From NCBI GenBank assembly GCA_015058045.1, contig SVDC01000021.1:1-62843 (forward strand): DNA of 62,843 bases, in the 5' to 3' direction. The notes below the pieces were generated by a model. It saw nothing but the letters and a program-made list of their open reading frames with translations. It did no database searches and had not been told where the DNA came from. Each line of letters starts with the position of its first letter. The stretch's first letter is position 1. Shown here piece by piece: positions 1-62,843 of this stretch. This DNA comes from Cellulosilyticum sp. GTDB lineage: Bacteria; Bacillota; Clostridia; Lachnospirales; Cellulosilyticaceae. Made by a program: the position numbers and the translations under genes.

Positions 1-17
1 TACCTCTATTGGCTTTT

Positions 18-656
18 TTATAACCTACGATACCAAATGTAGGACATGACTAATGTTATAGTCGCCATACATACCACACCTACCATCATAATAATAAATG
101 TCACTGATGAGTTTAAGAAAACACTACATATAATGGTTAAAGCACCTACTAAAAACATAAGTCTACCACCTAATCTATGTGTCTTATTCCAGACATCTGT
201 ATTAGATAGTGTCCAAGGTGTCCTAATCCCCATATAAAAATTAGTTTTAATTTTAGGCATAATATTACCTGTTATCATAAACAAAACACCTACTACTATG
301 GCAACTAACTGTCCTACTTGTACGGTATTAGGCTTAAAACTTTCTACTAATACCACACCTTGCATAATCATGAGAAAAATAATCATTGTAAGCGCAAATA
401 AATCATAATACTTTCCAAATCTCTTATAATTAGCTCTTTTGGGATCAATTTTAGGTAAAACATCAAACATAACCGCCATAATAATCCCTAACGAAAATAC
501 GATCCATAACTGTACTTTATTGCCATACGTTACAGTTCCATTGAACCCCCAGTTCATAGGTACTTGCTCAGGCAAACGTGTATATAGGCATCCTAATACA
601 ATAAGCGGTAATATGCCTAATACATAAGTCCAAATTCTTACAACTTTATTCTTCAT
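18..656 (-). CDS. SdpI-family integral membrane protein
   Basis: Multi-pass membrane protein (212 aa). An N-terminal DUF1648-like segment carries the LPEQVPMNWGFNG motif and the C-terminal half has the SdpI-like stretch NIMPKIKTNFYMGIRTPWTL. In Bacillus subtilis SdpI gives immunity to the SdpC toxin and sequesters the repressor SdpR; most homologues elsewhere have no assigned toxin. I start it at 656 because AGGAGGG lies just upstream; a longer in-frame reading to 701 has no such site. It overlaps the end of the ArsR-type gene by 11 bp, so the two are co-translated. No sdpC-like toxin gene is visible in the window, so immunity function is inference only. Confidence 0.85.
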   Translation of the reverse strand: MKNKVVRIWTYVLGILPLIVLGCLYTRLPEQVPMNWGFNGTVTYGNKVQLWIVFSLGIIMAVMFDVLPKIDPKRANYKRFGKYYDLFALTMIIFLMIMQGVVLVESFKPNTVQVGQLVAIVVGVLFMITGNIMPKIKTNFYMGIRTPWTLSNTDVWNKTHRLGGRLMFLVGALTIICSVFLNSSVTFIIMMVGVVCMATITLVMSYIWYRRL

Positions 657-924
657 TTTTATTCCCTCCTCTAAGTTGGACCATCCACCCCATAATTTCA
701 TCTAACACGCTCATATTCAGCTCATAGTATATAAACTTTCCTCTACGCTCATCACTAATGAGTCCGGCTTCTTTTAAAATGGATAAATGATGCGAAATAG
801 TTGCACCTGTCATTTCAAAATGTCCACCAATTTCTCCAGCTGTCATAGAGCCCATCTTTAATAAATTAAGAATTTCTCGCCTTGTACTATCTGACAAAGC
901 CTTAAAACTTTCCTGAAATCCCAT
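646..924 (-). CDS. SdpR-like ArsR-family autorepressor
   Basis: Small winged-helix repressor (92 aa) of the ArsR fold. It begins FKALSDSTRREILNLL and has the recognition-helix region GATISHHLSILKEAGLI, typical of the SdpR branch, which lacks the metal-binding cysteines of ArsR/SmtB. The ATG follows GGAGGTGGAAA. It is the first gene of a two-gene operon with the SdpI-like protein. A perfect palindrome just upstream overlaps the expected transcription start, which fits autoregulation. Known sdpRI pairs work by the membrane protein titrating the repressor; that this holds here is inference from synteny. Confidence 0.88.
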   Translation of the reverse strand: MGFQESFKALSDSTRREILNLLKMGSMTAGEIGGHFEMTGATISHHLSILKEAGLISDERRGKFIYYELNMSVLDEIMGWMVQLRGGNKNEE

Positions 925-938
925 TTTCCACCTCCATC

Positions 939-1021
939 ATTTAGATGTTTATCTAAATATAGAATATCATTTCATTCTAAAAAAAGCAATAACATTTAGA
1001 TGTTTTTCTAAATGTTATTGC
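939..1021 (-). promoter_or_regulatory. Promoter and twin palindromic operators of the sdpR-like operon
   Basis: A promoter on the minus strand reads TTGCTT-N17-TATTCT. The palindrome ATTTAGATGTTTATCTAAAT (939-958) lies between the -10 box and the ribosome site. A second, longer perfect inverted repeat (arms 986-1000 and 1007-1021, 15 bp each) has the same ATTTAGA/TCTAAAT core and overlaps the -35 side. On the minus strand it is followed directly by seven T, so it could also act as an intrinsic terminator. Shared cores at two sites suggest two repressor dimers. Confidence 0.6.
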
Positions 1022-1182
1022 TTTACTTTAATGGATATGTTTCTTATTCTTAAAATAGATAGCTTTAAAAATTCCTAGCATAGATGAAATAAAACATGAT
1101 AGAACTATAGAACTATACATCCCTATTTACTGATTTAAAGAGTTACTCTGCACCTTTATCCCCCTACACTATATAAATTTTA

Positions 1183-1211
1183 TTTTCAAAATATTCACTT
1201 TACTTTATAAT
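1183..1211 (+). promoter_or_regulatory. Probable promoter of the small exported protein gene
   Basis: TTTTCA (1183-1188), 17 bp spacer, TATAAT (1206-1211). The -10 is perfect and the -35 matches 4 of 6. The stretch between the operators at 1021 and the gene at 1282 is otherwise AT-rich with nothing else I can name. Confidence 0.4.
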
Positions 1212-1281
1212 GTAAATTATGATGCGTGTTTAATTAATTTAAATTTAATAGTCATTTATAAACTTAATAAAGGAGACAACT

Positions 1282-1683
1282 ATGAAAAAATTAATCTTAT
1301 GTTTTTGCTTAATTGTAGTTATATTTTCATCAGCCACCTATTATAAAAGGTATAAAAACAATACACCAACTATTGAAATATCTACATCCACTAAATTTTC
1401 TCAGGATGAAATTCAACAAGCCATTGACTGTGTACAAACTAACTTTAGCTTTCCAGCTTGCACTTTAACAAAGCTCTGGTATGATGAAGCAAAATCTAAT
1501 GAGCTTATTACCCTCAATTCAATGGATACAGAAAATAGTATCATGATATTTTCCAATTTTGATGTAGATGGTTCAGGGGATAATCCTGTTCTTACTCCTA
1601 ATTCTACTTATACAAACTATATGTGGTTTTTAATAAGAGAAGATACAAATAGTGATTGGACCATTGACCATTTTGGCTTATAG
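1282..1683 (+). CDS. Small exported protein, DUF4829-like
   Basis: 133 aa with an N-terminal hydrophobic signal/anchor (residues 2-20) after MKK, then a short polar domain. The pattern FSQDEIQQAIDCV, a central FSNFDVDGSG and the C-terminal WTIDHFGL resemble small secreted proteins common in Clostridia, often annotated DUF4829 or hypothetical and sometimes in paralogous families. The start follows AAAGGAGACAACT. There is no lipobox cysteine in the usual position. It stands alone, with its own promoter and a terminator after it. Function is unknown; the family call is from memory. Confidence 0.6.
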   Translation: MKKLILCFCLIVVIFSSATYYKRYKNNTPTIEISTSTKFSQDEIQQAIDCVQTNFSFPACTLTKLWYDEAKSNELITLNSMDTENSIMIFSNFDVDGSGDNPVLTPNSTYTNYMWFLIREDTNSDWTIDHFGL

Positions 1684-1728
1684 AAATCAGTAAAAGAAAT
1701 GTATTTCTTAGTAGCATAAAAACATAAT

Positions 1729-1783
1729 AGAGGCGTTGTAAAACAAGGTAATCTTATCTAAGACCTTGTTTTATAACGCCTCT
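1729..1783. terminator. Bidirectional terminator hairpin
   Basis: 21-bp stem with one wobble (arms 1729-1749 and 1763-1783) and a 13-nt loop, flanked by T-rich sequence on both strands. It sits between the convergent small exported protein gene and ureD and probably serves both. Confidence 0.7.
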
Positions 1784-1870
1784 CATTATATTATTTTATC
1801 CTATTTCAGATACTTTTTAATTCACTCTAATGTCCCTATAGCTATAGTTGTAATTATATTGTAATTGTAC

Positions 1871-2683
1871 CTATACCAATACTTCACTTGTTTCAATCAA
1901 CCTGTTTATAGCATCTACTAAGTCTTCTAATTGTTGTGCCGAAGTACCAAATGCCTTAACACTTATTGCATCTGCTTCATTTAAGCTTGCGCCGCCACTT
2001 AATAACTGCATTTCACTCATTATTTTTCTAATGCCTTCAAGCAAAACATTAGGTTCTCCCATATTCACAAGTAATATATTGGCTAAATGAGTATATGCTT
2101 CGTACATCCCAAAATCTTGCATATCACAATCACTTGGATCATAGTGAGTATGGTCTCTATAAATTAGCTTACCACCTTGTTTTACCGAAGTATAAGATTT
2201 ATAGAGGCGATAATTAAAGCATTCTCCACGAGCAATACGTCCACCTGAAATAATATCTACTAGTAGTAATCTTGAAGTGTCATCCTCTAAATGAATTTCT
2301 ACTTCATTAAAAAAGGCAGAGTTTGCATATGGTATCGTTGACAAAGGAATATACTTTAGACAAGCATTCTTTGCTATATTCATACGAACCTTTCTAGTAG
2401 CCATGCCTTCTTCCATTTTATGAAGCTTCTCATAGCTCTGAGAGGTATAGTATACATTTGTATTCTCTCCGATATCCAGTGTTACTTCTTGGCAGTCTCC
2501 TGCTAGCATACCTGCAGAAGTACTCATCGCAATAATTTTCATTTCACCTTTTTCATCATAAAAAGGTCTTGTAATTTTAAAGGGTGGCGTAAAATAACAA
2601 TCAGATAAAATACTCTTGCCATGCCGATGTTCCGTTTTGATTGTCAGTATAGAGGTTCTAGGGTAATGATTCTCGCTACTCAT
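1871..2683 (-). CDS. ureD: Urease accessory protein UreD
   Basis: Urease activation scaffold. UreD binds apo-urease and, with UreF and UreG, forms the complex that delivers nickel. The sequence has the family landmarks YFTPPFKI near the start, [10 protein letters not shown], and [14 protein letters not shown] in the middle. I start it at ATG 2683, which has AGAAGG eight bases upstream, rather than at an in-frame GTG three codons earlier that touches the same ribosome site. It overlaps the end of ureG by 8 bp. It is the last gene of the ure operon, an order (ABCEFGD) usual in Firmicutes. Confidence 0.93.
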
Positions 2684-3293
2684 TAGATGCACCTTCTAAT
2701 AGAACATGTGCTTTAATCCATGCTATGACATTATCTACGCCCTCTAAACTACGCAGATTAGTGAACATAAAAGGTTTATCCCCTCTCATTTTCTTTGAAT
2801 CCCTTTCCATAACCTCTAGGCTAGCTCCAACATAAGGTGCCAAGTCGATTTTATTAATGAGTAAAAGATCTGAACGTGTAATACCTGGGCCACCTTTTCT
2901 TGGAATCTTATCTCCTTCCGCTACGTCTATAACGAAAATCGTTGCATCGACTAACTCTGGACTAAAAGTTGCAGAAAGATTATCTCCACCACTTTCAATA
3001 AAAATAATTTCTACCTCAGGAAATCTCTTCACTAAATCATCTACTGCTTCTAGATTCATAGATGCATCTTCTCTTATGGCTGTATGTGGACATCCACCTG
3101 TTTCCACACCCATAATACGTTCTTTAGGAAGCTTAGAATTTTTTACTAAGAACTCAGCATCTTCCTTTGTATAAATATCATTCGTTACAACGCAAATACT
3201 ATAATCATCGTACATTTTACGAGTTAAACACTCAATTAAAGCCGTTTTTCCAGAACCAACAGGCCCTGCTACTCCAATTTTTACATAGCTCAT
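2676..3293 (-). CDS. ureG: Urease accessory GTPase UreG
   Basis: SIMIBI-class GTPase that carries nickel to the UreDF-urease complex. P-loop GPVGSGKT lies near the start, the metal-binding CPH motif is in [14 protein letters not shown], switch region [15 protein letters not shown] follows, and the NKID guanine-specificity motif is at [11 protein letters not shown]. Length is normal for the family. I place the start at ATG 3293 (MSYVKIGV), the form usual in the family. A GTG at 3302 is an alternative, and neither has a strong ribosome site. Confidence 0.95.
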
Positions 3294-3360
3294 TATCCAC
3301 ACAACTCGCTTTCTTCGTTCTTATTTATTCACAAATTCACATTTTATCTGTGGTTATTTT

Positions 3361-4044
3361 CTATGACATATAAAGTCTTGAATAAAGGACTTCATGTTGC
3401 ATAGCGGCAACATCCAGTGCTGGTGTACTTCTGCCTAAGTCTTCTATAGTTAGTTCTAAACACTGCTCCACTAACTTTTCTAATAACGGATGCATTCTAA
3501 ACAGAATTTGCTGTCCTGCAGTTTGACTAAGTGGAATGGTTTTGACACAGTTTGTTACCATGGTAGAAGTCGCACTATAAATAAAGAAGCTTAATGCCAC
3601 TGACTTTTCTACTCCTAGCGCACCTACAAAACATCCATAAACCACTGCATGATGAACCTTTTCACTTTCTTTTTGATACGCCTTAAAAATAGGGGCAATC
3701 TCTGAAAGATCTAACGCCTCCACCATTTTCATAAATCTAACACCTAACTTATGACTTGCCGCCCTAAGTTCTAATGCCACTTTACTTGCTGTTAAAATTT
3801 CATCTAACTCTATTAAACCTTCTAAATCATTATGACTAGCATAGTCATATGCCAAGGATACAGCTAGAAGTTCTGTATAGAGAAAATTAGTTTTTAAATT
3901 TTGCCTGATATACGCTTCTGCCTGCTCATTATTACTAACCTTTCCTTTTTGAATATAGGTCTCTAAACCATAGGAATGGGTATAACCACCTATAGGAAAA
4001 AGCGCATCATTAACCTGCATTAAAATAAATAATGGATTATTAAT
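3361..4044 (-). CDS. ureF: Urease accessory protein UreF, apparently with an AUU start codon
   Basis: All-helical accessory protein that bridges UreD and UreG. The core motif NDALFPIGGYTHSYGLET is intact, as are AASHKLGVRF and the C-terminal region ending in MQHEVLYSRLYMS. The first ATG (4020) has no ribosome site and would cut into the conserved N-terminus. Eight codons upstream an ATT (4042-4044) lies exactly 8 nt after a perfect AGGAGG (4053-4058) and overlaps the ureE stop. Read from there the protein begins (M)NNPLFILMQVNDALF, 227 aa, which matches the usual UreF beginning as I remember it. No ATG, GTG, TTG or CTG fits between. AUU starts are known for infC and pcnB; use here is inference. 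Confidence 0.85.
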   Translation of the reverse strand: MNNPLFILMQVNDALFPIGGYTHSYGLETYIQKGKVSNNEQAEAYIRQNLKTNFLYTELLAVSLAYDYASHNDLEGLIELDEILTASKVALELRAASHKLGVRFMKMVEALDLSEIAPIFKAYQKESEKVHHAVVYGCFVGALGVEKSVALSFFIYSATSTMVTNCVKTIPLSQTAGQQILFRMHPLLEKLVEQCLELTIEDLGRSTPALDVAAMQHEVLYSRLYMS

Positions 4045-4519
4045 GGTGATGACCTCCTAAAGAAGTAGAAATTGCCTTCGTAAAATCTAACTTCACTGCT
4101 TTATGTGTTATGCACGCGCCCAATTTTTCTAAAAGCACTTCTAATGGCTTATCATAAGGGGTAATAAATTGATGTTCATTTTCTCCCCTAAAGAACGGCG
4201 CATGCTTATTCCCAATTTCATAACATACTTTCGGAATCAAATGAGTATCTTCAACTTCTATAACTAGGGCATCACAAGGTGGAATATTAACTGCAATCAC
4301 CTTGCCATCTTGCTCATATAAAATGTCATCTTGAATTAACCCATGCACTAAAATGTGGTCATCAAAACGCATGCCCACCTCTTCACCTGAAGCTGTTACC
4401 TTTTTATGAATTTTTTTATGAGTCTCATGCCATTCTACATCTACATAATCGACACTAAGATTTTCTTCATTCTTATGCCTATGATGCAGATTACCAATTA
4501 CTTTTTCAACAACAATCAT
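4040..4519 (-). CDS. ureE: Urease nickel chaperone UreE
   Basis: Nickel metallochaperone (159 aa). The N-terminal peptide-binding domain is followed by the metal-binding domain with the GNKHAPFF motif, whose His is the conserved interface nickel ligand. The C-terminus is SLGGHHH, a short His tail like, but much shorter than, the Klebsiella tail. An N-terminal LHHRHK cluster is also His-rich. The start has GGGAGGAGAAGAAA directly upstream. The stop codon overlaps the proposed AUU start of ureF. A 188-bp gap with a hairpin separates it from ureC. Confidence 0.93.
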   Translation of the reverse strand: MIVVEKVIGNLHHRHKNEENLSVDYVDVEWHETHKKIHKKVTASGEEVGMRFDDHILVHGLIQDDILYEQDGKVIAVNIPPCDALVIEVEDTHLIPKVCYEIGNKHAPFFRGENEHQFITPYDKPLEVLLEKLGACITHKAVKLDFTKAISTSLGGHHH

Positions 4520-4610
4520 TTTCTTCTCCTCCCGTATAGCTATCTATTTGTATGAACTATATTTAAACGCCCAATACACCTATAAATGCATTATTCAATC
4601 CATTAACTTT

Positions 4611-4660
4611 ATTCATCCTCTACTACACCAAACTTAAAGTTGATGTAGTAAAGGATGAAT
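4611..4660 (-). other. Intergenic hairpin between ureC and ureE
   Basis: A 20-bp stem with two wobble pairs (arms 4611-4630 and 4641-4660) encloses AACTTAAAGT, which itself can pair. It lies between the structural genes (ureABC) and the accessory genes (ureEFGD). No T run follows on the minus strand, so I favour an RNA processing or stability element, which could set more ureABC than ureEFGD message, over a terminator. Confidence 0.55.
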
Positions 4661-4707
4661 GATGAGTAACTTTTCTATTGTCATTGGAATGAAAATGAAA
4701 CAAAAAA

Positions 4708-6426
4708 TTAGAATAAGAAATATAGCTGAGCCATTGGTAATTCATCAGCTGGTTTACATTCAATAACTTCTCCATCAGCTGTTACTTTATAGGTTTCTGG
4801 ATCTACAGTAAGAACTGGTGTTGCATCATTAAGAATCATATCTTTCTTACCGATTGCACGACAGCCTTTTACAGGTAAAATCACCTTATCTAAATCTAAT
4901 TTTTCTTTAATACCATTCTCATAAGCTGATCTTGATACAAAAGTGATAGAAGTATCATATTTTGCTTTACCATGTGCCCCAAACATATTTCTATAGGTAA
5001 TAGGTTGAGGTGTAGGAATAGAAGCATTAGAATCTCCCATTTTAGCAGCTACAATCATACCACCTTTGATAATAATATCTGGTTTTACACCAAATAATGC
5101 TGGTTCCCAAACAACCATATCTGCCCATTTACCTTCTTCAATAGAGCCAATATAATCAGCAACACCAAAAGTGATAGCTGGATTAATGGTATATTTAGCA
5201 ACATAACGTTTTACTCTATAGTTATCATTGTCATTTCCATCTTCTTTAAGTGCACCACGTTGTTTTTTCATTTTATCTGCTGTTTGCCAAGTACGTGTAA
5301 TAACTTCTCCAACTCTTCCCATAGCTTGTGAGTCAGAGCTCATCATACTAAATACACCAAGATCTTGGAGAATATCTTCTGCTGCAATAGTTTCTGGACG
5401 AATTCTAGAATCTGCAAAAGCAACATCTTCTGGAATATTTTTATCTAAGTGGTGACAAACCATAAGCATATCTAAGTGTTCATCTAAAGTATTTTTTGTG
5501 AAAGGTTTAGTTGGGTTAGTTGAAGCAGGTAGGATATTAGGATAAGCAGCAATTTTCATAATATCTGGAGCATGTCCACCACCTGCACCTTCTGTATGGT
5601 AGGTGTGCATTGTTCTACCACCAATAGCTGCAATGGTATCTTCTACAAATCCAGCTTCATTTAAAGTATCTGTATGAATTGCAACTTGAACATCGTATAC
5701 ATCAGCGACACTTAAAGCACTATCAATAACTGCAGGTGTTGCACCCCAGTCTTCATGAATTTTAAGTCCCATTGCACCTGCTTCTACTTGTTCAGCAAGT
5801 GGTCTTTTTCCTGAGCAGTTTCCTTTAGCTAAGAAACCTATGTTCATAGGATATTCTTCTGCTGCTCTAATCATCCTTTCAATATTCCAAGGTCCTGGTG
5901 TACAAGTGGTTGCATTTGTACCATCAGCTGGACCTGTCCCACCACCAATCATAGTTGTTACACCACTATAAAGTGCTGTTTCAATCTGATCTGGACTAAT
6001 AAAGTGGATATGTGTATCAATACCACCAGCAGTAATAATTCTTCCTTCTCCTGCAAGTGCCTCTGTAGAAGCACCTACTACCATCCCTGGTGTAATGCCA
6101 TCCATAATATCTGGATTTCCAGCTTTTCCGATACCTACAATCTTACCATCCTTAATACCTATATCCGCTTTAACAATACCCCAGTGGTCAATAATGGTTG
6201 CATTGGTAATAACTAAATCTAAAACACCATCTGCACGAGTGGTATTAACACATTGTCCCATACCATCACGAAGTGTTTTTCCACCACCGAATTTGGCTTC
6301 ATCTCCATATACGGTGAAATCTTTTTCAACTTCAACAATTAAATCTGTATTAGCTAAGCGTACTTTGTCTCCCACTGTAGGCCCAAACATAGCGCTATAA
6401 TCTTTTCTACTCATTGAAACACTCAT
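4708..6426 (-). CDS. ureC: Urease alpha subunit (catalytic)
   Basis: Catalytic subunit that hydrolyses urea to ammonia and carbamate at a dinickel centre in the cytoplasm. Every expected ligand is present at a constant offset of five from the Klebsiella numbering: His139 and His141, carbamylated Lys222 in [10 protein letters not shown], His224, His251, His277, the flap His325 in MVCHHLD, and Asp365 in SSDSQAMG. Length (572 aa) is normal. A short leader with a ribosome site separates it from ureB. Products would supply nitrogen and buffer acid. No urea channel or nickel importer is next to the operon in this window. Confidence 0.98.
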
Positions 6427-6493
6427 TTTTTCCGCTCCTTTACGCTGTAATATACACCCATACTAAAAACGGGTGCTTCCTAAGTCTATTACC

Positions 6494-6853
6494 TTAGACA
6501 AAATTCTTTAGCTGTGCATTATGCATGGCTTTTTTTAATGTGATAGGGGTTGCTTGACCTTTTGTTAAGTCATTAAGCCCGAATACTCTTTTATTCCCAT
6601 CAATTTCTACTAATTGAATTTGTTTTTCTTCACCTGGTTCAAATCTTACTGAAGTTCCTGATGGAATATCTAATCTCATTCCATATGCTGACTCTCTATC
6701 AAAACTTAAAAAGCGATTAACCTCAAAGAAATGATAATGTGAACCTACTTGCACTGGTCGATCTCCAGTGTTTTTTACAGAAATGCGTTCAGTTCTTCTA
6801 TCTTTATTAATAATAATTTCACCTTGACCATTAATAATTTCGCCTGGAAACAT
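6494..6853 (-). CDS. ureB: Urease beta subunit
   Basis: Small structural subunit (119 aa) of three-subunit bacterial urease. Landmarks are the start [24 protein letters not shown], and [16 protein letters not shown], all standard for UreB. It is separate from ureA rather than fused as in Helicobacter. The ATG follows AGGAGGAAAACAT. It sits between ureA and ureC in one transcription unit. Confidence 0.97.
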
Positions 6854-6926
6854 TATGTTTTCCTCCTAGTCTATTTTTTTGCCTTCTACCTTTTATTCCG
6901 TACTTAACTTGTTTTATATAACCCGA

Positions 6927-7229
6927 TTAACAAATTGGGTTATGTACAGTCACAAGTTTTGTACCGTCTTGGAAAGTTGTTTCAATTTGTACTTCATGTA
7001 CCATTTCAGCAACACCGTCCATAACATCTTCTTTTTTTAGAAGTGTTCTACCATATTGCATTAAATCAGGTACATCTCTTCCTTCTCTAGCTGCTTCCAT
7101 AAGTGCTGAACTAATGTAAGCAATAGACTCTACATAGTTTAATTTAATTCCTCTTTCTTTTCTTTTAGCAGCTACATCTCCTGCTGTATGCAACATTAAT
7201 TTTTCAATTTCTCTTGGCGTAAGATGCAT
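6927..7229 (-). CDS. ureA: Urease gamma subunit
   Basis: 100-aa gamma subunit. It starts [20 protein letters not shown] and ends with [10 protein letters not shown], both family hallmarks. Ribosome site AAAGGAGGTAATCAAA precedes the ATG. It is the first gene of the ure operon, so the operon promoter should lie in 7230-7390. Confidence 0.97.
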
Positions 7230-7530
7230 TTTGATTACCTCCTTTAGATTAAAAATACATATCCTATTTGTTCCCTGATTTGTGTTATTGTATTCTTATT
7301 TATTATAATTTCTTCTACTTTTATTATAGTAATGGCTACCCCCTTTCCCCTACTTCATCAGCAAATTACCTCTCTATCTAAATGCACATAATAAAAGAGC
7401 ATAATCTAAATTTCCCAGCATGATATCTGCTTTAGAAAATAATTGATTATGCTCTTGTTTTATAGTTTTAGAAACATCACCTACATCAGGTGTTTATGAT
7501 TCATTCCGTTTTTGGCCATCTTACCTAGAT
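7230..7530 (-). promoter_or_regulatory. Leader region of the urease operon
   Basis: A TATAAT box on the minus strand (7323-7328) is the best -10 candidate. No -35 lies at a normal distance: at 17 bp the sequence is AGGGGA, so an activator or another sigma factor may be needed. I see no convincing GlnR/TnrA-type palindrome. The terminator hairpin for the upstream Nudix gene occupies 7395-7456. Confidence 0.35.
7395..7456 (-). terminator. Long-loop inverted repeat after the Nudix gene
   Basis: Perfect 12-bp stem AAGAGCATAATC (7395-7406) with GATTATGCTCTT (7445-7456) and a 38-nt loop. Moderately T-rich sequence follows on the minus strand. Probably the terminator of the NudC-like gene. Confidence 0.5.
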
Positions 7531-8424
7531 TTATTCTAATCCCATAATTTCATTAATAATGTGCCATGCAGTTGAAATCTTACTCGGTAAAATAGCTGGC
7601 ATATGGTCTTTATCGCACCATTTTGCATCCACAATTTCCTTGCCATCTACTTTAATTTCACCACTTTCATATTCTGCAATAAAGCCTAACATTAAAGAAT
7701 CAATAGAGTTCCAAGGTCTGCTCTGGAAATATTGTATGTTCTTTACTTTAATCCCCACTTCCTCATAAATTTCTCGTTTAACAGCCATTTCTAAGGTTTC
7801 GCCTTGCTCCACAAAGCCTGCAATGACACTATATAACCCTTCTCTAAAGCCTGAGTTATGTGCCATTAATATTTCATCACCTTTTTTAATACCTACAATA
7901 ATAGCAGGTGAAATTCTAGGAAATTGTAAGTTGCCACACTTCGGACATTTTTTCGCTCGTTCATCTTCTTTTCTCTCATATAAACTGCCGCAGCATCCAC
8001 AGTATTTAGTACTTTTATCCCAGTTTAATAAGTGCTGCGTTTTAACAGCAATTTGATACATCTCCAATTCTTCACTCCATCTTTCATCCCTCAAATCTAC
8101 CCATTGAAGTTTTTCTTGTACTTCCCTTTGTCCTTGTGTCGCCTCTCCTATTTGCATGCCTTTTAAGAGGAATGGATTTAAAGCCTCATCCTCTTCTAAG
8201 GCATAAGCAAAACAAATATTATTATGCCATTTTCCTAAATACCACATCTTAGTCGTATTTTGAATCACTGCCTCACATTCCTCATATCGTGGTACCTGTA
8301 ATCCTTCTGCCTGTTTTAAAATCAATTGATTTCTATAATAGATAAAACAATAATCCTTTGCTGCAATTTCTCTTTTCCCCTCAAATTCTGGCCAAAAATT
8401 AATGTATCCCTCTAAGTTTTCCAT
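7531..8424 (-). CDS. nudC: NudC-type NAD(H) pyrophosphatase / deNADding Nudix hydrolase
   Basis: 297 aa with the layout of NudC: an N-terminal domain, a four-cysteine zinc ribbon (CGCCG then CPKCGNLQFPR), and a C-terminal Nudix box (GFVEQGETLEMAVKREIYEE) fitting GX5EX7REUXEEXGU. The family motif after the Nudix box, usually SQPWPFPxS, reads SRPWNSIDS here, so substrate contacts may differ. NudC enzymes cleave NADH to NMNH and AMP and remove NAD caps from RNA. The gene stands alone between the urease operon and the LCP gene. Confidence 0.85.
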   Translation of the reverse strand: MENLEGYINFWPEFEGKREIAAKDYCFIYYRNQLILKQAEGLQVPRYEECEAVIQNTTKMWYLGKWHNNICFAYALEEDEALNPFLLKGMQIGEATQGQREVQEKLQWVDLRDERWSEELEMYQIAVKTQHLLNWDKSTKYCGCCGSLYERKEDERAKKCPKCGNLQFPRISPAIIVGIKKGDEILMAHNSGFREGLYSVIAGFVEQGETLEMAVKREIYEEVGIKVKNIQYFQSRPWNSIDSLMLGFIAEYESGEIKVDGKEIVDAKWCDKDHMPAILPSKISTAWHIINEIMGLE

Positions 8425-8517
8425 GTCTTATTCTAGGACTATTTTGCCTAACTTCTAGACTGCCATAACGCTTCTAAAATCTTTGCAACTTTAATCCTAT
8501 TTCCTCCTTAATCTAAC

Positions 8518-9582
8518 CTATATTATTCCATAAAAGACTCGATCTACATAACGCTTTGCTTCTTCTTCATCCATTATATAGTACCACACCTCTTCTAACT
8601 GACTTTGCCCCGGTAATGTTGTAAGTTCTATATTATTCATGGATAAGTAAGGCAAATACTGAATATACTCAAGCACTTCACTAAAACTCACATCTGTTTT
8701 GATATTCATATATATTGCTGTAAGCACATCAATCACTGTACCTACTGATACTTCATTGATTAATTTATCCGCAAAAGCTTCAATAAATAACTGCTGTGTT
8801 TCTATTCGTCCTAAATCTCCCTCTGCATATTGCTGAGTGAAATCATTATTATGTCTCCACCTTAATAAGCCTTCTGCCTGCTCACCATTTAGAATTTGCA
8901 TGCCAGGCTTTAAATCAATATGTAAATCTTGATAGTAATCATCATATTGCATAAATCGTGGCACATTAACCTCTATACCACCTAATCTGTCTACTAATTC
9001 TCTAATAACTTTAGTATTAACCACAGCATAATGATCTACTTTAATATCAAGCATCTCTTCCACACTTCTAATGGTAAAATATCTTAAGTGATCTATGCCC
9101 CCTAATGAACTCATATCTGTGATTTTACTATAATATTGATAACTTCTTCCTAACTCTACTGCCTTATCTTGTTGCGTTTCACTCCAAAATACCTTTGTAT
9201 CTCTAGGTATAGACATAATATCGATTTGTTCAGTCTTGCCATCAAAGTGTGCCAGTAAAATAGTATCAGTACGCGCTTCTTCCTTGTCCACGCCAAATAT
9301 CATAATCGTTTTATCTTCTAGTGTACGCGTAGGCTCAATACACTCCATAACCTCTTGTTCACTTTCCGCGCTAAATTCTTTCTCTAAATGATGACTTGCC
9401 TTAGGTGTATATTCCACGTATTCTGTCTCTACTTGCACAGATTCTACTAAATTTTTGCCTATAATCATTGCCCCTATACATAAAACAGAAATACATCCAA
9501 GTGTAATTAAAGCCGACCGCAGAAATAAATACCTTAGTTTGCTAGCCTTCTTTTTCCCCATTTCTTCACTCTTCGCCTCCAT
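8518..9582 (-). CDS. LytR-CpsA-Psr (LCP) family cell-wall ligase
   Basis: Membrane-anchored LCP protein (354 aa): short basic cytoplasmic start, one transmembrane helix around residues 20-45, then an extracellular LCP domain. Signature pieces are MIFGVDKEEARTDTILL, IDIMSIPRDTKV, LVDRLGGIEV and LLRWRHNNDF, with the acidic and arginine residues that bind polyprenyl pyrophosphate. LCP enzymes attach teichoic acids or capsular polymers to peptidoglycan. Its start is uncertain: ATG 9582 has a weak ribosome site, and an ATG seven codons on is an alternative. No polymer-biosynthesis genes are adjacent. Confidence 0.88.
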   Translation of the reverse strand: MEAKSEEMGKKKASKLRYLFLRSALITLGCISVLCIGAMIIGKNLVESVQVETEYVEYTPKASHHLEKEFSAESEQEVMECIEPTRTLEDKTIMIFGVDKEEARTDTILLAHFDGKTEQIDIMSIPRDTKVFWSETQQDKAVELGRSYQYYSKITDMSSLGGIDHLRYFTIRSVEEMLDIKVDHYAVVNTKVIRELVDRLGGIEVNVPRFMQYDDYYQDLHIDLKPGMQILNGEQAEGLLRWRHNNDFTQQYAEGDLGRIETQQLFIEAFADKLINEVSVGTVIDVLTAIYMNIKTDVSFSEVLEYIQYLPYLSMNNIELTTLPGQSQLEEVWYYIMDEEEAKRYVDRVFYGII

Positions 9583-9788
9583 CTTTATTCTTACATAAAT
9601 TACTTATTGATTTAGTAAATAGACACGCCTATTTTAAGGTTACGCCTATACCCAATTTTTGTCAATATATTCGAAATTGACAGTTTTTATTTTTCTTTTA
9701 CACTTAGACCAATTACGTTTTTCCTACTTTATAGTACTCTACTTCTATTCTCCGAAATAATCTTTCAAAAGAAAGTGGACTATAAAAA

Positions 9789-9831
9789 AGGCATTATAGG
9801 ATTCATGTTTTACATGAGTCCTATAATGCCT
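9789..9831 (-). terminator. Intrinsic terminator of the cation antiporter gene
   Basis: 19-bp stem with one wobble (arms 9789-9807 and 9813-9831), followed by six T on the minus strand. It lies 24 bp past the antiporter stop. Confidence 0.85.
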
Positions 9832-9854
9832 ACTTACTTTTATTTATTTTTTAC

Positions 9855-10778
9855 CTATCGAATAATAGCAAATACCATATACCCTGCATATAACAGAAGG
9901 CAAGCAATACCTTCTTTAGGTACTGTTTTCTCACTACTTCTAGCAAATAGATAGGTTACAATTGTAACACCTAATAAAATGACTGTATCCATAATTGCTT
10001 CTACTGAACCAGTGATTGGAGATACAGATCCTGAAAGTCCTAAAATAAATAAGATATTAAATATACTAGAACCTACTGCATTTCCTAATGCTAAACCTGT
10101 TTCACCTTTTTTAGTTGCTACAATAGAAGTTACTAACTCTGGAAGTGATGTTCCCATTGCTACAATGGTTAAACCAATTAAAGTTTGACTTAAACCGAAA
10201 GCTGTCGCAATTCCACTAGCACTATCTACAACTAAATCCCCACCAATTACGATAGCTACTAAACCACCTACAATATAAACTGCACTCATAAGAGGTGATA
10301 AAACTTTAATCTCTTCTTCATCATTTTCAACTCTATTTTTAAGAGCTTGTCTAACAACAACGATTAAATAAACTGCGATACCAAGAAGTAAAAGTAATCC
10401 TTCAATACGACTAATTTTACAGTCCCAAATTAACACAAGTAATAAACCAGTTATACCTATGTTAATTGGTAAATCTCTTTTTAAAATATCAGATGGTGTA
10501 TCTACACCTTTAAGTGCTGCGCAAGCACCAATTACCACTAATAAGTTAAAAATATTAGATCCAATAACATTACTAAGTGCGATATCATTGTTTCCTGATA
10601 AACTAGCTGTTAAACTAACAGCTGCCTCTGGCGCACTTGTTCCCATTGCTACAATAGTAAGACCAACAACAACTGATGGAATCTTAAGCATTTTAGCAAT
10701 AGATGAACTTCCTTCAACGAAAAAGTCTGCACCTTTTACAAGTAATACGAACCCAACGAGTAAAAGTAAATACATCAT
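9855..10778 (-). CDS. Cation/Ca2+ antiporter (CaCA family, YrbG-like), probably a Mn2+ or Ca2+ exporter
   Basis: Integral membrane antiporter (307 aa) with two inverted halves. The alpha repeats are VGLTIVAMGTSAPEAAVSL then NVIGSNIFNLL in the first half and IGLTIVAMGTSLPELVTSI then NAVGSSIFNIL in the second, with a central acidic loop NDEEEIKVL. CaCA proteins exchange Ca2+ or related cations against Na+ or H+. I start it at ATG 10778, 8 nt after GGAGAGG; an in-frame extension to 10832 would bury that site. A Mn2+-type riboswitch upstream suggests manganese efflux as its job. Confidence 0.9.
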   Translation of the reverse strand: MMYLLLLVGFVLLVKGADFFVEGSSSIAKMLKIPSVVVGLTIVAMGTSAPEAAVSLTASLSGNNDIALSNVIGSNIFNLLVVIGACAALKGVDTPSDILKRDLPINIGITGLLLVLIWDCKISRIEGLLLLLGIAVYLIVVVRQALKNRVENDEEEIKVLSPLMSAVYIVGGLVAIVIGGDLVVDSASGIATAFGLSQTLIGLTIVAMGTSLPELVTSIVATKKGETGLALGNAVGSSIFNILFILGLSGSVSPITGSVEAIMDTVILLGVTIVTYLFARSSEKTVPKEGIACLLLYAGYMVFAIIR

Positions 10779-10885
10779 AACGTTTTCCTCTCCTTTTATA
10801 ACCTTTAAATTTTCATTAGATTGCGCCCACATCCCAAAAAAATCATTTATGTATCTAATTTTTTATGAATAGAAACACAAAAAAA

Positions 10886-10927
10886 CGAGACTTTTATTGC
10901 ATAGCAAACTACACAATAAAAGTCTCG
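10886..10927 (-). terminator. Leader terminator (expression platform) of the riboswitch
   Basis: Perfect 14-bp stem (arms 10886-10899 and 10914-10927) followed by seven T on the minus strand. It lies downstream of the aptamer and upstream of the antiporter start, the standard arrangement for transcriptional control. Confidence 0.85.
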
Positions 10928-11010
10928 TTCTTATTTCAGTATACAACCCGGTTTTTCAACGTGATGACGAATTGTATAACATCTAATCCGATGCGAACTA
11001 CTCCCTAATA
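10928..11010 (-). ncRNA. yybP-ykoY (manganese) riboswitch aptamer
   Basis: Read on the minus strand the leader contains GGGAGTAG (10998-11005), a small hairpin CATC-GGATTA-GATG, then ATACAA, CGTCATCACG (CGTCA at 10965-10969), CCGGG (10947-10951) and TTGTAT, which pairs with ATACAA. The GGGAGUAG and CGUCA loops and the CCGGG segment are the conserved marks of the yybP-ykoY motif, known to sense Mn2+ (Rfam RF00080 as I remember it). In its Mn2+-bound form this class usually turns on exporters. The match is by eye; a covariance-model search would settle it. Confidence 0.82.
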
Positions 11011-11018
11011 TTATTAAC

Positions 11019-11047
11019 AGATTAACACAAAGATTTTTTTCAGTCAA
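11019..11047 (-). promoter_or_regulatory. Promoter of the riboswitch-antiporter transcript
   Basis: TTGACT (11042-11047), 17 bp spacer, extended -10 TGT-TAATCT (11019-11024). Transcription would begin close to 11012, just before the aptamer. Confidence 0.6.
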
Positions 11048-11290
11048 GAAATTAATTAGAAAATTTAATGTTCTCTAACAAGCTATTCTCCTTTAAGAAA
11101 CTACTTATTGAAATCATTAATTTTTCATTATATTATGTATTTTAATGTCTTAAATTTATATATCACCTTATAACTAGTCATTAAATACATATATGATAGC
11201 GATTCTCTAAAAGGGATATACTATTAGGAAAAGACATTTATAATATCACATAACTTTTACACTATATACTTACAAGCAGGAGGCATTCAT
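11048..11290. other. AT-rich intergenic region upstream of the FUSC gene
   Basis: No gene or strong promoter can be supported here apart from the GCAGGAGG ribosome site just before 11291. Confidence 0.4.
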
Positions 11291-12337
11291 ATGACATTTT
11301 ATCAAGAACTACAATTGAACCAAGCAGGTTCAAAAAAATTAATTCACGAAAGTAAAACAACAAAAGAAAAAATATATCATATTGCTGTTTTCCTATTTAA
11401 AATCTTCATTACACTGGCTTTTTGCATGGGATTTGTTATTCTCTACAGTATGCTTTTCGGTTCAGAAAATAGCATTGTTGGAGTTGTTATTCTTTTATGT
11501 GTTATGGTTTTTCGTAATGTAGACCTAGGTTTTAAACACTCTCAGGCTCTCTTTATTTTTCTTTTATTTTTTGTGATACTCGCTATTGGACCACGTCTTG
11601 CCAATATGATGAATCCTTTTGGGGCACTACTTATCAATCTAATTTGCATTGGTTCATTGGTATTCTTCGGTTGCTATAATATCATGATGTTTAATCACTC
11701 TACTCTGGTTTTGGGCTACTTACTCTTATTTGGCTATGATGTATCTGGAACCGTCTATACTAATAGATTAATAGCCATTACTATAAGTGCTATTATTTGT
11801 GGACTAATCTATTATCGAAATCATCATAAAAAAACTTATGAAAAAAAACTTAAAGATTTATTCCTAGATTTTAATCTTAGTAACACTAGCACTCAGTGGC
11901 AAATTACTTTAATTTTTGGTGTATGTAGTATTTTATTTATTACTCAACTACTTGGTTTTCCAAGGGTAATGTGGGTAGGAATTGCAGCAATGTCTATTCT
12001 ATCACCTATTAAAGGAGATATGAAAACCCGTGCAATACATCGAATCCCTTATAATATTATAGGGGGAATTCTTTGCTATATTATCTACACCTTTTTTCCT
12101 GATTCTATATTTAGCAACATTGGTATACTTGGTGGTATTGGCGTTGGTCTTTCTGCCACTTATGGCTGGCAATCACTTTTTAATTCCTTTGGTGCCATCA
12201 GTGTTGCTGCCGGCATTTTTGGTCTACCCAATGCTATTTTCTTTAGAATTCTTGATAACGTAATTGGCATCCTTTATGCCATACTCTTTGCAATCTTATT
12301 TAATAAATGCTTTGCACGTTTCTCCAGTAAAGCCTAA
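11291..12337 (+). CDS. FUSC-family inner-membrane protein
   Basis: 348 aa, about ten hydrophobic helices in two blocks (roughly residues 30-170 and 205-345) around a basic loop near 178-195 (YYRNHHKKTYEKKLKDL). The second block has GFPRVMWVGIAAMSIL and AIHRIPYNIIGGILCYIIY, the pattern of the fusaric-acid-resistance/aromatic acid exporter superfamily. Members move organic acids or unknown small molecules. It begins after GCAGGAGGCATTCAT, stands alone, and ends at a shared terminator. A second, larger FUSC protein is encoded at 44275-46191. Substrate is not predictable. Confidence 0.75.
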   Translation: MTFYQELQLNQAGSKKLIHESKTTKEKIYHIAVFLFKIFITLAFCMGFVILYSMLFGSENSIVGVVILLCVMVFRNVDLGFKHSQALFIFLLFFVILAIGPRLANMMNPFGALLINLICIGSLVFFGCYNIMMFNHSTLVLGYLLLFGYDVSGTVYTNRLIAITISAIICGLIYYRNHHKKTYEKKLKDLFLDFNLSNTSTQWQITLIFGVCSILFITQLLGFPRVMWVGIAAMSILSPIKGDMKTRAIHRIPYNIIGGILCYIIYTFFPDSIFSNIGILGGIGVGLSATYGWQSLFNSFGAISVAAGIFGLPNAIFFRILDNVIGILYAILFAILFNKCFARFSSKA

Positions 12338-12357
12338 AGTTTTTCTTTAACCTAAAA

Positions 12358-12386
12358 ATGAGGTGTCGCGAAATGCGATACCTCAT
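12358..12386. terminator. Terminator hairpin shared by convergent genes
   Basis: 12-bp stem with one wobble (ATGAGGTGTCGC with GCGATACCTCAT), flanked by A and T runs. It lies between the FUSC gene and the convergent 126-aa gene. Confidence 0.65.
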
Positions 12387-12432
12387 AAAAAATTAGGCAT
12401 ATTCTAGCTCATAAGGGATTTTATCCTCCCTA

Positions 12433-12813
12433 TTATCTAATTGGACAACTTCCACTGCCTGCTGTACTTCCAAACATTTCTGCACGTCTTCTTTTATTTA
12501 CATTATTTAAGACTCTCATTTTAAAACGTCCTAATTCTTTACATTTATAAAAATGTGCTAAGTCACTGGCTAAAAAAAGATGATCCATTAAAAGATAACG
12601 TAAATCTTTATAATTACCTTCTTCTTCAGGGCTAATTTCTAATACATTAGACTCTTCCATTAATCTATTAAATTGGTCTCTTGCGACTTCTAAGCCCGCC
12701 ATAATTACATCTTCCCCATAGCCTTCAAAGTCTTTTTCAACCAAAGTTTCTACCCAATCCATATAATTTTTGCTTTCTTCTTTATAGCTTTCATATAACT
12801 CTACTAATTGCAT
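12433..12813 (-). CDS. Uncharacterised small helical protein
   Basis: 126 aa, acidic and predicted mostly helical, with no signal peptide or membrane segment. A middle stretch DLRYLLMDHLFLASDLAHFYKC carries two histidines and a cysteine, and the C-terminus is GSTAGSGSCPIR. I do not recognise the family. The gene has a weak ribosome site (AGAGAGAA before the ATG) and codon use like its neighbours, so it is probably real. It is transcribed alone, convergent with the FUSC gene and divergent from the MATE gene. Confidence 0.6.
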   Translation of the reverse strand: MQLVELYESYKEESKNYMDWVETLVEKDFEGYGEDVIMAGLEVARDQFNRLMEESNVLEISPEEEGNYKDLRYLLMDHLFLASDLAHFYKCKELGRFKMRVLNNVNKRRRAEMFGSTAGSGSCPIR

Positions 12814-13118
12814 TTCTCTCTTCTCACTTTCCTATGGTATTTATTTTCCCAATTCTCTATTTAGGTCTATAAATATGCGCTCTATCCATATTATTTATTT
12901 CTCTATACGCACTATCTTTGTTTTTAATTTCTTTTCTTATTATGACTTACTTCATCTTATTTTGTCTATCCTTTAAGCTGCCCTCTCTCATTTATATATA
13001 AACTGATCCATTCTGTCCTTTTCATCTTAAATCCTTATTATTAGCTAGCTCTTGCTTCTATATAAAATAGTCCTTTACGCTACTTCTTTTACTTAAGAAG
13101 ATCTATTTCAATAAAACA

Positions 13119-13228
13119 TTGACAGTTATTTTATGTCTCTCTATAATATGAAAGACTTTTAATCCAAATTATAAAGCATCATCAAATGTCAAGTGCGCTC
13201 GGTTACTCTACTGAGTGCTTTTATTTTA
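13119..13228 (+). promoter_or_regulatory. Consensus promoter followed by a leader terminator before the MATE gene
   Basis: A perfect sigma-A promoter TTGACA (13119-13124), N17, TATAAT (13142-13147) is followed about 40 nt after the start point by a hairpin with a 9-bp stem (GCGCTCGGT 13195-13203, ACTGAGTGC 13210-13218) and the T-rich tract TTTTATTTT. The MATE gene begins 45 nt further on. This layout suggests attenuation of the pump gene. The rest of the 12814-13118 gap is T-rich with nothing I can name. Confidence 0.6.
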
Positions 13229-13272
13229 CTTAAGATTTAGCTTAAAAAACATATATCAGGGAGGATTTAATA

Positions 13273-14604
13273 ATGACTATACAACTTTCGGATCACTTTA
13301 CTTATAAAAAATTAATCCGCTTTGTCTTACCATCCATTATTATGATGATTTTTACATCCATTTATAGTGTAGTAGATGGACTATTTGTTTCAAACTTTGT
13401 GGGTAAAGTCCCATTTGCCGCTGTAAATCTCATTCTACCATTTGTTATGATTCTAGGTTCTGTTGGTTTTATGCTTGGAACCGGTGGAAGTGCTCTCGTC
13501 GCTAAAACACTAGGTGAAGGACATAAAGAAAAAGCCAATCAATATTTTTCTTTCTTAATTATTGTTGCACTCGTATCAGGGATTGTTTTTGCGGTACTTG
13601 GCATTGCTTTTCTTAAACCGATTGCTACATTACTCGGTGCAGAAGGTGAAATGTTAGCGTACTGCGTAGTCTACGGTAGAATTCTACTCTTAGCTTTACC
13701 TGCTTTTATGCTCCAAAATATGTTTCAAAGCTTTCTTGTCACAGCAGAAAAACCAAATGTAGGACTTGCCATCACTGTAGCTGCTGGGCTTACTAACATT
13801 GTTTTAGATGCATTTTTCATTGCAGTACTTGATTTAGGTATTATAGGTGCTGCTGCTGCAACTGCTATCAGTCAAATGATTGGAGGCATTATTCCACTTA
13901 TTTATTTCGCAAGAAAAAATAAGAGCCTTCTTAAATTTACTAAAACTCAATTTATGGGAGATGTCCTTATTAAAGCATCTTCTAATGGTGCATCAGAGTT
14001 CTTAACGAATGTTTCTATGTCACTCGTTTGTATGCTTTACAACTTCCAACTCATGCGTATGGTTGGAGAGAATGGTATTGCTGCTTACGGCGTTATTATG
14101 TACGTTCAATTTATCTTCTTAGCCATCTTCATTGGCTACTCCATTGGAACTGCACCACTCATTGGCTTTAACTTCGGTGCATCCAATCATAAGGAATTAA
14201 AAAATGTACTTAAAAAGAGTCTTATCCTTATTACCCTTTCAGGTATTGTCCTAATGATTACTGCCTTTATAGGCTCTAATCCACTTGCAAAAGTATTTGT
14301 AGGCTATGACCAAGAACTCTTTGAACTTACTGCAAGAGGCTTTAAATTCTATGCTGTTTCATTCCTACTTTGTGGCTTTAGTATCTTTGGTTCAGCGTTC
14401 TTTACAGCCTTAAATAACGGTCTCATTTCAGCCGTTATCTCATTCTTAAGAACAGTAGTATTCCAAGTTGCTGCCGTATTAATCTTACCCATCTTCTTAG
14501 GTATCGATGGCGTATGGAGTGCTATCTCCGTAGCAGAATTCTTAGCCCTTATTGTAACGATTATTTTACTCGTTAAATTTAAAAACAAATATCATTATGC
14601 ATAA
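13273..14604 (+). CDS. MATE-family efflux transporter
   Basis: 443 aa, twelve hydrophobic segments in two six-helix bundles, starting with IRFVLPSIIMMIFTSIYSVVDGLFVSNFVG, the usual first helix of NorM/DinF-like MATE proteins. Such pumps expel cationic drugs or metabolites using Na+ or H+ gradients. The start follows GGGAGGATTTAATA. It is monocistronic, with a very strong promoter but a terminator in the leader, so basal expression may be low until relieved. It is only distantly similar to the second MATE gene at 30677-32047. Confidence 0.9.
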   Translation: MTIQLSDHFTYKKLIRFVLPSIIMMIFTSIYSVVDGLFVSNFVGKVPFAAVNLILPFVMILGSVGFMLGTGGSALVAKTLGEGHKEKANQYFSFLIIVALVSGIVFAVLGIAFLKPIATLLGAEGEMLAYCVVYGRILLLALPAFMLQNMFQSFLVTAEKPNVGLAITVAAGLTNIVLDAFFIAVLDLGIIGAAAATAISQMIGGIIPLIYFARKNKSLLKFTKTQFMGDVLIKASSNGASEFLTNVSMSLVCMLYNFQLMRMVGENGIAAYGVIMYVQFIFLAIFIGYSIGTAPLIGFNFGASNHKELKNVLKKSLILITLSGIVLMITAFIGSNPLAKVFVGYDQELFELTARGFKFYAVSFLLCGFSIFGSAFFTALNNGLISAVISFLRTVVFQVAAVLILPIFLGIDGVWSAISVAEFLALIVTIILLVKFKNKYHYA

Positions 14605-14647
14605 AAAATATGTCGCCAACTACCTACTGTAATTGGCGACATATTTT
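14605..14647. terminator. Bidirectional terminator after the MATE gene
   Basis: Perfect 15-bp stem (arms 14605-14619 and 14633-14647), directly after the stop codon. Confidence 0.85.
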
Positions 14648-14729
14648 ATGTTCGCTACATTCAATCTATAAAATAGTATATACTAGATTTATTTAGCACT
14701 ATGTAAATTCACTCTCTACTTAATATGCT

Positions 14730-14993
14730 TTATATTTTTAGTGCCAAATGAATAATAAACCCAAGGCACACAATAAAACCTATTACACTCAAAATAATAT
14801 CTTTTGCTTTTATATGCTTAGACCTTATTAAGGATACTATTAGAAGCACAATATCAGCTATAAAGATACCAATCCACATCATACTACTCGTACGTTCAGA
14901 AACCTCTAATATACCTTCAAGCATTATAACAATCGCCGGCATAAAGCATGCAATTAGATGGCATTTCTTATAAATCTTTTCACTTCTAGTCAC
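14730..14993 (-). CDS. Small three-helix membrane protein
   Basis: 87 aa when started at GTG 14993, which has AAAGGGGAG seven bases upstream. A longer reading to 15155 would run through the terminator hairpin at 15060-15105 and is unlikely. Three hydrophobic helices are visible (about residues 13-28, 36-56 and 64-85) with a basic loop SLIRSKHIKAKD. I do not recognise the family; it could be a small immunity or accessory membrane protein. It sits alone downstream of helD. Confidence 0.55.
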   Translation of the reverse strand: MTRSEKIYKKCHLIACFMPAIVIMLEGILEVSERTSSMMWIGIFIADIVLLIVSLIRSKHIKAKDIILSVIGFIVCLGFIIHLALKI

Positions 14994-15059
14994 AATAATC
15001 TCCCCTTTACATAAATCCCCTCTTCTACTTATTTTAATCCATTTTCCTCTATAAAGCAA

Positions 15060-15105
15060 AATAGGGCTTAGCTTGTAAAAGTACTTTAACAAGCTAAGCC
15101 CTATT
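15060..15105 (-). terminator. Terminator hairpin after helD
   Basis: Perfect 17-bp stem (arms 15060-15076 and 15089-15105) with TTTTGCTTT following on the minus strand. It lies 139 bp past the helD stop. The 15106-15243 stretch between them shows no gene I can support. Confidence 0.7.
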
Positions 15106-15243
15106 CCTCTATTTCTGCTCATCTCTATGGGAAATTCCATATCCAATTCCAGCATATTCTAACTCAAATGGGAGAGAAAAGTGTTTCTGGAAACAGCTTT
15201 TATCGGACATCTGAGCGACCATTTTGAGAAGTCCCCCATCGAG

Positions 15244-17460
15244 CTATATTAAAAAGTGACTTACTTCCCCTGTATGACATAACGCCAATCTATGAAGCGC
15301 CCTTGTACAAGCAATATAAAGTAATTGTTTATCTTCTTCTTCATAGTAATTCTCCTCATTTGCTTCATAAACAATGACCGCATCATACTCTAACCCTTTA
15401 GCCATATAAATTGGCATAATAAGTGCCCCTTTATGGAACTCCTCTGATTGTGTATTTAACTTATGAAGCTCGATTTTATGAGCTAACTTACTATAGACAT
15501 GGTTTACATCTTTTTGAGATTTACAGATAATCGCAATGGTTTCATAACCGTTTTCTTTATACTCTTTTACCTTATCTTCTACCCAAGCAAGCATTTGTCC
15601 TTCGTTTTCTTGCTCTGCAATAAGTGGTATTTCATCATGTCTTTCATATGCAATAATAGCATTGGTATTTTCTCTAAGCTTTTGCGTAAATAAGCTAATT
15701 TCATAAGAAGAACGGTAGCTTTTATTAAGCCCTAATTTTAATGCCTTTTTAGGTTTTAGGCACTTCATGATTTCATCATATAAACTCTCATCTTCATTCT
15801 TTTCAATAGTTTGCCCAATATCTCCAAGGATAGTATATTGAACGCCTTTAAAGATTTCCCCTAACACTTTATATTGTAATGGATAGTAGTCTTGTGCTTC
15901 ATCTACAAGCACCTGTTTCATTTGTGGATATAAATGTTCATCTTCAAGTCTTAGTTTAAGATAAAGCATCGCCATCCCATCTTCATAGTTTATAAAGTCT
16001 GGGCGTAAACCTTTTGCTGTGAAAGCTCTCATACTATCCACACCTTTTGGTAGTTCCAACCCTTTTGTAAGCTTATTAAAGAGCTTTTCATCTTTAAATA
16101 ATTTTGCATATAGCCCAAAGATATCAATTCTTGCAAAGCTACGAATGGTATCCGCTGTTTCTTGTCTATAGGCATTTAATTTTTGGTCAACATCCTCATC
16201 TGCAAAGTAAGTCCCTTTTCCTTTTAATTCTTTAAAGAGATCTTTACGTTTTGCTTTTTCACATTCTCTTATCTTTTGCTCTAATCCATGACTCATACGT
16301 TTTAAACGTCTACCTGCTACCATATTAATAGCATTATCTAAGAAGTTTTTACGTAAGGTTTCTTTATCTATTAAAAGCTCCCCTGCATAGTAAACATCTT
16401 TAAATTGAATTAATTCTTTTTCAAAGGCCTCAACTAATCGGTCTAATATTTCTGCAAAGACAAGTGACCCTTTAAATCGAATATTACTTCTGATTTTGTT
16501 TCTATTTTTATGGGTAATCATATGCTCTAATTGGCTATTTCTAGAGCGAAGTTTATGTCTTCCTTTAAAATACGCATCAAAGAATTCTTCCATAGTGCTA
16601 TATTGTACATTGTTTTCCCCAAGCTCTGGAAGAACCGTAGATACATACTCTCCAAAAAGATGATTTGGCGAGATAATCATAATATTATCACTGGTTAACC
16701 CTTCACTCATACGCTCATATAAAAGGAACGCAATACGGTGCATCGCAATAGATGTTTTTCCACTACCTGCTACCCCTTGTACCATAAGTAAGTCATTGCC
16801 TTTATCACGAATGATTAAATCTTGCTCCTTTTGAATGGTCTCTACAATGTTTTTCATATAGCTAGAGGCATTATTACCTAATGCTTGTTGAAGTAGATCA
16901 TCTGTAATCGCTACTGAAGAATCAAAGAAGTAATCTAGCTGACCTTTGCTAATTTCATATTGTCTCTTAAGACTCATTTCCCCTCTAATTTCACCACAAG
17001 GTGCTTCATAGCTTGCTTTTCCTAACTCATTTCTATAAAACATACTGGCAATTGGTGCACGCCAGTCATATACATAAACCTGATAACTCCCATCTTTCAT
17101 GACATTTTGATAACCAATGTAAATTTTCTCTACGTCATATTCTTCTTCCTCTGTGAAATCAATACGACCAAAATAAGGTTTATCTAAAATGCGTTTGTAT
17201 TGCTCTAATTTCTCTAATTTATTAGCATAGTGCGCTGTCTCCATACGCTCCATAGTATGATATTGGCTGATTTCTATATTTCTATCATAATCATCTACTG
17301 TAGATACCCCACCTGCAAACATTTCTTTTCTCAGTGCCACAAGCTCACTTTTTTGTTTGGCTACCATCTCTCCACTAGATGCAATTTGCTCCTCTAAAAA
17401 TGCAATCACTTCTTTTAAGTATTGCTGTTCCATTTCTAAATTCTCATTGTAATTGCTCAT
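15244..17460 (-). CDS. helD: HelD-like superfamily 1 ATPase that recycles stalled RNA polymerase
   Basis: 738 aa. The N-terminal coiled coil (residues 5-50) fits the arm that enters the RNA polymerase secondary channel. Walker A GVAGSGKT is at 229-236, and the later motifs VDEAQDYYPLQY, ILGDIGQTI, MAKGLEYDAVIV and LLYIACTRALHRL are all present, so the ATPase looks intact. Bacillus HelD removes stalled polymerase from DNA and is related to UvrD/Rep. The conserved YDWRAPIASMFY region is typical of Firmicute HelD. It is divergent from the TetR gene at 17711 and expressed alone. Confidence 0.88.
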   Translation of the reverse strand: MSNYNENLEMEQQYLKEVIAFLEEQIASSGEMVAKQKSELVALRKEMFAGGVSTVDDYDRNIEISQYHTMERMETAHYANKLEKLEQYKRILDKPYFGRIDFTEEEEYDVEKIYIGYQNVMKDGSYQVYVYDWRAPIASMFYRNELGKASYEAPCGEIRGEMSLKRQYEISKGQLDYFFDSSVAITDDLLQQALGNNASSYMKNIVETIQKEQDLIIRDKGNDLLMVQGVAGSGKTSIAMHRIAFLLYERMSEGLTSDNIMIISPNHLFGEYVSTVLPELGENNVQYSTMEEFFDAYFKGRHKLRSRNSQLEHMITHKNRNKIRSNIRFKGSLVFAEILDRLVEAFEKELIQFKDVYYAGELLIDKETLRKNFLDNAINMVAGRRLKRMSHGLEQKIRECEKAKRKDLFKELKGKGTYFADEDVDQKLNAYRQETADTIRSFARIDIFGLYAKLFKDEKLFNKLTKGLELPKGVDSMRAFTAKGLRPDFINYEDGMAMLYLKLRLEDEHLYPQMKQVLVDEAQDYYPLQYKVLGEIFKGVQYTILGDIGQTIEKNEDESLYDEIMKCLKPKKALKLGLNKSYRSSYEISLFTQKLRENTNAIIAYERHDEIPLIAEQENEGQMLAWVEDKVKEYKENGYETIAIICKSQKDVNHVYSKLAHKIELHKLNTQSEEFHKGALIMPIYMAKGLEYDAVIVYEANEENYYEEEDKQLLYIACTRALHRLALCHTGEVSHFLI

Positions 17461-17512
17461 GATTTTCCTCCAAATTTTCTATCTTTCCATCATAGCATGG
17501 CTACTCCTTTAC

Positions 17513-17654
17513 TGACTAGACCTTTCGGTCACCTGTAAATTTTGCCTTTTTAATATTATTCTATGGTACTTACTAAAACCTTATTTCTTAATTCATTTTA
17601 AATATATTTTATTTTCAAAATATTATTGACTTTACTTTTAGACTGTAATATTAT
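17513..17654 (+). promoter_or_regulatory. helD/tetR divergent region with promoter and possible TetR operator
   Basis: A strong plus-strand promoter TTGACT (17626-17631), N17, TATTAT (17649-17654) serves the TetR gene. Near the helD side, TGACTAGACCTTTCGGTCA (17513-17531) contains GACC-TTTC-GGTC, which resembles TetR-family operators but has short arms. Confidence 0.5.
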
Positions 17655-17710
17655 TTTCTAAACTATCAGTTTAATATTCAGACTCACATTTCACTTAGGA
17701 GGTTACGCTC

Positions 17711-18364
17711 ATGGCAGACTCAAAAAAAGAAGCTTTATCCCTTTTTCATAGACAAAATATCTTAAAAGCCTCAGAAAGTCTCTTCTTGGAAAAAGGGTTC
17801 GTAAAAACCACCATGGATGATATTGCTAAGGCTGCCCATTACAGTAAGGCAACACTTTATGTTTATTTCAAAAGCAAGGAAGAAATTCTAAATCATCTTA
17901 CACTAGAAAGTATGAAAATGCTTTATAGTCATCTACATGAAGCCTTAATAAAGGAAACTGATTTCTTTGCACGCTACAGGGCAATTTGTTGTGAACTTGT
18001 AGATTATAGTCAGACTGCTCCTTTGTATTTTGAAATAGTCACAAGTGATATCAATGTAGATATTCATAATCCTGAAACGCCTGCTATCTTTAAAGAAATC
18101 TATGAAGTAGGTGAGCAAATCGACCTAGAACTTGCAAACTTCCTAACAGAGGCCATTAAAGCTGGCTATGTTAAAGAAGATCTGCCTATTCTTCCTACAA
18201 TCTTTTGGTTTTGGGGCAGCTTAGTCGGCATCATTCGAATTGCTTGTCAAAAACAAATGTATATTACTAAAGCTATGGATTTAACCCAAAAAGCTTTTCT
18301 AGACTATAGTTTTAAAACACTTTTACAATCTATCTTAAAGGAGGATATTGCTAATGCCTACTAA
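17711..18364 (+). CDS. TetR-family transcriptional regulator
   Basis: 217 aa. The N-terminal helix-turn-helix is standard (residues 12-60: ILKASESLFLEKGF, TTMDDIAKAAHYSKATLYVYF, KSKEEIL). The C-terminal ligand domain is of the kind seen with many Firmicute regulators that control a flavoprotein gene. Ribosome site TAGGAGGTTACGCTC precedes the ATG. The downstream flavoprotein gene starts inside its last codons, so they form an operon and the regulator probably controls both. Confidence 0.88.
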   Translation: MADSKKEALSLFHRQNILKASESLFLEKGFVKTTMDDIAKAAHYSKATLYVYFKSKEEILNHLTLESMKMLYSHLHEALIKETDFFARYRAICCELVDYSQTAPLYFEIVTSDINVDIHNPETPAIFKEIYEVGEQIDLELANFLTEAIKAGYVKEDLPILPTIFWFWGSLVGIIRIACQKQMYITKAMDLTQKAFLDYSFKTLLQSILKEDIANAY

Positions 18365-18938
18365 AAAAATGCTTGCTATTCTTGCTTCACCCCGAAAAAA
18401 AGGTAGCCTTGCTACAATGCTGAATCACGCTATGGAAACAGCCAAGAGCAAAGGCTACGAAGTTCACTTTATTTCTCTTTATGATAAAAACATTCAATAT
18501 TGTAACGGCTGTATGCGTTGTAGACAAACAGGTTCTTGTCACATAAAAGATGACCTTAAAGCCATTGAAGAGCTTCTTAAAACTTGTGATATAACGGTTA
18601 TGGCTGCCCCAACCTACTTTGCCAACATTCCTGCCGTTGCTAAAAATCTCTTTGATCGACTAGCTGGTGTGATTATGGATGATAATGAACATATGATTCC
18701 TAAACCACTTCTTTCTAAATCTCATGGTTATCTCCTGATGACTACCTGCTCAACACCTTTTCCATTTGACCGAATAGCTGGTCAAAGCACTGGTACTTTA
18801 AAAGCCATGAAAGAATTCTTTAAAACCTCTGGTATGCATCATCTCGGTAATATTACCTATGCAGGTACTAAAGACAAAACTGAAGTTCCCACTAGCATTT
18901 TAAATAAAATAGCACGCAAGATTCCAAATGCCCTCTAA
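18354..18938 (+). CDS. Iron-sulfur flavoprotein / FMN-dependent reductase
   Basis: 195-aa flavodoxin-like protein: FMN-binding ASPRKKGSLA loop near the start and the APTYFANIPA segment. Cysteines 50, 53, 56 and 62 form C-x2-C-x2-C-x5-C, the compact cluster motif of archaeal and clostridial iron-sulfur flavoproteins (Isf), so a 4Fe-4S cluster beside FMN is likely. Isf proteins transfer electrons and can reduce oxygen or peroxide. The ATG at 18354 follows AAAGGAGG by nine bases; an upstream TTG is less likely. It overlaps the TetR gene by 11 bp. Confidence 0.8.
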   Translation: MPTKKMLAILASPRKKGSLATMLNHAMETAKSKGYEVHFISLYDKNIQYCNGCMRCRQTGSCHIKDDLKAIEELLKTCDITVMAAPTYFANIPAVAKNLFDRLAGVIMDDNEHMIPKPLLSKSHGYLLMTTCSTPFPFDRIAGQSTGTLKAMKEFFKTSGMHHLGNITYAGTKDKTEVPTSILNKIARKIPNAL

Positions 18939-18981
18939 AGGAAAAATTGATGAGGACCTATTCAAAACTTAATAAATTTCA

Positions 18982-19329
18982 TCATTTGAAAAAGACTTGA
19001 ATCAGCACCATATAAAGTGCTGTTCCTCCTGCGATACTAAGTAGCGTATTATTCTTCCACTTATAGAGTACTATAATGCACAGTATGGCAATCCCCGTAG
19101 GAATACAAGAAGCTTTACCTGTTAAAATGCCACTAAAAGTCGTATTTCTTAAACAATACACTACTAAAAGGCCAATCATAGCATAAGGTAAGACTTTACC
19201 CAGATAATGAATATACTTAGGTACTTTTTTACCCTCTGGAAATAAGATAAAAGGTAAACTTCTAGTGAGGAATGTTCCAGCTGCAATCACTAAGATGATA
19301 AGGATTGTTTCTTTTGTAGATAGATACAT
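18982..19329 (-). CDS. azlD: AzlD-family branched-chain amino acid exporter subunit
   Basis: 115 aa with about four hydrophobic helices. The motif LVIAAGTFLTRSLPFILFP near the start and YLGKVLPYAMIGLLVVYCL are the standard AzlD pattern. With AzlC it forms a membrane exporter of branched-chain amino acids and analogues such as 4-azaleucine. Ribosome site GGAGAGAAAAAGGC precedes the ATG. It overlaps the end of azlC by 40 bp, so expression is coupled. Confidence 0.9.
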   Translation of the reverse strand: MYLSTKETILIILVIAAGTFLTRSLPFILFPEGKKVPKYIHYLGKVLPYAMIGLLVVYCLRNTTFSGILTGKASCIPTGIAILCIIVLYKWKNNTLLSIAGGTALYMVLIQVFFK

Positions 19330-20024
19330 GCCTTTTTCTCTCCTTCCAGTTTACCTCTTCCTATAGTAAGTACTACAAGTAGCATACACATAGCTGGTAT
19401 AATAAAGTTTTCCGTTCCAAAAATCATAATGCTTACGATTGAGCATCCTACTCCAATTAAAGCAGGTATACGATTTTTCTGTTCTTTCCAACCATCCAAG
19501 AAAATGACTACAAATAAAGCTGTTAAAGCAAAATCAATGCCCTCTGTATTAAACATAATAAAATTGCCTAAAAGTCCACCCAATAAACTACTAAAAGCCC
19601 ATACTAAATAGTTAATAAGTGAAATAAAGAAATAAAACCATCCCTCATCCACCCCTTCAGGCGGAGTGGTACTACAATTAATAGAGAAGGTCTCATCACA
19701 TAACCAATAGATTAAGAAAAACTTTAACTTCCCTTTTCCACTATATTTTTTTAGTAATGACAAGCCATAGAATAAATGCCTTGCATTGACCATTAATGCC
19801 ATTATAAAAGCATGGACTGGATCAAAACTCACACACAGTAGTCCAATTGCCACAAACTGCATACTCCCACAAAACGCAATCAAACTCATTAAAAAGGACC
19901 AAATCGCCCCATATCCATTAGCACTCATTAAGACACCATATGCCACTCCCAAACATAAAAAACCTGTAATAACAGGTATGGTATGAGGTAATGCCGCCTT
20001 TAAAGCTTTAACCTGCTTCTCCAT
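19290..20024 (-). CDS. azlC: AzlC-family branched-chain amino acid exporter subunit
   Basis: 244 aa, large subunit of the AzlCD exporter. It has the family start ALPHTIPVITGFLCLGVAYG, the FCGSMQFVAIGLL region and MVNARHLFYGLSL. I start it at ATG 20024, 8 nt after GGAGG; a TTG at 20039 lies inside that site. The C-terminus runs on through the azlD start with a basic tail (KKACIYLQKKQSLSS), a little longer than usual. A promoter with a palindrome over its -35 box lies upstream. Confidence 0.92.
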   Translation of the reverse strand: MEKQVKALKAALPHTIPVITGFLCLGVAYGVLMSANGYGAIWSFLMSLIAFCGSMQFVAIGLLCVSFDPVHAFIMALMVNARHLFYGLSLLKKYSGKGKLKFFLIYWLCDETFSINCSTTPPEGVDEGWFYFFISLINYLVWAFSSLLGGLLGNFIMFNTEGIDFALTALFVVIFLDGWKEQKNRIPALIGVGCSIVSIMIFGTENFIIPAMCMLLVVLTIGRGKLEGEKKACIYLQKKQSLSS

Positions 20025-20062
20025 CTTCCTCTCCTCCAAAATGATATTATTTGATTTTTCAA

Positions 20063-20115
20063 ATTATATCATTGGTATTTCAACCATACAATCTTAAAAT
20101 TGTATGCCATACAAT
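20063..20115 (-). promoter_or_regulatory. azlCD promoter with palindromic operator
   Basis: Minus-strand promoter TTGTAT (20086-20091), N17, TATAAT (20063-20068). Three copies of an 8-mer overlap it: CATACAAT (20085-20092), ATTGTATG (20099-20106), CATACAAT (20108-20115). They make a perfect 17-bp palindrome ATTGTATGCCATACAAT at 20099-20115 next to the -35 box, with the third copy inside it. This looks like a GntR- or Lrp-type binding region. Confidence 0.65.
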
Positions 20116-22029
20116 TTAGTGTGAAGAGTGAAAACATTTAATCTCATATAAATTGGCTTCATATGGTCTTAGCATTTTATAAGCGTCTTTATAATTGGAC
20201 ATCACCAATTGATAATCCGTTACTGGACGTTTTCTTTTAATAGCATGCCGACTCAAATTACATTCCACATAATAACACTGCCCATTATAATTTCTAAAGT
20301 AGGTAAACAAATCTTTTACCTTTTCATCCACTACTTGAAAGTCTCCATAAACCAATGTCAGACTCTTCTTCCTCAAAGCAATTAACCTTTTATAGCAGGT
20401 ATAAATAGAGTCTTCATCTTTTACTTCAACCTCGGCGTTATAAGACTTATAATCTTTATCCATTCCAATCCAAGGCGTTCCTGATGTAAAGCCGCCATGC
20501 TTCTCATTAGACCAAGGCATTGGGGTTCTGGCATGATCCCGACTTCCACTTAGGATAATTTCCATGGCTTCCTCTTTACTCTTTTCCTTAATGAGCTCCT
20601 GATACAAATTAATACTTTCAATATCTCTAAAGTCTTCAATTTCCTTAAAGTCTTTATTAATCAGCCCTAATTCCTGCCCTTGAAAAATAAAAGGTGTTCC
20701 CTTTAAAGTAAGCTGAATCATCCCAAGTAATTTACCTAAGACCAAACGATATTCTGGCCTAGAATCTACCTTAGAAATCATACGTGGGTTATCATGATTT
20801 TCAATAAATAAAGCTTGCCAGCAATGATTACCATAAGCTCTTATGGTTTTAATCCATATTTCTTTTAAATAGTTTAAATCATAGCGATAAACATCATAGC
20901 GTTTATGCCCTGGTGCTTCTAAATGATCAAAAGAAAAGGTCATATCTAGTTCTTTACGCCCTGTGGCAATCAGTTGCTTACTCATTTCTATTCCTACACC
21001 TGGTGTTTCTCCAACCGTAAAAGCATCAAAATGGGCAACTGTCTCCTCTCTCATCTCTCTTAAATAGTCATGGAGCTTAGGTCCATAAAAATAATGCTCT
21101 ACACCACCAAAATCCATCATTTTTTTGATAGACTCATTCCCATCAGGTAACCCTTCTTTTTTAGAAATATAGTTAATGACATCTAGTCTAAAACCATCTA
21201 TCCCTTTTTCTAACCACCAATTAATCATGGTATATAGTTCTTGTCTCATCTTTGGATTTTCCCAATTTAAATCCATTTGTTTTTTAGAAAATAGATGAAG
21301 TGCCCATTCGTCTATTTCTTTGTAGTAAGTCCATGCTGATCCGCTAAAATAAGAAGTCCAATTATTAGGGGGCTGATCTGGACTTTTAGATTTGGCAAAG
21401 TGATAATAGTCCTTATAAGGTGAATTTTCTTCTGTAAGTGCTGATTGAAACCATGGATGCTCATCTGAAGTATGGTTAAGTACCAAATCCATAATCAGTT
21501 TCATCCCACGCTTATGTACTGCTTTTAGTAACTGGTCAAAATCCTCCATGGTTCCAAATTCCTGCATAATCTTATAATAATCCCTAATATCATAGCCATT
21601 ATCATCATTAGGTGAATCATAGATGGGCGATAGCCATAATACCTCTACGCCCAAATCTTCTAGGTAATCCAGTTTCTCTATAATGCCTCGAAGATCTCCA
21701 ATACCATCTCCATTAGAATCCTTAAAGCTCCTTGGGTAAATCTGATAAACTACTTTTTCTTTCCACCATTTGGGGTTAATAGGCTCCATAACTGCTTTCA
21801 CAGGCTCTTCTGCACTATTTAATAAGGCTAAGAAAGTATCAAAAAATCCCTCATCCAAAACATTCTTTACCAGTTTCTTCACTGTTCCTAGCCTTAGATT
21901 GCCTACAACCGGATTGGTTATCCATACTGGACTTTTTCCCATCTGTAGTAAAAGCTTATTGATAATATCCTTCCCAATAGGATTTGCATAGACTTCTTTT
22001 ACCTTACTTTGCAAGTTTAATGCCTTCAT
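20116..22029 (-). CDS. GH13 alpha-glucosidase (oligo-1,6-glucosidase type) with an N-terminal extension
   Basis: 637 aa, no signal peptide, so cytoplasmic. The (beta/alpha)8 enzyme begins near residue 88 (WWKEKVVYQIYPRSF). Catalytic residues are Asp283 in GFRLDVIN, Glu341 in TVGETPG and Asp413 in FIENHDNPRM. The residue after the nucleophile is Val, as in enzymes preferring alpha-1,6 bonds, where alpha-1,4 enzymes usually carry Ala or Thr. About 85 residues of mixed helical sequence precede the catalytic domain (PIGKDIINKLLLQMG, PVVGNLRLGTVKKL) and are not part of standard oligo-1,6-glucosidases. Start ATG 22029 has GGGGG upstream. The glycerate kinase gene lies 75 bp before it. Confidence 0.85.
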   Translation of the reverse strand: MKALNLQSKVKEVYANPIGKDIINKLLLQMGKSPVWITNPVVGNLRLGTVKKLVKNVLDEGFFDTFLALLNSAEEPVKAVMEPINPKWWKEKVVYQIYPRSFKDSNGDGIGDLRGIIEKLDYLEDLGVEVLWLSPIYDSPNDDNGYDIRDYYKIMQEFGTMEDFDQLLKAVHKRGMKLIMDLVLNHTSDEHPWFQSALTEENSPYKDYYHFAKSKSPDQPPNNWTSYFSGSAWTYYKEIDEWALHLFSKKQMDLNWENPKMRQELYTMINWWLEKGIDGFRLDVINYISKKEGLPDGNESIKKMMDFGGVEHYFYGPKLHDYLREMREETVAHFDAFTVGETPGVGIEMSKQLIATGRKELDMTFSFDHLEAPGHKRYDVYRYDLNYLKEIWIKTIRAYGNHCWQALFIENHDNPRMISKVDSRPEYRLVLGKLLGMIQLTLKGTPFIFQGQELGLINKDFKEIEDFRDIESINLYQELIKEKSKEEAMEIILSGSRDHARTPMPWSNEKHGGFTSGTPWIGMDKDYKSYNAEVEVKDEDSIYTCYKRLIALRKKSLTLVYGDFQVVDEKVKDLFTYFRNYNGQCYYVECNLSRHAIKRKRPVTDYQLVMSNYKDAYKMLRPYEANLYEIKCFHSSH

Positions 22030-22104
22030 CACTTTGCCCCCAATCATTTTGATACTGCTACTCTTCTCACTATACCCTGTTTATAAATACTATTCTTGAT
22101 GCCT

Positions 22105-23268
22105 TTAGGAATGATCTGCTAATACCAATAACAACCGACAAACATTTTCCACTGTTCTTGCCATATGTTCTTTCCCCTTAGCAATTGCCTCATCCAAGGT
22201 CATCGCTGATGGTGTGATGCCTAAAATTGCAGATACACCCATTTCATATAATACCCGACTTTCTTCAGTGACTCTTCCGCCTATAGCAATCACCGGAATG
22301 CCCATCTGCTTAGCTGCCTTTGCTACACCTGTTATCGTTTTTCCATATTGTGTTTGCTCATCGATACTGCCTTCTCCTGTAAAAACAACGCTTGCCCCTT
22401 TAAGCTTTTCTTCTAAGCCTGCATATTTCACCACAAGATCTATGCCTGGTACAAGCTGCCCTTCACAAAAGCCAGCTAATGCTGCTCCCAAACCACCTGC
22501 AGCGCCTGCTCCTTTTAAATGATGAATCTCTCTCCCCAATATATGCGATGTGACCTCTGCAAAATGACTTAGTGCATCTTCTAATAGAATAATCATCTCC
22601 TTTGTTGCCCCCTTTTGTTTAGCAAATACATAGCTTGCTCCATTAGGGCCCGTTAAGGGATTAGTTACATCACAAGCAACTTCAATATTCACCTTACTTA
22701 ATCGCTTGTCCATTTGACTTAAATCAATTCGCTCTATCTTGCCTACCTCAAGTCCACCAAAGCCTATTTCCTTCCCTTCTTTATCTTGAAAAGAAGCCCC
22801 TAGTGCCTGCAACATTCCCACACCTGCATCATTGGTTGCACTCCCCCCTATAGCAATCATGAGTCTGCTTACTTTCCTATCTAATGCTGCCTTAATCAAC
22901 TCTCCTACACCATAAGTGGTTGTTATCAGTGGATTACGTTTCTCCATAGGCACTAAAGCAAGGCCTGCTGCCTCCGCCGTTTCAATAACAGCTGTTTGAC
23001 CATCTCCTAAAACCCCATATCTAGCTAATACACTTTTTCCTAAGGGTCCTGTCACCTCTTTATAAAACACTTCTCCCTTAGTGGCATCTACTAAAGCCTG
23101 TAATGTCCCTTCTCCTCCATCTGCCATAGGCACATGAATACACTCTGCCCTTGGATAAATACGTCTAATACCTTCTTCCATTGCCTGACACACTTCTTTA
23201 GCACTCATACTCTCCTTAAAAGAGTCTGGTGCCAATACAAACTTTTCTGCCTTCACTATTTGATTCAT
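22105..23268 (-). CDS. Glycerate kinase, type I (GarK/GlxK family)
   Basis: 387 aa. Starts KFVLAPDSFKESMSAKEV, then VPMADGGEGT, IGGSATNDAGVGMLQALG, HLKGAGAAGGLGAAL and FTGEGSIDEQTQYGK, the complete family pattern. It phosphorylates glycerate to 2-phosphoglycerate or 3-phosphoglycerate, feeding glycolysis. I start it at ATG 23268 with AAGGAA upstream; a GTG three codons earlier is too close to the site. It is on the same strand as the glucosidase gene 75 bp downstream, possibly co-transcribed. Confidence 0.93.
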   Translation of the reverse strand: MNQIVKAEKFVLAPDSFKESMSAKEVCQAMEEGIRRIYPRAECIHVPMADGGEGTLQALVDATKGEVFYKEVTGPLGKSVLARYGVLGDGQTAVIETAEAAGLALVPMEKRNPLITTTYGVGELIKAALDRKVSRLMIAIGGSATNDAGVGMLQALGASFQDKEGKEIGFGGLEVGKIERIDLSQMDKRLSKVNIEVACDVTNPLTGPNGASYVFAKQKGATKEMIILLEDALSHFAEVTSHILGREIHHLKGAGAAGGLGAALAGFCEGQLVPGIDLVVKYAGLEEKLKGASVVFTGEGSIDEQTQYGKTITGVAKAAKQMGIPVIAIGGRVTEESRVLYEMGVSAILGITPSAMTLDEAIAKGKEHMARTVENVCRLLLVLADHS

Positions 23269-23492
23269 CCCACTCACTTCCTTTTCTCCCCTTCAAAATC
23301 TTTATCCAGCTCCTCTTATTGTAATGTTCTTTCTTTATCTTATCATCTATCTATCCATTCATTTCTTTTTTCATTTAGAGAAAGGTTAGAATTTTTTAAT
23401 TTCCATATTATGTATTTTGTATATTTTATCCATTATAAGTCAATCCTATTTCTGATATAATATTTTAAAATTTACAGAAATTAGGTGGTAGC

Positions 23493-23855
23493 ATGTTTCA
23501 CCCTAGAAACTTTTTGCAGTTTTTACGTAAAACAAGTTTGATTATACTACTTACTCTTTCTATTATTATGTTCCTTCACATATTGATTGTTACACTGGGG
23601 ACAAGTCTTATGCTCTGGCATACAGATTCTACCCCATTTGATATGGCTCTTTTAGTCTTTTTATATTACGTCATTCCTTTAATTGCTTTTCTTTCTTTTT
23701 ATCTTTTTATTTCTAAACTCGTTCAACTAGATCACCACTGTACTTCCTCTAAATCCAATAAATCACGTCATACTCATAAGTCTCGCTTAGCAAAACGCTC
23801 CAAAGATGCCACTTCTTATGTGCCTTATCATACAGTACGTCGTAAACAAACATAA
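23493..23855 (+). CDS. Small two-helix membrane protein with basic tail
   Basis: 120 aa. Two hydrophobic helices (about residues 15-40 and 50-74) are followed by a strongly basic, Ser- and His-rich tail (from KSNKSRHTHKSRLAKRS) that should lie in the cytoplasm. It begins after AGGTGGTAGC. I do not recognise the family. It stands alone and is convergent with the cold-shock gene. A basic tail could contact nucleic acid or phospholipid, but nothing shows this. Confidence 0.55.
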   Translation: MFHPRNFLQFLRKTSLIILLTLSIIMFLHILIVTLGTSLMLWHTDSTPFDMALLVFLYYVIPLIAFLSFYLFISKLVQLDHHCTSSKSNKSRHTHKSRLAKRSKDATSYVPYHTVRRKQT

Positions 23856-23869
23856 ATGCACATAAAAAA

Positions 23870-23901
23870 GTGAGCTATGACACAATTGCATCATAACTCA
23901 C
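23870..23901 (-). terminator. Terminator of the cold-shock gene
   Basis: 11-bp stem with one wobble (23870-23880 and 23891-23901) followed by six T on the minus strand; it may also stop the convergent membrane-protein gene. Confidence 0.8.
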
Positions 23902-23922
23902 TCATTAATAGTCAACTTATAA

Positions 23923-24120
23923 TTAAGCTTTAACTACGTTTTCAGCTTGTGGTCCACGGTTACCTTCAACGATATCGAATGTTACTGCTTGACCTTCTTC
24001 TAAAGTTTTGAAACCATCACCTTGGATAGCTGAGAAGTGTACGAATACGTCGTCTCCTTCTTCTCTAGAGATGAAACCAAAACCTTTTTCTGCATTAAAC
24101 CATTTAACTGTACCTGTCAT
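23923..24120 (-). CDS. Cold-shock protein (CspA family)
   Basis: 65-aa single-stranded nucleic acid chaperone. RNP1 is KGFGFISRE and RNP2 is DVFVHFSAI; the start is [20 protein letters not shown] 24120 has AAGGAGGTACCTCAA upstream; a longer reading to 24180 runs into the leader hairpin. The gene has a long leader (about 130 nt) with a strong terminator-like hairpin, described separately. Csp proteins melt RNA hairpins and can act as antiterminators. Confidence 0.95.
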
Positions 24121-24172
24121 TTGAGGTACCTCCTTAGTTAAAAAAATATATACGATATATAAACAAAAAAAT

Positions 24173-24287
24173 TCACACATCGCCAGAAATCATATACTTA
24201 TATAATCTCTGGCGATGTGTGAAAGTTATATACATATATCATATCGTAGTATAGTTTATTATACGCTATCTAATATACTTTTGTCAA
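24173..24287 (-). promoter_or_regulatory. csp promoter and leader attenuator hairpin
   Basis: Promoter TTGACA (24282-24287), N18, TATAAT (24258-24263), both boxes perfect, on the minus strand. About 30 nt into the transcript a perfect 15-bp stem (arms 24173-24187 and 24208-24222) is followed by seven T. The csp ATG is 53 nt beyond. I see no second promoter between hairpin and gene, so transcripts must read through a strong intrinsic terminator. Confidence 0.75.
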
Positions 24288-24303
24288 TTCAACTTATATT
24301 TCT

Positions 24304-24762
24304 TTATATTCTTTTAATGTACTCAATTTCATCATCATTTTCATTGTTTAAAGTCAAATCTTTCGTATATCCAAATTTCTCATATAAGTGTTGATTCCCC
24401 ACACTAAATACAGGTGTTGATAAACGCCATATTTTTATTTCAGGATAAGCTTTTTCTACTTCCTGTAATGTTTCATATCCATATCCTCTATTTTGATAAG
24501 TCGGTTCTATCACAAAATCCTCAAACAGCATTGTTCTTTCATCTATTGGAATCAGAAAAAATGCGCCTATAATCTTCTCCTCTAAAATGATTTTATAAGC
24601 TATAAACTGTTTAATAATATATTCTTCAGATCCTACCTCATTATAACCTTTAGGTCCACCATCTCTTCCCAAATAAGTGTTGATTTCTTGATTATAGGCT
24701 CTTATCTTAATATCTGTAATGCTACTTGCATCTTCTAATACAGCTCTTTCGATCTTAATCAT
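24304..24762 (-). CDS. GNAT-family N-acetyltransferase
   Basis: 152 aa with the GNAT fold: IERAVLEDASSITDIKIRAY at the start, a beta strand GAFFLIP, and the acetyl-CoA binding segment YQNRGYGYETLQEVE (the RGxGxx loop reads NRGYGYE). The end LYEKFGYTKDLTL is typical. Substrate unknown. ATG follows GGGGGGAAAATA. No terminator of its own is visible; the csp promoter begins just after its stop. Confidence 0.82.
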   Translation of the reverse strand: MIKIERAVLEDASSITDIKIRAYNQEINTYLGRDGGPKGYNEVGSEEYIIKQFIAYKIILEEKIIGAFFLIPIDERTMLFEDFVIEPTYQNRGYGYETLQEVEKAYPEIKIWRLSTPVFSVGNQHLYEKFGYTKDLTLNNENDDEIEYIKRI

Positions 24763-24939
24763 TATTTTCCCCCCATTATTGTAATTTGTATAGGTACTTA
24801 CCCTTACCTCTTTATCTATACGCTATAAGTAAACCTTACAAGTCTCATATAAATCTCATATAAATTTCATCGACTTCCATATAAATAGAGTCCCTCTCTT
24901 TACCATGCTACCTATATTATTACTCACTCTATTTCATGC

Positions 24940-26361
24940 CTACTGCTTAATTCTTTGAACCAAATGCTTGATTACCTCGTATTGCGCTTTTGGTAACTGC
25001 TTTAAGTATTGGTTTAACCACTTAAACCAATCTTGCTCTGTCTCTACTTCGCTGTAATCATTTTCATCTATTCTCATTAAGTTTAACAACAAGGCAATTT
25101 CTATATCTTCTAGACTTTCATAAAGCTTTACATATTCCTTATCAAAAATACAATCTGCTTCTAAAATGTCCCTCAAATCTTCCACATGCTGAACCTTTTG
25201 TTTAATCCAAAAGATTTTATCCTTTACTACTTGGCTCTCCCTAATCCTTTCAGTTAACGCTTTAAATGTCTCATCTGATAACCTCTCTCCACCTTGATAG
25301 TGTATACTCTGAAGGTCTTCTTGATTGGCTATAGTAAAGATTTTATCTAAAGTCTCCTCTTCAAGTGCTAGTTCAATTCTAGGTACATACTTCTTTAATG
25401 TCTGCATCACATAAAACTGCATTTGGGGACTTCTTAAATCTAAATCCTCCAATAATGTCATGCCTTTTGTCAATAACGCCTCTTCTAACAAATGCGTAGG
25501 TAGTATTTCTATTGTTCTTTCAATACTTCTAAGGTCTTCTTCCTCTAAGATCAGGGTTTCTAAATTTTTTCCTATCATCAGTCTTCCTATAGCATGCATG
25601 AGCACCACTTCATAAATATTAATCAGTAGTTCTCTATACCCTTTATGATATGCCTGAAGTAAAACTTCAATCTCTTCACCTCTAAACTTCCAGCACAGCT
25701 CATGTTCTAATAATGACTTTTCTATATAACCTATCATATAAGTAATGCCATTTTCCTCCATCTTGTCATGACTTAAAGGATAATCTATAGAACCAGGACA
25801 TTCTTGACTTGCAAACTCTGGGGAATAAAATTTAAAAAATGGTGGAATGCCTTCTCCATAAGTATCTCTATATGCCATATTTTCTGTAGGCAGTAATTTA
25901 TTTTTTAATCTTTCATATTGCCCTTTTAAGAAAACCAGTTTCTCTTTTATATAGGTCTGCCCCTCTTCAAATAGCACTTCTATAGGCTTATCTTTCAATA
26001 GAGCTATACTCTCATCAAGGTCCTCTAATACCCATAATCTAAAACCTAATGTAAAATAAATGGATTCTAATAATGCCTTTGCCTTCTCTTCTGTAATGGA
26101 ACTGCTTTTTCCCCTATTAAAAACTTCTATCTGCTTTGTCCAAAGTTGAATGAGCTCTAACTGTATCTGCTGCACTACTTCAGGATGAAGATAACCTTTT
26201 TCTATAATCTCTGCCAATACCTTCTCAAAAAAATGTGTCTCATCTTTATCTACATTTCGAATTTGCTGCTCTTTGATCAGCTCCCCAATATGCTTTTTAG
26301 ACTTTTTACATTCCAATTGTTTTTCTTCTTGCTCCGGTATACTGGATATAATTTGATTCAC
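24940..26361 (-). CDS. Uncharacterised protein, DUF6179-like
   Basis: 473 aa, soluble, mainly helical, no catalytic motif I can name. A central conserved-looking block runs YRDTYGEGIPPFFKFYSPEF, followed by DYPLSHD. It is linked to the 174-aa gene upstream; I recall the two as a conserved clostridial pair annotated DUF6179 and DUF6323 with no known function. Start is GTG 26361, preceded by AAGGAGGAGAAATCA. The gap to the partner is 92 bp on the same strand, so they are probably one operon. Confidence 0.65.
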   Translation of the reverse strand: MNQIISSIPEQEEKQLECKKSKKHIGELIKEQQIRNVDKDETHFFEKVLAEIIEKGYLHPEVVQQIQLELIQLWTKQIEVFNRGKSSSITEEKAKALLESIYFTLGFRLWVLEDLDESIALLKDKPIEVLFEEGQTYIKEKLVFLKGQYERLKNKLLPTENMAYRDTYGEGIPPFFKFYSPEFASQECPGSIDYPLSHDKMEENGITYMIGYIEKSLLEHELCWKFRGEEIEVLLQAYHKGYRELLINIYEVVLMHAIGRLMIGKNLETLILEEEDLRSIERTIEILPTHLLEEALLTKGMTLLEDLDLRSPQMQFYVMQTLKKYVPRIELALEEETLDKIFTIANQEDLQSIHYQGGERLSDETFKALTERIRESQVVKDKIFWIKQKVQHVEDLRDILEADCIFDKEYVKLYESLEDIEIALLLNLMRIDENDYSEVETEQDWFKWLNQYLKQLPKAQYEVIKHLVQRIKQ

Positions 26362-26453
26362 TGATTTCTCCTCCTTTTTTACTTCATGCCAGAATATCTT
26401 TTCTTCTTTTCCTACTCCTTTACCTATTTCTGTTTATACCTCTATCACTTCTT

Positions 26454-26975
26454 CTAATCCTCATCCTCTTCATGAGCTTCTTCTCCGAAATCCCATCCTC
26501 CAAAACGTATATTATGTGCAATACGCTCCATCTCTTTTCCTTGTAAAAGTTCAATACTACCATGACAACGCCCATCAAATAGCTCTTTCATTAATTCAAT
26601 CAAGTCATCATCACTGATTTCATCTAATGTTTCATTTTTAAAATAATAAAAGGTATCAATGAGTTCACTAAGGGTCATAGCATAGTTATATTGTGAAAGA
26701 TAAGGTGAGTCTCTAAAAAAATGAATCATTTTACTAATTGTCCCCCCACCAATCTCTATTCGATGATTTGCCCTTAAAGCCTCCTGTCTAGTTTCCATCA
26801 ACAAAATGGCCTCTTCCTTAGATAAAGTGAGCTGATACTCTGCCGTTTCTTCATTACACTTTAGAATTTCTCCTATAGACTGCTGATTGAGTAGTTGTTC
26901 TGTGAGTAGTCCATTTTCTCCAAGAAAATTCTCTGTGAAAATCTTTTTATTATAACTCGGTAAACAACTTAGCAT
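26454..26975 (-). CDS. Uncharacterised protein, DUF6323-like
   Basis: 173 aa, acidic, with a C-terminal tail EEAHEEDED. It contains TLSKEEAILLMETRQEAL and LSQYNYAMTLSELIDTFYYFK. I recall this as the DUF6323 partner of DUF6179 proteins in Clostridia. ATG 26975 follows GGAGGG by eight bases. It is the first gene of the pair. Function is unknown; conservation of the pair suggests a complex, which is inference. Confidence 0.65.
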   Translation of the reverse strand: MLSCLPSYNKKIFTENFLGENGLLTEQLLNQQSIGEILKCNEETAEYQLTLSKEEAILLMETRQEALRANHRIEIGGGTISKMIHFFRDSPYLSQYNYAMTLSELIDTFYYFKNETLDEISDDDLIELMKELFDGRCHGSIELLQGKEMERIAHNIRFGGWDFGEEAHEEDED

Positions 26976-27008
26976 CAAAATATCCCTCCTTTATTTTTCA
27001 AAAACCTA

Positions 27009-27163
27009 TTGACTTTTTATCTTTTATATGTTATTATAAAATTTAGGATACATATAAGTATACACTAGTCTATCACTGGAATCTTTTAAAATCAAGTCTA
27101 TATCCCCAAAATAACATAAATAAAATAAGAGGTAGCTTCCCGTATTGAAGCTACCTCTTATTT
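27009..27163 (+). ncRNA. Candidate small RNA: promoter plus terminator with no gene between
   Basis: Plus-strand promoter TTGACT (27009-27014), N17, TATTAT (27032-27037), then about 80 nt with no reading frame, then a perfect 17-bp hairpin (27123-27139 with 27147-27163) followed by TTATTTATT. The hairpin is also the terminator of the convergent EamA gene. A transcript of roughly 120 nt is predicted. In such AT-rich sequence a chance promoter is possible. Confidence 0.3.
27123..27163. terminator. Terminator of the EamA transporter gene
   Basis: Perfect 17-bp stem with TTATTTTATTT following on the minus strand, 13 bp past the stop of the transporter gene. Confidence 0.8.
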
Positions 27164-27175
27164 TATTTATTCATA

Positions 27176-28054
27176 TTAATTCTGTACGCTCTTGCTTTTC
27201 CCTATCTTACCTGTATTGTATAGGAACATATAAACTGCCATACCGCAAATTAACACATAACCCATTACACTGTATTGATCTGGTATCTGACCAAATAGGA
27301 AGAATCCTATCACTGCTGAGAAAACAACTTGTGAATAGTCATAAACCGAGATTTCCTTAGCTGGTGCATAGCAATAAGCTGCTGTAATCGCAAACTGACC
27401 ACCTGCTGCTGCTAAGCCTGCCATAATTAAGTAAATAAATTGGATTGTAGTCATTGGCACATAGTCAAAAATCATAAATGGTAAAACGACTATACATGAA
27501 AAGGCTGAAAAGAAGAATACGATAAACGGTCCTTTTTCTCCTCGCTGTCCTAAACGTCTTACTGTTGTATAAGCAGCTCCCGCTCCAATACCGCCAAGAA
27601 GTCCAATAAGTGCAGGCACCATATCTAAATTACCACTTGGTTTAATAATAAATAAGCACCCTACAAATGCGCCTACTAAAGAAAAGATTTGCACCAAGTT
27701 TACCTTTTCTCTTAAGAATAAATAACTAAAGATAATGGCAAAGAATGGTGACATCTTATTGAGCATAGTGGCATCGGATAGTAGCAAATGATCTACTGCG
27801 TAAAAGTTACATAGAATTCCAATGGTCCCACAAGTTGATCTTACAATTAATAAAAATAAATTACCTTTATTATGAGAAAAACCTATTTTATTTTTCATTA
27901 AGATACTTGCCGAAAAGATGAGCGCCACTAGATTTCTAAAGAAACTCTTTTGAATGGATGGCAAATCACCTGATAGTCTTACAAATGTACTCATCATAGC
28001 AAAACAAAATGCTGCGAGTACGATATAAATAATGCCTTTATATTTCTGTTTCAT
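27176..28054 (-). CDS. EamA/DMT-family transporter
   Basis: 292 aa, ten predicted membrane helices made of two five-helix EamA repeats (start GIIYIVLAAFCFAMMSTFVRL; second repeat near LIGLLGGIGAGAAYTTVRRLG). Members export or import small metabolites such as amino acids, nucleotides or S-adenosylmethionine; the substrate is not readable from sequence. Start follows AGGGAGAAAG. Monocistronic. Confidence 0.88.
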   Translation of the reverse strand: MKQKYKGIIYIVLAAFCFAMMSTFVRLSGDLPSIQKSFFRNLVALIFSASILMKNKIGFSHNKGNLFLLIVRSTCGTIGILCNFYAVDHLLLSDATMLNKMSPFFAIIFSYLFLREKVNLVQIFSLVGAFVGCLFIIKPSGNLDMVPALIGLLGGIGAGAAYTTVRRLGQRGEKGPFIVFFFSAFSCIVVLPFMIFDYVPMTTIQFIYLIMAGLAAAGGQFAITAAYCYAPAKEISVYDYSQVVFSAVIGFFLFGQIPDQYSVMGYVLICGMAVYMFLYNTGKIGKSKSVQN

Positions 28055-28252
28055 CTTTCTCCCTCTGTACTTTCTAACCTATTATCTAAGTTAGATTTTT
28101 GTTTTTATTCTAATCTTCATTACTATACCCTTTTCTAGACTTTCTTACAATCCCTTTATATCAAGCATTATTTATATACCACGCTTTATATCCTTACTAT
28201 TTCTTTAATACTTTCACTAGCATTTAATCCATCATTATACCCATTTCTACTG

Positions 28253-29641
28253 TCATGCCGCATCTTTATAGCATATAACTGGCATACCTTTTTCAATTTC
28301 ATTAAAAATAGCCTTTGCCATTGAAAGTGGTGTATTAATACAACCGTGAGAACCATTATACACATAAATATTTCCTCCAAAAGCTCCACGCCAAGTGGCA
28401 TCATGTATACCAATGCCACCATTAAATGGCATCCAATAGCTTACTGGAGTTGCATACCCTGGTCCTCTTAAAACTGCATTAGTCTGCTTATAATCTAGAG
28501 TATAAGTTCCCGATGGTGTTGCATGACTATTACTTCCTGTGCCTGAAACAATACTACCTTCTACAACTAACTTACCCTCTTTATAGAACCATAGATATTG
28601 TCTGGTTAAATTAATTTCCACATAACTCTCTCCAATGTCATCATTATCCCTGCTCCACCCTTGTTGTTTATAAACAGGCGTCCTAGTAACTTGCTCATTA
28701 CCTTTCTTTAAAATATCTATAAGAATATTTCCCTCTTCCTCTCTATTAATCTTCCAACCATAGTCTCCTCCTGTGACTGTTACAGTAGAACCTACACTTG
28801 TATTAAAACTTCTTGTTGCACCTAACGTATCATATGTATCTGCTAATGTATTCACATAAGCTCTAACAGCTTCTTCATTTAAGGTCACTTCATTTGACTC
28901 ATCCATTTGAAGCCAGGTATCAATTATCTCTCCATCTATTATCTCTTTCTCATCTCCAAATTCATAGGTAATAACACAAGAAACATAGCTATTTAAAGCA
29001 TCTCTTTTTGCTTTAAGTCCTACATCCTCTACTGTAATTTTAGCTACTTCATAGCACTTTTTTTCTTCCAATGATAGATTTTTTTCTTTTCCATCGATGG
29101 CCTTTTTAATTTCTCTTGCTAATGTTTCTCTCTTAACCAAACTCCCTGGATTTCCTTCTACAATTTCGTATCGACCTCCAACCCATTTAAGCCCAGCATT
29201 TTCTGGTGCCACACTATTTTCTTCACTTAAACAAGTAAGCTCCTTAATCTTTTCATCTAATAATGCCTGATTATAACTTGCCTCTATTTCTACCTCATAA
29301 TCTAATCTTTTCCAAACACCTTGAATCCACCAAAATGGATATTGATCCTGTTTAATTTTTTTAACTTGATCCGTTACTTCATAGGCGTATTCTATATCAC
29401 TTGCCTTTATCTTCTCCTCTTTGTTACCTCTTTCATTCAATACCAGCGTGTAATTTTTACCCTGTTCTTCTAATAGCTGTTCTACTTCCCAAGTCTTATA
29501 TCCAGCTACATGGATTCCATTAATATAGGTTCCACACTGGAAATGGTTCATATAGTAAATTGTAATCATACTATTCATACATAATCCTATGTGCATGACT
29601 ACAATAAACCCTAGTAAAACTTTTTTCAAAATCCCTTTCAT
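28253..29641 (-). CDS. L,D-transpeptidase (YkuD) with N-terminal peptidoglycan-binding-like domain
   Basis: 462 aa. One N-terminal transmembrane helix (about residues 8-30), then an extracellular region with a VanW/PG_binding_4-like domain (GTYINGIHVAGYKTWEVEQLL at its start), then a C-terminal YkuD domain with GIGIHDATW and the catalytic SHGCIN (Cys434). These enzymes make 3-3 cross-links in peptidoglycan or attach proteins. A second L,D-transpeptidase of a different design is at 34439-35656. It sits alone on the minus strand; the 198-bp gap to the EamA gene shows no clear terminator. Confidence 0.9.
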   Translation of the reverse strand: MKGILKKVLLGFIVVMHIGLCMNSMITIYYMNHFQCGTYINGIHVAGYKTWEVEQLLEEQGKNYTLVLNERGNKEEKIKASDIEYAYEVTDQVKKIKQDQYPFWWIQGVWKRLDYEVEIEASYNQALLDEKIKELTCLSEENSVAPENAGLKWVGGRYEIVEGNPGSLVKRETLAREIKKAIDGKEKNLSLEEKKCYEVAKITVEDVGLKAKRDALNSYVSCVITYEFGDEKEIIDGEIIDTWLQMDESNEVTLNEEAVRAYVNTLADTYDTLGATRSFNTSVGSTVTVTGGDYGWKINREEEGNILIDILKKGNEQVTRTPVYKQQGWSRDNDDIGESYVEINLTRQYLWFYKEGKLVVEGSIVSGTGSNSHATPSGTYTLDYKQTNAVLRGPGYATPVSYWMPFNGGIGIHDATWRGAFGGNIYVYNGSHGCINTPLSMAKAIFNEIEKGMPVICYKDAA

Positions 29642-29783
29642 ACCTGATCCCCCAACAATATGCTTTTTGATACTTATTCTATGAAAGGGATATCACGGAT
29701 ATACCGCACTTCCTTACCATTCGCTTTTATAATCATGAATAAATCTTATTTTTATATTAAATAGTCAATTTTCATAATTTATA

Positions 29784-29834
29784 TTGACTTTAAATGTAAA
29801 GTAAACTATACTCTAGATGTAAAGTAAACTATAC
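29784..29834 (+). promoter_or_regulatory. Promoter with an 18-bp direct repeat upstream of the XRE gene
   Basis: TTGACT (29784-29789), N17, TATACT (29807-29812). The 18-mer ATGTAAAGTAAACTATAC occurs at 29794-29811, covering the -10 box, and again exactly at 29817-29834, 23 bp on. That spacing puts the two copies on the same face of the helix within about two turns, fitting a repressor operator. Confidence 0.65.
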
Positions 29835-29877
29835 CTAAAAAGTAAAGGGTGCTAAACATTTTATTTAAAGGAGTCGT

Positions 29878-30090
29878 ATGATGAAAAATCATATTCAAGC
29901 ATTACGAAAAAAACACAAAGTGACCCAGAATGAACTGGCTGAAGCAGTAGACGTCACTAGACAAACCATTATCTCACTTGAAAATGGCCGCTATAATGCT
30001 TCTTTAATATTGGCACATAAAATTGCTCAATTTTTTAATCTAACAATTGAAGAAATCTTTATTTTTGATTTAGAGGAGGAAAATATATGA
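29878..30090 (+). CDS. XRE-family (Cro/CI) regulator
   Basis: 70 aa, a bare helix-turn-helix protein: NHIQALRKKHKVTQNELAEAVDVTRQTIISLENGRYNASLILAHKIAQFF, like YozG/YgzD regulators of Firmicutes. Two exact 18-bp repeats at its promoter are probable binding sites. The gene overlaps the next, a membrane protein gene, through ATGA, a combination common in Firmicutes. Probably autoregulatory. Confidence 0.9.
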   Translation: MMKNHIQALRKKHKVTQNELAEAVDVTRQTIISLENGRYNASLILAHKIAQFFNLTIEEIFIFDLEEENI

Positions 30091-30566
30091 TGAATCTTTT
30101 TTTAACACCTACCGTAACAACCCTTGAAACATTCAAAAAATCTCTTTATAACCGTATTAAACTCTTTATTCTTCTAGGTATCCTCGGTCTATGTACTATG
30201 ATTGCTGGTCTACTCCCACAATTCACAAATCTAATAGTTCTTGAGGACTATCTAAGTGGATTTTTAACTGGATTTGGAATGACGCTTTTGATTGCTAGTA
30301 TTATTTTTACCTTACGTACACTTAAAATCATAAGAGATGAACAAAAACTTAAAGAAGAACGCCTTAAATTTCAAGATGAACGTAATATCTTTATTGCAAA
30401 TCAATCTCTTAAAGTAGCAAGTTTAGTGATGTTAATCTGTCTCTATATAGCCATGATTGCATCTGCTTTTATTAATCGTCATATGCTCTATTGCTTTCTA
30501 ATCCCTGCTTTCATTTTCTTAGGAAGCTACATAATTGCAATACTTTACTTTAAGAAACGCTACTAA
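30087..30566 (+). CDS. Small membrane protein paired with an XRE regulator
   Basis: 159 aa with four hydrophobic helices in two hairpins (about residues 25-45, 55-78, 110-130 and 137-153) and a charged cytoplasmic loop EQKLKEERLKFQDERN. This resembles DUF3796/DUF2178-type proteins co-encoded with small XRE regulators. ATG 30087 has AGGAGG seven bases upstream and overlaps the regulator stop. Function unknown; the membrane protein may modulate the regulator or be its only target. Confidence 0.72.
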   Translation: MMNLFLTPTVTTLETFKKSLYNRIKLFILLGILGLCTMIAGLLPQFTNLIVLEDYLSGFLTGFGMTLLIASIIFTLRTLKIIRDEQKLKEERLKFQDERNIFIANQSLKVASLVMLICLYIAMIASAFINRHMLYCFLIPAFIFLGSYIIAILYFKKRY

Positions 30567-30580
30567 AAACTAAAGTACAT

Positions 30581-30643
30581 AAAAAGGCTGTAAGCAATCT
30601 ACTGCCTACAGCCCAGAAAGTCTAGCATTGGCTAGACTTTTTA
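30581..30643 (+). terminator. Tandem hairpins ending the XRE operon
   Basis: A 10-bp stem (30581-30590 with 30599-30608) and a second, perfect 10-bp stem (30612-30621 with 30626-30635) followed by TTATTTTTC. The second is the intrinsic terminator. Confidence 0.8.
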
Positions 30644-30676
30644 TTTTTCTACTCTTATAAATCTGTCTGTTCATCT

Positions 30677-32047
30677 CTAAGCCGCCGCATCTAGTTTAAT
30701 ATTATTCTTTTTCCATATTTTCATGTGATATAAGATCAATAAAATAAGCGCAGAAGTTGCATTACTAATTACAACACAATACCAAATACTTGCCACACCC
30801 ATATGTAAAATTCTTTCGCAGATAAACAAGGTTAAAAATCTAAATACCCATAATCTAGAAGCATCTATCATCATGGTAATCATAGTGTGCCCCGTACCAT
30901 GGAAAAGCCCCATAGTGGTATTATAAATTCCATTTGTCCAACAAGTAATTGCCATAAGCACCAGATAATCCATTCCTAACTCAATAACTTCTGGGTCTGT
31001 TGAAAAAATACTTACAATCGGCCTTGCAACCGCATCTCTTGATAAAATCAGTCCTCCTATAAATAAAAAGACCACAATTATATTTCTAGCCAAGCGATAT
31101 CCTTTATCAGCCCTATCTACCTGTCCTGCTCCCATATTTTGACCTACGATGGTTGCAGTTGCTGAACCCATAGCATTGGAAGCTGTAGTAATCAAGCTAT
31201 TAACACGATTTCCAATACCATAAGCAGCTACCGCTGTAGAACCATAAGAAAGTACGCTCTTACTCATAAGAACAAAACCAAACTGCATGGTGCTACTACC
31301 TATAGCAGTTGGGAGTCCAATTCTAATAATCTGTTTAAGTTTATCTTTTTCAAATCGAAAGCCTCTTATCGTTAAATGAACTGGATTTTTCTTATTCATG
31401 AGTGATATAAACGCAATGATCGCACATGGTACTTTTGCTATTAATGTAGCAAGGGCTGCACCTGCTACTCCCCAATGGAATACCACCATAAAAACTGGGT
31501 CTAAAATCATATTTAAAACTACTCCGAGGATATTAAGCATTAAAGGCCTTATCGTATCTCCTTGCGCTTGATTTACTGCTGTAAATAAATTAATCATAAA
31601 TAAAAATGGCATATCTAAAACAACGATTTGTAAGTAAATACGTCCATAAGTAAAAATATTACCCTCTGCACCTAACCCATTCACTAAAATGGGCGTTAGA
31701 AATGACACCAATAAGGCACATATAATAGAAAAAATCATACAGGATCCAAAAAGTTGATTAGCCATCTGTTTTGCATTTTTCTCATCCCGTGCTCCTACAT
31801 ACTGAGAAATCAAAATCGCACCTGCTGCTGTAATCCCTGAGCCAAAGTTCATTACAATACTTTGAATGGGTGTTACAACTGTAATTGCTGCCATATGTTC
31901 TGTTCCAATTTTACCCAGCCAAAAAGTATCCGTTAAATTATACATAGTTTGAATTAAACTATTAAAAATAACAGGTATCGATAAAGATAAAATAGCTGTT
32001 ACCATATTCCCGGATAAAATAAGTTCCCGATTGTATTTCTTTGCCAT
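30677..32047 (-). CDS. MATE-family efflux transporter (second copy)
   Basis: 456 aa, twelve helices. Start NMVTAILSLSIPVIFNSLIQTMYNLTDTFWLGKIG is the typical MATE opening and the NorM-like repeat starts near residue 240 (LKQIIRIGLPTAIGSS). Drug or metabolite export by Na+ or H+ antiport. Different subfamily from the one at 13273. The start follows AGAGGGGGAAAGATA. Monocistronic, divergent from ftsH. Confidence 0.92.
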   Translation of the reverse strand: MAKKYNRELILSGNMVTAILSLSIPVIFNSLIQTMYNLTDTFWLGKIGTEHMAAITVVTPIQSIVMNFGSGITAAGAILISQYVGARDEKNAKQMANQLFGSCMIFSIICALLVSFLTPILVNGLGAEGNIFTYGRIYLQIVVLDMPFLFMINLFTAVNQAQGDTIRPLMLNILGVVLNMILDPVFMVVFHWGVAGAALATLIAKVPCAIIAFISLMNKKNPVHLTIRGFRFEKDKLKQIIRIGLPTAIGSSTMQFGFVLMSKSVLSYGSTAVAAYGIGNRVNSLITTASNAMGSATATIVGQNMGAGQVDRADKGYRLARNIIVVFLFIGGLILSRDAVARPIVSIFSTDPEVIELGMDYLVLMAITCWTNGIYNTTMGLFHGTGHTMITMMIDASRLWVFRFLTLFICERILHMGVASIWYCVVISNATSALILLILYHMKIWKKNNIKLDAAA

Positions 32048-32320
32048 TATCTTTCCCCCTCTTTACTTGTAAGTAACTTCTTTATGCAATCTTAATTTTA
32101 TCATATTTTATTTAATTAATTTGTACATTTTAAAATATTTTATCTTATTTTATTCAAATTTTGTTGTGAATTTCTTACTATTTTTCTTTTATATTATTAT
32201 ATTTTAGTGTATGGAATGCGTCTTGCTATCTCATATTAATAAAAATACCACATTAAAACTTTACACCTACGTGCTAGTATAACGTATGCTTAAAATTCCT
32301 AACAAAAAGGAGGTCAGTTT
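32048..32320. other. Divergent region between MATE and ftsH
   Basis: Very AT-rich. TATAAC at about 32278 could be a -10 for ftsH, but I could not place a -35. No CtsR heptads or CIRCE element seen. Ribosome site AAAGGAGGTCAGTTT lies before ftsH. Confidence 0.3.
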
Positions 32321-34150
32321 ATGGAAGAGCGTAAACCACCGAAAAAATCTCTTATTTATTATTATGGTATTGCTCTAGTGATTTTAATTATCCTCAATGC
32401 TTTTGTCTTTCCTTCCCTTATGGATAAACAAATCAAAGAGGTAGACTACAATACTTTTTTAAATGATGTTCAATCAGGAAATATTGAACAAGTCGTATTA
32501 GATACAGACCAAATTACTTTCTCTATTAAAGATAAAGATGGTAATGTTCAATTATATAAAACAGGCATATGGCCTGATGAAAATTTAGTGAATCGTTTGC
32601 ATGATGCTGGTGTTAAGTTTTCAGCAGAGATTCCTGTTCAAAATTCACCTATTTTAGAATTTATCCTTAGTTGGGTCATTCCAATCGGAATCTTCTTTAT
32701 CCTAAGTCAATTTATGATGAAAACCGTTTCAAAGAAAATGGGTAGTGGATTTGGCGGAAACTCTATGATGTTTGGAAAATCCGATGCTAAAATCTATGTC
32801 AAAGCCCAAACAGGCAAACGCTTTAAAGATGTGGCAGGCCAAGATGAAGCTAAAGAAGCCCTTCAAGAAATTGTAGACTTCCTTCATGATCCCAATAAAT
32901 ACTCACAAATTGGTGCAAAAATGCCAAAAGGAGCCCTTCTTGTTGGGCCTCCAGGAACAGGTAAAACCTTACTTGCTCAAGCTGTAGCTGGTGAAGCAGA
33001 TGTACCTTTCTTCTCTATTTCAGGTTCTGAATTCGTTCAAATGTTTGTAGGGATGGGAGCTGCTAAAGTACGTGATCTCTTTAAACAAGCTAATGAAAAA
33101 GCCCCTTGTATTGTCTTTATTGATGAAATTGATACTATTGGTAAAAAACGTGATAATGGTGGTATTGGTGGGGGCAATGATGAACGTGAACAAACCCTTA
33201 ACCAACTACTCACTGAAATGGATGGGTTTGACGGTTGTAAAGGTGTTGTTATCTTAGCAGCGACTAACAGACCTGATTCATTAGATAAAGCCCTTCTTAG
33301 ACCAGGGCGCTTTGATAGACGTATTCCTGTGGAACTTCCAGATTTAACAGGACGTGAAGCGATTCTTAAAGTTCATGCTAAAAATGTTAAGATTGATAGC
33401 AACGTAGACTTTAACGCTATTGCCCGTGCCACAGCAGGTGCTTCTGGTGCCGAACTTGCCAATATTATTAATGAAGGTGCACTACGTGCTGTGCGTCTAG
33501 GTAGAAGTGTAGTAACCCAAGAAGACCTTGAAGAAAGTGTTGAAGTTATTATTGCAGGTTACCAAAGAAAAGGTTCAGCTATTACGAAAAAAGATAAGGA
33601 AATCATTGCTTATCATGAAATCGGTCATGCCTTAGTGGCGGCTAAACAATCTAATTCCGCTCCTGTGCATAAAATCACTATTATTCCACGTACTTCAGGC
33701 GCACTGGGTTATACGATGCAAATTGATGAAAATGAACGCGTGCTTATGAGTAAAGATGAAATCCTCAGTAAGATTGCAACCTTTACTGGTGGGCGTGCTG
33801 CTGAAGAATTAATCTTTAACTCCATTACTAGTGGTGCTTCTAATGATATTGAACAAGCCACAAAGTTAGCTCGTGCTATGATTACACGATATGGAATGAG
33901 TAAAGACTTTGATATGGTTGCACTAGAAACCCTTTCTAATCAATATCTAGGCGGTGATACCTCTCTTGCATGTTCTCCAGAAACAGCAACTGCTATTGAT
34001 AGGGAAGTCATTGCTACTGTTCGCGCAGCTCATGAAAAAGCTATTGAAATTCTAAGAGAAAACTATGATAAGCTCCATGAGTTAGCTGCTTATCTTCTTG
34101 AAAAGGAAACCATAACAGGCGAAGAATTTATGAATATTCTTAATGCCTAA
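32321..34150 (+). CDS. ftsH: ATP-dependent zinc metalloprotease FtsH
   Basis: 609 aa membrane AAA+ protease that degrades misfolded membrane proteins and short-lived regulators. Transmembrane helix 1 is at about 12-30, then a short external domain, helix 2 at about 112-131, AAA domain with Walker A GPPGTGKT (209-216) and Walker [12 protein letters not shown] region ending RPGRFDRR, and zinc site HEIGH (432-436) with Asp509 as third ligand. The C-terminus ends soon after the protease domain with no long tail, and the substrate loop reads [10 protein letters not shown] rather than the usual FVGVGASRVR. It is monocistronic, away from the tilS-hpt context usual for the main ftsH, so it may be an extra paralogue. 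Confidence 0.94.
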
Positions 34151-34175
34151 TATGATAGATTACTCTATAAAACAC

Positions 34176-34220
34176 AGAAGGGATTTATACCTCTCATATT
34201 GAGTTGTATAAATCCCTTCT
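34176..34220 (+). terminator. Terminator after ftsH
   Basis: Perfect 15-bp stem (34176-34190 with 34206-34220), then a moderately T-rich tail. Confidence 0.75.
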
Positions 34221-34438
34221 ACTTTATTGTTACATATGTCCTCTTACTTTAACTTAAAGTTTCTCATTAACCTTACATTAAGTACAATTTGACTAATTCT
34301 TCAAGATTTAAACTACCTATATTTTTACATTTTTGTATCTTGATTGCCTCTTTTTATTGTTTATAATAGAACTAACATTTCCATTTTTTTACTTTTATAT
34401 TAGTCTACACTATTATTTTATAAAGAGGGGTACATATT

Positions 34439-35656
34439 ATGAAAAAAGCTTTGATTGTTTTATTCTTTTTACTCTTTTGTTTTCCTAGCTATGTCTTTGC
34501 CCAGGATTATTCAAATGTTACATTAGGAAAACTCCAAGAAGGTAGTCTAAAATTAGTTTATGAGGATGCCATTATTCCTACATATAAAGCTTATGATGCC
34601 AATTATATTCTTATTTCTGATTTAAAATATTTAGGTTGCAATGTGATCTACTCTCCAGAAGATAAATCTATTTCTATTTCTGTTCCACTATACGGTGATG
34701 CACTTCCAGAATCTCACATAAACCTGATTTCAGAACCTTTTTCCTTATATAATGGACTTGTACAAGTAGACTATTTTGAAACTCAAAGCCTTCTCTGCAA
34801 TGGGAATACCCTTATTCCTCTTGCTGCTCTTGGAAATGTCGGTACACTTTCTATTATAGATTCTACCTGTACCTTTATACCTAGTAATGCTGTTCCCGTA
34901 GATACAACCCAAACTACCATTTCTAATTTAAGTGACTTAAGTCTAAATGTTTCCATTCTAGATATCTATTGGAATGGTGAAGCCATCCTAACACCTTCTA
35001 GCTATACTCTTGAACCATATGCCATACTTGAACGTCCTCTCCCTGTTACTGATGATCATACACTCTATCTTGCCACGCTTGTCCAATCTGCTACTGGAGA
35101 AAATTATACTTTCGTAAGTAATAGCTATCTTGGGCAACTTAATACCCCACTTATGAAAAAGTATACGCGATACTCTACACGCGCTGCACTTGAAGACTAT
35201 GGTGATATTACTAGTTTAGACGAGATTATTAAAGCAGAGGACTTTGTTAATGCTAAAGGTCTAAGTAGCCCAACGCCCTATTTAGTTTGGACCAATATAG
35301 ATACTCAACGCACTTACATATTCCAAGGCTCCACTAATAATTGGAAACTTCTTAAATCCTTTATCTGCTCTACTGGTAGAGATTATACCCCAACACCAAA
35401 AGGCACCTTTGCACTGACCTATAAAGTTTCTAGCTTCGGTCAAAATAAAGGTTATTGCTGTAAATACGCCTTTGGATTTATTGGAACAACCTATCTCTAT
35501 CATTCCATTATCTTTGATAAATCAGGTACTTATCTTTTAGAGAATAAAGGTATATTAGGTAAAAAGGCTTCTCAAGGATGTATTAGATTCGACGTAGAAA
35601 ATGCCAAATGGTTCTATGATACACTTTCATCAGGTACAACGGTCTATATCAATTAA
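34439..35656 (+). CDS. Secreted L,D-transpeptidase (YkuD) with a stalk domain
   Basis: 405 aa with a cleavable-looking signal peptide (residues 1-22, ending VFAQ). Residues about 30-150 resemble a copper-amine-oxidase-N-like stalk (YDANYILISDLKYLGCNV, GNTLIPLAALGNV). The catalytic YkuD domain at the C-terminus has HSIIFD and KASQGCIRFD, with catalytic Cys381; the usual SHGC reads SQGC here, a variant also seen in other clostridial enzymes. It would cross-link or edit peptidoglycan outside the cell. Start ATG follows AGAGGGGTACATATT. Confidence 0.82.
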   Translation: MKKALIVLFFLLFCFPSYVFAQDYSNVTLGKLQEGSLKLVYEDAIIPTYKAYDANYILISDLKYLGCNVIYSPEDKSISISVPLYGDALPESHINLISEPFSLYNGLVQVDYFETQSLLCNGNTLIPLAALGNVGTLSIIDSTCTFIPSNAVPVDTTQTTISNLSDLSLNVSILDIYWNGEAILTPSSYTLEPYAILERPLPVTDDHTLYLATLVQSATGENYTFVSNSYLGQLNTPLMKKYTRYSTRAALEDYGDITSLDEIIKAEDFVNAKGLSSPTPYLVWTNIDTQRTYIFQGSTNNWKLLKSFICSTGRDYTPTPKGTFALTYKVSSFGQNKGYCCKYAFGFIGTTYLYHSIIFDKSGTYLLENKGILGKKASQGCIRFDVENAKWFYDTLSSGTTVYIN

Positions 35657-35672
35657 AAAAGGGTAATGTAAA

Positions 35673-35716
35673 AACACTCTAACTAGAAGTCACTTACTAG
35701 TTAGAGCGTTTTTTTA
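35673..35716 (+). terminator. Terminator after the secreted L,D-transpeptidase
   Basis: 14-bp stem with one mismatch (35673-35686 with 35697-35710) followed by T6. Confidence 0.85.
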
Positions 35717-35787
35717 CCTATACCCATTATCCAATGCTTAAACTCTATTCAATTTATTTATTAATCTAACTATCAATGGGTATTAAT

Positions 35788-36609
35788 CTACTGATCCGTT
35801 GATTTACTAACTACTGTTGCACCAATTGTCTTTATTAATTCATCTATCTGATTTTTGTCTTGCTTAGCAGTATATTTCATTTGTTTAAAAAGCTCACTTC
35901 TATCATTCATTCTTTGAAGTGTTTTTGTAAAGGCTTCATCTATCTTTTGACTATCTTCTACCTTATGAACTAATACTTTCACATTTCCTTCTAATCCCTT
36001 AAAGAAAAGTATTTTATATTTCTCATATAAGACCGTTCGCTCTTTTATGATGTCTAGATTCTTTAATTCAAGAATCTCCTCTTTTGCTTGGTTTGGATAA
36101 TAAAGTAGCTTCTCATTTAAGGCTTTTAATTCAGATGCCTTAACTTCCATTAAAACATTAGGTAGAAGATAAAAATTGTGTGCCTCTTCTAATACTGTTT
36201 CAATCCGCACAGCATCTTCTATTGATTTCTTATGGGTATCAATTTTTTTATCTGGATTCATTAACCCCTTATAGCACCATATAACATCACTTTTCTTATG
36301 CTGCTTACTTTTAGGTGTATCTGTTAAATTATAGGCTATATTCGTAAAACTTAATCTTCCTGCCTCTTCCTTGATAATGTGCTGCTCCATAAGCTGATTC
36401 ACTAAATGATTTACCACTGTATCCTCTAGCGCTAGTGCATCCATAATGCCATAGCGCTCTGTGATTCCTTGTTTAATGCAACGACAAATATATTCTTCTA
36501 AAGTGCCTATTGGTGCTTTACAAATATACTCCATCTTTAAGTCCATTTTAATAAGAGGAAGATAGACATCTAATGAACCTGCCAATTGATGATTTTCATA
36601 ATCATACAT
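35788..36609 (-). CDS. Last protein of the dynamin operon, possible winged-helix start
   Basis: 273 aa, soluble. Residues about 35-95 (GTLEEYICRCIKQGITERYGIMDAL then QLMEQHIIKEEAGRLSFT) look like a winged-helix domain; the rest is charged and helical with a KILFFKGLEGNV segment. It starts with AGGAGGATTAGGAA upstream, 15 bp after the pseudo-helicase gene, so it is part of the operon. I cannot assign a function. A DNA-binding or adaptor role for the neighbouring helicase-like protein is inference. Confidence 0.65.
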   Translation of the reverse strand: MYDYENHQLAGSLDVYLPLIKMDLKMEYICKAPIGTLEEYICRCIKQGITERYGIMDALALEDTVVNHLVNQLMEQHIIKEEAGRLSFTNIAYNLTDTPKSKQHKKSDVIWCYKGLMNPDKKIDTHKKSIEDAVRIETVLEEAHNFYLLPNVLMEVKASELKALNEKLLYYPNQAKEEILELKNLDIIKERTVLYEKYKILFFKGLEGNVKVLVHKVEDSQKIDEAFTKTLQRMNDRSELFKQMKYTAKQDKNQIDELIKTIGATVVSKSTDQ

Positions 36610-36624
36610 TTCCTAATCCTCCTT

Positions 36625-39087
36625 CTACATAAAAGTTTCCAAAGAACTTTTATTTTCCTTTGGACAGTTTTGATACAGGTGAGTAAATAGAGATTTTAAG
36701 TTGCTTGTAGCATCTCCTAGTAAGATAATCTTCTTACCTTGAATCATTGGAATAAGCATATCTAAACCTGTAATTTGATGTGCCTCACTAATAATCACAT
36801 ACTCAAATGATCCATTTACTAAAGCTTGCTCTTTGCATGCTAATAGTGCATGACAAGTTGTTCCTACCGCTTTAATTTGATCTACTAAATAATCTCTCAT
36901 TAAAGCTTCATCTTCCATTAGGCTTTGTTTCCAATCTGCCTTAAGCTTAGATAGTTCTTCGTAAAAATCAACTTTCTCTTTATATACTTGTAATTTATAA
37001 TCCCTTTGTGCCACCGCTGTTTCCAGAATTTCTAAAGCTTCTAGAGACGCTTCACCAAGGGGATTTTCTAAGATTGTTAAAGCCAATGACTGTCCCTCAT
37101 CAACGAAGTCAAGGAAAGCCTTAAACTCCGCTTCTTCTAGTTTGCTAGTGAGCAAACTATGTACTTCTTGTTGTTTTTTTAGAAGTTCCATCATTTGATC
37201 CTGATTTGCTTGTTGTAACCCAAGAAGCTGCTCATTTTTCTTAACAATCGCTTCAATTTCAAAGTACTCTTCCAAACCATCTAAGTACTCTACATAGGCT
37301 TCATCCTCTTCAAAGAGTGCTTCAACCCTTTGCATACGTTTAAAGATATCAATAACTTCTGCCTTTGTAATATCCTCTTTACAATAAATCCCACCTAATT
37401 CAAAGCTATACATCGCTATGTAGGCCTCAACCTTTTCTTTAAGCTCATATAACTTTACTTTCATTTCATCTAAATGGCGTGTACTTATAATCCCCATTTC
37501 GATATAGGCCTTTTCTTCATCTAATGCTTGACGTTTTGCTTCTAAAGCTTCAATTTTTTGAATAAGTGTCTCATCTGTTTCAATGGTTTCATTGAAATCA
37601 ACTTGCTTTAAAGCCTCTGTTTTTAGATGTTTACGTCTCAGTTCTAAAAGCTCTAGCTCAATCTGTTTGTAAGCATCTTCATACGTACTTCTTTTAGCAA
37701 TCTGCGCTTGATAAGCCTTAAGCTTTTCCTCAAAAACTTGTACTTCTTGATCATATTCTAATACTAAATCCTTATATTCTTGATAATGAATAGCGCTTCC
37801 ATGTTGCTCCATCCATATAAGTTCCTCGTAGAGGCCTGCATCATATTTTAAAGCTTCTTTCAACTTCTGATAAACTTCACGCTTATGCTTAGAAATATTT
37901 TCATAACGCTCTAGCGCCTCTACATAAGACATTCCTTCATGCCCTAATGCCTCAGACTCTTCTTTTAAAGCAACTTGTTCTTCCTCTATTTCCTTTAATA
38001 GAGCTAAAATTTCAAAGCCTAGTTTAATAGTTCTATCCGCATTATGATAGATATCACATTCTTTTTTCATCTGATCTAATTCTTCTTTATGCTTACTGTG
38101 CTTTGACTCCTCTTCGTTCAGCTTTTTTAATACACTTTCTTTCATATGCTCTATTTGATAGGCTAATGTATATTTGCCTTCTTTATCTTGCTTTGGATCA
38201 TGAAGTCCTGCTACACCTACTCTACATTCTTCTAATGCCCCTAAAATCGCTTCTACTTGCTCATTATTAGGTGCCACCACCATTACCTTCTGCTGATTAC
38301 TCGTCCCTTGCTCTACCATTTCTTTAATTAAAGAAATGGCTGGCACTATTTGAGTTTGGCCAGTATGCGTCTTTGTAGATTGTGTGTGGATGAAATAGAC
38401 ATCCTCAGTTGATAGTGCATGTGATAAAATCTGCTTTTCCTGTTGACTTAACATTTCATAGTGCATCGTAAAATTTTCATTTAAAAAGGATTTTATAAGA
38501 GGTGCCTTTAAATTAACTACATCTGGCATAAATGTTCTCATCTCTTTATTTGCTGTCTGCCCTGCATATAACTTTTTAAGCGTCTCTACCATATAGTTAT
38601 CATTTAAAGCCTCATCCTCTTTTTGCTCATCCGTCTGCTCTAATGAATGCTCTTTAGCAATAAGCTGATACCATTCTTCCACATAGCTTTCTAATGCCTT
38701 CTTTTGCTCTTCAACCTGCATAAAGCGCTCTACATCATGATGTTCTTTACCATTAATATATTGAAATTTATAGACTGGTACAAAGGTAATCTTTTCTTCT
38801 AGAAGCTTTCCTTCTTCAATCACTTTATGATAAGTTACCACATCTGTTTCTTCTGCTTTAATAACTTTTAAATAACCCTTACTTTCTCCAACGCATTCTA
38901 AGGTAATGGCTGCACTATATAAAAACACTCTAAGTCCAGTCTCTCTATCAAAATGCTCACTATAAAGTGTTCCCCTACCAATCGGATTAAACTGGCTATT
39001 TAAATATCTAGACCATTCCTGTGCGCCTTGCTCTACCATCTTCCCATGAATAAACTTCATAGGTGCATCTAAAACTAAAATATCCAT
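36625..39087 (-). CDS. DNA2/NAM7-type helicase relative with lost ATPase motifs and a giant coiled-coil insertion
   Basis: 820 aa. The region around residues 205-282 aligns with the start of superfamily 1B helicases: LSQQEKQILSHAL (Q-motif-like), then DVYFIHTQSTKTHTGQT where Walker A GPPGTGKT should be, then VMVVAPNNEQVEAIL (motif Ia). Residues about 310-740 are a long coiled coil. Then AVGTTCHALL, FEYVIISEAHQ (motif II with the first Asp replaced by Ser, 767-771) and KIILLGDAT (motif III). The protein ends about 50 residues later, so the second RecA domain is absent. It should not hydrolyse ATP; a structural or sensor role is inferred. It lies 5 bp downstream of a dynamin gene. Confidence 0.7.
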   Translation of the reverse strand: MDILVLDAPMKFIHGKMVEQGAQEWSRYLNSQFNPIGRGTLYSEHFDRETGLRVFLYSAAITLECVGESKGYLKVIKAEETDVVTYHKVIEEGKLLEEKITFVPVYKFQYINGKEHHDVERFMQVEEQKKALESYVEEWYQLIAKEHSLEQTDEQKEDEALNDNYMVETLKKLYAGQTANKEMRTFMPDVVNLKAPLIKSFLNENFTMHYEMLSQQEKQILSHALSTEDVYFIHTQSTKTHTGQTQIVPAISLIKEMVEQGTSNQQKVMVVAPNNEQVEAILGALEECRVGVAGLHDPKQDKEGKYTLAYQIEHMKESVLKKLNEEESKHSKHKEELDQMKKECDIYHNADRTIKLGFEILALLKEIEEEQVALKEESEALGHEGMSYVEALERYENISKHKREVYQKLKEALKYDAGLYEELIWMEQHGSAIHYQEYKDLVLEYDQEVQVFEEKLKAYQAQIAKRSTYEDAYKQIELELLELRRKHLKTEALKQVDFNETIETDETLIQKIEALEAKRQALDEEKAYIEMGIISTRHLDEMKVKLYELKEKVEAYIAMYSFELGGIYCKEDITKAEVIDIFKRMQRVEALFEEDEAYVEYLDGLEEYFEIEAIVKKNEQLLGLQQANQDQMMELLKKQQEVHSLLTSKLEEAEFKAFLDFVDEGQSLALTILENPLGEASLEALEILETAVAQRDYKLQVYKEKVDFYEELSKLKADWKQSLMEDEALMRDYLVDQIKAVGTTCHALLACKEQALVNGSFEYVIISEAHQITGLDMLIPMIQGKKIILLGDATSNLKSLFTHLYQNCPKENKSSLETFM

Positions 39088-39092
39088 ATTTT

Positions 39093-40946
39093 TTACCCCA
39101 ACAAATCATCAATATTAAAATCTTTATAGTCTACCACCTCAGACTCAGCATATTTACTTGCCTCAAGCCTCTCAACTAAAAGTACTTGAAGTGCCTGATA
39201 AGGTGCTAAACCTTCTTCTAATTGTTTCACTAGGCCTTCTAATTCTAATGGTGTTTTCATAGAGCTTTGATTCATAAACTGATTTAAAAGTTGCTCCTCT
39301 ACCTGCGCACTCAAAACATTAAAGTGATGACCTGTTACAAGGTCGCTTTCGATTAACACATTTTTAATACTACGAATCTTTTCAAGGAGTTCTCCTTGAT
39401 ATGCTTCTACTTCTTTTTTTCCATTATGTTCTTCATAAGCTGTTCGTAAATAACCCACTGCAAGTCCCCCTGCAAGTACTACTGGGAATACTGTAATGGC
39501 AGCACTTATCACACTAATACTTGCTGCTGTTGGTCCTAAAAATGCCATATAACCTGTTAAAGCAGAACCAATTTTAACACTATCCCATAAGCTATCTTTA
39601 AGCGCTGTACGGTCTTTTACTTCCTCTACTATTGGAACAAGATCTTCCTCTGTTGATTCCTTCTTATCACTAAAAATCTGCGTGCTACTATAAAGTTTTG
39701 CTTGTTCAATGTGTAGATGCTCTGCAAATCTTCTAAGCTCTTCTAGGCAATCTTCATCTAATCGTTTAACACGTTGCTTCCAGCCCTCTTCTAATTGTTG
39801 GCAGAAGTTATTAATTTGCTCTGATGTAACTTGATTAATATACGCTTCACTTAAAGAATTCTCTTCTATTTTACGAAGCTCCTCTAATGTGATTTTCTTC
39901 TGATTAATTTCGCGTATTTCATCTGATAGGAATCCATATTTAATCCAAGATATAAATTTTTCCTGAATCTCTTCGCTGATTTCCTCATGAATCTTATGAA
40001 TAGAGATTTCGTACTCATCCATCATTTTTTGAACATGCTTACTGATTTGAATCATTTCATCATGATAGCCCATTTCTCTTTCAATCAGTGAAATTAAGCT
40101 TTGAGTAACCACTTCTCTTTTTTTCTTTTCAAGGTCTTCACCAATTTCTGCTTTGATTGTTTCTAACAAATAACGTACACCGCTTGTCTCATAAACAAGA
40201 CCAGATTCTACTGCTTCTAACTCTTGATATGCAGATAATGGAATATAAGTCCCTAACTCTGGTATATCCCTTCTGGCACTCTCTACGATTTCTTCTGAAG
40301 AAACATTGACCTCATCAATACGATTTAAAACGCCAATAATCTCTTTTCCTTGGTCTTTAATATCAAAGATATAATCTCTAATATTTTGTTGCCCAATATA
40401 GTTACTATTAAATACCCATACCACAATATCAGACCATGGAATATAGCGTTTTGTAATTTCCTCATTAGAATCTGTTACAGTACCTAGTCCTGGAGTATCA
40501 ATTAAATCAAATTGTTTTAAAATAGGTAGATTTAGTCCAATTTCAATATTGGTACATTCTTTAATAAAAGCATTATCACCGTTTCTTTCTTCTAGCATTT
40601 CTACAAGCTTATCTACATCTTGCAATTTAAAACGACCATTTTTAGTGATGACACTACATTCTTCTACCTCACTATAATAAAAATGGTAGATAGCCGATGT
40701 AGCTTCTAATACACTAACTCTGGAAAGACGTCTTCCCAAAATACTATTGATTAAAGTAGATTTTCCTGCCTTTACTTCCCCCATTAAAACGACTTTTATA
40801 GGAAGTTCCAAAGAACCTCTTACGATGTCTAAATACCCTCTATTCTCTTCAAATAAAGGCTTAAACTGTGCAAAAAGTTCACTTTCTTCATTCCTTCCTG
40901 GCGCTTCCTCCATTATTTCTGCTAACTGATTAATATATTGTTCCAT
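39093..40946 (-). CDS. Dynamin-like GTPase with membrane hairpin
   Basis: 617 aa. GTPase motifs are G1 GEVKAGKST (56-64), a switch I Thr near 83 (LEATSAIYHF), G3 DTPGLG (150-155) and G4 NRID (208-211). A helical stalk follows, and a hydrophobic hairpin at about 458-500 (YMAFLGPTAASISVISAAITVFPVVLA in outline) resembles the membrane paddle of bacterial dynamin-like proteins. These proteins tubulate, fuse or repair membranes. It overlaps the preceding dynamin gene by 25 bp, so the two GTPases are made together and probably hetero-oligomerise, as do paired dynamins such as those of Campylobacter. Confidence 0.85.
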   Translation of the reverse strand: MEQYINQLAEIMEEAPGRNEESELFAQFKPLFEENRGYLDIVRGSLELPIKVVLMGEVKAGKSTLINSILGRRLSRVSVLEATSAIYHFYYSEVEECSVITKNGRFKLQDVDKLVEMLEERNGDNAFIKECTNIEIGLNLPILKQFDLIDTPGLGTVTDSNEEITKRYIPWSDIVVWVFNSNYIGQQNIRDYIFDIKDQGKEIIGVLNRIDEVNVSSEEIVESARRDIPELGTYIPLSAYQELEAVESGLVYETSGVRYLLETIKAEIGEDLEKKKREVVTQSLISLIEREMGYHDEMIQISKHVQKMMDEYEISIHKIHEEISEEIQEKFISWIKYGFLSDEIREINQKKITLEELRKIEENSLSEAYINQVTSEQINNFCQQLEEGWKQRVKRLDEDCLEELRRFAEHLHIEQAKLYSSTQIFSDKKESTEEDLVPIVEEVKDRTALKDSLWDSVKIGSALTGYMAFLGPTAASISVISAAITVFPVVLAGGLAVGYLRTAYEEHNGKKEVEAYQGELLEKIRSIKNVLIESDLVTGHHFNVLSAQVEEQLLNQFMNQSSMKTPLELEGLVKQLEEGLAPYQALQVLLVERLEASKYAESEVVDYKDFNIDDLLG

Positions 40947-42886
40947 TCACTTTCACCCATTCCCTTAATGTAATCCGTCACTGTACTTTCTCTCGTTGGT
41001 TCCACAATAAGCTTCTCTATAATTTTTAAAGCATAAAGTTGATTAATACGTACCTGATCATTGCCATAAAGCTCATCAAACTGGCGCTGTCTAATTTCAA
41101 GGATTTGTCTTTTTTCACTTGTTAAACTTGTTGTGATGGTCTCTGTCAATTGTCTAGCCATCATTTGGATGGCATCTTGTAACTGCTCTTCTAATCGTTC
41201 TTTGTACTGCTCAATATACGGCTTATCCACTATTTTTTTTACTGCACTAATGCCACCTAATAATTTTCTAATTGGACTAGATTCCATTTTATCTAGCCCT
41301 AAAGCCATTTCAATAAATCCAAAATACTGCATGACATTAAATTCTTCCGTTACTTCATGTAGAGGATAAACTTTTACTTCTAGTAATCCTGACTTATTCA
41401 TATATTCTTTTTGAATACGCTCTATCTTCTTTGAAATATCTTGAAGCAATTCTTTAACCTCACGCTGATATCTCGTAATATTTAAAATATCCTCTTTTAA
41501 TAAACTTTCCTTATCTGCTTTTGTCTCAATTAAGGCTTCTGTAAACTTCTCGATATGAGCCTTTGACGTATGCCCATAGCTTAAAATCATATTATCAAGT
41601 TGCTCTAAACTCTCTTTTTCTATGATTTTAAACTGCTGTGATATTTCCTTATTGATTGCAAGATACCCTCTTACACGCTCTTCCATCTCTTGAATATAGT
41701 AGGCGATTAACACTTGAAACTTTATTTCTTCTCTTTGAATTTCCTTTAAGATTTTCTGAGTTTTAGCTTGGTTTGCACCTAGTAGGAAATAACTTTTAAT
41801 ATAATCTTCTAATGCCTCATAACCACTTTCTTGAAGTAATACTTTATCTTCTTTAAGCCTTCCTTCAAGCGCCTTTGTAGCCGAAAATGGTAAAATCGCA
41901 TTAAAGGACTCACCATACATTTGGTTCGCCTGCATTAAAGTAGCTTGTCTTTCTTCTTCTGTGCGAATACAATCACTTCTATTTAAAAGCGCCAAAATCC
42001 GTTTTTGGTCTTTTGCCTTACCTTTAGTAAATAGCGTTTTCTCAATCTCTTCTATATAAGTTTTTATAGAGTTGGTTGCAATCTTATTGATATCTAATAC
42101 CCAGATGATTCCATCTGCTTCATCGTAATATTTCTGAATAGAATCCTGCAAATAGCTTGCTACTCGATTTTGTCTTAACCCTGGTGTATCCACTACTTGA
42201 AAGTTTGCAAGTAATTCATTAGTTGGTACTTGCCACCTTGCTTCTATAATAGGGGAAGTATATAGTTCTTCTGCCCATAGGCGCTGCTTATAAGCTTCTA
42301 GTTTATCTGCCACTTCTCTAAAAGGAATATGCTGCGCCTTACAAACCTTACTAATCGTATCCGTCTTTTCTTTAATACACTCTTGAATTTTGCGAATAGA
42401 AGCTTCTCTCTTTTCTTCTTCTGCCTCAATAAAGTTTTTTGCTTCTTCCTCTGTCAGACTCAGCTGTTCATTACCCTTTGAGCCATAGGTCACAACTTGA
42501 ACACCCTTGTCATCTGCTTCATGAAAGACATCAATCTTCCAAGTCATTGGATCAAACTTCATTTTAGCAATTTCTGCGCCTAACAGTGTATTCACCACTG
42601 TAGACTTCCCTACATTTCCATCCCCAATAATAAAAATAGAGAATTTCTCCTCTAGTTTGCCAGCAAGTTGCTTAAATCTTTTTAACCCTTGCTTAATATC
42701 TGCAAGACATTGTTTTTCCTTCTCTGATTGTCCTTTTTGTGTTTCTAATGGAATAATAGCCTTTTCGATTTGACTGATTTTCTCTTCTAACCTAGCTTTA
42801 ATATAGAAACGCTCTTGATTGAGCTTTTCTGCTTCTAATTTTTGATAAAAGCTAACTAGTTTATTTGCTACTTCATTAAGCGCCAT
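40922..42886 (-). CDS. Dynamin-like GTPase without clear membrane hairpin
   Basis: 654 aa. G1 GDGNVGKST (88-96), switch I Thr in FDPMTWKI near 115, G3 DTPGL (233-237), G4 NRSD (302-305). The GTPase domain has a roughly 100-residue charged insertion between G2 and G3 (about 130-215), then a long helical stalk. No strong hydrophobic segment is visible, unlike its partner. Start ATG 42886 lies inside the end of the coiled-coil gene (11-bp overlap). It is divergent from the 617-aa dynamin, so this is a pair of unlike GTPases, not a recent duplication. Confidence 0.83.
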   Translation of the reverse strand: MALNEVANKLVSFYQKLEAEKLNQERFYIKARLEEKISQIEKAIIPLETQKGQSEKEKQCLADIKQGLKRFKQLAGKLEEKFSIFIIGDGNVGKSTVVNTLLGAEIAKMKFDPMTWKIDVFHEADDKGVQVVTYGSKGNEQLSLTEEEAKNFIEAEEEKREASIRKIQECIKEKTDTISKVCKAQHIPFREVADKLEAYKQRLWAEELYTSPIIEARWQVPTNELLANFQVVDTPGLRQNRVASYLQDSIQKYYDEADGIIWVLDINKIATNSIKTYIEEIEKTLFTKGKAKDQKRILALLNRSDCIRTEEERQATLMQANQMYGESFNAILPFSATKALEGRLKEDKVLLQESGYEALEDYIKSYFLLGANQAKTQKILKEIQREEIKFQVLIAYYIQEMEERVRGYLAINKEISQQFKIIEKESLEQLDNMILSYGHTSKAHIEKFTEALIETKADKESLLKEDILNITRYQREVKELLQDISKKIERIQKEYMNKSGLLEVKVYPLHEVTEEFNVMQYFGFIEMALGLDKMESSPIRKLLGGISAVKKIVDKPYIEQYKERLEEQLQDAIQMMARQLTETITTSLTSEKRQILEIRQRQFDELYGNDQVRINQLYALKIIEKLIVEPTRESTVTDYIKGMGESEWNNILIS

Positions 42887-43448
42887 AATTGCCTCTTATT
42901 ATAATAAATATTACTAAGCCAATGACGCCTGCTACTAATCCATAATTCACCCAGAAAAGTTTTTTTATTTGGTCAAGAAGTACTTGATTGTGAACTTCAA
43001 CACTTTCTTTAACCGCATCGTGCATTACCCCCATTTTTTGCTCAATCCACTCATTGGATTCTGCAAATTGACTTTCTACTTGCTGTCTTACCGTTTCCAC
43101 TTCACTATGCAATTTTTCTGTTGAAATGTATAGCTCTTGTGTACTTTGATTTACTATATTTTTTATGCGTTCTTCGCTTTCTTTGATCTCTAATGCCTGC
43201 TTCTCATTCATACCTTGAACTAAAGCTTTAATCTCATCTGCTGAAATATAATCTACTGCTTTAAGTTCTTCTTTGACTCTTTCAATTTCTCCACTAATGG
43301 CTTCAAGAGCATCTGCAATTTCATTTTTATAACTTCTTGTTACTACATCCTTTGCAACTTCTTTCATTTGCGCCTCTTTTAGAATCTCTAAAGAAACAGT
43401 TTCTATTAACTCTTTAAATTCATCTAATAACTTGTTTTCTGTTGCCAA
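42876..43448 (-). CDS. Coiled-coil protein with C-terminal membrane anchor, first gene of the dynamin operon
   Basis: 190 aa. Predicted coiled coil over most of residues 45-155 (IERVKEELKAVD, IKESEERIKNIV, LHSEVETVRQQVESQF), then one hydrophobic helix at about 167-186 (FWVNYGLVAGVIGLVIFIII) and a short tail. Orientation would leave the coil in the cytoplasm. The start is TTG 43448 with AAGGAG ten bases upstream; the first in-frame ATG is 27 codons on and has no ribosome site. It could recruit the dynamins to the membrane; that is inference. Confidence 0.7.
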   Translation of the reverse strand: MATENKLLDEFKELIETVSLEILKEAQMKEVAKDVVTRSYKNEIADALEAISGEIERVKEELKAVDYISADEIKALVQGMNEKQALEIKESEERIKNIVNQSTQELYISTEKLHSEVETVRQQVESQFAESNEWIEQKMGVMHDAVKESVEVHNQVLLDQIKKLFWVNYGLVAGVIGLVIFIIIRGNYGA

Positions 43449-43562
43449 TGTTCCTGTGCTCCTTATTGTAAAAATTGGTACACTTTTATTATAGCCTCAC
43501 CCTGTCCCCCTTTGCCATAACAATTTTACTTATTCCCTTCCATCTAAAAGCTTTTATGTGCT

Positions 43563-44033
43563 TTACTCCCATCCCTTACACACATCTACCCATTTAGTGT
43601 ATGGTACATATTCCTCTAATTCTCCAATAGTAAGCTTTATGGCACTATTGCTACTCCCACAAGCTGGATAAACTGCTTCAAAACGTCTTAAGGATTCATC
43701 TAGGTAAATCTCAACACCTTCATTTACTCCAAATGGACATACTCCCCCTACAGCATGCCCTATTAAGGCTTCTACTTCATCTGCTCCTAACATCTTAGCC
43801 TTTGTCCCAAAGGTCTGTTTATACTTACCATTATCAATCTTCGCATTCCCTGCTGTCACAATTAAAATACAGCCATTCTCTACCTTAAAAGATAAAGACT
43901 TTGCAATATGTCCTGGCTCACAATTTAAAGCCTTAGCTGCAAGCTCTACCGTTGCACTAGATCCATCAAATTCTAAAATTCTATTTTCGATATTCCATTT
44001 TTTTAAATAGCCTCTTACTCTTTCAATTGACAT
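43563..44033 (-). CDS. YbaK/EbsC-type aminoacyl-tRNA deacylase
   Basis: 156 aa. It has the family features AKSLSFKVENG with the catalytic Lys, GNAKIDNGKYKQTF, and GHAVGGVCPFGV near residue 95. YbaK/ProX-type proteins clear mischarged tRNAs, for example Cys-tRNA(Pro) or Ala-tRNA(Pro). Free-standing, with an AAAGGGAGAAAAGAAA ribosome site. It is separated from the dynamin operon by 114 bp on the same strand and is probably not part of it. Confidence 0.88.
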   Translation of the reverse strand: MSIERVRGYLKKWNIENRILEFDGSSATVELAAKALNCEPGHIAKSLSFKVENGCILIVTAGNAKIDNGKYKQTFGTKAKMLGADEVEALIGHAVGGVCPFGVNEGVEIYLDESLRRFEAVYPACGSSNSAIKLTIGELEEYVPYTKWVDVCKGWE

Positions 44034-44274
44034 CTTTCTTTTCTCCCTTTTATCTGTATTTAACTGCTTAAACTCACATAATCCGTAAATTTTCTCCTAT
44101 TATATACCCCTTACTTCCTGTTTTCAATTCATCCCCAATAACCTTGATCGGCCTTAAACTTTATTCACAAAAATAGAACTTATCCACTGGATAATTTGCA
44201 ATGAAACTAAAATGCGTATCTAAAAAGACACCCTCTAAAGAGGATGTCTTCAATAAAAAATTTTTAACCACTAT

Positions 44275-46191
44275 TTATATAGATTGTGAAACAACTTCAG
44301 AGATTGATGCTGAATCAGATATATTTTCTTTTACTTTAAGCAAATTAATTAAGATGACTTGAATGACACGATCATCTATTTGCTCAATGTACTTTAAAAT
44401 TTCCGCCTTAGAAAGTGTATCATTCATTACATCATTGATAATATGTTGTAATTCCAATTTCTCCTGGTGGCTTGGATTAACATTAATAAAAATATTGGTT
44501 ATGATTCTAACATTATTCATAAAAATATGCTGGTTATAGATAAAATTATTAATTTCCACAGAAGATATGAGTTGGTTGTTATATTCTATTTTTCTATTGA
44601 TAAACTTGTTAACATTAATTAATACATTAACCTCTTTTATGGAGCGATTTATACCTAGGCATTTCTCATATAGACTTGAAATAATTTTCTTATTAAACGT
44701 AATAGCGTGATTTAAATCCGACTTGGTTGCATCCGTAACACGATAAGGCAATATAACTTTATTAGCGTATAAAGCAATACAGGTTCCTAAAACAACAAAA
44801 ACTAATCTTTCAATCCCCACCGTTCTAATATCCGTTCCTATAGAGGCAGCACCCAACGCCGAAATCGTCATACAGATTACTTGTTCTGCATAATTTCTTT
44901 GATAATTACTTAAATAACCCACTATCAAGATAATAATAGATCGACTAGCGGTATCTGTAAAAACAGAAAATACAATCTCAAAAATGACTAACCCGATTAC
45001 TGTACCAATTAGTCTATGGTATCCTTTAGTCTTACTAAAATCTAAATAAGGTTGGACAACTGCATGTAAACTAAAGATAATCCACTTACCTTCTTGAATA
45101 TTAAAAGCACCTACTATAAAAACACCTATACTGGTAATAATGGCACCTCTTAAAGCAAATGTAAATCTGGAAGAATCTCTACTCATATTGTTTTTAAAGC
45201 TTGTAATCTTCTCCACTATATTCGTCACAAAATACTGACTATAGAATTTAGATAAATCATCAGCAGTTGTATTAATTAAATCTCTTTTTAGGATTGTAAT
45301 CGAAGTATTTAATTCAAAGTCTAAGAAATTTTTTGATTTTATATAATCACATGCTGATGAATAATTGTTCAGTGCACAAATGAGATTATCTACATTTTCT
45401 TTATCATTTAAAAATAAATCCATATGATTTAATAAAACAGATAATGCTTTTATGCTACTTATATTCGTATCATACTTCTGCTGCGTCATTTCTTTTATCT
45501 GTATATTTAAGCTATCTAGAAAATGTGCTATAAATAATTCTTGAAATAAACTTATAGGTAGTCTTGCCCCTTTATCAATATACTCATAAAGTGTTTCTAT
45601 TAAGTTTCTTAAAATTGTATGTGTCGTATGATTTAATTCAGAAAGCTGATCTAAATCCTTCTCTGCCTCAACTAACGCAATCTCTTCTTGAAGATTTTTT
45701 AAAGCTATCTTTATTTGAGTATGTGTTCGTTTCTGGATTGCATTTTTGTTGGCAACAAATTGCAATAACATGATCACCAATCCCCAAAGGGCTAAACCTA
45801 CTAGTCGTAGTGGTAATCCACTCAGTGGTACTGGACTATATAACATAAAAAAATACCCTAACGTAAAACCTACATAGATGGGCTTTTTATTATCATAGGT
45901 AAAAGTATAGAGTATATAAAATACCATACCAAAAGTAATAATGAGTCCTAGGAAGGCATTAAGTGAAGCAAGAAAAGAGGCAATCCCAATAATAACTTCT
46001 AAGCAAACAAAGTAAATGGTATTTTTGACTGGATTAATGGTGTAATCTGTTCCCATTAAAGAAAGGGCTGCCGTAATGCCTGTTACAGCAACTAACGAAT
46101 TTTCTTGACCAAATACAGCGCCAAATAAAACGCACGAAATAATGATGATTAAAAATAGGATAGTAGTAGATATGATTTTTTTCTTATTCAT
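44275..46191 (-). CDS. FUSC-family membrane protein, two-bundle form
   Basis: 638 aa with six helices at the start (about residues 5-160), a cytoplasmic helical region (about 160-330), a second helical membrane block (about 345-480) and a C-terminal helical domain. This is the design of the YccS/FusC (aromatic acid exporter) superfamily; the second block has GKWIIFSLHAVVQPYLDFSKTKGYHRLIGTVIG in outline. Substrate unknown. Start ATG 46191 has AAAGGAG seven bases upstream; an extension to 46236 has none. Larger than the FUSC protein at 11291. Confidence 0.78.
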   Translation of the reverse strand: MNKKKIISTTILFLIIIISCVLFGAVFGQENSLVAVTGITAALSLMGTDYTINPVKNTIYFVCLEVIIGIASFLASLNAFLGLIITFGMVFYILYTFTYDNKKPIYVGFTLGYFFMLYSPVPLSGLPLRLVGLALWGLVIMLLQFVANKNAIQKRTHTQIKIALKNLQEEIALVEAEKDLDQLSELNHTTHTILRNLIETLYEYIDKGARLPISLFQELFIAHFLDSLNIQIKEMTQQKYDTNISSIKALSVLLNHMDLFLNDKENVDNLICALNNYSSACDYIKSKNFLDFELNTSITILKRDLINTTADDLSKFYSQYFVTNIVEKITSFKNNMSRDSSRFTFALRGAIITSIGVFIVGAFNIQEGKWIIFSLHAVVQPYLDFSKTKGYHRLIGTVIGLVIFEIVFSVFTDTASRSIIILIVGYLSNYQRNYAEQVICMTISALGAASIGTDIRTVGIERLVFVVLGTCIALYANKVILPYRVTDATKSDLNHAITFNKKIISSLYEKCLGINRSIKEVNVLINVNKFINRKIEYNNQLISSVEINNFIYNQHIFMNNVRIITNIFINVNPSHQEKLELQHIINDVMNDTLSKAEILKYIEQIDDRVIQVILINLLKVKENISDSASISEVVSQSI

Positions 46192-46306
46192 TAAAAATCT
46201 CCTTTGCCAAAAATATTTTGGAGAATCTGTTTTCAAATATTATGGTATCTATAGAGTTAAGCGATACCTAAAGATGTATGGAAATAAATTCTAATTAGAT
46301 CAAACT

Positions 46307-46353
46307 AAAAAGGTGAAAGATTTAGGGCGTTATCCTCAATCTTTCACCTTTTT
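46307..46353. terminator. Bidirectional terminator
   Basis: Perfect 16-bp stem (46307-46322 with 46338-46353) flanked by A and T runs on either strand. It ends the 238-aa gene and lies upstream of the FUSC gene. Confidence 0.85.
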
Positions 46354-46367
46354 ACAATCATATTTTC

Positions 46368-47084
46368 CTACTCTATCTCTAAACCCTTGGTATCTGTATA
46401 AGCCTCTTGCTTATCATTACATTCACTTAAAACCTCACTACTCTCATTATCATGCTCATTTACCAGAGTATCTTCTTCATTAAGATTTAGTAGTTCATCT
46501 ATATGTCTATACTCCTTAGGTACATCTAATAAATCATAGAGCTGATTAAAGAATCCAATAGAACGCTCAGAGCGAATACATTCCTTTACTGGTGCTTCTA
46601 AATAAGGCATCTCTATGTGCTGTTCTCGAAGCATTTCATCTAACACTTCTGTCATCACGCCATATACCGTTTCAGAAGGATTAGCTTTTGGATCTTCCAT
46701 CATAGATTCTGTTTTATATTTATTGGTTTTATGTTTTCCCCAGTAAATACTACAAGTCGGGCTACCCTGAATCCCAATAAAACAAAGGGGTGTATTATCA
46801 TTATTCTTAAGTTCTACAATCATATTCACATAATTCTCTAACTCTGCTCTGCAATGCTTTCTAAAGAAAACATTATTATATTGTTGCCTTCCTTGCGGAT
46901 TTCTCCAGTAACCCATAGCTGTAAATTCAGGGCAAGGCAGCTGAATAATACTAATATGCTTACTTAAAAAGAAATCACATATCTTTTCAGCAATAATGTA
47001 ACGGCGTCCTAATAAATGTACTCTGGTGGATGGATTCAGTAAACAGTGTGATACAATAATAAAATATCTTGGTTTTTTAGCCAT
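46368..47084 (-). CDS. Three-cysteine protein related to DUF523/TudS thiouracil desulfurases
   Basis: 238 aa. Conserved-looking cysteines are Cys14 in SHCLLN, Cys51 in LPCPE and Cys111 in GSPTCS, the three-cysteine arrangement that holds a 4Fe-4S cluster in DUF523/TudS enzymes; the spacing is the same kind although the rest is diverged. A relative with the CLLNPxTR start is known to me only as uncharacterised. Residues about 195-238 form an acidic, disordered tail (NEEDTLVNEHDNESSEV), unusual for the family. Single gene with its own terminator. Confidence 0.65.
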   Translation of the reverse strand: MAKKPRYFIIVSHCLLNPSTRVHLLGRRYIIAEKICDFFLSKHISIIQLPCPEFTAMGYWRNPQGRQQYNNVFFRKHCRAELENYVNMIVELKNNDNTPLCFIGIQGSPTCSIYWGKHKTNKYKTESMMEDPKANPSETVYGVMTEVLDEMLREQHIEMPYLEAPVKECIRSERSIGFFNQLYDLLDVPKEYRHIDELLNLNEEDTLVNEHDNESSEVLSECNDKQEAYTDTKGLEIE

Positions 47085-47259
47085 TATGAAGCCCCCTAAT
47101 AAAACAAATTAATTCATCCTTTAAATGAAAAAAGATTATTAGGGATAGTATTTGTAGAAATCTAAAGTCTATGAAGTATTTATAGTGGAAAGCATTGACA
47201 ACGATTTAAATCAACCAATTAAGGTGAACATCTAATCCACTCCGTTTACATCTATCAGT

Positions 47260-47615
47260 TTATTCACCAAATCTAATAGGACTGGCTATCGTTTCACGCT
47301 TAACTAATCGAGGATTTATCTTACCTGTTTCTTCATAAAGTACATCTCTAATCTTTTCAGCTAATTCAATACTATATTCTGCTTCTGCTCTATCTTTAAT
47401 TTCTGTATAATTTTCTCCTGGATATCTTGCATCAAAATACCAATCTCCTAAGTATTTGCATTCCATAGGATTTAGTATCTTTTTACTTGCAAATTCATTG
47501 ATAATTAATGCCAATTTACGTAAATTATGAGTCGTTAAGTCTTTATCATATTTTCCATTTTCGTTGACAAAATCTATAATAAATCCTTCTCTGCTATTTC
47601 TTTATAAGTTTTCAT
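47260..47615 (-). pseudogene. HEPN-domain toxin gene, disrupted (frameshift and internal loss)
   Basis: A start codon with AAGGAGGGGAGAAA and an ATGA overlap with the MNT gene opens MKTYKEIAEKDLL and stops after 13 codons. The next frame then continues IIDFVNENGKYDKDLTTHN and LRKLALIINEFASKKIL through YFDARYPGENYTEI to IASPIRFGE. Intact HEPN proteins of this type have a helix with the AxQAAEKALK-type motif between these parts; it is missing, so a deletion together with the frame change is likely. The C-terminal 84 codons still form an open frame from a TTG without a ribosome site. Confidence 0.75.
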
Positions 47616-48010
47616 TTTCTCCCCTCCTTATGATAGATTTGTAGGCCATCTCCAATTTCTCTATATAAACGTTGCTTATCATATTGCTCTACATAGTTTT
47701 TTTGACTTAAAATTACTGCATTCGTTTCAACACCAAATTGGCTATCATCATTTAAAGTAACTCTTATATCAGCTAATTCATTTCTTGTTAAATCTTCACC
47801 CGTAATGATCCCTAAATCTATGTCACTTCTTAAGGTTGCTATGCCTTTACAACATGAACCAAACAAAATAATATAATTGATTTTCTCAAAGTATAATTGT
47901 TTTTCTAAGTAATCTATATCACTTTTTAGCTTACAGATATGCACTTTTGGCATTTTTAACTGTTCACTCAGTTTTACTTCCATTTCATTTTTTCCATAAT
48001 TCCAAGGCAC
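47612..48010 (-). CDS. MNT-domain nucleotidyltransferase (MntA-like antitoxin)
   Basis: 132 aa. Minimal nucleotidyltransferase motif GS at 51-52 (LFGSCCKG) and DxD at 63-65 (RSDIDLGI). In HEPN/MNT modules such as HepT/MntA the MNT protein AMPylates the HEPN RNase and blocks it. Start is GTG 48010 with AAGGGG eight bases upstream. It overlaps the HEPN start through ATGA. The antitoxin is intact while the toxin is broken, which suggests decay of the module after loss of selection. Confidence 0.8.
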   Translation of the reverse strand: MPWNYGKNEMEVKLSEQLKMPKVHICKLKSDIDYLEKQLYFEKINYIILFGSCCKGIATLRSDIDLGIITGEDLTRNELADIRVTLNDDSQFGVETNAVILSQKNYVEQYDKQRLYREIGDGLQIYHKEGRK

Positions 48011-48156
48011 TTAACTCACCCCTTTTTTATTATTTACACATATATTTAAATTAATACTTCTATTAATATTTATTCTTTAAAACATTTATTATCATTTTGT
48101 CCCATGTACTTCCTCTCTTCTATTATAAACTAAATAGTATCTTCGCTAAATAAAAA

Positions 48157-48190
48157 GAGTTCAAGATATATTCTCCTATACCTCAAACTC
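48157..48190 (-). terminator. Terminator of the methyltransferase gene
   Basis: Imperfect 14-bp stem (48157-48170 with 48177-48190), followed by TTTTTATTT on the minus strand. Confidence 0.65.
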
Positions 48191-48224
48191 TCATCCACTT
48201 ATTTATTCGAGCTCTATTCTTAAA

Positions 48225-49022
48225 CTACTTCTTGGCTGTTAAAATATACGATAATGGAAATCCTTTACCCTCTAGTTCTTTAAATTCGCCACCAATATCA
48301 TAATCAAATTCTTTTAACATCGTAATTTTCATACCACCATCAACAGTGCCATTAATGATATCTGACATTTTATATGTAAAGTTTGTAAAAGGTTTAGACT
48401 TATAAGCTTCTCCTACCATATAACCCATGCCCCAATCATCTACAAACGGTTCTTCTTTAAAATAAGACCAAGCAATTTTTGTCTTATTCTCAGCATCATA
48501 AATCTCTTCTCCTGGAACCGCTAACATATTGGTACAAGGGTGAATTTCATGAACAAAAAGTAAGCCACCCTTCTTTAAGCATTTACCTACCTTACTAAAG
48601 AATTCACCTAAATCTTCAAACCAACAAATCGCACCGATTAACACAAAAACGGCATCAAATTGTTCATAGTACTTTTCATCAATATCTAATATATTGGTTA
48701 ATACAAATTCACAAGGAATCTCACTGATTTTAGCGTTATCCCTTGCTTGTTCAATGATATTTTCTGCAATATCGAAACCTAAGCCTTTCTTTGCTCCTGT
48801 CCCTTTCACAATAGACATAATCTCTCGGCCATTATTACAGCACATTTGAGCAATATACTTTCCTTTAAGATCATACTGATTAATCACTTCAAGTAAGTCA
48901 CTATATATAAATGGAAACACTTCATTTTGTAAAATCTTGGCATCATTTAGTCCAAACCCAATCTTACTCATTGCGAATGATTCTTCCCAGGCTGCTTTGT
49001 TATTTTGAATATACTCTTTCAC
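48225..49022 (-). CDS. Class I SAM-dependent methyltransferase
   Basis: 265 aa. Motif I reads GKYIAQMCCNNGREIMSI, with the glycine-rich loop altered to CCNNGRE, followed by LGFDIAENIIEQA and FDAVFVLIGAICWFEDL. Substrate not predictable. I start it at GTG 49022, which has GGGG eight bases upstream; a longer ATG reading to 49049 lies in repeat-like AT-rich sequence. Two 13-bp direct repeats CTATAGATATTTT (49049-49061 and 49064-49076) lie just upstream and may be a regulator site. Confidence 0.85.
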   Translation of the reverse strand: MKEYIQNNKAAWEESFAMSKIGFGLNDAKILQNEVFPFIYSDLLEVINQYDLKGKYIAQMCCNNGREIMSIVKGTGAKKGLGFDIAENIIEQARDNAKISEIPCEFVLTNILDIDEKYYEQFDAVFVLIGAICWFEDLGEFFSKVGKCLKKGGLLFVHEIHPCTNMLAVPGEEIYDAENKTKIAWSYFKEEPFVDDWGMGYMVGEAYKSKPFTNFTYKMSDIINGTVDGGMKITMLKEFDYDIGGEFKELEGKGFPLSYILTAKK

Positions 49023-49155
49023 TTTCAATCCCCCATCTCTTGTTATCACTATAGATATTTTATCTATAGATATTTTCTCTAAAGATAGGTTATCATTTCT
49101 TTAATAAGCTTGATAGTGCACTAAATTGTTTTATTGGTTTAGTACCATCCTAGAT

Positions 49156-49872
49156 TTAGCCTTGGGCAGTATAAGTTTCACTTTCAGAATCCACTTCTTG
49201 AAATTTTACAAAGGCATCTATTTGTTTTTCTCTAATTGAATTTTTACTTTCATAACAACTTACGTCTTTTACTTTTTCTTTCTTCTTTCCTAACTCTCCC
49301 TTTTGATACTTTTCCCAAACTTTATTAATTTTTTTCATAAGCCTTCTAAATTTAGGTTTATTAGGTTTGACCCCACTTTTACCTTTAAGCCCACACATAT
49401 GCTGAGCACCTTCTATGGTTATCATATAAGTATTTTGTGCCTCCTCCTTGCTCTTACAATGCTTAAGCCTTTCTTCCAACTGTTTCTCTACCATCTCTTC
49501 ACTTTTAATTTCATAGTAAAGCTTTGGATTCTTCATTTTTAAATAAGCTAAATCTTTCTCACTAAGCTCTTCTCCATCTTCAGCTTTCTTTAATACAGCC
49601 TGATATCTCTCTTCCGTATCTTCTCCATATATACGCTCTTTCATCTTTGTAACTGACTCTTGAAGCATTTGTTCTTTTATCTCTTCACTATTCCTATTGA
49701 GCATCGTTTCACATTGCTCAGCTTGGCTTTCTTCTTGTACTACATCGGTTTGTTTCGCAGTTGTATCCTGTCCTAATTTTACCTTTTTCCCATTCACTAA
49801 AACTTGTCCCTTAATAGGACTAGTAGATTTTATATGAGGTTGCCATTCATAATCTCTTAAATAGATATTCAT
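49156..49872 (-). CDS. Uncharacterised charged helical protein
   Basis: 238 aa, rich in Lys and Glu. The N-terminus (MNIYLRDYEWQPHIKSTSPIKG) is followed by a low-complexity linker (residues 38-60) and an acidic helical part (ERYQAVLKKAEDGEELSEKDLAYLKMKNP), then a basic C-terminal part (KPKFRRLMKKINKVWEKYQKGELGKKKEK). No signal peptide or membrane segment, and no family I recognise. The gene follows AGGGGGAGTAAAT. Single, with terminator-like sequence only beyond metY. Confidence 0.55.
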   Translation of the reverse strand: MNIYLRDYEWQPHIKSTSPIKGQVLVNGKKVKLGQDTTAKQTDVVQEESQAEQCETMLNRNSEEIKEQMLQESVTKMKERIYGEDTEERYQAVLKKAEDGEELSEKDLAYLKMKNPKLYYEIKSEEMVEKQLEERLKHCKSKEEAQNTYMITIEGAQHMCGLKGKSGVKPNKPKFRRLMKKINKVWEKYQKGELGKKKEKVKDVSCYESKNSIREKQIDAFVKFQEVDSESETYTAQG

Positions 49873-49949
49873 ATTTACTCCCCCTAAGTATATCCTTTAT
49901 TTATATATCGTTATTACAGAATATTTAGACAGTGTTTTCTGCAAATAAA

Positions 49950-49976
49950 TAGACACGGTCTTTTTCACCGTGTCTA
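49950..49976 (-). terminator. Terminator of metY
   Basis: Perfect 10-bp stem TAGACACGGT with ACCGTGTCTA, T-rich tail on the minus strand, 44 bp past the metY stop. Confidence 0.75.
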
Positions 49977-50019
49977 CTAAAAGATCATATGATTAATCTT
50001 ACTGTATCTACTATATTTA

Positions 50020-51282
50020 TTATAGCTGAGCTAAACTTTGCTCAATATCCTCAATGATATCTTCTACATTTTCAAGTCCACAAGAAAAACGCATCATACC
50101 AGGGTCAATACCTGCTGCCTCAAGTTGTTCATCTGTTAGCTGACGATGTGTTTCACTTGCTGGGTGAAGCACGCAAGTACGAATATCCGCTACATGTACT
50201 TCATTAGAGGCAAGCTTTAAACCATCCATAAATTGAATTGCTTTCTCTTTGCCACCTTTTACAACGATAGAAATAACACCACTTGAGCCTTTAAGATACT
50301 TTTGAGCAAGTTCATAGTATTTATCTCCTTCAAGTCCTGGATACATAACGGCTTCAATTTTATCTGAAGCTGCAAAATACTGAGCCACTTTTAAAGCATT
50401 TTCGCAATATCTTTCCATTCTAAGTGGAAGCGTTTCAAGTCCTAAGTTTAATAAAAAGGCTGAGTTTGCTGATGGATAGCATCCAAAATCTCTCATAAGT
50501 TGCATTCTTGCTTTTACTATGTAAGCTGCTTTTCCATAATTATTAATATAGCTAATACCATGATAAGATTCATCTGGTTCAACTAATTCTGGGAATTTTC
50601 CATTATTCCAATCAAAGTTCCCACTATCTACAATAACACCACCACCTTGAACGGCATGTCCATCCATATATTTAGTGGTTGAGTGTGTGATAATATCTGC
50701 TCCAAACTCAAAAGGTTTACAAAGAATTGGTGTTGCAAACGTACTATCTACAATAAGAGGTACGCCATGTTTATGAGCTACTCTTGCGAATTTCTCAATA
50801 TCTAAAACGCACATTGCTGGATTGGCAATGACTTCTCCAAATACCGCTTTCGTATTTTCTTTGAAAGCAGCACTAATGGTTTCTTCATCTGCATCTTGGT
50901 CTACGAAAATACATTCAATCCCTTGTTTTTCCAGTGTTACTGCAAAAAGATTAATCGTTCCACCATAAATTTGACTGGTGCTTACAATACTATCTCCTGC
51001 TTTACAGATGTTTAAAATAGCAAGTAAATTAGCTGCCTGACCTGAAGTGGTACACATTGCCCCAACACCACCTTCAAGTGCACTAATTTTTTCTTCTACT
51101 GCCATTACTGTAGGGTTAGCAAAACGAGAATAAATAACTGCCTGAGTTGGTTCATCAAAAATATCGCCTACTACCTTTGTTGAATCAAATACATATGTCG
51201 TACTTTGATAAATTGGCATGACTCTAGGTTCTCCATTTTTAGGTGTATAACCAGCATGTAAACATTTAGTTTCGTCTCTCAT
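50020..51282 (-). CDS. metY: O-acetylhomoserine sulfhydrylase (MetY-type)
   Basis: 420-aa PLP enzyme of the Cys/Met metabolism family. It joins sulfide (or methanethiol) with O-acetylhomoserine to make homocysteine (or methionine). Hallmarks are [27 protein letters not shown] at the start, [16 protein letters not shown], and the PLP lysine in [12 protein letters not shown]. The long form with [21 protein letters not shown]-like sequence separates it from MetB/MetC. Start ATG 51282 lies 11 bases after AGGAGG. No SAM riboswitch is visible upstream. Confidence 0.93.
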
Positions 51283-51355
51283 AATATTCTTTTCCTCCTG
51301 ATTTAAACAATCCTTCTTAAATTGTAACATAAAATCCAATCAATAACCGAAAATA

Positions 51356-51402
51356 AAAACTATAATTAGTTATAGCCTTAGCTTATAACCAATTATAGTT
51401 TT
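51356..51402 (-). terminator. Terminator of the hydrolase gene
   Basis: 19-bp stem with one wobble (51356-51374 with 51384-51402) and TTTTATTTTC following on the minus strand, 26 bp past the hydrolase stop. Confidence 0.75.
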
Positions 51403-51427
51403 ATCATTTACTAAAATTCCTAAAATT

Positions 51428-52333
51428 TTATTTATTTTCCTCTATAAAATCTCTTATCTTCTTATTTACCTCTCCATCATTGCCTGTCATCATATGCCCA
51501 CCTTGCTCAAAAATTGCCATCTCTACATTAGGTAATCTTTCTGCCATGGCTGCTACCCCTTCATAACTTGCCATCTGATCATCCTTTGCATGAAGAATCA
51601 GTACAGGTACATGTAGATTTTCTAGGGTATAATCATCGTAATTCTTTTCACCATCTGCATTAGCCTCATAACCATCATTAACGACGCCTTTTGCTCTTTC
51701 ACTTACAGGAAATACGGATAACCAAGTCTCTTTTGTCATGGACATTTGCTTTCTCATAATAGGCCCAATTGCCCATATAGTAAAATCATTGCAAAATGGC
51801 TTAGGCACGCTATAATACTTTACTTCTTGATTATCCTTCGGTTTACTTGCTGGTATTGAGCCTGAGCAGTACAAACCAATGCCTTTTACGCTCTCAGGAT
51901 ATAAAATACCAAATTTTAGTGCACATAATCCACCTGCACTGGTTCCTACCACATAGACTTTTTCGACTCCCAATTGATCTAACAACTCTTTTAGTGCATG
52001 TGCCTGATTTGTAACACTTGCATCTTCAGGACAATCCGAACCTATATAGCCAAATCTAGAAGGTGCAATGACACGGTAATTGCCTATTAGGGATTTCATA
52101 CTATCATAGCCTTGATCATAACCTCCAAATAAACCATGAAGTATAAGAATGACTTCACCCTCTCCTTCATCAATATAGCTTATTTTTCCATAGCTACTAT
52201 CTACTGTTTGCGCTTTTTCTTTATAGGGCGCTAATCTTTCTTCGGCTTTCTTCATCCAATTTGAAAAACATATGCCTATGATGGCGATTCCTAAAATAAT
52301 GATGGTTGCTAAAATTAATAAAATCTTTTTCAC
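51428..52333 (-). CDS. Membrane-anchored alpha/beta-hydrolase
   Basis: 301 aa. One N-terminal transmembrane helix (residues 3-26) places the enzyme outside the membrane. The alpha/beta-hydrolase domain has the oxyanion strand ILILHGLFGG, nucleophile Ser in VYVVGTSAGGLCAL, acid LHAKDDQMA, and catalytic His in EQGGHMM. Substrate unknown (ester or lipid). It follows a TetR gene by 46 bp on the same strand, and both are probably controlled by the operator at 53032-53072. Confidence 0.86.
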   Translation of the reverse strand: MKKILLILATIIILGIAIIGICFSNWMKKAEERLAPYKEKAQTVDSSYGKISYIDEGEGEVILILHGLFGGYDQGYDSMKSLIGNYRVIAPSRFGYIGSDCPEDASVTNQAHALKELLDQLGVEKVYVVGTSAGGLCALKFGILYPESVKGIGLYCSGSIPASKPKDNQEVKYYSVPKPFCNDFTIWAIGPIMRKQMSMTKETWLSVFPVSERAKGVVNDGYEANADGEKNYDDYTLENLHVPVLILHAKDDQMASYEGVAAMAERLPNVEMAIFEQGGHMMTGNDGEVNKKIRDFIEENK

Positions 52334-52379
52334 TTTTCCACCCTCTCTTTATGACCTATCTTTAAGCTATGTCTTAGCT

Positions 52380-53003
52380 CTAAGCTTCCACTCTTTTATC
52401 ATAGTTTCTAGCAAATTGTTCAACATGGTTTTTAATCAGCTGTTCGCCTTCTTCTAAATGCTCTCTATCTAAATCATACTTTTGAAAGAGTAAATAAATA
52501 GGCCCATAAAAATGAAGTGCAAGTACATCTGCATCTACTTCTTTAAACATCCCATTTTCTATAAAAGACCTAAACAGTTTACTATATACTTCTAACGTAT
52601 GATCGATAAATTGGCCTGTATATCTTTTTTGAAGTTCTGAATTTCTATACTGTTCAATAGTCAATATTCTTCTATACGGAGCCACGATTTCATCACTTAG
52701 ATAAAATCTAAACAGCTTACAGGATATTTCTACTAACTGCTCAATACTAATTTCTTGATACATCTGCGCTACCTCTTTACTCGTGTGAGCTGGCACAGCT
52801 AACTTCTTATATATTTGCTCCGTTCTAGTTGATGCCATCTCAATAATGGTATCAAATATAGCTTGCTTACTTTTATAATGCTTATAAAGTGCGCTTTCTC
52901 TCACCCCCACTTCTTGCGCGATATCTCTTACAGAAACACCATCATATCCTTTAGCTGCAAATAACTCCAATGCTTTTACTATAATGCGTTCTTTTGTAGT
53001 CAT
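52380..53003 (-). CDS. TetR-family regulator of the hydrolase operon
   Basis: 207 aa. Helix-turn-helix at residues 5-50 (IIVKALELFAAKGYDGVSVRDIAQEVGVRESALYKHYKSK) and a standard TetR ligand domain. First gene of a two-gene operon with the alpha/beta-hydrolase. An operator with GTGAAC and GTTAAC half-sites surrounds its -10 box, so it probably represses itself and the hydrolase. Ribosome site GAAGGGAGAAGAG. Confidence 0.9.
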   Translation of the reverse strand: MTTKERIIVKALELFAAKGYDGVSVRDIAQEVGVRESALYKHYKSKQAIFDTIIEMASTRTEQIYKKLAVPAHTSKEVAQMYQEISIEQLVEISCKLFRFYLSDEIVAPYRRILTIEQYRNSELQKRYTGQFIDHTLEVYSKLFRSFIENGMFKEVDADVLALHFYGPIYLLFQKYDLDREHLEEGEQLIKNHVEQFARNYDKRVEA

Positions 53004-53031
53004 CTCTTCTCCCTTCTTTATAAATAAAAGT

Positions 53032-53072
53032 GAACGTCTGTTAACCTTATTATAGTTAACAATTGTTCACCT
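53032..53072 (-). promoter_or_regulatory. TetR operator over the promoter of the hydrolase operon
   Basis: Inverted repeat GTGAACGTCTGTTAAC (53032-53047) with GTTAACAATTGTTCAC (53057-53072): 13 of 16 positions pair. A TATAAT box on the minus strand (53051-53056) lies in the centre, so binding would block polymerase. Confidence 0.75.
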
Positions 53073-53111
53073 CTCTTTTCTTTATATTTTTTTAATTATT
53101 TTAAGGCAAAA

Positions 53112-53155
53112 AAAGTTGTGCACGAACTGATTTAAATCAACTCCTGCACAACTTC
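53112..53155 (-). terminator. Terminator of the GT4 gene
   Basis: Stem AAGTTGTGCA (53113-53122) with TGCACAACTT (53145-53154), a partly paired loop, and six T following on the minus strand. Confidence 0.75.
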
Positions 53156-53159
53156 TTTA

Positions 53160-54350
53160 CTATCCAATTAATGATGTATGTCTATGTTCAGCTTCCTGTT
53201 CCACTTGATGTACAACTCTCATATAAATATCTTCTACTCGATCTCCGAACAACTCACTACTAAAACGTTCCACACTGGACATGGTATTTTCTTTCACTTT
53301 ATTATACAGTTCACTATTTTCTAAGAGCTGTTCTACTCTCTCTACCATTTCTTGTGGTGTTTCAAACATATAGCCATTGTAGTCATCTTCCAATACACCA
53401 AATAAACACTCATCTTTTTTACAGACAATAGGTAATCCATTTGCTAGTGCTTCTATATAGGTTAAACCTTGTGTTTCACTATTAGATGCACTTACGAAGA
53501 TTTCACCTAATTGATAATACTGATATACTCTCCGAGCTTCAATCATACCTGTAAACACCACATGATTCTCAATTCCAAGCTCTCTCGTATGCTGCTCTAA
53601 TGCTTCCTTATAAGGTCCATCCCCTACAATAACCAAAGTGATATCTTGTCTCTTATCAAGGTATAATCTCATTCCTTCTAAAAGTTCATCAACATTCTTT
53701 TCAACACCTAATCTCCCTACAGTAACAATGATGCGATGGGATGGGTCAATATCTAAGCTTTGCTTAAGTGCCTTCTTTTCCTCATCTGTAATTTGCTTCT
53801 TGAAAGCATCTAGTTCAATTCCGTTAGGAATAACTTGTATATCTTCTTTAATTCCATATCCTTCAAGAATACGCTTTGTTTTTTCTGTAGGTACAATCAC
53901 TCCATCCACATGATTTAATAAGGTCTTAGAGAAACCAATCACTAATTTCTGTCCAATCGTCTCATGCTTTGTAAAATAAGCTGTATAATCCTGATAAAGT
54001 GTATGATAGGTGTGTACCACAGGTATATCTAATTTTCTTGCAATCTTTCTTGCAAATAAGAATGTACAAAATTCTGTCTGGCTATGAATGACATCTGGCT
54101 TCCACTCTACAATCTCATGGATATAATGATCCCTAAATTTCATGGTTACACGGGCATTAGGATAAATATTAATGCCAATTGAACTAATATAATAAACATC
54201 TCCCTCTACATGAGAAGGCCCTCCATGAGCTAATGTAAGTATTTTGACATCATGACCATGTTCTTTCAGTTGTTTATATAGATTCAATGTAGAAGTTACT
54301 ACTCCATTTACAACAGGAGTAAATGCATCTGTAGTAATTAAAATCCTCAT
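53160..54350 (-). CDS. GT4-family glycosyltransferase (diacylglycerol glucosyltransferase type)
   Basis: 396 aa GT-B fold enzyme. The N-terminal domain begins MRILITTDAFTPVVNGVVTSTLNL, close to bacterial 1,2-diacylglycerol 3-glucosyltransferases; the C-terminal nucleotide-sugar domain has VGRLGVEKNVDELLEG and the EX7E motif in SNSETQGLTYIEALANGLP. It probably glycosylates membrane diacylglycerol to make glycolipids or lipoteichoic acid anchors; this substrate call is from sequence resemblance only. Start ATG has AGGAGGTAGATC upstream. Confidence 0.82.
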   Translation of the reverse strand: MRILITTDAFTPVVNGVVTSTLNLYKQLKEHGHDVKILTLAHGGPSHVEGDVYYISSIGINIYPNARVTMKFRDHYIHEIVEWKPDVIHSQTEFCTFLFARKIARKLDIPVVHTYHTLYQDYTAYFTKHETIGQKLVIGFSKTLLNHVDGVIVPTEKTKRILEGYGIKEDIQVIPNGIELDAFKKQITDEEKKALKQSLDIDPSHRIIVTVGRLGVEKNVDELLEGMRLYLDKRQDITLVIVGDGPYKEALEQHTRELGIENHVVFTGMIEARRVYQYYQLGEIFVSASNSETQGLTYIEALANGLPIVCKKDECLFGVLEDDYNGYMFETPQEMVERVEQLLENSELYNKVKENTMSSVERFSSELFGDRVEDIYMRVVHQVEQEAEHRHTSLIG

Positions 54351-54711
54351 GATCTACCTCCTAAATTACTATTACAATAGTCCCTTTATTATTATAGACA
54401 TTTTTTCAGAATTTAATAACATATTTACAATATCTTTATATGTTTGTTGTATTTTTTCTTCTCTATTATTCTGGTATAAAGCCATTCTCTTAAATATTAT
54501 GAGCAAATTCATATTACCATACTAAACAACCTCCTACTACCTCCTCATCACTTTTAGTTCACGTTTGTTCATTTGTTGGTTAATACTTTTTAATGTTTAT
54601 TAATGTTTATTATTTACTTTTCAAAATATTTAAACTATAATACATCCATAGAGATCATGTAGGTCGACATACATCACTCTACTATCTATTTAAACCAAGG
54701 GGAGATTTAAT
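54351..54711. other. Divergent region between GT4 and DeoR genes
   Basis: 361 bp, AT-rich. TATAAT at 54636-54641 on the plus strand is a probable -10 for the DeoR gene. A repeated TTAATGTTTA lies upstream of it. No open gene is supported. Confidence 0.4.
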
Positions 54712-55509
54712 ATGTTTATGGAAGAACGTCATCAAGCTATCTTAAAGATTGTTAATGAATCAGGAAGAATTTCTATCGGGAACATACAGGACCAATTTAA
54801 TATTTCTGTAGACTCTGCTAGAAGAGACTTACGTATACTAGAAGAAAAGGGCCTTTTAAAGAGAACACATGGCGGTGCTATTCCACTTACTCAAGTTGGC
54901 GATATTCCACCTAGAGTAAGAGATATACAAAATATTAGCCGTGGGGAAAATTATGACCAAATTGCTAAACAAGCTACTACATTAGTTAAAGAAAATGATA
55001 TTGTTTATCTCACTAGCGGTTCTGTAGGCTTCCTTATGCTTAAATACTTACCAAGAGATTTTCAGTATACACTTGTTGTAAACTCAGCCACACTGGCTGA
55101 CCAATTAAAATATTGGGATAATGTAAATGTCTATATTACCGGAGGAAAAATGAGACAAAATGCTACAACAGCTTTAGTAGATAGCTTTGCAACTAGATTT
55201 GTTCAAAATATGAATTTCGATATTAGCTTCATAACTGGTGCCGGTCTAGATGCACAGTTCGGATTTTCTAATAGCACACCAGAAGCAGCTAGTTTCCAAG
55301 AAGCTGTTATCACTAATTCTCGTAAAAATGTTCTTCTCCTGCCTTCTAACAAAGTAGGATATAAGGCATTTGTTAAAGTATGTGATACCCCTAGATTTGA
55401 TATACTCATTACAGATTGGGAGGCTTCTGAAGAACACCTTGCGCAAATTGAGGAAACTGGTGTTCAGGTTATTGTTGTTGATGCACCAACTAACATAAAA
55501 AATGATTGA
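54712..55509 (+). CDS. DeoR-family transcriptional regulator
   Basis: 265 aa. N-terminal DeoR helix-turn-helix (MFMEERHQAILKIVNESGRISIGNIQDQFNISVDSARRDL in outline, recognition helix SVDSARRDLRILEEKG) and a C-terminal sugar-phosphate sensing domain with LTSGSVGF and ISFITGAGLD. DeoR proteins usually repress sugar or nucleoside operons and sense a phosphorylated sugar. It is convergent with the phn/phosphoesterase operon, so control of that operon is possible but not shown. ATG 54712 follows GGGGAG by seven bases. Confidence 0.9.
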   Translation: MFMEERHQAILKIVNESGRISIGNIQDQFNISVDSARRDLRILEEKGLLKRTHGGAIPLTQVGDIPPRVRDIQNISRGENYDQIAKQATTLVKENDIVYLTSGSVGFLMLKYLPRDFQYTLVVNSATLADQLKYWDNVNVYITGGKMRQNATTALVDSFATRFVQNMNFDISFITGAGLDAQFGFSNSTPEAASFQEAVITNSRKNVLLLPSNKVGYKAFVKVCDTPRFDILITDWEASEEHLAQIEETGVQVIVVDAPTNIKND

Positions 55510-55514
55510 TTAAA

Positions 55515-55547
55515 AAAAGCCTAGAAATCTAAGATTCCTAGGCTTTT
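55515..55547. terminator. Terminator of the DeoR gene
   Basis: 16-bp stem with one wobble (55515-55530 with 55532-55547), T-rich on both sides, six bases past the stop. Confidence 0.8.
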
Positions 55548-55723
55548 TAGTCCGTCCCAATATCTATAGGTACTATATTTCCCTATACGACCACTTATAA
55601 AAGTTTATCGCTTATAACATGATTAAGGCTATGCTTAAAAATGTTATATTTTATTATAACCCACTTGAGTCACTCTTACCAAGTATGATTTTCAAAGTAT
55701 TTTTTTACGAAGTAAAATAAATT

Positions 55724-57283
55724 TTATTTTGTTTTAAGTGTCAGTCCTGACTGTACTTTAATCTCTACAGCTTCACGTTTGCTGATATATTCAATTGCTA
55801 ATGCTTGAATATCTACATCATACTCTTTAACAATTGGACATTCCTGATAACATTCATAGCCACCAGTACCTGTTGCTCTATAATCACTCATTGCAATAGT
55901 ATATTTTCTATTCTCAAGAGGTTTACCATCCTTAAGGATTTCTACAACTCTTTCACCTACTGGTTTAGTAAGGTCAAATGTGTAGCTCATACCTGCAAAG
56001 AAGTCATAGTTGTAATGTTCCACTTTTGGATAAATGAAGCATTCTGAAATCTCAATCTCTCCATCTTCCTTAAGTGTGTAATACTCAGCAGCACGTTCAA
56101 GTGCTCTTCGTAAAAGGGCTTCATCTATTTCTAATACTTTAATCGTATTAGGGAATTGATAAGCTCCCATTACATCTCTTGTTGTTACTTCTTTAGCAAA
56201 TCCCATTGGATTATTGCCTAAACCTGTACAAGAGAAATCTGCACCTGTAAATTCTAATTGGATTTGGTTACAGAAATCTGCAAGTCTTGATCCATGAAGC
56301 GCTAAGTCTAGTTTACTAAGTGCAGGAATTTCTTCTGTAAAACCACCTAGCTTTTGATCAAGCCATACTTGTACTTTTTCCTGAGTTTCAAGCCAATTAT
56401 CTACTCGATCCTTTACTTGAGGATGAACCATCTCTTTAATAAAGTCCGCATTCATCTTAATAGCTGCTGGTACTTTACATTCTGAAGTAATTTCTAATGT
56501 ACCATCTTCAGCAACTTCTACAGATACCTCTGCATATTTTTGGCCATTGGCAGGAAGCTGAAGGGTATATGTCCCATGTAACATTCTACCTTCTACTGGC
56601 ATATGTTGATGTGCTGTAAGAAGAATATCAAAATCTAATTCCTTACAGATACGGTAACCTACATTTTCTTTACCTTTAGCTAATAACTTTCCTGTCTCTA
56701 GGTCACATTCAAAACCGCCATGGTAAATACATACTGTAACATCACACTGACCTTTAACTTCTTCTAATGCTGACTTTGCAGCTTCAAAAGTATCTTTCAC
56801 CTCAAAGTGAGTAAGGTGTTCTGTCTTTTCCCATAGGTTCACATAGTCTGTGACAATTCCCACTAAACCTACTTTTAAACCATTTTCTAAAATATGAATT
56901 ACGTAAGGCTTTAAACCTAACTCATTTGTTTTATCTACTACGTTTGCTACAACACACTCTGCATTTAATGTGTTTAAATACTGTGCCATGCCACTGTAGT
57001 CATAGTTAAAATCATGGTTTCCTAGTGTTACATAGTCATAAGGTGCACTATTAAATACTTCTGCTACCATGCAACCCTCTTCTACATTAGACCACATATA
57101 TTTAGCTAAAGCTGAGCCTTGAATGGTATCCCCACCATCTAAAATAAGGGTATTTCCATCCTTTTCAAATTCATGAATACAACTTAATACACCCATGTTT
57201 TTTTCTTCTTTATTGATATAATCTGTTGGGAAGAGATAACTATGTGTATCTGAAGTATAATACATTTTTAATGTTTTTTTCAT
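55724..57283 (-). CDS. 5'-nucleotidase/UDP-sugar-hydrolase family phosphoesterase, cytoplasmic
   Basis: 519 aa. The metallophosphatase domain has the usual metal ligands in order: SDTHSYLFP, LDGGDTIQGS, TLGNHDFNYD, IYHGGF and LTAHQHMP. The C-terminal 5'-nucleotidase domain follows (GADFSCTGLGNNP, YTIAMSDYRATGTGGYE). Unlike most members it has no signal peptide, so it should work inside the cell. ATG 57283 follows GGAGG by five bases. The gene is 24 bp after phnE2 and ends the transporter operon, suggesting it dephosphorylates what the transporter imports. Confidence 0.85.
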   Translation of the reverse strand: MKKTLKMYYTSDTHSYLFPTDYINKEEKNMGVLSCIHEFEKDGNTLILDGGDTIQGSALAKYMWSNVEEGCMVAEVFNSAPYDYVTLGNHDFNYDYSGMAQYLNTLNAECVVANVVDKTNELGLKPYVIHILENGLKVGLVGIVTDYVNLWEKTEHLTHFEVKDTFEAAKSALEEVKGQCDVTVCIYHGGFECDLETGKLLAKGKENVGYRICKELDFDILLTAHQHMPVEGRMLHGTYTLQLPANGQKYAEVSVEVAEDGTLEITSECKVPAAIKMNADFIKEMVHPQVKDRVDNWLETQEKVQVWLDQKLGGFTEEIPALSKLDLALHGSRLADFCNQIQLEFTGADFSCTGLGNNPMGFAKEVTTRDVMGAYQFPNTIKVLEIDEALLRRALERAAEYYTLKEDGEIEISECFIYPKVEHYNYDFFAGMSYTFDLTKPVGERVVEILKDGKPLENRKYTIAMSDYRATGTGGYECYQECPIVKEYDVDIQALAIEYISKREAVEIKVQSGLTLKTK

Positions 57284-57307
57284 TACTGCCTCCATAATAC
57301 CTGCTTA

Positions 57308-58123
57308 TTATCCTCTTGCAAGTTTAATACGAATTTTTCCTGAAATCCATTCAATAACTAATACAAGAACAATAAGACCTGCTAAAATAGCACCTACTTC
57401 ATTCCATTTATATGCGTTCATCGCAAAGATAAGCGGTGCCCCAATACCACCAGCTCCTACAAGCCCAAGTACTGTTGCATCTCTTAAGTTCATATCAAAA
57501 CGATAAATGATTGTTGATGCAAAGTCTGGAAGAAGTTGTGGTAAAATACCATATCTAATTTTTTGGAATGTTGTACATCCACAAGCATCTAATGATTCTA
57601 AAATTTTAGTATCAATATCTTCAATCGATTCAATGTACATCTTTGTAATCATCCCTACAGAGCAAAGAGACATTGTTAAAAGACCTGCGAAAGCCCCTGG
57701 TCCTGTTACCCTAATGAACATTAAACCATATACGAATGCTGGAATTGTTCTAATTGCCATGATAATGACACGTCCAACAAGTGCAACTGGTTTTGGTACA
57801 ATGTTACTTGCACTAAGGAAGGCAATTGGAATGGCAATAATCGCCCCTACAACTGTTCCTAAGAAAGCGATACACATTGTTTCTAATAACAGATAGGCAA
57901 CACCTTGGTTTGTAAAGTTAAATAATAAATCTGTATCTGGTCTAAAAATCCCAGTAATAATATTTTTTGCAACATCGCCTCCACTTGATGTCATTCCTTT
58001 GAAATCAAGTGCACTACTTGACCATGCCATAAGCACTACAAAGATGAATGCTGCAACGAGCTTGAAAATCCAACTCTTCGGTTCTTTTTCTAATTGCTTT
58101 TGAATCTTTTCATTCACTTTCAT
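57308..58123 (-). CDS. phnE: Phosphonate-type ABC transporter permease (PhnE)
   Basis: 271 aa, six membrane helices. The EAA-type loop CGCTTFQKIRYGILPQLLPDFAS contacts the ATPase; other marks are ETMCIAFLGTVVGAIIAIPIAFLSA in outline and RVIIMAIRTIPAFVYGLMF. Second of two permeases; it has GGAGGAAACGAGAA upstream and lies 20 bp from the other permease. The pair would form a heterodimeric channel. Confidence 0.92.
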   Translation of the reverse strand: MKVNEKIQKQLEKEPKSWIFKLVAAFIFVVLMAWSSSALDFKGMTSSGGDVAKNIITGIFRPDTDLLFNFTNQGVAYLLLETMCIAFLGTVVGAIIAIPIAFLSASNIVPKPVALVGRVIIMAIRTIPAFVYGLMFIRVTGPGAFAGLLTMSLCSVGMITKMYIESIEDIDTKILESLDACGCTTFQKIRYGILPQLLPDFASTIIYRFDMNLRDATVLGLVGAGGIGAPLIFAMNAYKWNEVGAILAGLIVLVLVIEWISGKIRIKLARG

Positions 58124-58143
58124 TTCTCGTTTCCTCCTTCACC

Positions 58144-58965
58144 TTAAGTTAATTTCTTACGTAAATAATGACTAATCGCTTCAATTAACATTACAGTTAC
58201 AAATAGAGTTACAAGAATCATTCCTACGCTAGAGTACTCCCTCCAACCAATTTTCTCATTTAAGATAAGACCAAGTCCACCAGCACCTACATATCCTAAG
58301 ATTGCTGCATATCTTACATTTCCTTCGAAACAGAATAAGCAGTTTGCAATATAACTTGGAAGAACTTGTGGCATGATTGCTGCTACGAAACTACGAAGTT
58401 TAGTTGCTCCGAAAGACTCCATGGCTTCATAAGCACCCATATCTACAGTTTCAATTTGCTCATAAAGTAATTTACCAATATAAGCGAAAGTAAATACTGC
58501 AATGGCTGTTGTACCAGCTAAAGTCCCAAGGCCAAAGATATAAGTAGCAATTAAGGCAATAACAAGTGTTGGCATTGTTCTTACGATACTTAAGAATAAA
58601 CGTGTAATAGAAATAATTACTTTATTATGCACAACGTTACTTGCTGCTAAAATTGCAAATGGAATAGCTGCTAGTGCACCAATTACTGAACCTAAAAGAG
58701 ACATTTTGATCGTGTCAAATAATGGGCCCCAAATAGAATTTAAATAATTCATTTCAGGAGGGAACATGTTTTGTAAAATAACAAAGAACTGATCTCCTCT
58801 TTTCATTAATACAGATAAATCAAAGCCTGTAATATCAATAGAAATCCATGATGCCACGATTAAAAATAAGATTACAAGTGGCATTCTTGAACGACGCTCA
58901 AGGATTTCTCTTCCATCCGTAAGCGTTATTTTCTTGGGTGGAAAAATCTTATCGTATAAGCTCAT
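58144..58965 (-). CDS. phnE: Phosphonate-type ABC transporter permease (PhnE, first copy)
   Basis: 273 aa, six helices. Contains VGAIGALAAIPFAILAASNVV-like and FLSIVRTMPTLVIAL segments and the EAA loop FGATKLRSFVAAIMPQVLPSY. I start it at ATG 58965 with GGAGG six bases upstream, one base after the phnC stop; a longer reading overlaps phnC. It differs clearly from the second permease, as usual for phnE1/phnE2 pairs. Confidence 0.92.
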   Translation of the reverse strand: MSLYDKIFPPKKITLTDGREILERRSRMPLVILFLIVASWISIDITGFDLSVLMKRGDQFFVILQNMFPPEMNYLNSIWGPLFDTIKMSLLGSVIGALAAIPFAILAASNVVHNKVIISITRLFLSIVRTMPTLVIALIATYIFGLGTLAGTTAIAVFTFAYIGKLLYEQIETVDMGAYEAMESFGATKLRSFVAAIMPQVLPSYIANCLFCFEGNVRYAAILGYVGAGGLGLILNEKIGWREYSSVGMILVTLFVTVMLIEAISHYLRKKLT

Positions 58966-58966
58966 C

Positions 58967-59725
58967 TTATGCCTCCATTTTTCCAATTTCTTGACCACAG
59001 TAAATTTGATCTAGGACTTCTTGTGTTACTTCGCTGCTTGGTCCATCATATACAACTTCACCAGCTCTAATTCCGATTACACGATCACAATATTCTAAAG
59101 CTAAATCAACGTGGTGAATATTAATTAAAACAGAAATATTCATTTCTTTGTTAATACGTTTAAAGTCATCCATAACTTGTCTTGCTGTTACAGGGTCTAA
59201 TGCCGCAACTGGTTCGTCAGCTAACATAATTTTTGGTTGCTGTGCAAGGGTTCTAGCAAGAGCTACCCTTTGTTGTTGCCCACCAGAAAGTTGATCACAT
59301 CTTGTATAAGCTTTATCTAAAATACCTACTTTATCTAAAGCTTCTAGAGCAATTACTTTTTGCTCTTTTGGATAAGCGCCTAAAAGGACTCTCCAGAATG
59401 GAAGGTCTGGAATATTAGAAGTTAATACGTTATTAAGAACTGTTGTTCTTGTAATTAAGTTAAATGATTGGAAGATCATACCGATATCTCTACGGAATTT
59501 TCTTAGTGATTTTCCTTTTAAGTCATTCACATCTACACCATTTACAGTAAGTGTTCCTTCTGTAATATCGTGTACACGGTTAATTGTACGAATCAGTGTA
59601 GATTTACCCGCACCTGAAAGACCAATGATGGCAACAAATTCACCTTGTTCAATTTCAAGGGATACATTTTTAAGTCCTTTATATCCATTCGGGTATACTT
59701 TACTTACATTATCAAATTTAATCAT
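58967..59725 (-). CDS. phnC: Phosphonate-type ABC transporter ATPase (PhnC)
   Basis: 252 aa ABC ATPase: Walker A GLSGAGKST, Q-loop region IFQSFNLI, signature LSGGQQQRVALARTL, Walker B IMLADEPVAALD. ATG 59725 has GGAG nine bases upstream; a GTG at 59740 is too close to AGGAGAA. It drives the two permeases. It follows phnD after a 192-bp gap that holds a terminator-like hairpin. Confidence 0.93.
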   Translation of the reverse strand: MIKFDNVSKVYPNGYKGLKNVSLEIEQGEFVAIIGLSGAGKSTLIRTINRVHDITEGTLTVNGVDVNDLKGKSLRKFRRDIGMIFQSFNLITRTTVLNNVLTSNIPDLPFWRVLLGAYPKEQKVIALEALDKVGILDKAYTRCDQLSGGQQQRVALARTLAQQPKIMLADEPVAALDPVTARQVMDDFKRINKEMNISVLINIHHVDLALEYCDRVIGIRAGEVVYDGPSSEVTQEVLDQIYCGQEIGKMEA

Positions 59726-59809
59726 ATTAAATTTCTCCACTTCTCCTCTAAATATTTATTCGGAATATATTGCGATAAAAAAAATTACACTAAAGGCAAT
59801 TTTGAAAAA

Positions 59810-59842
59810 AAAATGGGTGAGCATATTCTACTCCCCCATTTT
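59810..59842 (-). terminator. Partial terminator between phnD and phnC
   Basis: 12-bp stem with one mismatch (59810-59821 with 59831-59842) followed by eight T on the minus strand. Partial read-through would give more binding protein than ATPase and permease. Confidence 0.7.
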
Positions 59843-59917
59843 TACAAGTACTGTCTCATATGCAAATTGTATTGTTACGCTTTACATCTTATCCAATTAT
59901 ATCTTATCTAAAATATA

Positions 59918-60970
59918 CTATTGGGCAGCACTAAGTTGTTGAATTAACTTTTGAGCTTCACGTTCATTATCATAGTCTGAACTTTGAGCTACTTTATAAC
60001 CTTTGTGGCTATAAATTGAAATAACTTCTTTACCTTCTTCTGTGTTTCCAATGTTGATAAACGCATTTTGAAGTGCTTTGATTAAATCTTCATCCATAAT
60101 GTCTGAAGTTTTACTTACACTTACTGTATCGTTGTAAATTGGAGCTGTTACACCAATAAGGTTAGTTTCTTCCCAAATTGAAGCTGTTCTACCAAATTCT
60201 TCTGTCCATTTAGCTTCATTATCTAAACGTACATCAGCATAACCTACTACGATGTCTACTTGTCCTGATGCAAGACGTGCCATTGCACTACCATAAGAAT
60301 CTGATTGTACAGCACTTGCTAAGTCTGTAAGACCTTTACCGTATTTTTCTTGTAACCATAATGATGGGTAAATATAACCTGCTGGAGATGTTGTAGACAT
60401 AATACTCCAGTTAGCTGAGTTAATATCATCCCATGTAAGTTCTTCGCCAGCATTTACTTTCGCTGCTAATTCTTGACCTTTTTCTGATGGTCCTGCAATG
60501 ATTAATGAACGGTATGATACTGCTTGATCTTCAGTTTGTACTGTTGGTAAGCCATCATTCCAGTCTTTAGCATTGTCAGAGTCTTTATTTAAACCATCAC
60601 GAGTCGCTGTTAAAATAACTTCTGCACTATCGTCGTATAATACATAAGTTCCACCAGGAATTAAACCTACATCAGCTGTACCAGCACTAAGTGCTTCACC
60701 TACTGCTTCATAGTTTGTTCCTACAGTGATTTCTACTTCACCTACATTATAGCCTTCTTTAGCTAATTCGTCTTTTAACATACCTTTTAAAGGTTCTGTT
60801 GCAGTAACAATCTCTTCTGGATCTTTAGATGGTACGAATGCAACTGTTAATGTATCAATTGTTTTTGTACCATTTTCATCAACTTTACTTGCTGTTTCTG
60901 AACTTCCACATCCAGTTAACATAGATAAACCAATTGTTGCTGCCATCAGCATCGAAAATACTTTTTTCAT
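59918..60970 (-). CDS. phnD: Phosphonate-type substrate-binding lipoprotein (PhnD)
   Basis: 350 aa. Lipoprotein signal peptide with lipobox LTGC (Cys21) and the PhnD/PtxB fold: TLTVAFVPSKDPEEI, EGYNVGEVEITVGTNYEAVGEAL, and TSPAGYIYPSLWLQEKYG in outline. Binds a phosphonate, phosphite or related phosphorylated compound outside the cell. No C-P lyase or phosphonatase genes are visible, so the substrate may not be a phosphonate. Start follows TGGGAGGCCCAA. Confidence 0.92.
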   Translation of the reverse strand: MKKVFSMLMAATIGLSMLTGCGSSETASKVDENGTKTIDTLTVAFVPSKDPEEIVTATEPLKGMLKDELAKEGYNVGEVEITVGTNYEAVGEALSAGTADVGLIPGGTYVLYDDSAEVILTATRDGLNKDSDNAKDWNDGLPTVQTEDQAVSYRSLIIAGPSEKGQELAAKVNAGEELTWDDINSANWSIMSTTSPAGYIYPSLWLQEKYGKGLTDLASAVQSDSYGSAMARLASGQVDIVVGYADVRLDNEAKWTEEFGRTASIWEETNLIGVTAPIYNDTVSVSKTSDIMDEDLIKALQNAFINIGNTEEGKEVISIYSHKGYKVAQSSDYDNEREAQKLIQQLSAAQ

Positions 60971-61157
60971 TTGGGCCTCCCATTTAATTCAAGCTATTTA
61001 TCCTTTACTATTTTATGGTTAAATGAGCTTATTTGCAAGTTTTTTTTATGTAACCATTACTGTTATTTTTTTCAAGTTGTTCTTGTATTTCCATAGTCTC
61101 CATAAGCATTAGCCTATTAGCATTTTACTCTTGTCTATTTTTTATGTTATCTCCCAT

Positions 61158-61190
61158 AAAAAAGCAGGTTAGTTCGTTACTTTAACTACC
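61158..61190 (-). terminator. Terminator of the chemoreceptor gene
   Basis: Short imperfect stem (61167-61174 with 61184-61190) followed by GCTTTTTT on the minus strand. Confidence 0.6.
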
Positions 61191-61201
61191 ATTTATACTT
61201 A

Positions 61202-62686
61202 TTAACTGAAATATTTGTCCATTTCGCTAATACTCTCATTAATAGCCTTTGATGCGGCATTTAATACTTTTAATTGTTCCACATTACGGCCAAATGCAAC
61301 TAATGTTTCATTTGAACTTGCCATTGTTTTTGTAGCAATGTGATAAACACTTGTCACACTTGAATAGATTTCCCCACTATCCTCAACAACAACTTTTACT
61401 TGTCCTTTTACCCCTTCAACTTCTTCTTGAACTGTATCAATACTTTCTTTAATCCTATTAAAGATATTGCTTGTGCTATTTACTAATGCTTGTTGCTTAG
61501 CTGTTTCATCTAATAGCTCATTTACCTTATCCGCTGAAACATTAGTCTCATACTCTACTTCTTTGATAATAGCATCAATATCACTTGCATTCTTTTTACT
61601 TTGCTCTGCCAATTTCTTAATTTCATCTGCAACCACTGCAAATCCTTTTCCTTCTTCTCCTACCCTTGCTGCTTCAATCGCTGCATTTAATGCCAGAAGA
61701 TTGGTTTGTTCTGCAATTTCTGTAATCACGTTTGTAATACTTGAGATGTTAGATGTTTTAGCTGTAAGTGCTTTCATAGAAGTACTTACTTCATTATTTT
61801 TGTCTGTAAGCATCTGACTTTTATCTAATAGGCCTTCTACAATAATTAAACCATCTGTAATAGCTTTTCTTACTTCACCTGAGCATTCACTTGCTTTATA
61901 TGCCGCTTGTGATGCCTCGTTCATGTTCTCTTTGATCCCATCAATTAGAATGGTTTCTTTTTCTATCTCTTTAGATGTCTCGGTTGCACCATTTGCCATA
62001 TTTTCAATAGATACTGTTGCATCATGGGTTATCTCATTAAATTGAGCTACCGCATCATTTAAAGATGTTGTATTTTCTTTAACAATTCCTGAAATAGAAG
62101 CTAATTCCTTTAACATACTTTGTAATTTTTCATTACTTTCTGCTGACTCTTTTGCTAAATGTTCTGCCTGTTTATCTATTTCAATCATATCTTTAGCCAC
62201 AATATAAATACTTGCTAAACCTACAACAATAATAAGGGCAATGACATTTAATTCTGTTACTGTTCCTCTACTCAGTTGGGCTATGAAAAATGTTGCCATA
62301 CTTGTAGCTGTTAAAATACACTGTGTTAAAATAAGCTTCTTATCTTTATACATTAGAAGAAATACAATAACAGGAAATGTAATTGCAAATAATGATTGTT
62401 TCTCTGTTGTAGATACGGCAATAGTATAAATAATATTAAACCCTACTATTAGGGGAATAGATACTTTCTTAGCTGCTCTATCTCTTTTATAGAAGATGCA
62501 GGCTACAATATATGCCACAGCAGTAACAACCACAAAGCCTATTGCCACAGTTAAAGAGACCCTACCTCGCATAAACTCAATAATTGCACCCATAGCTATT
62601 CCCATATAGAATACAAGAAACATCTTAAGTGCAGTCTTATTTAGTTTCTCATAATTTCTCGTATAATGTTGTCCTAATGCTTCCAC
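61202..62686 (-). CDS. Methyl-accepting chemotaxis protein without a periplasmic sensor domain
   Basis: 494 aa. Six hydrophobic helices fill residues about 20-170 with only short loops, so there is no classic external sensor and no obvious HAMP domain. The cytoplasmic signalling part has the CheA/CheW-contact tip [24 protein letters not shown] in outline, bracketed by methylation-type coiled coils. Such receptors sense membrane state or energy, or hydrophobic ligands. Ribosome site AAAGGAGTAAGCAAG. Next to the phn operon but separated by a terminator. Confidence 0.9.
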
Positions 62687-62843
62687 TTGCTTACTCCTTT
62701 TCTCTCATTAATTTATAGTTATTTCAGTATAGCGGAAGCCCCTTGACTATTTCTATAAATATTATCCAATTTTGTACGCCTTCTATAACTCCTGTTAATT
62801 CTAATACTTTTCGCCTATGAATCCTACAAAGTCTCATCTTTAA
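62687..62843 (-). other. Upstream region of the chemoreceptor gene at the window edge
   Basis: AT-rich; no clear gene. The promoter of the chemoreceptor is probably here, but I see no strong -35/-10 pair. Confidence 0.3.

Follow-up and report, generated by a model that had tools for sequence, protein, structure and literature searches.

Five adjacent genes on a contig of Cellulosilyticum sp. (positions 1 to 62,843 of SVDC01000021.1, 62,843 nt, here called the window) encode two dynamin-like GTPases together with a membrane-anchored protein, a helicase-like protein devoid of its ATPase motifs and a small winged-helix (wHTH) partner (Table 1). Judged by sequence similarity, the parts are known, namely Eleos/DynA-like dynamins and a helicase-wHTH pair of the Mokosh/CoCoNuT kind; the five-gene combination was not met elsewhere in the databases searched here. 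The statement of an earlier, preliminary description that the cluster matches no known system therefore stands for the combination and was too strong for the parts, because PADLOC profiles match gene 3 (LeoBC, 4.9e-21), gene 4 (MkoA, 3e-11) and gene 5 (MkoB, 6.9e-8 and 6.7e-7). With a confidence just short of even, we read the operon as a membrane guard whose dynamins would be scaffolded or triggered by a dead sensor of defence origin.

Table 1. Features of the five-gene operon and its neighbourhood, in window coordinates
Feature	Position	Strand	Remarks
Gene 1 ribosome-binding site AAGGAG	43459..43464	-	read from sequence; kept in G006
Gene 1	42876..43448	-	190-aa coiled-coil protein, C-terminal membrane anchor, TTG start
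Gene 1 C-terminal transmembrane segment	42879..42962	-	residues 163-190, Kyte-Doolittle maximum 2.35 (G006 2.41)
Gene 2, dynA	40922..42886	-	654-aa dynamin-like GTPase; Pfam Dynamin_N 6.7e-16
Gene 3, dynB	39093..40946	-	617-aa dynamin-like GTPase with hydrophobic hairpin; Dynamin_N 6.6e-20
dynB hydrophobic hairpin (membrane paddle)	39444..39572	-	residues ~459-501, hydropathy
Gene 4	36625..39087	-	820-aa pseudo-helicase, UPF1-like SF1, MkoA-related; single RecA-like half, large helical insertion, end after motif II/III
Gene 4 N-terminal domain, residues 1-125	38713..39087	-	most conserved part
Gene 4 motif I/Ia region, residues ~210-285	38233..38460	-	Walker A lost; hhalign to MkoA P-loop region
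Gene 4 helical insertion, residues ~300-757	36817..38190	-	probably coiled coil; low-confidence model
Gene 4 motif II/III region, residues ~759-795	36703..36813	-	hhalign to MkoA E 6.4e-11
Gene 5	35788..36609	-	273-aa MkoB-like protein
Gene 5 winged-helix domain, residues ~31-90	36340..36519	-	AlphaFold2 block pLDDT 73-87
Extra FtsH paralog	32321..34150	+	>80% identity only in three operon-bearing genomes
L,D-transpeptidase-type gene	34439..35656	+	YkuD 1.5e-15; convergent; adjoins operon in G003, one gene away in G006
HEPN (84-aa frame) and nucleotidyltransferase pair	47260..48010	-	~4 kb upstream; match PADLOC candidate models

The five open reading frames form one tight run on the minus strand (35788-43448): two of the junctions overlap, by 11 and 25 bp, and at the other two the frames are separated by 5 and 15 bp. 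The ends and spacings given in the preliminary description were exact, and its claim of a single unit on one strand was confirmed by an identical gene order in a second Cellulosilyticum species (G006), where the spacings are 2, 6, 6 and 14 bp and the 11- and 25-bp overlaps are absent. In a third genome of the genus (G003) genes 4 and 5 lie behind the 3′ end of dynB, recognised by eye, so that the order holds in two other species, in G003 as far as the contig reaches. The orthologs in G006 are 63% (gene 1), 64% (dynA) and 74% (dynB) identical, and the gene 5 orthologs show 57% and 63% identity.

Genes 2 and 3 are adjacent GTPases of the dynamin family, as had been proposed, each with a Dynamin_N match and intact G1, G3 and G4 motifs (GDGNVGKS, DTPG and NRSD in dynA; GEVKAGKS, DTPG and NRID in dynB). 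In a PDB profile search dynA matched 2j68, a bacterial dynamin-like protein (E 0.0042), and dynB matched mitofusin-2 at 3e-5. A putative membrane-binding segment was found in one partner: hydropathy revealed none in dynA and, in dynB, a hydrophobic stretch at residues 468-501 (459-498 in the G006 protein). At E 1e-5 these two were the only Dynamin_N matches in G000 and in G006, and the operon-less G001 had zero. Heteromeric pairs are described as the usual working form of bacterial dynamins (PMC6104087), and dynA with dynB would likewise be an obligate heteromeric pair that tethers, seals or reshapes the membrane. For gene 1, whose TTG start and AAGGAG site are both kept in G006, the "anchored coiled coil" of the preliminary description held as to the anchor, a single hydrophobic segment; the coiled coil was recognised by eye only. 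Pfam gave no family above its cut-off for the proteins of genes 1 and 5. As a tail-anchored coiled coil, gene 1 may bring the complex to the cytoplasmic side of the cell membrane.

Gene 4 matched AAA_11 in Pfam (2.9e-9) and had no match to AAA_12, the second RecA domain, which the MkoA of locus L009 possesses. Its motif I/Ia region aligned with the P-loop region of MkoA (hhalign E 2.9e-8, a score reached by 0 of 60 column shuffles). The GK[ST] motif of Walker A is missing in all three orthologs, and their motif II reads SEAH, HEAQ and HQAH, vs. DEAA in MkoA. On these profile matches gene 4 is the remnant of a UPF1-like helicase; the absence of GK[ST] in 3/3 orthologs bears out the earlier epithet "dead" and rules out an active helicase. 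The AlphaFold2 model was poor (mean pLDDT 45, N-terminal domain ~25), and its secondary structure suggests a helical insertion of ~450 residues. In Foldseek the best match of this model was Senataxin (E 0.039), followed mostly by axonemal coiled coils, with none below 0.001.

The first 125 residues of gene 4 are 88-91% identical between species (dN 0.05-0.08, vs. 0.37-0.66 in the other blocks). A profile of the N-terminal 210 residues matched only its own genome out of 398 of the phylum; hhalign showed no relation of this part to MkoA (E 0.096), and a PDB profile search of the N-terminal region yielded nothing credible (best E 0.043). Across all five genes dN/dS lies at 0.11-0.26, figures that are rough because dS (1.2-2.8) is near saturation. 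Gene 4 is under purifying selection, which rules out a pseudogene. It is thus very improbable that genes 4 and 5 are decaying leftovers of a former defence system that are carried along by a functional dynamin pair: gene 4 indeed lacks Walker A, the RecA2 half and a kinase, and gene 5 is shorter than MkoB, but the frames are intact in three species at 53-63% identity, dN/dS is low throughout and the N-terminal domain is highly conserved.

The winged helix that had been called possible in gene 5 is supported by the AlphaFold2 model, in which residues ~31-90 are predicted to fold as helix-helix-helix-strand-strand. Foldseek matches of this domain were mostly to DtxR, MntR, IdeR and CggR (E 0.04-0.25, none below 0.001), and a profile of gene 5 with MkoB matched CggR at E 0.0047. 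We recognised no effector domain in gene 5 and no similarity to the CnuE-position protein of L089 or the DarT-family protein of L088. At the MkoB position, L090 has a protein annotated as PLD-like. Gene 5 was also considered as a phospholipase-D enzyme and rejected: although H126 and K128 are invariant, an HxKxxxxD motif was not seen by eye.

By profile comparison, gene 4 is a distant relative of MkoA, and gene 5 of MkoB. As in Mokosh type I, a helicase gene is followed by a gene for a wHTH protein; gene 4 resembles MkoA around motifs I and II, and gene 5 resembles the N-terminal ~100 residues of MkoB. Gene 5 aligned with four MkoBs at E 2.1e-6 (hhalign). The likeness was weak in the decoy control, where gene 5 of the window scored E 0.11 with a three-MkoB profile, hardly better than the best decoy (0.14), and the reverse search listed one of the three MkoBs (0.0017). 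One MkoB profile already contained the MkoB of G090, and the G090 match is by construction. Unlike Mokosh type I, gene 4 has no kinase domain, Walker A or RecA2, and its Walker B is altered; Pfam returned no kinase match for it, whereas the MkoA of L009 has a kinase that is conserved in an alignment of three MkoAs. Gene 5 is shorter than MkoB and shows no recognisable counterpart of its C-terminal part, and the operon of the window adds the dynamins and the anchor. Lacking kinase, Walker A and RecA2, the operon was rejected as a member of Mokosh. An MkoA family search is no evidence for Mokosh: it gave hits in 23 of 24 genomes and in 13 of 14 controls, mostly over the kinase part. G006 and G008 matched over the helicase part too, and an intact Mokosh in G006 is possible.

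CoCoNuT systems have a UPF1-like helicase whose coiled-coil insertion follows Walker A; the next gene encodes a wHTH-effector protein, and models suggest the insertion as the docking site of the wHTH (account in PMC11090510). The position and helicity of the gene 4 insertion fit this layout, whereas the loss of Walker A and the lack of a recognised effector domain in gene 5 do not. Types II/III (CnuH/CnuE) share with our operon GTPases, coiled coils, a UPF1-like helicase in which a helical insertion follows the Walker A site, and a downstream wHTH gene. They differ in that their GTPase is McrB-like, whereas the GTPases here are dynamins (Dynamin_N, with neither McrB nor McrC among the families listed for the five genes), and in that the helicase here is dead; moreover, no nuclease was seen here and gene 5 is unlike the one CnuE-position protein compared.

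With Eleos/LeoABC the operon shares tandem dynamin-like GTPases and a small upstream protein with a C-terminal membrane anchor (LeoC as described in PMC4159319; here gene 1). In contrast to LeoC, gene 1 is without a GTPase half, and the LeoC model matched at merely E 0.09. The match of dynB to Leo models lies mainly within the GTPase domain and reaches 35 bits vs. a cut-off of 325 for the NCBIfam LeoA family; dynA matched LeoBC at 8.1e-6. We know of no helicase or wHTH gene in Eleos. The same heteromeric dynamin logic applies to B. subtilis DynA and to the DLP1/DLP2 pair of Campylobacter, but no helicase or wHTH partners are described in the available text of the sources (PMC8844932, PMC6104087). 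When 32 outside dynamins were compared, proteins of the Lysinibacillus plasmid pFN9B were among the closest to both dynamins. The multi-dynamin operons of pFN9B and of the Lachnospirales genomes G135 and G386 differ from ours in that they include a third dynamin and lack genes 4 and 5. G135 and G386 also carry a coiled-coil gene directly before the dynamin pair, but by hydropathy its product has no membrane segment.

The distribution of the operon looks like a single clade of one genus and not sporadic, a point that the preliminary description had proposed to check. No gene 4 match was found in the remaining four Cellulosilyticum genomes, two of which are merely 84-86% complete. Genome contigs were scanned with two short peptide patterns, so only close relatives were detectable, and two of the genome searches scored at most three candidates per genome. 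The extra FtsH paralog is 85-88% identical among the same three genomes that carry the operon (the G003 copy comprises 273 of 609 residues, at a contig end), and the best FtsH matches of the other four are at ~51%; the FtsH tree is unrooted and covers six genomes, with G005 left out. This co-occurrence, together with the transpeptidase neighbour kept in G003 and G006, would suit a clade-specific module for envelope biogenesis or division that includes the FtsH and the L,D-transpeptidase and uses genes 4 and 5 as a structural scaffold only. We consider such a module improbable: both neighbours are on the opposite strand and do not belong to the operon, and G004 and G005 have the transpeptidase but no match to gene 4. 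The G005 contig ends just after the transpeptidase, so only G004 shows the site without the operon.

Membrane surveillance or repair and defence are both possible functions. In an anti-phage abortive infection system, genes 4 and 5 would be a Mokosh-like sensor of phage nucleic acid or infection, and the dynamins an Eleos-like effector that damages or reshapes the membrane and stops spread. Both halves of the operon match PADLOC defence families. As to nearby defence islands, which the preliminary description had proposed to look for, a HEPN/nucleotidyltransferase pair lies upstream, with a like pair upstream in G006 (HEPN frame 180 aa), but most window neighbours look housekeeping-type by eye. 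Six plasmid records matched gene 4 weakly, as a helicase (four annotated kinases, two AAA-domain proteins). Judged by annotation, of the three inspected one is within BREX, another belongs to a CoCoNuT-like operon, and the third, a kinase-helicase paired with a PLD-like protein, adjoins a CBASS-like operon. Among other Lachnospirales loci, one combines a dynamin cluster and a WYL regulator with neighbouring Cas10/RAMP genes, and five combine dynamins with a HerA-type ATPase (Pfam was run on one), which also speaks for defence. Against it stand the confinement to one clade, the lack of any plasmid match for gene 5 at E 1 and the weakness of those for gene 4. In viral contigs none of the 41 pattern matches for gene 4 or the 78 for gene 5 was confirmed as a relative, and a PHROGs scan gave noise only. 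Taken together, abortive infection is a serious alternative that we nevertheless lean against.

Returning to the membrane guard, we infer that the five gene products make up one membrane-associated machine. Genes 4 and 5 would descend from a Mokosh-type helicase-wHTH pair and, with ATP binding and the second RecA half lost, gene 4 would act as a non-catalytic sensor and scaffold. The trigger may be bound by its hyperconserved N-terminal domain, perhaps also by the winged helix of gene 5, and the helical insertion may relay the signal to both the anchored coiled coil and the dynamin pair. DynA is described as guarding the membrane and delaying phage lysis (PMC8844932). By analogy with it, the output would be repair and not cell death, most likely the protection of membrane integrity under envelope attack, including phage lysis.

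To our knowledge, the activation of bacterial dynamins is still largely an open question. In this operon the two dynamins, the only ones found in the genome, are accompanied by three constant partners, and the question of their control becomes testable with five genes. The pseudo-helicase partner is kept by selection, and its job cannot be ATP-driven unwinding. The operon suggests that parts of the anti-phage systems Mokosh and Eleos can be joined. A more specific and rather unlikely possibility is a membrane-immune machine in which the dead UPF1-like sensor and its winged-helix partner directly gate the dynamin pair, so that a trigger makes the dynamins assemble on the membrane with no ATP-driven helicase action involved. 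If true, the sensor module of Mokosh and a dynamin effector of the Eleos type would be interchangeable, and pseudo-helicases would form a class of sensors.

The five minus-strand genes of the preliminary description were all recovered in the ORF listing of the window, a contig of 62,843 bases from a 4.16-Mb assembly, at the positions first assigned to them. Across the five genes dN/dS ranged from 0.11 to 0.26, with dS of 1.2–2.8. The five-gene unit is real and under selection.

Genes of the operon in the window
Feature	Coordinates	Strand	Product
gene 1	42876-43448	minus	190 aa
gene 2, dynA	40922-42886	minus	654 aa
gene 3, dynB	39093-40946	minus	617 aa
gene 4	36625-39087	minus	820 aa
gene 5	35788-36609	minus	273 aa

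Two relatives turned up in named records; both are Cellulosilyticum genomes assembled from metagenomes, one of dairy cattle colon and the other of water deer ileum. Two operon-bearing genomes, G003 and G006, fall in the genus of the window. The five-gene order of G006 is identical, with spacings of 2, 6, 6, and 14 bp, and in G003 genes 4 and 5 lie on a contig of 4.3 kb that opens, as judged by eye, with the end of dynB. Gene 4 was matched in four of 96 genomes, namely the window's own (G000), G003, G006, and G090, where the match is a true Mokosh helicase. Of 392 genomes from the order, the DynA profile matched two at E 1e-6, G000 and G006. A joint profile of gene 5 and one MkoB (the winged-helix protein of the Mokosh anti-phage system) matched four of 391 class genomes, its own and three with Mokosh loci; no dynamin was seen in the 5.1–14.7 kb fetched at those three loci. 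In an unrooted tree of the housekeeping FtsH from six genomes, G005 of the same genus being absent, one branch, with support of 0.959, has the three species with the operon on one side and the remaining three on the other. The simplest reading of the operon's history is one gain followed by vertical descent.

Comparison with MkoA, the Mokosh helicase, showed that gene 4 aligns on either side of a long insertion. Residues ~210–324 matched the P-loop region of MkoA with E 2.9e-8, a score reached by none of 60 column shuffles, and residues ~712–818 matched the Walker B region with E 6.4e-11 (2.9e-15 for a similar stretch against a Nostoc MkoA). When scored among mixed decoys with the MkoA profile, the three gene 4 proteins obtained 3.6e-10 to 1.3e-8 and the top shuffled decoy 0.0086. 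None of the three species retains the P-loop GPPGTGKT, motif II is SEAH, HEAQ, or HQAH, and no second RecA domain was found with Pfam (no AAA_12). A model of low confidence (mean pLDDT 45) shows the ~450 residues between the motifs as mostly helical. Residues 1–125 share 88–91% identity between species vs. 33–53% in the other blocks; a profile search of 398 phylum genomes with the N-terminal 210 residues matched one, its own, and neither this nor a PDB profile search yielded a relative outside the genus. Residues 1–125 most likely house the function for which gene 4 is selected.

Gene 5 matched MkoB at 6.9e-8 and 6.7e-7. By hhalign, it aligned to four MkoBs with E 2.1e-6 over ~99 residues and to three MkoBs with E 1.4e-4, the latter score being matched by none of 60 shuffles. 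The decoy control was weaker for this pair: the three-MkoB profile scored the gene 5 proteins at 7e-7 (G006), 0.028 (G003), and 0.11 (window) vs. 0.14 for the best of 2000 shuffled decoys, clear significance being reached for the G006 protein only. The reverse search from gene 5 listed one of the three MkoBs (0.0017). Residues ~31–90 form a winged helix in the predicted model, which appears to resemble the DNA-binding domains of DtxR, MntR, and CggR (E 0.04–0.25); no nuclease motif was recognised in gene 5.

Both GTPases, dynA and dynB, retain G1, G3, and G4. The DynB GTPase domain resembles the Eleos dynamin LeoBC (4.9e-21) and mitofusin-2 (3e-5), and DynB has a hydrophobic hairpin; DynA lacks a hydrophobic segment and weakly matches the solved bacterial dynamin 2j68 (E 0.0042). 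Gene 1 carries a single hydrophobic segment, at its C-terminus. At E 1e-5, dynA and dynB are the sole Dynamin_N matches of G000 and G006, and none was obtained in G001, a congener lacking a gene 4 match, or in the 81% complete assembly of G003.

For the related ARRANGEMENTS, DynB-like matches occurred in 21 of the 392 genomes searched from the order. We compared 22 loci, comprising 20 regions from 19 genomes (G000 and G006 left out) and two Lysinibacillus plasmid stretches; under default filtering none reached E 0.01 against gene 4, gene 5, MkoA, or MkoB. Once the filters were switched off, MkoA was matched by one cut helicase frame in L052 (7.9e-5). This locus (2–14062, G149) holds three dynamins and, by eye, an M48-like peptidase gene, the weakly matching frame lying ~3 kb downstream on the same strand. 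Five loci (L057, L058, L060, L061, and L062, from G380, G382, G066, G093, and G276) share a cluster of a ~320-aa protein, ~440-aa and ~770-aa dynamins, 190–220-aa proteins, and a ~1071–1113-aa protein. The last is a HerA-type ATPase (HerA/DUF87, 1.4e-12), Pfam having been run on one copy of it and on one ~779-aa dynamin, and the remaining copies paired by eye. In L066 (8249–15860, G386) a WYL regulator, a 799-aa dynamin, a 218-aa coiled coil, and two ~600-aa dynamins follow in a row and adjoin Cas10-palm2 and RAMP-family genes. The HerA-type and Cas10/RAMP clusters indicate that pairing of dynamins with nucleic-acid ATPases, or their placement near defence genes, is a recurring feature in the order. 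The Lysinibacillus capsici plasmids pFN9B (L045) and pFN9A (L046) each carry one three-dynamin operon with differing proteins, and the ~1000-aa dynamin of pFN9B also matches bacterial SH3. On a Nostoc sp. C052 plasmid (L088, 4421–11169), a helicase-like AAA protein is followed by DarT-family and ADP-ribosylglycohydrolase genes, a set annotated within a BREX operon.

Convergent to the operon are an L,D-transpeptidase-type gene (YkuD 1.5e-15) and an extra FtsH paralog (32321–34150) whose relatives above 80% identity, at 85–88%, occur only in the three operon-bearing genomes. A HEPN/nucleotidyltransferase pair lies ~4 kb upstream (47260–48010), its HEPN frame being only 84 aa; a similar pair with a 180-aa HEPN frame stands upstream of the G006 operon (L006, 18631–19513). 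PADLOC, applied to the whole operon and to eight further genes of the window, found the window nucleotidyltransferase PDC-S09/M05A-like; FtsH and a UvrD-like helicase (15244–17460) also matched its general AAA and helicase models. A FUSC-family membrane protein (FUSC_2 in Pfam) is encoded at 44275–46236, and a polytopic protein at 11291–12337 resembles it by eye. The remaining window genes appear, by eye, to be of housekeeping type.

The discovery work on Mokosh reported a kinase plus helicase layout, which is present in L009, a locus with MkoA. PMC11291487 describes Mokosh as degrading foreign viral transcripts. For CoCoNuT systems, PMC11090510 describes UPF1-like helicases in which a coiled-coil insertion comes after Walker A, their gene typically followed by a wHTH-effector gene whose product is docked on the insertion by modelling. 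Genes 4 and 5 match this general layout, but the motor is lost in gene 4. PMC11090510 mentions neither dynamin nor Mokosh, and no report in the literature searched couples a dynamin pair with such a helicase-wHTH pair; excerpts covering Mokosh, helicase, and dynamin present these as separate systems. By the defining features of both, the five-gene unit lies outside Mokosh and CoCoNuT, and it may belong to Eleos; its components are related to proteins of Mokosh and Eleos. Most likely, the unit guards the membrane and is gated by a dead sensor; a role of the operon in defence comes close behind as an explanation.
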